A DNA stretch of 16,443 nucleotides from Gallionella sp. (lineage in GTDB: Bacteria > Pseudomonadota > Gammaproteobacteria > Burkholderiales > Gallionellaceae). This document shows, in pieces, positions 1-16,443 of this stretch; the stretch's first letter is position 1, and each line of letters begins with the position of its first letter. The position numbers and the translations under genes are program-made. The notes below the pieces were generated by a model. The model was not told the origin of the DNA. It worked only from the letters and a program-made list of their open reading frames with translations, and ran no database searches. Location of the stretch: positions 1 to 16,443 of the forward strand of contig JAUYGW010000127.1 of assembly GCA_030690245.1 (NCBI GenBank), given 5' to 3'.

Positions 1-99
1 TTGCATGTCTTGTCCTTTCGTTGAAATATTGGGGCCCGTGATCGCGCTGACTATATCGGCCAGCATTTCTTTTGTTTGGTTATCGTTTTGGTCTTTCAT
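1..99 (-). CDS. 5' end of a small gene sharing its N-terminus with the 1455 gene (partial, runs off left edge)
   Basis: Reading the minus strand from an ATG at 99 gives 33 open codons to the window edge (MKDQNDNQTKEMLADIVSAI..., rich in polar residues). The first nine residues, MKDQNDNQT, are identical to those of the gene starting at 1455 on the other strand. The upstream leader with a GGAG ribosome-binding site is nearly identical too, because both lie in arms of one inverted duplication. After codon nine the two proteins diverge. I do not recognise a family. The shared start and RBS make this a credible true start, but function cannot be assigned from this fragment. Confidence 0.5.
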   Translation of the reverse strand, partial: MKDQNDNQTKEMLADIVSAITGPNISTKGQDMQ

Positions 100-547
100 C
101 GCATCACTCCTAGATTGAGAGCCCGCTTTTGATTTCCTCGCGGTGCAGACCTTCGCTCGTTCTATCTGCTTCGCTCCTGAGTTGTTTCGCCCTGTGACAT
201 CAGCGCACCAGGTGGAAAGAATACAAGGGGTTGGTGCGGCCAGCGCGGAAGACGGCTTCATTGTCTGAGCACTGCCACGGCCCCTTGTATAGCGCGCAGT
301 TAAAATTGCGCGCAGCGCATCAACACACAAAAAATGGCCGCGCAGCGACTGTGCCGCGCGGTCTTTCCGGCTGGTGCGATGATTCACGGTTTGGGCGGAA
401 CAAATCAGGGGTGATGCAGATTTGCGGAGTGCTGCACAGTGAGGCAAAACAACAGGCCGCGCAGCGACTACCGCGCGCAGCGCGTGCCTTTCGCTGTTCA
501 AAAGGGCTTTTGAAGTTCGCTTTTCAAATGGGCATTTGATTTGCCGT
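74..547. repeat. Left arm of a long inverted duplication flanking dif
   Basis: Positions 74-547 read on the minus strand align with 1104-1480 on the plus strand with few mismatches. The left arm carries an extra block of about 70 bases near 330-400, and a second small one near 500-525 where a 'ttcaaa(a/t)ggg' motif is doubled. The arm holds no intact gene. A degenerate coding remnant without a start codon runs leftward on the minus strand (319 to 200) and ends ...SDNEAVFRAGRTNPLYSFHL. GC-rich runs such as CGCGCAGCG recur inside. The outer end contains the leader, RBS and first nine codons of the outward gene. Otherwise I see nothing coding between 100 and 559. Confidence 0.85.
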
Positions 548-586
548 TAGAATCTCGCCATGCAGTTTTATAAGTATCCTGACTGG

Positions 587-606
587 TCAGCTTCAATCAG
601 CTTCAA
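587..606. repeat. Perfect 10-bp tandem duplication causing a frameshift
   Basis: TCAGCTTCAA occurs twice with no spacer (587-596 and 597-606). Ten bases is not a multiple of three, so the second copy throws the surrounding gene (560-833) out of frame. Removing one copy restores a continuous reading frame. Confidence 0.9.
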
Positions 607-690
607 TTCGAAATCACTACTGGCCGCTGAGATATGCGCGGGATTTTGATGGTGCGCGTATCCGCAAACAATATCGGCTTATCGAGAAGG

Positions 691-719
691 AAAAAAAACG
701 CCTGCATGAAGCAGGCGTT
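691..719 (-). terminator. Terminator-like hairpin on the minus strand inside the broken gene
   Basis: A perfect 9-bp stem (AACGCCTGC, 5-nt loop, GCAGGCGTT) is preceded on the plus strand by eight A residues at 691-698. On the minus strand it therefore reads as a stem followed by U8, the form of an intrinsic terminator. It lies within the coding remnant 560-833, so it could be fortuitous. It would stop transcripts moving leftward from the right arm. Confidence 0.45.
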
Positions 720-852
720 GATCGGGAAATCGTGCGGTTGCTATGCCGTCACATGGTTAATCCGAGGAATCGAAAAGCGGAGCAGCGGTTCTGGAATGCG
801 CATTTGAAAAGCTTGCAAAAGCCGCTTTTTTAGCCACACTAATAGTTTGCGC

Positions 853-880
853 GTTTGACATAATATACATTATGCGTATT
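853..880 (-). other. dif site (XerC/XerD chromosome-dimer-resolution site)
   Basis: Read on the minus strand the 28-mer has a XerC-side arm, a 6-bp centre TGTATA and a XerD-side arm. It contains the 19-bp core CGCATAATGTATATTATGT, identical to E. coli dif. Against E. coli dif I count 23 of 28 matches; differences fall at the outer XerC end (positions 1, 2, 4) and in the XerD arm (24, 28). XerCD recombine here to resolve chromosome dimers, activated by FtsK, and integrative elements that exploit Xer insert at the same site. The same bases also look like a TTGACA-type promoter and a small palindrome, but the match to dif is far longer than either. Confidence 0.85.
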
Positions 881-958
881 TCAGGAAAAACAAGAAACTG
901 ATCTTGAAGGCTTTATTCTGTAAATTCCTTCGGCTCATCTTTCCGAATCCCTCCCTCA

Positions 959-1252
959 ATGTCGCTCCCTCTTTTCGCTGAAACCATCCCCGTCTCCGAA
1001 TCCGAAGTTCAAGCCTGGCTGGATACCGTGCCAAACCTTTCCGCTTCCAAGTTCCGCCGCGAAGCCTACCGCCGAGCCTATAACGTTGAAGGCAAAATCC
1101 GCGCGGCTAAATCAACGGCCCATTTGAACAGCGAAAGGCGCGCGCTGCGCGCGGTAGTCGCTGCGCGGCCTGTTGTCTTGCCTCACTTTGCAGCACTTCG
1201 CAAATCTGCATCGCTCCTGATTTGTGTGTTGATGCGCTGCGCGCAATTTTAA
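959..1252 (+). CDS. Small protein of unknown function whose 3' end is replaced by repeat DNA
   Basis: The ATG at 959 opens a 97-codon frame starting MSLPLFAETIPVSESEVQAW. The first ~48 residues come from unique DNA and look like normal protein (SASKFRREAYRRAYNVEGKI). From about 1104 the frame enters the right arm of the inverted duplication, and residues 49-97 (Arg/Ala/Val-rich, then ICVLMRCAQF) look like chance translation of repeat DNA. I therefore read it as a gene truncated by the duplication. There is no clear ribosome-binding site. No family recognised. Confidence 0.4.
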   Translation: MSLPLFAETIPVSESEVQAWLDTVPNLSASKFRREAYRRAYNVEGKIRAAKSTAHLNSERRALRAVVAARPVVLPHFAALRKSASLLICVLMRCAQF

Positions 1253-1480
1253 CTGCACGCTATACAAGGGGCCGTGGCAGTGCTCAGACAATGAAGCCGT
1301 CTTCCGCGCTGGCCGTACCAACCCCTTGCATTCCTTTCCACCTGGTGCGCTGATGTCACAGGGCGAAACAACTCAGGAGCGAAGCAGATAAAACGAGCGA
1401 AGGTCTGCACCGCGAGGAAATCAAAAGCGGGCTCTCAATCTAGGGAGTGATGCGATGAAAGACCAAAACGACAATCAAAC
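1104..1480. repeat. Right arm of the long inverted duplication flanking dif
   Basis: Inverted copy of 74-547, about 377 bp because it lacks the two extra blocks present on the left. It starts inside the 959 gene and ends at codon nine of the 1455 gene, so it delivers that gene's leader, a GGAG ribosome-binding site (1444-1447) and start codon. The coding remnant of the left arm is also present here (1233 onward, plus strand), but one extra C near 1331-1335 changes its last residues. dif lies 306 bp from the left arm and 223 bp from this one. Confidence 0.85.
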
Positions 1481-1655
1481 CCAAGACTTTTTGAAAGGGC
1501 AAGCCATGCAAGCCATCCAGTTCCTGGACGCAGTAAAAGATGCGCCAATCGATGCCGACAGCATCCTGACCGACGACCAGCTGGGTCGCGCCAGTCTGGT
1601 GAAGATCGAGGCCTTCGTGAAAACCAAAACCAGCGCTGAAAGCCGTTGCGGCTGA
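1455..1655 (+). CDS. Small acidic protein of unknown function; probably the 5' part of a frameshifted gene
   Basis: The ATG at 1455 has a GGAG ribosome-binding site 7 nt upstream and encodes 66 residues (MKDQNDNQT, then DFLKGQAMQAIQFLDAVKDA). The first nine codons match the partial gene at 99 on the minus strand. After about residue 55 the sense-like sequence continues in the +1 frame (ALKAVAAEVASGKSLVEAV...), so the stop at 1653-1655 probably results from an indel near 1618-1636. The +1 frame runs on into the DUF4258-like segment. Alternatively the 66-residue protein is real and separate. No recognised family. Confidence 0.45.
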   Translation: MKDQNDNQTQDFLKGQAMQAIQFLDAVKDAPIDADSILTDDQLGRASLVKIEAFVKTKTSAESRCG

Positions 1656-1958
1656 AGTGGCCAGCGGCAAAAGTCTGGTGGAAGCCGTGCAAAGTGTGAC
1701 AAGTCACGGACAAGTCACAAAAAGCCATGCTCAAATGATTGGTGAACGCGTTTTGGCTCTGACGGGCTGGAAGCTGATAATTGCCAAGGCCATCCGAATG
1801 ACACGCCCTGCCCCAGCGCCCTGGTGCTAGGCCACGCCGGAACCAAAGCGGTGCACCTTGTCTATGCCGATGATGTAGCGGAGAACATAAGGATCATCAT
1901 TACGGTCTACGAACCGGATCCGGAAATCTGGTACGATGACTTAAAGACGAGGAGATAA
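1621..1958 (+). pseudogene. DUF4258-like toxin-type gene, frameshifted
   Basis: Two overlapping frames encode pieces of one protein. Frame one (about 1621-1770) reads ALKAVAAEVASGKSLVEAV followed by SHAQMIGERVLALTGW. From about 1770 the other frame reads HPNDTPCPSALVLGHAG, AVHLVYADD and ITVYEPDPEIWYDDLKTRR, ending at TAA 1956-1958. The pattern P-x-D-x-P-x-P-S-x-L-V-L-G ... ITVYEPDP-x-x-W matches the C-terminal half of DUF4258 proteins, which usually sit directly upstream of YgiT-type zinc-finger genes as putative toxin-antitoxin pairs. That arrangement is present here, with the next ATG 3 nt after the stop. At least one indel near 1770, and possibly a second near 1620, breaks the gene unless the reads are wrong. 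Confidence 0.6.
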
Positions 1959-1961
1959 ATC

Positions 1962-2189
1962 ATGAAATGCCCCATTTGCAAACACGGAAACACGCATGCA
2001 GGCGTTGCCAGCATCACGCTGGAGCGCGGCCACACCACGATCATGTTTAAACGTGTACCGGCTCAGGTATGCGAGAACTGCGGCGAGGTGTACCACGATG
2101 CAAAGGTGACACGTTCGCTATTGCAACAAGCCGACCAGGCGGCACAACGAGGCGTTGAAATCGATGTGAGACGATACGCGACAGCGTAA
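1962..2189 (+). CDS. YgiT-type zinc-finger protein (MqsA-N-terminal-like antitoxin)
   Basis: A 75-residue protein with CPIC at residues 3-6 and CENCGE at 37-42, the paired CxxC zinc-binding motifs of the YgiT/MqsA N-terminal domain. It ends soon after the zinc domain and lacks the C-terminal helix-turn-helix of full-length MqsA (131 residues), as is usual for short YgiT-type partners of DUF4258 genes. A GGAG ribosome-binding site lies at the end of the preceding DUF4258-like frame, and the ATG is 3 nt past its stop, so the two were translated as one operon. A bidirectional terminator follows at 2203-2229. The gene is intact although its likely partner is not. The role as antitoxin or autorepressor is inferred from the family and context. 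Confidence 0.75.
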   Translation: MKCPICKHGNTHAGVASITLERGHTTIMFKRVPAQVCENCGEVYHDAKVTRSLLQQADQAAQRGVEIDVRRYATA

Positions 2190-2202
2190 CACTGGTAACC
2201 GG

Positions 2203-2229
2203 AAAAAAACCCTCTTCGGAGGGTTTTTT
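2203..2229 (+). terminator. Bidirectional intrinsic terminator after the YgiT-type gene
   Basis: CCCTC, a TTCG tetraloop and GAGGG (2210-2223) are flanked by seven A upstream and six T downstream. It therefore works as a rho-independent terminator on both strands. It begins 13 nt after the stop at 2189. Confidence 0.85.
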
Positions 2230-2539
2230 GTTGTCCACAGTTTTTGTGCACAAGGCTGTTGATTAAATCGCTAGACACAAACAACGGCGGGATGAAATCG
2301 GCATTGCCTATAATTAGCGCACAGCCGTGCAGATTGCCGTGCTCCTGCGTGCGCGCGGCCTGCGCGGCGCTCATGCATTGCCAGGAATGCCACGAGACAG
2401 GCCAACGCGGGAAGAATCGCAAACCGCATAGGACGATAGTTTGTTGTAACTGTATTATCTTTATCATTTTTTTCTCAGTTTCACCCGTTATCCAGACCAC
2501 ACCCGCCGACTGGTCGCCCCACACTCGAAGGGGGCCAGA
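2230..2539. other. 310-bp stretch without a confident gene
   Basis: Between the terminator and the helix-turn-helix gene I see no supported gene on the plus strand. On the minus strand a short frame from an ATG at about 2431 begins with a signal-peptide-like run (MRFAILPALACLVAFLAM), but it has no ribosome-binding site and stops after about 52 codons. The stretch also contains a DnaA-box-like TTGTCCACAG at 2230-2239 and a TATAAT at 2309-2314 without a matching -35. A GGGGG run just before 2540 serves as ribosome-binding site for the next gene. Confidence 0.4.
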
Positions 2540-2842
2540 ATGAGCCGCCGCAAGGGTTCCTGTCGATGGGTCGAGCCGCAGGACTTCCGCGATCTGCGCC
2601 GTCAGGCTGGGCTGACACGCCTGCAAGCTGCCAAGGCTTTGGACGTCACCGGGCGAACTATCCAGAACTGGGAAACGGGGGGCGCGCGGATACCGTGGAT
2701 GGCTCACCGCATGTTGCGCATTCTGCGCGGCTACGCCCTGCCCGGCAAAGCTTGGGAAAGCTGGACGATTGACGTCGACACGCTGACCGCGCCGAACGGC
2801 TGGCACTTCACCGCCAACGAATTGCAGCACATGCCCACATAA
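2540..2842 (+). CDS. Helix-turn-helix protein, VC1465/XafT-like Xer recombination activation factor family
   Basis: A 100-residue protein. Residues about 14-50 form a Cro/XRE-like helix-turn-helix (DFRDLRRQAGLTRLQAAKAL, then GRTIQNWETG). They are followed by the family signature P-W-M-A-H-R-M-L-R-I-L-RGYALPGKAWESW and a conserved C-terminal tail. Length, the 'RTIQNWETG...IPW' linkage and the 'PG-x-AWE-x-W' segment match the phage-associated group containing VC1465/XafT (related to DUF3653). XafT lets the TLC phage recombine at dif through XerCD without FtsK. A strong Shine-Dalgarno (AAGGGGG) precedes the ATG. The gene lies 1.7 kb from the dif-like site. Family assignment is by recollection of the pattern; the activator role is inferred, and a plain phage repressor is the alternative. 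Confidence 0.7.
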   Translation: MSRRKGSCRWVEPQDFRDLRRQAGLTRLQAAKALDVTGRTIQNWETGGARIPWMAHRMLRILRGYALPGKAWESWTIDVDTLTAPNGWHFTANELQHMPT

Positions 2843-2905
2843 CTAGCGAATATCAACGAACGGGCGCGAACTTATTGATTATGTTAACGTTGTACAATGG
2901 TAAAC

Positions 2906-2932
2906 AAAAAATCCCGAGGCTGCACCGGGATT
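2906..2932 (-). terminator. Intrinsic terminator of sodB
   Basis: On the minus strand AATCCCG (2932-2926), a 9-nt loop and CGGGATT are followed by a U-run (plus-strand A at 2906-2910). It lies 24 nt past the sodB stop. Confidence 0.8.
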
Positions 2933-2955
2933 TCGCATTCAAGCAACCTGATGCG

Positions 2956-3540
2956 TTACGCAAAGTTCTTTGCTACGAACTCCCAGTTCACCAGGTTGTT
3001 GAGAAAGGTCTCAACGAATTTTGGACGCAGGTTGCGGTAATCGATGTAGTAGGCGTGTTCCCACACGTCCACGCACAGCAAGGCCTTGTCGCCGGTGGTG
3101 AGCGGCGTGCCGGCCGCGCCCATGTTGACGATATCCAGGCTGCCGTCGGCCTTCTTCACCAGCCAGGTCCAGCCGGAACCGAAATTGCCCACGGCGGAAG
3201 TCTGGAACGTCTTCTTGAAATCGTCGATGCTGCCCCACTTCTTGTTGAACGCATCCGCCAGTGCGCCAGCAGGCGCACCGCCGCCATTCGGCTTCATGCA
3301 GCTCCAGAAGAAGGTATGGTTCCACACTTGCGCGGCGTTGTTGTAGAGGGCGCCGGCAGGCGCCTTCTTCACGATGGCTTCCAGATCGAGGTTCTCGTAT
3401 TCGGTGCCCTTGATCAGGTTGTTGAGATTGGTCACATAGGCCTGATGATGCTTGCCGTAGTGGTATTCGAAAGTTTCCTTGGACATGTGCGGTTGCAGCG
3501 CGTCCATTGCATAGGGCAATGCAGGCAGGGTATGTTCCAT
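2956..3540 (-). CDS. sodB: Iron superoxide dismutase
   Basis: A cytoplasmic enzyme that dismutates superoxide to oxygen and hydrogen peroxide. It has 194 residues, normal for the family. Metal ligands are all visible: His27 (YHYGKHH), His75 (WNHTFFW), Asp158 and His162 (DVWEHAYY). Gln71 in [11 protein letters not shown] and the segment [12 protein letters not shown] favour the iron type over the manganese type. The start at 3540 is chosen because [10 protein letters not shown] is the usual family N-terminus and a GGAG ribosome-binding site lies 8 nt upstream. The in-frame extension to 3657 is not protein-like and would run through the promoter. The gene stands alone, with its own promoter and terminator, divergent from the Mut7-C gene. 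Confidence 0.96.
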
Positions 3541-3580
3541 CGTCGTTCTCCTTAGAGTGTCAGCGGGTTGCAGCTTAGCG

Positions 3581-3610
3581 ATTCTATGCCAAACGACCGG
3601 TAGCAAACAA
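3581..3610 (-). promoter_or_regulatory. Probable sigma-70 promoter of sodB
   Basis: On the minus strand TTGTTT (3610-3605), an 18-nt spacer and TAGAAT (3586-3581) lie about 40 nt before the sodB start. This falls in the 115-bp gap shared with the divergent Mut7-C gene. Confidence 0.45.
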
Positions 3611-3655
3611 TGACCTGTGTCACCTATTTTCACTATCGAGGTGCACCATTTTGGC

Positions 3656-4152
3656 ATGAATTCAACACCGCGTTTTTTGTGCGACGAAATGCTTGGCCGG
3701 CTGTGCCGCTATTTGCGCGCCGCCGGATACGATGCGCTGCTCGCCAACGGCGGTCGCAGCGACGCCGAGTTGCTGCGGCAATGCCGTGAGGAGGGACGCT
3801 ACTTCCTGACGCAGGATCAACTGGTGCAGGAACACAAGGCGGCGCGCGGCGTGGCGCTGCTGCTGCCGCAGGGCGATCTCGACCTGCTCGCCGTCGCGCT
3901 CGGCGCGCACCTCAAACTCGACTGGCTCACCCATGCCTTCACCCGCTGCCTGGAGGACAACACCCCGCTGGTTGCGGCAGACGCCGCAGCGCTGGCGCGC
4001 CCGCCGATGCGATCAGGCCGGATAAGCCGCTGTGCCATTGTCCCACGTGTGAAAGAGTCTACTGGCGCGGCTCGCACTACAAGCGCATGCGCGCCAGGCT
4101 GGTTGCATGGCAGTCGGCTAAAGCATCTGCCCTGCCCGTGACGGCGGTCTGA
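3656..4152 (+). pseudogene. Mut7-C RNase domain protein, frameshifted before the zinc ribbon
   Basis: The ATG at 3656 starts [20 protein letters not shown], the hallmark N-terminus of the Mut7-C (DUF82) PIN-like RNase domain. Acidic residues appear in CDEML, GGRSDAELL and LTQDQ. After about residue 112 the frame becomes nonsense, while the frame one base earlier carries the expected zinc ribbon (LCHCPTCERVYWRGSHYKRM) to a TGA at 4150-4152. A single-base deletion, or equivalent, between about 3985 and 4015 explains this. The first zinc half-site is also altered: RCLEDN occupies the place where the family usually has RCxxCN. The gene may therefore have been decaying before the frameshift, or the ribbon binds no metal. 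Uninterrupted, it would encode about 165 residues. Confidence 0.75.
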
Positions 4153-4212
4153 AACTATCGGCATCGAGCAGTGAAAAATTATAAGTACTGGGGATCGTAA
4201 CTCACCGCCAGC

Positions 4213-7200
4213 CTACACCTCGCTCAACACCCCATCCGCAAACAGCAGCGCGCAGCGCACCGTCTTGCCGGCATACACCGTCTGCATCGCAGTGCGGTAT
4301 TCCTGCATCTGTGCACGGTGACGCGCGGCATCTTCGCTGTCGCCCAGCTTGTAGTCCAGCACCCATACCTCGTCGTCGAATTCCACCAGCCGGTCAATAC
4401 GCTTCAGTTCGCCGCGCGCATTGACGTAAGGCATTTCGTTGCTGGCGCTGCGGTATTGTTGCGCGTCGAAGAAGCGCGCGAGTTGCGGCGTGGCGAGCAG
4501 GCGTTGGGCATGCTGCCAGAGCGGCTCGATCTCTTCGGCGGGGATGGCGAGGCGTTGCTGTAAAACCTCCCTCCCCCCCTGCCCCTTTCCCGCCTGCGGG
4601 CGATAACCAGCGACTTGCCCGTTTACGGGCTTAGTCGAATGGCTAGTTGTTTCATCAGGGGAGTCTGTAGTGAGGTGTTGCAGCAGCGCATGCAGCCAGA
4701 TGCCGCGCTGTTGTTGCGCAGTGTTGCGTGCGGCGCGTTTGCCGGTAGGAGTGATTTGTGGGAGTGCGTAGGTTGGGTTAGCAGGTTCATCGCGTAACCC
4801 AACATTGCCATGAATCAAAGTGTTGTTTGTCGGGTTACGTCCTGATGGGCTAACCCGACCTACATTGTTTTGAGGCTCGTGGAATGGAGTAACGGCGCAA
4901 AGAGGGTTCGGCATTTCGCCCACCGCCGCCGCAATACGGTCGTACCACGACAGCGCCTTCTTCTTTTCTTCCTTGTCCTTGCCCATGCTGTTGCCGCTGA
5001 CGATGAGCACCTGTTGCGCGCGGGTCATGGCGACGTAGAGCAGGTTCATCTCTTCGCGCGCCTGTTGCGCGGCATCCAGCTCGAACAGTGGCGCGCGCTT
5101 CTTGCCGCGCGAGGCCTGGTCGGCATACAGCGAGAAATGCAGCGGCTGCGGCTCGTGCGCGGGCCAGTCGAGCAGCACGTCGTTGCCCTCCTTGTTCTTC
5201 TTTTCCGCATTCGCGTCCAGCAGCCAGACGATAGGCGCTTCCAGCCCTTTCGATTCGTGCACGGTATAGATGCGCACCGCATCGCCCGCCGTGCCGAGTT
5301 TACCTTCGTCCGGCGCGTCGTCGCGGCTGTCGCGCAATTCGCGCAGTTCCTGCAGGAAACGCGGCAGGCTGGGGTAGCGCCCGGCATCCACGCTCAGCGC
5401 GATCTCCATGAACGCGTGCAGATTGGCGGCGACCTTGGCGCGCATCTCGGGCGGCAGCACGGCGCTGTAGCGCGCCAGCACGTCGCCCTCGAAATAAATG
5501 CGGTCGAGCAGGTCATGCACCGGCAACTTGTCGGCGAGCGCGAGCCAGTTCTTCAGCAGGCTGGCGGCGCGTTGCAGGGCGGGCGATGCGGAACTTTGGG
5601 CGACGGCATGATGCAAACGCGCCCACCATGAGGATTCAGGATTCAGGATTCGGGATTCAGGCACACCCACCTCTCCACTGAACCCTGAATCCTGAATTCC
5701 GATTCCTGATTCCTGCATCCTGAATCCTGCAATCAACATCAAGTCTGCATCGCCGCACGCGAAGATCGGTGTGCGCAGCACCTGTGCCAATTTGATGTCG
5801 GCAAAGGGTGTGATGAGGAAAGTCAGCAATGCCTGCACGTCTTCCGCCTCCAGCGTGTCGAGCAAGCCGCCGCGCCGCGAGCTGATGAAGGGGATGTGGC
5901 GCGCACGCAGGGCAGCTTCGTACACCGCAAGGTGGGTGCGGCTACGCACCAGCACCATGATGTCGCCGTAGCGGGCACGGCGTTGTTTGCCTTCCTCGTT
6001 CACCGACCAGTCGCTGACGATGGTTTTCAGCAGTTCGGCGAACTGCACGGCTTCGTTGTGGCGCGCGCCCTCCCCGGCTTCATCTCGCGGTGTAGTCAGC
6101 GGATCGCGCAAGACGAGTGGCGCATCCTCTGCCGTTTCTTCCTTGCCCTGCTCGGCAACCGCCAGCGGCAGCACCGCCACATGGCCGGGCAAGCCGGTTT
6201 GCTCGGCCGTGTGCGGCTCGAAATCCACGAAGCCTTCGGGATGGCCGGCGAACACGGCATTCACCGCATCCAGCACGGCGGGCGCGTTGCGGCGGGTGTG
6301 GTTGTTGTGCAGCTCATGCGCCGCGAAATATTTCTTCAGATAGTCGCGCGCGATGCCAAACAGCCGCGCATCGGCGCGGCGGAAGCGATAGATGGATTGC
6401 TTGGGATCGCCGACGACGAACACGGTGGGCTGCGACTCCACCGCCACCGCCGCATCGAACCACGCGCGCAGGATCTGCCATTGCAGCGGGTTGGTGTCCT
6501 GGAACTCGTCCAGCAGCACATGGCGATAGCGGCTGTCGAGCTTGTATTGCATGGTCTCGGCGTGTTCGCTCTGTTGCAGCAGGCGGCACAGCTGCCATTC
6601 CAGATCGGAGAAATCCATCTGCTGCTTTTGCTGCTTGAGCGCCTGATAGCGTTCAAGGAAGGCCGCGCCGCAATGCAGCACCGCCTCGTTCAGGCGATAC
6701 GCCTGCTGCTCGGCGAGCGTCTCGCGTACGGTCTGCAGCCTGTCGAATAACGTATCGCGCGCCAAAAGAAAGGCTTCAGCATCCTGTTTCTTGGTTGGCT
6801 TGAAACTGCGCGGCTCACCTGCCTGCGTGAACAGCAACGGGCACAATTGGTCGAAACGCGCTTCCGGTGCTGTGTCCGTCCAGGCGTGTTCCAGCTCGCT
6901 CGCCTTGGTTTTTTGAACATCAGTTCCGTTGCTGGCAAGTTGGAGCGCGAACGCAAAGAAGGCGCCTCGGCTCTGTATATTCTCTCCCCACTCCGCTACA
7001 GGGTCTGCTTCCATGTCCACCGCGAGATCGGCGCGCAGGTTATCCAGCGCGAACGTCAGCGTATCAGCCTGCCCCCCGCCTGCGGGCGAGTAGAGATGGG
7101 AGGTATAAGCCCACCACTCGGCGCGCTTGGCGAGGAAGTTGAACAGCAGTTTGCGCGTGTTATACAGGCCGCATTCGCCGAACAGCCATTGCATGTGCTG

Positions 7201-7698
7201 CGCTTCAATTCCATCCGGCTGCTTGCGCATCTGTTCCAGCAGTTCTTCCCAGGCTTCTTCCTGCTCGCTGCCCGCGCGCTCCAGCAGCGACGAGCCCTGC
7301 ATCACGTCGGCGTTCAGCGGCGCGCGCTGCATGACCTGCATGAACCAGCCGTGGAAGGTGCTGATGGTGATGCCGGGCTGCGCCAGCAGCACGTTGCCGT
7401 ACAGGCTGCGGGCGCGTTGCAGTTGCGCGTCGCTCAGATTATCGACGCCGCGCTCGGCGAAGAACTTGCGCACCGCCGCCTCGTCGCCCATCGCCAGATC
7501 GCGCAGCCATTGCTGCAGGCGCGCCTGCATCTCCTGCGCCGCCTTGCGCGTGAAGGTGATCGCGAGAATATGCGAGGGTTGCGCACCGTCCAGCAGCAGG
7601 CGCACGATGCGCGACACCAGCAGCCAGGTCTTGCCGCTGCCCGCACAGGCTTCGACGACGGTGCTGTGTTTCGGATCGAGGGCGATGTGGTTATTCAT
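4213..7698 (-). CDS. addA: AddA helicase-nuclease subunit (UvrD-like)
   Basis: A 1161-residue subunit of the AddAB complex, which resects double-strand breaks for RecA loading. UvrD/Rep motifs run in order: Walker A ACAGSGKT (17-24), AITFTRKAAQEM, LDEFQDTNPLQW (near 395), VVGDPKQSIYRFRRAD, TVHESKGLEAP and LLYVAMTRAQ. The C-terminal RecB-type nuclease is intact: WLHALLQ near 1000, IDRLVEF and VLDYKLGD near 1115, then Q..Y. The start at 7698 is chosen because MNNHIALDPKHSTVVEACAG is the normal N-terminus and ATGAATAA overlaps the addB stop by 8 bp, indicating translational coupling. Odd: three repeat-derived inserts sit in linkers (residues about 657-690, 946-978 and 1021-1043), plus a shorter one near 202-208, all in frame. 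Confidence 0.95.
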   Translation of the reverse strand: MNNHIALDPKHSTVVEACAGSGKTWLLVSRIVRLLLDGAQPSHILAITFTRKAAQEMQARLQQWLRDLAMGDEAAVRKFFAERGVDNLSDAQLQRARSLYGNVLLAQPGITISTFHGWFMQVMQRAPLNADVMQGSSLLERAGSEQEEAWEELLEQMRKQPDGIEAQHMQWLFGECGLYNTRKLLFNFLAKRAEWWAYTSHLYSPAGGGQADTLTFALDNLRADLAVDMEADPVAEWGENIQSRGAFFAFALQLASNGTDVQKTKASELEHAWTDTAPEARFDQLCPLLFTQAGEPRSFKPTKKQDAEAFLLARDTLFDRLQTVRETLAEQQAYRLNEAVLHCGAAFLERYQALKQQKQQMDFSDLEWQLCRLLQQSEHAETMQYKLDSRYRHVLLDEFQDTNPLQWQILRAWFDAAVAVESQPTVFVVGDPKQSIYRFRRADARLFGIARDYLKKYFAAHELHNNHTRRNAPAVLDAVNAVFAGHPEGFVDFEPHTAEQTGLPGHVAVLPLAVAEQGKEETAEDAPLVLRDPLTTPRDEAGEGARHNEAVQFAELLKTIVSDWSVNEEGKQRRARYGDIMVLVRSRTHLAVYEAALRARHIPFISSRRGGLLDTLEAEDVQALLTFLITPFADIKLAQVLRTPIFACGDADLMLIAGFRMQESGIGIQDSGFSGEVGVPESRILNPESSWWARLHHAVAQSSASPALQRAASLLKNWLALADKLPVHDLLDRIYFEGDVLARYSAVLPPEMRAKVAANLHAFMEIALSVDAGRYPSLPRFLQELRELRDSRDDAPDEGKLGTAGDAVRIYTVHESKGLEAPIVWLLDANAEKKNKEGNDVLLDWPAHEPQPLHFSLYADQASRGKKRAPLFELDAAQQAREEMNLLYVAMTRAQQVLIVSGNSMGKDKEEKKKALSWYDRIAAAVGEMPNPLCAVTPFHEPQNNVGRVSPSGRNPTNNTLIHGNVGLRDEPANPTYALPQITPTGKRAARNTAQQQRGIWLHALLQHLTTDSPDETTSHSTKPVNGQVAGYRPQAGKGQGGREVLQQRLAIPAEEIEPLWQHAQRLLATPQLARFFDAQQYRSASNEMPYVNARGELKRIDRLVEFDDEVWVLDYKLGDSEDAARHRAQMQEYRTAMQTVYAGKTVRCALLFADGVLSEV
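4569..4636. repeat. Palindromic repeat inserted in frame in addA
   Basis: A C-rich run is followed by two palindromes (CCCGCCTGCGGG and GCCCG-ttta-CGGGC) inside addA codons about 1021-1043, encoding KPVNGQVAGYRPQAGKGQGG. The low-complexity Gly/Gln/Pro peptide lies between the GxxxH part of the nuclease and the next conserved block, where a linker can tolerate it. The CCCGCCTGCGGGCGA unit recurs at 7079-7094. Confidence 0.6.
4768..4863. repeat. Long palindromic GTAGGTYGGGTTAG repeat inserted in frame in addA
   Basis: 4768-4807 (GTAGGTTGGGTTAGC ... GCGTAACCCAACATTG) is an inverted copy of 4816-4863 (ending GGGCTAACCCGACCTAC). This GTAGGTTGGGTTAG family is a dispersed intergenic repeat in many proteobacteria. 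Here it lies in addA and is translated in frame as NNVGRVSPSGRNPTNNTLIH and the following residues (about 946-978), without a stop. Confidence 0.75.
5631..5730. repeat. Inverted clusters of the heptad GATTCAG in addA
   Basis: 5631-5664 contains four tandem or near-tandem copies of the 7-mer GGATTCA. 5680-5730 carries the opposite orientation (CCTGAAT and variants). Both are translated in frame in addA (RMQESGIGIQDSGF, then PESRILNPES). The same heptad recurs at the addB 3' end (7716-7746), giving an identical IQDSGF peptide. Confidence 0.75.
7079..7094. repeat. Short palindromic unit in addA matching the one near 4590
   Basis: CCGCCTGCGGGCGA here matches the unit near 4590-4603 and is translated as part of LYSPAGGGQA in addA (residues about 202-208). 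Confidence 0.35.
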
Positions 7699-10426
7699 CA
7701 CCCTTCTCCCCCAAGTTGAATCCTGAATCCTGAATCCTGAATTCCGAAGTCCACTCCCCCTTGCGGCATAAACCGCGCATCTCGCAATAACCGCACACTG
7801 CATCGATACCGTTCGCGGGCAGGCCCGCGCCGCCGCGTATGTCGCCCATCGCTTGCACCAGGCGCTCGGCATTGAGTTGCGCCAGCAGCGGGACATCGTG
7901 CTTGGGTTCCACCAGCTTTACTTTTCCATTCTCGATACTGACGAATGCCGCATCCGCCGCTTCATGCGCGTAGGCGTAGCACGCGAGTTGCACGTCTTCG
8001 CCCGGCTCGCGCAGCTTGTTGCGCAGCAGTTGTTCGCCCTGCGTCTTGTAGTCCAGCACGCGTTTCTCTTCTTCCCTCACATCCAGCCGGTCGATGCGCC
8101 CGCGCAGACGCACGCCTTCCAGTTGCCAATCGAAGGCGCTCTCCGCTTCGGCGTAGCGCCAGCCTTGCGCTTCGTTCTCTGTCTGCCATTCGAGATACGC
8201 GGGCAACGCCGCGAACCAGCGTGCCAGCCAGGCGTGTGCGGCAAAATCCTGCTGCAGCAGATCGGCGAACACTTCTTCGCTGATCCGGCGCAAGGTTGCT
8301 TCCAGTTCATCGGCAGGATGCCCGCTCACTTGCGGGTAGCGTTCATGGAAGCGGCGCAGGATGTCATGCACGCGCTCGCCGTAATCGCGCTTCTCGATGC
8401 CTTCCTGGACTTCGTCGAGTTCGTTGAGGCGCAGGATGTGCCGCGCATAGAACTGGTAGGGACAAGCGACCAGTGAGTTGTAGGCGCTGATCGAGACACT
8501 TGCCGGTACGGCCTCTGCCGTTACCTTTGGCGCTGGCTGTGCAGCCTGCGGCAACTCCACGTGATGCGCCTCTTCCGCTGCAAGAAACGCATGCAATTCG
8601 CTCTCGTCTAACGTAATACTCGTGCAACGAGACGTTTGCCCCCTCTCCCGCTCGCGGGAGAGGGTTGGGGAGAGGGGAACGGGTGTGCCCGTCAGATCGT
8701 CGCCGTGGGCCAGCGTATGCAAGTCGCGCAGCATCTCCAGATACGGGCTGAGCAAGCCTTTCTCGCCGTTGCGATCCTTCTGCCAGGTGACCAGCACGCA
8801 GTCATTCAGCGCCAGCAGCGCCAGCAGATCGTCGCTTTGCCGTATGGTGTGGGTGCTGCGCGTGGGCAGGTTGAGCGCACTGCGCACCGCATCGTTGAAC
8901 CAGCGTCCGCCGTCCGCCACGCTGGGTAGATGGTCGGCATCGCATCCCAGCAGCAGCACCGCATCGAAGGCGCGCCAGCGCGTCGCCGCGAGGTGGGTGA
9001 AGCGCACCGGGCTGTCGATGCCGCTGTCGCGGTAAGTCTGCGTGCCCAGTTGCTGCGCCAGCCAGCGCCGCCACTCGGCAAAGCGGTAACGTCCTGCGTC
9101 GGCCGCCAATTCCTGCTGCCAAGTCTCCAAAGCGCGCAGCAACTGCGCGCCGGCCTCGTCCTGTTGCAGGCCGGTGTCGATGCCCAGCACACGCAGGCTT
9201 GCGCGCAAGGCTTCCAGCCATTCCGCCAGTGTTCTTTTTTTGTTCTGCTCCAGCAGCATCGCGGCCTGGCGCAGGCGCGCCAGCGGCTGATGCAGCACCG
9301 TTTCGTGTTCGGCCAGCGCGACGAATTTTTCCAGCCCGGCCACCACGCCCTGTTTGCGCAGCAGTTGTTCCAGTTGATACACCGCCGATTTGCGTTCGCT
9401 CGCCGCCATATCGGCGAAGATGAACGGCGACTTGAGCAGGTCGAGCAGGTCGTGATGATAGAAGTCGCTTTGCAGCGCGGTGAGCCAGCGATCCAGCGCC
9501 GTACTCACCGACAGCGTGTCGAAGGTCCAGCCGGTCTCGTCCGCCACCAGCACTTGCGCTCGCTCCAGCAAGGCGCGCATGCGCCTCGCCGCGACGCGAT
9601 CCTGCGCGACGATGGCGATGTCGCACTTGCCCGCATGCAGCCAGCGGCGCACCTGCATGGCTGCGGCGCGTGCTTCCTGTTCGAGGCTGGTTGCGGCGAA
9701 GAAGCGCAGCCTGTCGCCGAGCGCCGGAACATTTTGTGAGCGGAGGGCGGCACGGTCGCGCAGCAACCCGCTCCATTGCGGCGCCATCTCGCGCAAGTCG
9801 AACACTTCTACCGCCGCGCGTTTGGCGTATTCGTCGAGGAAGCGTTGCTCGAGCGCATCCCAGCCGGAAGCGCGCAGCACGAACAAAGGCTGGCTTGCCT
9901 GTGCCGCGAGCTTTCCCAGCCGTTGCTGATAGGCGCGCGCCGCATCCAGTTCAGCGCCTGCCTGCATCGCGTGCCACAGCTCGAAAACCAGCCGCGCCTC
10001 CAGTTGCAGCGTGGCGTTCTGCCGCGCCTGCTGCACGGCGGCGGCGAACGCTTCCGCATCGCGCGGCAAGGTATCGAGCGCATGGGTGAGTTCGTCGAAC
10101 AGCGCAAGCAACTCCTGCGTCATGCTCCACAGGTCGGCCTGCCCGAACCACTGCTGCTTGCGCAGGTGCTGATAAAGCAAGGCGCTGCGCTGGCTGTCGG
10201 TAGCGACGGGCGCATCGAGCGGAACAGATTGCGCCCAGTCGTTGAGCGTGACCATCTGCGGCAGCAATAGCGCGGGGAGTTTGGCCGCTGCGCTTAACGC
10301 CTGCGCCAGCGGCTGGGCAACATGGTTATTGGGTAACAGGACGGTCGCCCGGCGCAGATCGGGCAAGTCCTGCGCATGGCGGGACAGGATATGTTTGGCT
10401 ACGCTATCGAGAAAGATTGAAATCAA
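7691..10426 (-). CDS. addB: AddB nuclease subunit of the AddAB break-repair complex
   Basis: A 911-residue partner of AddA. The N-terminal helicase-like region (RRATVLLPNNHVAQPLAQAL) lacks a Walker A lysine loop, as in the proteobacterial AddB type. The C-terminal nuclease has GERVHDILRRFHE, GRIDRLDV and VLDYKTQGEQ (near 790) followed by QLACYAYA. Four cysteines expected to hold the 4Fe-4S cluster are visible: Cys655 (VACPYQFYARH) and Cys878, 881 and 887 (CGYCEMRGLC). I chose the TTG at 10426, with GAGG 8 nt upstream, because RLISIFLDSVAKHILSRHAQ looks like the family N-terminus while the 32 residues before it do not and overlap a dispersed repeat. Odd: repeat-derived peptides occur near residues 583-597 and 894-904. 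Confidence 0.92.
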   Translation of the reverse strand: MISIFLDSVAKHILSRHAQDLPDLRRATVLLPNNHVAQPLAQALSAAAKLPALLLPQMVTLNDWAQSVPLDAPVATDSQRSALLYQHLRKQQWFGQADLWSMTQELLALFDELTHALDTLPRDAEAFAAAVQQARQNATLQLEARLVFELWHAMQAGAELDAARAYQQRLGKLAAQASQPLFVLRASGWDALEQRFLDEYAKRAAVEVFDLREMAPQWSGLLRDRAALRSQNVPALGDRLRFFAATSLEQEARAAAMQVRRWLHAGKCDIAIVAQDRVAARRMRALLERAQVLVADETGWTFDTLSVSTALDRWLTALQSDFYHHDLLDLLKSPFIFADMAASERKSAVYQLEQLLRKQGVVAGLEKFVALAEHETVLHQPLARLRQAAMLLEQNKKRTLAEWLEALRASLRVLGIDTGLQQDEAGAQLLRALETWQQELAADAGRYRFAEWRRWLAQQLGTQTYRDSGIDSPVRFTHLAATRWRAFDAVLLLGCDADHLPSVADGGRWFNDAVRSALNLPTRSTHTIRQSDDLLALLALNDCVLVTWQKDRNGEKGLLSPYLEMLRDLHTLAHGDDLTGTPVPLSPTLSRERERGQTSRCTSITLDESELHAFLAAEEAHHVELPQAAQPAPKVTAEAVPASVSISAYNSLVACPYQFYARHILRLNELDEVQEGIEKRDYGERVHDILRRFHERYPQVSGHPADELEATLRRISEEVFADLLQQDFAAHAWLARWFAALPAYLEWQTENEAQGWRYAEAESAFDWQLEGVRLRGRIDRLDVREEEKRVLDYKTQGEQLLRNKLREPGEDVQLACYAYAHEAADAAFVSIENGKVKLVEPKHDVPLLAQLNAERLVQAMGDIRGGAGLPANGIDAVCGYCEMRGLCRKGEWTSEFRIQDSGFNLGEKGDE
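7716..7746. repeat. Heptad repeat (AATCCTG)n at the 3' end of addB
   Basis: Three tandem AATCCTG units plus a partial one encode EFRIQDSGF near the AddB C-terminus, just before the overlap with addA. It is the same heptad family as 5631-5730. Confidence 0.7.
8637..8679. repeat. CCCTCTCCCGCTCGCGGGAG palindromic repeat inserted in frame in addB
   Basis: CCCTCTCCCG-ctc-CGGGAGAGGG followed by TTGGGGAGAGGGG is a dispersed palindromic repeat common in beta- and gammaproteobacteria. It is normally intergenic but is translated in addB as VPLSPTLSRERERGQT (about residues 583-597), between the helicase-like and nuclease parts. Confidence 0.8.
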
Positions 10427-10443
10427 CCTGAAAGCCTCATTTG

Positions 10444-10598
10444 CACCACGAAGAGCACGAAGAAAATCAAATAATTGCCGTGCACCCCTAATTCGTCCAG
10501 CAGGTGAGCGGTGCCACGCCACAACGCCCTGAAAACGGGCAAAAGGCGAGTTTCGAGGTACGGCAAAATTCTTCGTGCCCTCGGTGTCCTTCGTGGTG
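10444..10598. repeat. Inverted repeat CACCACGAAG...CTTCGTGGTG between fdxA and addB
   Basis: CACCACGAAGAGCACGAAGA at 10444-10463 and its inverted variant at 10569-10598 flank about 105 bp. The similarity extends inward (TTGCCGT near 10477 and ACGGCAA near 10560). The CACGAAG heptad is a dispersed repeat of betaproteobacteria. I see no gene inside. The element fills most of the fdxA-addB gap and may separate the two transcription units. Confidence 0.6.
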
Positions 10599-10615
10599 AG
10601 CTGCTTTTTCCAGGA

Positions 10616-10939
10616 TCAACGTTCGAGGAAGCGCAGCTTGTCCTTCAGGCCGCGCCATTTGTCGGCATCGGCAGGCGCGTCCTTTTTCTCGACGATAGGC
10701 TTCCACCTCTTAGCCAGTTCGGCATTCAGCGCGGTGAAATGGCGCTGGTCCTCCGGCAAGTCATCCTCGGCAAAAATCGCATCCGCCGGGCATTCCGCGA
10801 CGCACAGGGTGCAATCGATGCATTCGTCAGGGTCGATCACCAGGAAATTCGGCCCTTCACGGAAGCAATCCACCGGGCACACCTCGACGCAGTCGGTGTA
10901 TTTGCACTTGATACAATTTTCCGAAACAACATAGGTCAT
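10616..10939 (-). CDS. fdxA: FdxA, 7Fe ferredoxin (3Fe-4S and 4Fe-4S)
   Basis: A 107-residue soluble electron carrier. The N-terminal part has the cysteines for the 3Fe-4S and 4Fe-4S clusters in the FdxA order ([17 protein letters not shown], residues 9-25). The second set follows as [17 protein letters not shown]. The C-terminal ~45 residues ([20 protein letters not shown] and onward) are the usual FdxA tail. The start at 10939 gives the standard MTYVV N-terminus, with a GGAG ribosome-binding site upstream; the in-frame extension to 10972 would run into the promoter. It is transcribed toward addB but separated from it by about 190 bp with a dispersed repeat, so probably monocistronic. The electron partner is not visible here. 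Confidence 0.95.
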
Positions 10940-10970
10940 GGCGGCGCTCCAATTGATCGAAAGTCGCGGC

Positions 10971-10992
10971 ATTCTAGCAGAGTTAAAGCCGC
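10971..10992 (-). promoter_or_regulatory. Extended -10 promoter of fdxA, block shared with parA
   Basis: On the minus strand the block GCGGCTTTAACTCTGCTAGA continues into AT, ending in the extended -10 element TGCTAGAAT about 30 nt before the fdxA ATG. The same block, one base shorter, precedes parA at 12276-12296. No good -35 is seen, which is consistent with an extended -10 promoter. Confidence 0.5.
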
Positions 10993-11033
10993 ATCGATGA
11001 ACCCGCGCAAAGCTCGAATAGACAAGCTACAAT

Positions 11034-11060
11034 GCGCCCTGCGCCCTGCGCCCTGCGCCT
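11034..11060. repeat. Tandem heptad repeat GCGCCCT (nearly four copies)
   Basis: Three perfect copies of GCGCCCT (11034-11054) and a shortened fourth (GCGCCT) lie in the gap between fdxA and the small gene at 11170. Confidence 0.85.
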
Positions 11061-11169
11061 TGCCCATACCACATTAAGATTTACCCTGAGCGTAAACCCG
11101 GTTTGCGGTATTCGTTTTGCGGCTCGTTAATTTTTTGCAGTGATTTCTTTGAATTATTTTGGAGGGGTT

Positions 11170-11385
11170 ATGCCGAAATTCGATTTCTCCGTGACTACAC
11201 GGGATGGACAAAAAGTCGAGAGTATCCAGATTTACGGCAAGGATTTGCCTGATGCGGAACGCAAATTGCGCCAGATGTACTACCATTGCGAAGTAACGCA
11301 AAGCAGGATAATCAATCCTGAAAAAGAATTTTCACAGTCGGCGGATATAGAGGATGTGTTGTCGCTGATTGTTAGGCAAAACTGA
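11170..11385 (+). CDS. Small protein of unknown function
   Basis: A 71-residue soluble-looking protein beginning MPKFDFSVTTRDGQKVESIQ. The start at 11170 follows a strong GGAGGGG ribosome-binding site; an in-frame ATG at 11140 has none. The composition is mixed, with no signal peptide or membrane segment. It reads as beta strands followed by a helix (DAERKLRQMYYHCEVTQSRI). I do not recognise the family. It stands between divergently transcribed fdxA and convergent parA, with no evident operon partner and no clear terminator. Confidence 0.75.
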   Translation: MPKFDFSVTTRDGQKVESIQIYGKDLPDAERKLRQMYYHCEVTQSRIINPEKEFSQSADIEDVLSLIVRQN

Positions 11386-11463
11386 CATTTGAACTGAGCG
11401 GCGGCGGACAAATGCCTGCCGTTCCTGCTTCAAAGGCCACAAAGCGTGCCGAATCTCCATGCG

Positions 11464-12231
11464 TTATTCGATAAACCCGTCTGCCATCAATTCATCCAGC
11501 AGCTTATCGTAATCTTGCGCCCCACGGCTATTGGGCGCGTGCTCGAAGACGGTTTTGTTCAGCGACGGGCTTTCTGCCAGGCTGACATTTTCCGAAATAA
11601 GCGTCCGGCATACATCCGCGCCGAATTCCGTTTCCGCCATCAGCAGAATATCCCTGGCCATGCGCCGCCGCGAATCAAAACGTGTGAGCAGATAACGGCG
11701 GTTTACGCGGCGCTTCAGCACCCGTTCGAGCGCCTTGAGGGTTTTTTGAATCTGGACGGCGCCCTTCATGGACAGGTAATCCGCCGACACGGGAACGATG
11801 ATGCCATCGCTGGCAAATATGGCATTCAACGACAGGACGCCAACCAGCGGGCTGCAATCGATTATCCAGTGCTTGTTCACGCCCTCTGTTTTTTCCGCCT
11901 GCAAACTCAAGTTCAGCTTGTTGATTGCGTTGTAACCCTTGCCATACAGCGCGTCCACCTTGGACAACTCGATGTGCGACGGAATGATGCCGATTCCGCT
12001 GGCCGAGTCCTGAATCATTTCATGCAATGGGCGGTTGCGCTGAAAAAGGCTGTAAATGCTGTCATCGCCGGAATGGACGGTGACACCGGCAATGGCGCCG
12101 AATTGCGCCTGCGGGTCAAAGTCGATGCCTACCGTCTTGTGTCCGCGACGCGCCAGCGCGGCGGCAAGATTGAGCGCCGTGGTGGTTTTGCCTACCCCGC
12201 CCTTCTGGTTAAATATAGCGACTATCGTCAT
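11464..12231 (-). CDS. ParA/Soj-family ATPase without an adjacent ParB
   Basis: A 255-residue P-loop ATPase. The deviant Walker A of the ParA/MinD group is at residues 10-17 (KGGVGKTT) with the signature lysine, followed by the A' motif GIDFDPQAQ and Walker B-like WIIDCSPLVG. Such proteins form ATP-dependent dimers that bind DNA and position chromosomes, plasmids or protein complexes. The start at 12231 gives the canonical MTIVAIFNQKGGVGKTT; upstream in-frame residues (MQYKYNPELCR) lie in the leader. No parB, parS-like site or other partition gene is visible, and the flanking genes are convergent or divergent. It is therefore an orphan, unlikely to be the main chromosomal parA near gidAB; the cargo is unknown. 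Confidence 0.88.
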   Translation of the reverse strand: MTIVAIFNQKGGVGKTTTALNLAAALARRGHKTVGIDFDPQAQFGAIAGVTVHSGDDSIYSLFQRNRPLHEMIQDSASGIGIIPSHIELSKVDALYGKGYNAINKLNLSLQAEKTEGVNKHWIIDCSPLVGVLSLNAIFASDGIIVPVSADYLSMKGAVQIQKTLKALERVLKRRVNRRYLLTRFDSRRRMARDILLMAETEFGADVCRTLISENVSLAESPSLNKTVFEHAPNSRGAQDYDKLLDELMADGFIE

Positions 12232-12275
12232 GGTCCGGCAAAGCTCAGGATTATATTTATATTGCAATTTTGAAT

Positions 12276-12296
12276 ATTCTAGCAGACTAAAGCCGC
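12276..12296 (-). promoter_or_regulatory. Extended -10 promoter of parA
   Basis: On the minus strand GCGGCTTTAGTCTGCTAGAA continues to T, giving TGCTAGAAT about 45 nt before the parA ATG. It matches the fdxA promoter block (10971-10992) in all but a single-base gap and one or two substitutions. Confidence 0.5.
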
Positions 12297-12402
12297 ACGC
12301 CGATTTTACCTCCAGGGTTAAATACCCCAGAAAAAGCCGTGGAAGGCTTCAACAGACCTATTGTTCCCCGCTCAAATGAGCCAATGAATTGGTTATCCAG
12401 GC

Positions 12403-12432
12403 TTTACCGGAGCCGGCCAAACCACCTATAAT
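12403..12432 (+). promoter_or_regulatory. Probable sigma-70 promoter of mlaA
   Basis: TTTACC (12403-12408), an 18-nt spacer and a perfect TATAAT (12427-12432) lie 29 nt before the mlaA start. Confidence 0.55.
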
Positions 12433-12461
12433 CGCCGGAAATTCGCAACTGACCGGACGAC

Positions 12462-13331
12462 ATGAACGCCATCCACATTCTCATAGCACTCGCCACGGTC
12501 ACGCTGACCGGCTGCGCCTCCACTCACGCAAAAAACCCGGCCGACCCGCTGGAATCTTTCAACCGCGGCGTATACCAGTTCAATGACGCCGTAGACAAGG
12601 CCATCGCCAAACCGGTTGCGCAAGGCTACAACGCCGTGATGCCGGTTCCCGGCAAGATCATGGTGAGCAATTTTTTCTCGAATCTGGATGATGTCGTTAT
12701 TACCATCAACGACCTGCTGCAATTCAAATTCGCCCAGGCCGCGTCCGATGGCTCACGCTTTCTGTTCAACAGCACCTTCGGCGTGTTCGGCCTGCTCGAT
12801 GTGACTCCCCGGCTGGAAAAACACAACGAGGATTTTGGCCAGACGCTGGGCTACTGGGGCGTCGGCAGCGGCCCATACCTCATGCTGCCGCTGCTCGGGC
12901 CGAGCAGCGTGCGCGACGGCGTGGGACTGTATGCAGACAGCCGCCCGAGCCTGCTGCGCCGGGTGAATCACAGCCGCACCCGCAACCAGTTGTATCTGAC
13001 CACGTCGATCAACCGCCGCGCGCAACTGCTGGATCAGGAAAAAGTGCTGGATGAAGCGGCGTTTGACCGCTACGAATTCATCCGCGATGCCTACCTGCTG
13101 CGCCGCCAAAGCCTGGTATATGACGGTAACCCGCCGCGCGAAAAATACGAGGACGAGGAAAGCGATTTCGAATACCAGCAAGTGCCGATTCCCGGCGCAT
13201 CTTCTTCGCGACAGCACAGCACGCCTGTGGCCCGTCATGCCGTCACGGCACAACTTGCCGTACCGCGAATGGATGCCGATCGCCCCAGCGTCCGCAAGAT
13301 ATGGATTGCGCAGCGCACCGGCATACGCTAG
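12462..13331 (+). CDS. mlaA: MlaA (VacJ) outer-membrane phospholipid-removal lipoprotein
   Basis: A 289-residue outer-membrane lipoprotein of the Mla system, which takes mislocalised phospholipids from the outer leaflet and hands them to MlaC. The N-terminus is a lipoprotein signal peptide (MNAIHILIALATVTLTGCAS) with lipobox LTGC. Family blocks are clear: DPLESFNRGVYQFNDAVDKA, VSNFFSNLDDVVITINDLLQ, NSTFGVFGLLDVTP, DFGQTLGYWGVGSGPYLMLP and LLGPSSVRDGVG. The last ~60 residues are charged, then low-complexity, and not conserved in the family as I know it. Unlike many betaproteobacteria, no mlaFEDC genes adjoin it here. It has its own promoter and is divergent from parA. Confidence 0.95.
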   Translation: MNAIHILIALATVTLTGCASTHAKNPADPLESFNRGVYQFNDAVDKAIAKPVAQGYNAVMPVPGKIMVSNFFSNLDDVVITINDLLQFKFAQAASDGSRFLFNSTFGVFGLLDVTPRLEKHNEDFGQTLGYWGVGSGPYLMLPLLGPSSVRDGVGLYADSRPSLLRRVNHSRTRNQLYLTTSINRRAQLLDQEKVLDEAAFDRYEFIRDAYLLRRQSLVYDGNPPREKYEDEESDFEYQQVPIPGASSSRQHSTPVARHAVTAQLAVPRMDADRPSVRKIWIAQRTGIR

Positions 13332-13373
13332 CGTAGCGTCACATAATTGACCGGGCATGCTCGAATACATGTA

Positions 13374-13417
13374 GGGCGGAAGCGCTACACTCCGCCCGCG
13401 ACGAAGCAGGCTGCTTC
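13374..13417. other. Two palindromes between mlaA and the GGDEF-EAL gene
   Basis: GGGCGGA-(10 nt)-TCCGCCC at 13374-13397 is a perfect 7-bp stem. The near-adjacent palindrome GAAGCAG-g-CTGCTTC lies at 13403-13417. Neither is followed by a T-run, so they are not simple intrinsic terminators. They could be an rho-assisted end for mlaA or structure in the leader of the downstream gene. Confidence 0.5.
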
Positions 13418-13435
13418 TCAGAACAAGGAACGGGC

Positions 13436-13462
13436 ATGAACAACAACGGCAGAGAAAAATAA
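13436..13462 (+). CDS. Eight-codon leader ORF coupled to the GGDEF-EAL gene
   Basis: ATG at 13436 encodes MNNNGREK and stops at TAA 13460-13462, overlapping the next ATG as TAATG. A strong Shine-Dalgarno (AAGGAA, 13425-13430) serves this leader, while the main ATG at 13462 has only a weak one. Translation of the GGDEF-EAL gene is therefore probably coupled to termination on the leader. Confidence 0.5.
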   Translation: MNNNGREK

Positions 13463-16359
13463 TGACAAAAATCTTCTCCCCCGCCATCACCCTGCTGAAT
13501 CGCCTGGGCTACACCAAGAAATTCACGCTGCTGTGGCTGTTGTCCATGGCTGCGATTGCCGTAGTGGCGTATAGCCTGTTCGTCAGCCTGGAACGGGTTA
13601 TCCAGCCTTCGCTGCGACAACTGGACGGCCTCGTGCTGATCCAGCCGATCTCCCAGGCCGTGCAAGCCATCCAGTTACACCGCGGCATTTCGGCCGCGCT
13701 GCTCGGCGGCAACGGGACCATGCGGGACAGGCGCACCGCCAAAGAAAAGGAAGCCGCCGCCGCGTTTGATGCCATGGAAGGAAAGCTGCCTGTCGGCCTG
13801 GCCTCCGGTGAAGATTTTCGGCTCATCAGGTCAAACTGGGAGCGGTTACGCAAAACAGGCCTGCATTTGACGGTGGCCGAAAATTTTGCCGCGCATACCC
13901 GCCTGATCGAGCAGCTCCAGCTATTCGAGGTGTTCGTCGCCGACGAGTACCTGCTGACGCTGGATCCGGAGCTCGCCACGTTTTACCTGATCAACACCGC
14001 CATCAACAAACTGCCACATGTGCTCGAACACCTCGGGCAGATTCGCGCATACGGCACCGGCATCCTGGCCAGCAAACGCATTACCGAGCAGCAGAAGACC
14101 GAATTGAAGGTCATGGTCGCCGAACTCGACAACACGCTCAAGCTTCTCGGCATCAACCTCGGCAAGGCCGTCCGCTATAACCCGACGGTGCACAAGTCGC
14201 TCACGGCGGTGTCCGATGATATCGCCAGTTCATCACGGCAGATCACCGGCCTGGTGGCATCGGACATCCTCGCCGGCCGTTTCGCCACGCCGCCCGGCGA
14301 ATTTCTGGACATCGCCACGGCGGCGATCGACAGGAGCTACACGCAAATGTATGAAACCCTGCTGCCGACCGCCGAGACCCTCATCCAGGCGCGCATCGCC
14401 CGGGCAAAAAACACGCTGTACAGGAGCACCGGCATCGCCTTGCTGACGTTTCTGCTGGTGGTTTACCTGTCGGTCAGCATCTATTACGCGATCGTCGGCG
14501 GCATCCGGTCGATTGCCCGCTCCGCCCGCGCCTTTGCCGACGGCGACCTGAACACGCGCATCAAGCTCGACACGCGCGACGAACTCAGTTGGGTCGGCGA
14601 CAGCTTCAACGAAATGGCCGATGGATTCAATGCCATGCTTGAGACGCACCGCGAAGATGAAGCGCGCCTGCGCGCCACCATTGAAACCGCGATGGATGCC
14701 GTGGTGCAGACAAACGCCGAAGGAGTCATCACCGGCTGGAACAGCCAGACGGAAAAGATTTTCGGCTGGACGCGCGAAGAAGCCATCGGGCAGGCGCTGC
14801 ACAAAACGATCATCCCGCCGCAGTATCGTGAAGCGCACCTCCGCGGCATGGCGCATTTCCTGGCCTCCGGCGAAGGAGCCATGCTGAATTCGCGCGTTGA
14901 GCTGCTGGGACTGCATCGCGACGGCCACGAGTTTCCCGTCGAATTGTCCATCACCGCAATCAAAGCGGCGGGCAAATATGAGTTCAACGGCTTCATCCGC
15001 GACATCACCAGACAAAAGAAATCCGAGGAACTGATCTGGAACCAGGCCAATTTCGATACCCTGACCGGCCTGCCCAACCGTCACATGTTTCACGACCGCC
15101 TGGCGCAGGATATCAAAAAGGCGCATCGCGCCGGCCTGAAAACGGCGCTGCTGTATATCGATCTCGACAAATTCAAGGAGGTCAACGACACGCTGGGGCA
15201 CAGCATGGGCGACATCCTGCTGCAGGAAGCCGCGCGCCGCATCAGCGGCTGCGTGCGCGAGTCCGACACCGTGGCGCGTCTGGGCGGCGACGAATTCACC
15301 GTCATCCTGGCGGAACTTGACGATACCGGCAGCGTTGAACGGATCGCCGAAAACATCCTGCAAAGCATGTCCAAGCCGTTCCGGCTGGGCAGCGAGATGG
15401 CCTATGTGTCGGCCAGCATCGGCATCACGCTGCACCCCAACGATGCTGCCGAGACGGAAGACCTGCTCAAAAATGCCGACCAGGCGATGTATGCCGCCAA
15501 GAACGGGGGGCGCAACCGCTTCAGCTATTTCACCCAGTCCATGCAGCAGATGGCACAGACGCGGCTGCGCCTGACCAGCGAGTTGCGCGGCGCGCTGGCC
15601 GCCGGCCAGTTCAGAATTTATTACCAGCCCATCGTAAACCTGGCTACCGGCCGCATCATCAAGGCAGAAGCGCTGATCCGCTGGCAGCACCCGGAGCGCG
15701 GCATGGTCAGCCCGGTCGAATTTATTCCGCTGGCCGAAGAAACCGGGTTGATTATCGAGATCGGCGACTGGGTATTCAGGGAGGCGACACGCCAACTGAA
15801 GCATTGGAGGACGCTGTACAACCCCGGGTTCCAGATCAGCGTGAATGTGTCGCCAGTCCAGCTCGGCAACACCATCGGCAATTCGTACAAAACCTGGTTC
15901 AGCTATTTGCAGGAACTGGGGCTGCCGGGGCAAAGCGTGGTCATCGAAATTACCGAAGGGTTGCTGCTGGGCGCCGATTCCGGTATTACCGGAAAACTGC
16001 TCGAATTCCGCGATGCGGGCATCCAGGCGGCAATCGACGATTTCGGCACGGGCTATTCGTCGCTGGCTTACCTGAAAAAATTCGACATCGACTACCTGAA
16101 GATCGACCAGTCGTTCGTGCGCGACCTGGAAACCGACCCGGACGACATGGCGTTATCCGAGGCCATCATCGTGATGGCGCACAAGCTCGGCCTGAAGGTG
16201 ATCGCCGAGGGCGTGGAAACGGAGGCGCAGCGCAAGCTGCTGGCCGAGGCATATTGCGACTACGCGCAAGGGTATCTGTTCTCGAAGCCGGTACCGGCCG
16301 AAGCATTCGAGGAATTATTGAAAGGGCAGCAACCGGAAAGCCATCACTACCAGATTTAA
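13462..16359 (+). CDS. Membrane-bound cyclic-di-GMP protein: sensor, HAMP, PAS, GGDEF and EAL
   Basis: A 965-residue inner-membrane signalling protein. Transmembrane helices at about 21-40 and 322-345 enclose a ~280-residue all-helical periplasmic sensor with QLHRGISAALLGGN near 70-85, resembling nitrate-sensing (NIT) domains. HAMP (about 345-398) and PAS (about 403-523) follow. The GGDEF domain has an intact active site (GGDEF, 608-612) and an inhibitory I-site RESD five residues before it. The EAL domain has EALIRW (736), ITEG, DDFGTGYSSLAYLKKFDIDY and AEGVETE, all the acidic metal ligands. Both diguanylate cyclase and phosphodiesterase activities look possible; which dominates cannot be read from sequence. 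A strong terminator follows 27 nt downstream. The nitrate-like sensor is a tentative call. Confidence 0.93.
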   Translation: MTKIFSPAITLLNRLGYTKKFTLLWLLSMAAIAVVAYSLFVSLERVIQPSLRQLDGLVLIQPISQAVQAIQLHRGISAALLGGNGTMRDRRTAKEKEAAAAFDAMEGKLPVGLASGEDFRLIRSNWERLRKTGLHLTVAENFAAHTRLIEQLQLFEVFVADEYLLTLDPELATFYLINTAINKLPHVLEHLGQIRAYGTGILASKRITEQQKTELKVMVAELDNTLKLLGINLGKAVRYNPTVHKSLTAVSDDIASSSRQITGLVASDILAGRFATPPGEFLDIATAAIDRSYTQMYETLLPTAETLIQARIARAKNTLYRSTGIALLTFLLVVYLSVSIYYAIVGGIRSIARSARAFADGDLNTRIKLDTRDELSWVGDSFNEMADGFNAMLETHREDEARLRATIETAMDAVVQTNAEGVITGWNSQTEKIFGWTREEAIGQALHKTIIPPQYREAHLRGMAHFLASGEGAMLNSRVELLGLHRDGHEFPVELSITAIKAAGKYEFNGFIRDITRQKKSEELIWNQANFDTLTGLPNRHMFHDRLAQDIKKAHRAGLKTALLYIDLDKFKEVNDTLGHSMGDILLQEAARRISGCVRESDTVARLGGDEFTVILAELDDTGSVERIAENILQSMSKPFRLGSEMAYVSASIGITLHPNDAAETEDLLKNADQAMYAAKNGGRNRFSYFTQSMQQMAQTRLRLTSELRGALAAGQFRIYYQPIVNLATGRIIKAEALIRWQHPERGMVSPVEFIPLAEETGLIIEIGDWVFREATRQLKHWRTLYNPGFQISVNVSPVQLGNTIGNSYKTWFSYLQELGLPGQSVVIEITEGLLLGADSGITGKLLEFRDAGIQAAIDDFGTGYSSLAYLKKFDIDYLKIDQSFVRDLETDPDDMALSEAIIVMAHKLGLKVIAEGVETEAQRKLLAEAYCDYAQGYLFSKPVPAEAFEELLKGQQPESHHYQI

Positions 16360-16385
16360 TCCGGCATCAGCCGGAAAGCCCCATG

Positions 16386-16415
16386 AAAAAGGCCTGCATG
16401 ATGCAGGCCTTTTTT
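16386..16415 (+). terminator. Intrinsic terminator of the GGDEF-EAL gene
   Basis: GGCCTGCA-tga-TGCAGGCC (16391-16409), flanked by five A upstream and at least five T downstream, forms a strong hairpin that can work on both strands. Confidence 0.9.
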
Positions 16416-16443
16416 GCCTCCATCGCCGCGATGTTTAACGCGC

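Follow-up and report, generated by a model that had tools for sequence, protein, structure and literature searches.

A dif site near the end of a Gallionella contig

The stretch of DNA analyzed here (the window) is an entire contig (C18) of 16,443 nucleotides, which belongs to a 2.34-Mb genome assembly that is split into 357 contigs, is 82.5% complete and carries 4.45% contamination. Close to its left end lies a 28-bp dif site. On one side the site is flanked by the remnant of a small-protein gene and one arm of an inverted repeat, and on the other by the second arm, two short coding regions, an antitoxin-like gene and a truncated HTH gene, after which a junction leads into host chromosome. 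The dif site occupies positions 853 through 880 of the minus strand and reads, as the reverse complement, AATACGCATAA-TGTATA-TTATGTCAAAC. Its layout is 11-6-11, with the XerC arm at 870-880, the centre at 864-869 and the XerD arm at 853-863. Identity to E. coli dif is 23 of 28 positions, and the two share an unbroken core of 19 bp (CGCATAATGTATATTATGT), as an initial annotation of this DNA had proposed for this position and strand. In random sequence, matches at 23 or more of 28 positions are expected no more than about 1.7e-3 times in 2.34 Mb and about 1e-5 times in the window.

A search of the whole assembly with up to three mismatches recovers one dif site, that in the window, and the reversed dif sequence used as a control yields 0 matches under the same conditions. 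A single copy was thus found, and neither of the results that the initial annotation named as refuting it, a better dif elsewhere or many scattered copies, appeared in this 82.5% complete genome. With up to two mismatches, the dif core is present in 45 of the 61 genomes searched and in 29 of the 37 congeneric ones, our genome being counted in both sets (27 congeneric genomes carry it once, two carry it twice and in eight none was found). The two genomes with a second copy, G018 and G034, have 3% and 4% contamination. A XerD gene scoring above the family cut-off is located on another contig of the same genome (C356), and a second Xer-like match on C25, which falls below the XerD cut-off, is taken to be XerC.

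Because dif lies only 853 bp from the contig end, the GC-skew switch is out of view in the window. In G027 (400 kb around dif), cumulative GC skew reaches its maximum at 475,576, which is 36 bp from dif at 475,540, and in G021 (220 kb) the maximum at 36,237 is about 220 bp from dif at 35,999-36,020. KOPS motifs (GGGNAGGG) in G027 number 31 forward and 4 reverse to the left of dif, and 7 and 23 to its right; the corresponding counts in G021 are 3/0 and 4/20. The one flank available in the window, to the right of dif, has a skew of -0.027 and KOPS counts of 0 forward and 6 reverse, all directed toward dif, and this polarity is consistent with that expected near a terminus. The assignment of dif and the terminus to this DNA by the initial annotation agrees with the single copy, the position of dif at the skew switch in two relatives, the KOPS of the window and the Xer genes of the genome. 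From these data, it is extremely unlikely that the site is a chance dif-like sequence, a promoter or a repeat element, as evident by the low expectation per genome given above, by the presence of one copy only and by the conservation of the site and its skew position in relatives; we found no point in favor of such an origin.

The neighbors of the site bear on a different alternative, in which a mobile or rearranged segment beside sodB carries this dif copy or brought it there, and the primary dif remains unassembled beside malQ. Of 30 further congeneric loci, 20 have a malQ gene, a sensor-kinase gene or both adjoining dif or its element or just past that element, and the window dif lacks these usual neighbors. 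Moreover, malQ was not found in our incomplete bin by a protein search or by a DNA search in which 40 of 142 candidates were scored, and dif and sodB are 101 kb apart in G021. Because the usual neighbors are absent and malQ is missing from an incomplete bin, a second dif could lie in the missing sequence. However, only one dif was found in the assembly, few congeneric genomes have two dif sites (2 of 37, both in the slightly contaminated bins mentioned above), and in the adjacent chromosome both KOPS and GC skew are directed at the window site. Furthermore, the remaining 10 congeneric loci, some with short flanks, likewise have no malQ or kinase neighbor, and on balance a moved copy seems unlikely to us. 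We conclude that positions 853-880 are very probably the chromosomal dif, where XerC and XerD would resolve chromosome dimers of this Gallionella-type bacterium; binding and activity of XerCD at the 28-mer are predicted from its sequence. As a separate observation, the malQ family gene of G024 (locus L059) lies on the XerC side of dif rather than on the XerD side, which suggests that the malQ segment has been inverted, dif being located at one end of the inverted piece.

Probable prophage and mini-element remnants on the XerC side

The first feature past the XerC arm is the start of a gene termed MSLP (959-1114, plus strand), which would normally span ~60-77 amino acids and which enters the right repeat arm. 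In relatives this gene is located next to the XerC arm of dif or att; the encoded sequence is 67% identical over 60 amino acids in G013 and 57% identical over 53 in G009, and it is found in the same place on the phage contigs L424 and L426. A short plus-strand ORF (1455-1655) begins within the right repeat arm, appears to have a broken frame and matches no family above cut-off. It is followed on the same strand by a gene for an MqsA/YgiT-type zinc-ribbon antitoxin-like protein (1962-2189; PF15731, E=2.7e-6, 28 bits, with a curated cut-off of 30), upstream of which a frame resembling a broken toxin partner can be recognized by eye. The last feature is an HTH-DUF3653 gene (2540-2842, plus strand) that is truncated at its 3′ end and covers DUF3653 positions 1-34 of 66, compared to 1-66 in a relative.

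The nature of this region is most readily seen in relatives. We scanned 31 congeneric dif loci, including the window, with flanks of 24 bp to about 14 kb, for half-dif sites that carry the XerC arm and centre without the XerD arm. Six of the loci have such a site in the orientation of dif, in every case on the XerC side and 1.1 to 8.7 kb away, and the 8.7-kb element of G017 encodes a Zot-family protein and a rolling-circle Rep. Several loci in which a hybrid sensor-kinase gene (profiled in G021) lies 35-104 bp from dif represent empty sites. At filled sites the kinase is displaced to 2087 bp from dif in G027, where the element measures 2032 bp, and to 8790 bp in G017, where it measures 8716 bp; a third filled site, in G001, has the kinase at 2334 bp and an element of 1778 bp, with an unexplained excess of 556 bp. 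Elements of this kind would keep the XerC half and the centre in their att site, and integration would leave a half-dif at the far end and rebuild a full dif at the near end.

The IMG/VR contig L424 carries, in order, an att half, MSLP, the intergenic segment, ParB, secretin, Zot, a coat-type gene, Rep, an att half, an HTH element and a further att half. ParB and secretin were profiled on the G013 copy and the coat-type gene was named by eye; L424 and G013 are near-identical in appearance, and therefore are not independent. Window blocks 986-1099, 1221-1477, 2204-2267 and 2564-2832 match L424 in the same order and orientation, and thus the window holds an internally deleted remnant. Judged by this alignment, the region from 853 to 2842 is a decayed, collinear copy of a filamentous prophage plus a dif mini-element of 1-2 kb, in which the prophage part (MSLP gene and intergenic segment) would have become fused to the leftover of the mini-element.

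The window contains no half-site at up to 2 mismatches in 13, and so the second att or half-dif that relatives have at the far end is missing. It also has no Zot-like frame, and the accessory ORFs scanned include no phage Rep family, whereas Zot and Rep are present in relatives. Ten further ORFs of 231-2830 gave no phage family match, positions 1-2950 gave no match in the phage and plasmid nucleotide collections, and ARAGORN and Rfam (at gathering scores) reported nothing in the window. Because half-sites, Zot-like frames and phage-family ORFs are all lacking here, we infer the integration of the remnants on both sides of dif from relatives.

A search for relatives of the HTH gene returned 19 loci, of which the nine from Gallionellales were scanned and the ten distant ones (Bacteroidota and Acidobacteriota by title) were set aside. 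In all nine (L151-L159), att sites 1.1-2.0 kb apart, either dif or half-dif, bracket the HTH-DUF3653 gene; both bracketing sites of L151 are half-sites. These mini-elements may be phage satellites. A protein search of phage records gave only two weak matches for an HTH-DUF3653 relative, and solved structures gave weak HTH antitoxin matches only. The protein XafT is linked to DUF3653, and the literature matches listed include no mention of this domain.

Homology of the window to the mini-elements ends at 2832 and homology to G021:C8 begins at 2903, which corresponds to G021 137,005, placing a junction between element remnant and host chromosome, or rearrangement breakpoint, at 2833-2903. From 2903 to 16443 (REARRANGEMENT), the window is collinear with G021:C8:137005-152467, interrupted by indels; identity is 89-93% in the majority of blocks and drops to 77% in one. 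The accessory region proposed by the initial annotation therefore holds for about positions 1-2842 only, and the remainder is chromosome. Genes assigned by profile in this part are sodB, an AddA-type helicase-nuclease, a ferredoxin, a ParA-type ATPase and MlaA (as well as malQ in G021), and other names such as the glg genes and addB were read from translations. Positions 4603-4661 hold a copy of a dispersed repeat of ~60 bp that occurs at dozens of places in our genome and also in G021.

The DNA that precedes the junction in G021 is present on our contig C185, where homology ends at G021 137,003 and is followed by a group II intron remnant (by eye) and then by tRNA-Glu and tRNA-Ala. Because this match stops at the corresponding base, the ancestral junction was broken there. 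A rearrangement would have cut the XerC-side remnant within the HTH-DUF3653 gene, at about 2833, and joined it to sodB. We ruled out that a 100-kb segment between these two loci was simply deleted (dif to sodB), since parts of that interval are found on other contigs of our genome, and contig C80 was rejected as the missing dif flank because it has an integrase-like ORF (by eye) past its tRNA genes and no half-site. The intron-like remnant of C185 (L134, 3806-4889) lies between a tRNA-Glu terminator and the DNA of the sodB side in G021, and its ends resemble an insertion after a transcription terminator.

RYAR genes, XerD half-sites and the inverted repeat

On the opposite side of dif lies the remnant of an 87-amino-acid small-protein gene of the RYAR family (597-833, plus strand). 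This gene points at the XerD arm from 19 bases away, with its stop codon at 831-833 and dif beginning at 853, and its 5′ end is out of frame behind a short tandem duplication. The family has 78 database homologues and is present in 5 of the 61 genomes searched, ours included. A full dif lies no more than about 112 bp from the end of RYAR homology in G028 (a fragment), G043 and G060, where the gene is located on the XerD side and directed at dif, and the same distance holds for the database loci L306, L311, L419 and L427. In G051 there is a weak site near RYAR, with 7 mismatches in 27, and the second RYAR copies of G043 and G060 are away from any full dif.

Among nine viral contigs with RYAR, three (L177-L179) have an att-like site soon after the gene that consists of the centre and XerD arm, exact in two and with one mismatch in L179, and a degenerate XerC arm; the other six (L180-L185) have no dif-like site by the same criteria. 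Among contigs collected by half-site patterns, L306 and L311 have RYAR next to a full dif and a D-only half-site at a distance of 6.4 and 9.0 kb, respectively, and in L329 RYAR adjoins a D-only site; all three loci carry a Zot-like gene. In G043, dif and a D-only site are 6.8 kb apart, with Zot and Rep in between. Both prophage ends are therefore visible in G043, L306 and L311, and no D-half was seen in G060, L419 or L427. The phage-record protein search gave a single weak match to a RYAR relative, in an Inoviridae record. Taken together, a second type of filamentous phage would have left its dif-proximal end on the XerD side of the window. Its att would keep the centre and XerD half, so that this type sits on the other side of dif and likewise rebuilds the site; its far end would lie beyond base 1, where the contig stops. 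The arms of the 28-mer would then derive from the two phages.

To evaluate the XerD-half class more broadly, we collected matches to the pattern TGTATATTATGTNAAAT in IMG/VR, which comprise at least 120 stretches with at least 122 classifiable sites (60 full, 59 D-only and 3 between), and 50 stretches for the reversed-pattern control. Among the matches listed, a Zot-like gene accompanies 18 of 55 D-only loci, a count that leaves out loci also holding a full site, versus 0 of 50 control loci (Fisher p 2e-6), and 46 of 60 full loci. The corresponding figure for C-only loci is 9 of 62, or 7 of 60 when two profile seeds are omitted. A half-site pattern alone proves nothing because such patterns also match by chance, as the low Zot frequency of the C-only loci indicates, and many of the D-only sites may be chance matches. 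Nonetheless, the enrichment of Zot-like genes over the control shows that an XerD-half class exists.

The two sides of dif are further connected by an inverted repeat, a feature absent from the initial annotation. Its left arm (68-542, minus strand) leads into an ORF start that runs off the contig end, and its right arm (1109-1486, plus strand) aligns collinearly with a filamentous-prophage intergenic segment (L424 989-1386). Blocks of the arms are 89-99% complementary, and the left arm has 68 extra bases at 332-399. In G005, G013 and G017, related segments adjoin Zot or ParB genes, and further ones occur at one chromosomal position of G027 and close to a G010 gene cluster. The G010 copy (L048, G010:C44 2006-2314) is beside a cluster that appears by eye to be conjugation-related, and so the segment may not be phage-specific. 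The right arm matches the XerC-side phage of L424. Of the left arm, a stretch of 30 bp recurs in L419, L427 and G028, in each case on the same side of dif as RYAR, and this single piece would link the arm to the RYAR phages. The simplest reading is that the repeat surrounds dif because two phages, each bringing a related intergenic segment, inserted on either side of it and so placed the segments in opposite orientations.

Since this is a metagenome-type bin with 4.45% contamination, we also considered whether the junction at 2833-2903 or the inverted repeat might be an assembly artefact. In favor of this, the contig that makes up the window terminates no more than about 70 bases from the repeat, and the bin is split into 357 contigs. 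However, the arms differ by substitutions and by the extra bases noted above, which rules out a mirrored assembly copy as the source of the repeat, and C185 breaks at the base that corresponds to the junction. In addition, gene order on both sides of dif agrees with the phage contigs L424 and L427, and we therefore regard an artefact as highly improbable.

A probably occupied dif site and its counterparts

Our preferred explanation, to which we assign a probability of roughly 0.8, is that the window contains the chromosomal dif flanked by the remnants of two elements, with a prophage and mini-element on the XerC side, a second phage type on the XerD side, and a repeat that arose from their related segments, the XerC-side remnant having been cut by a rearrangement that joined it to sodB. 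It builds on what the sequences show, namely the site, the number of copies found in the assembly, the ends of the elements in relatives, the collinearity and the breakpoint; the order of events around dif is presumably as outlined here. The window dif would accordingly serve also as a landing site for elements that borrow XerCD. The initial annotation had considered the surrounding small genes to be candidate Xer-integrated cargo, which is correct in kind, as evident by homologues of the genes of both sides within filamentous phages or mini-elements bounded by dif or half-dif. What lies here departs from that description in being remnants of two element types on opposite sides, with broken frames, a truncated HTH gene and no second att site in the contig.

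A more general proposal, for which we consider the odds to be about even, is that filamentous phages of two mirror-image classes occupy dif in bacteria of the Gallionella type and their relatives, namely an XerC-half class on the XerC side and an apparently common XerD-half class, including the RYAR phages, on the XerD side. A single dif could accommodate both classes at once, in which case their related intergenic segments would create an inverted repeat that could flip dif, and the 1-2 kb HTH-DUF3653 mini-elements are perhaps satellites. If true, the choice of half-site, the side occupied and the recombinase that can complete the reaction would not be limited to the XerC-side logic of the vibriophages. 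Two element types that share a segment on both sides of dif would also offer a route to rearrangement of the terminus. A verified dif would mark the terminus of a little-studied genome of the iron-oxidizer type, and the mini-elements are candidate small satellites. The most interesting part to us goes beyond the initial annotation and consists of the very small dif elements and of a single dif at which two phage types would mirror each other.

The window site resembles the chromosomal dif of Proteobacteria, as represented by E. coli dif, in its 28 bp, its 11-6-11 layout, its 19-bp core, its single copy and its location at the skew switch in two relatives. It differs from E. coli dif by five substitutions and by the remnants on both sides, and its host neighbors are unlike those of many congeners. 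According to the available passages of PMC4246890 and PMC5357621, the CTXphi, VGJphi and TLCphi classes and the gonococcal genomic island use host XerCD at dif, and they share with the XerC-side relatives homology on the XerC side and a full dif at one end, whereas the XerC-side copy in the window is decayed. XacF1 of Xanthomonas has a 15-base att core, located inside a possible regulator gene, that on our reading comprises the centre and XerC half, as in the XerC-side elements; the passages of PMC4076744 describe an autonomous phage, in contrast to the remnant in the window. The TLCphi satellite, as portrayed in the available parts of PMC4246890, is small, integrated at dif and devoid of virion genes, as the HTH-DUF3653 mini-elements may be, although these are only 1.1-2.0 kb long. 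XafT, the XerD activator of this satellite, is named in a passage of PMC9765430.

According to passages of PMC5357621, PMC4246890 and PMC7062461, the vibriophage classes, the gonococcal island and the gokushoviruses keep the XerC side. Among the literature matches listed (titles and abstract openings, with few subscription journals), none describes an XerD-half type as a class. The XerD-side relatives are therefore the mirror image of the vibriophage classes as presented in those passages of PMC4246890 and PMC5357621, in that the XerD half and centre are kept and the XerC half is degenerate. The 19-base att repeat of phiRSS0 of Ralstonia solanacearum (PMC3816273) fits the XerD arm and centre, a match that is our own reading, as the available passages of that paper do not state which half-site is kept. 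On this reading, because its repeat fits the centre and XerD arm, phiRSS0 provides a precedent for the XerD-half type.
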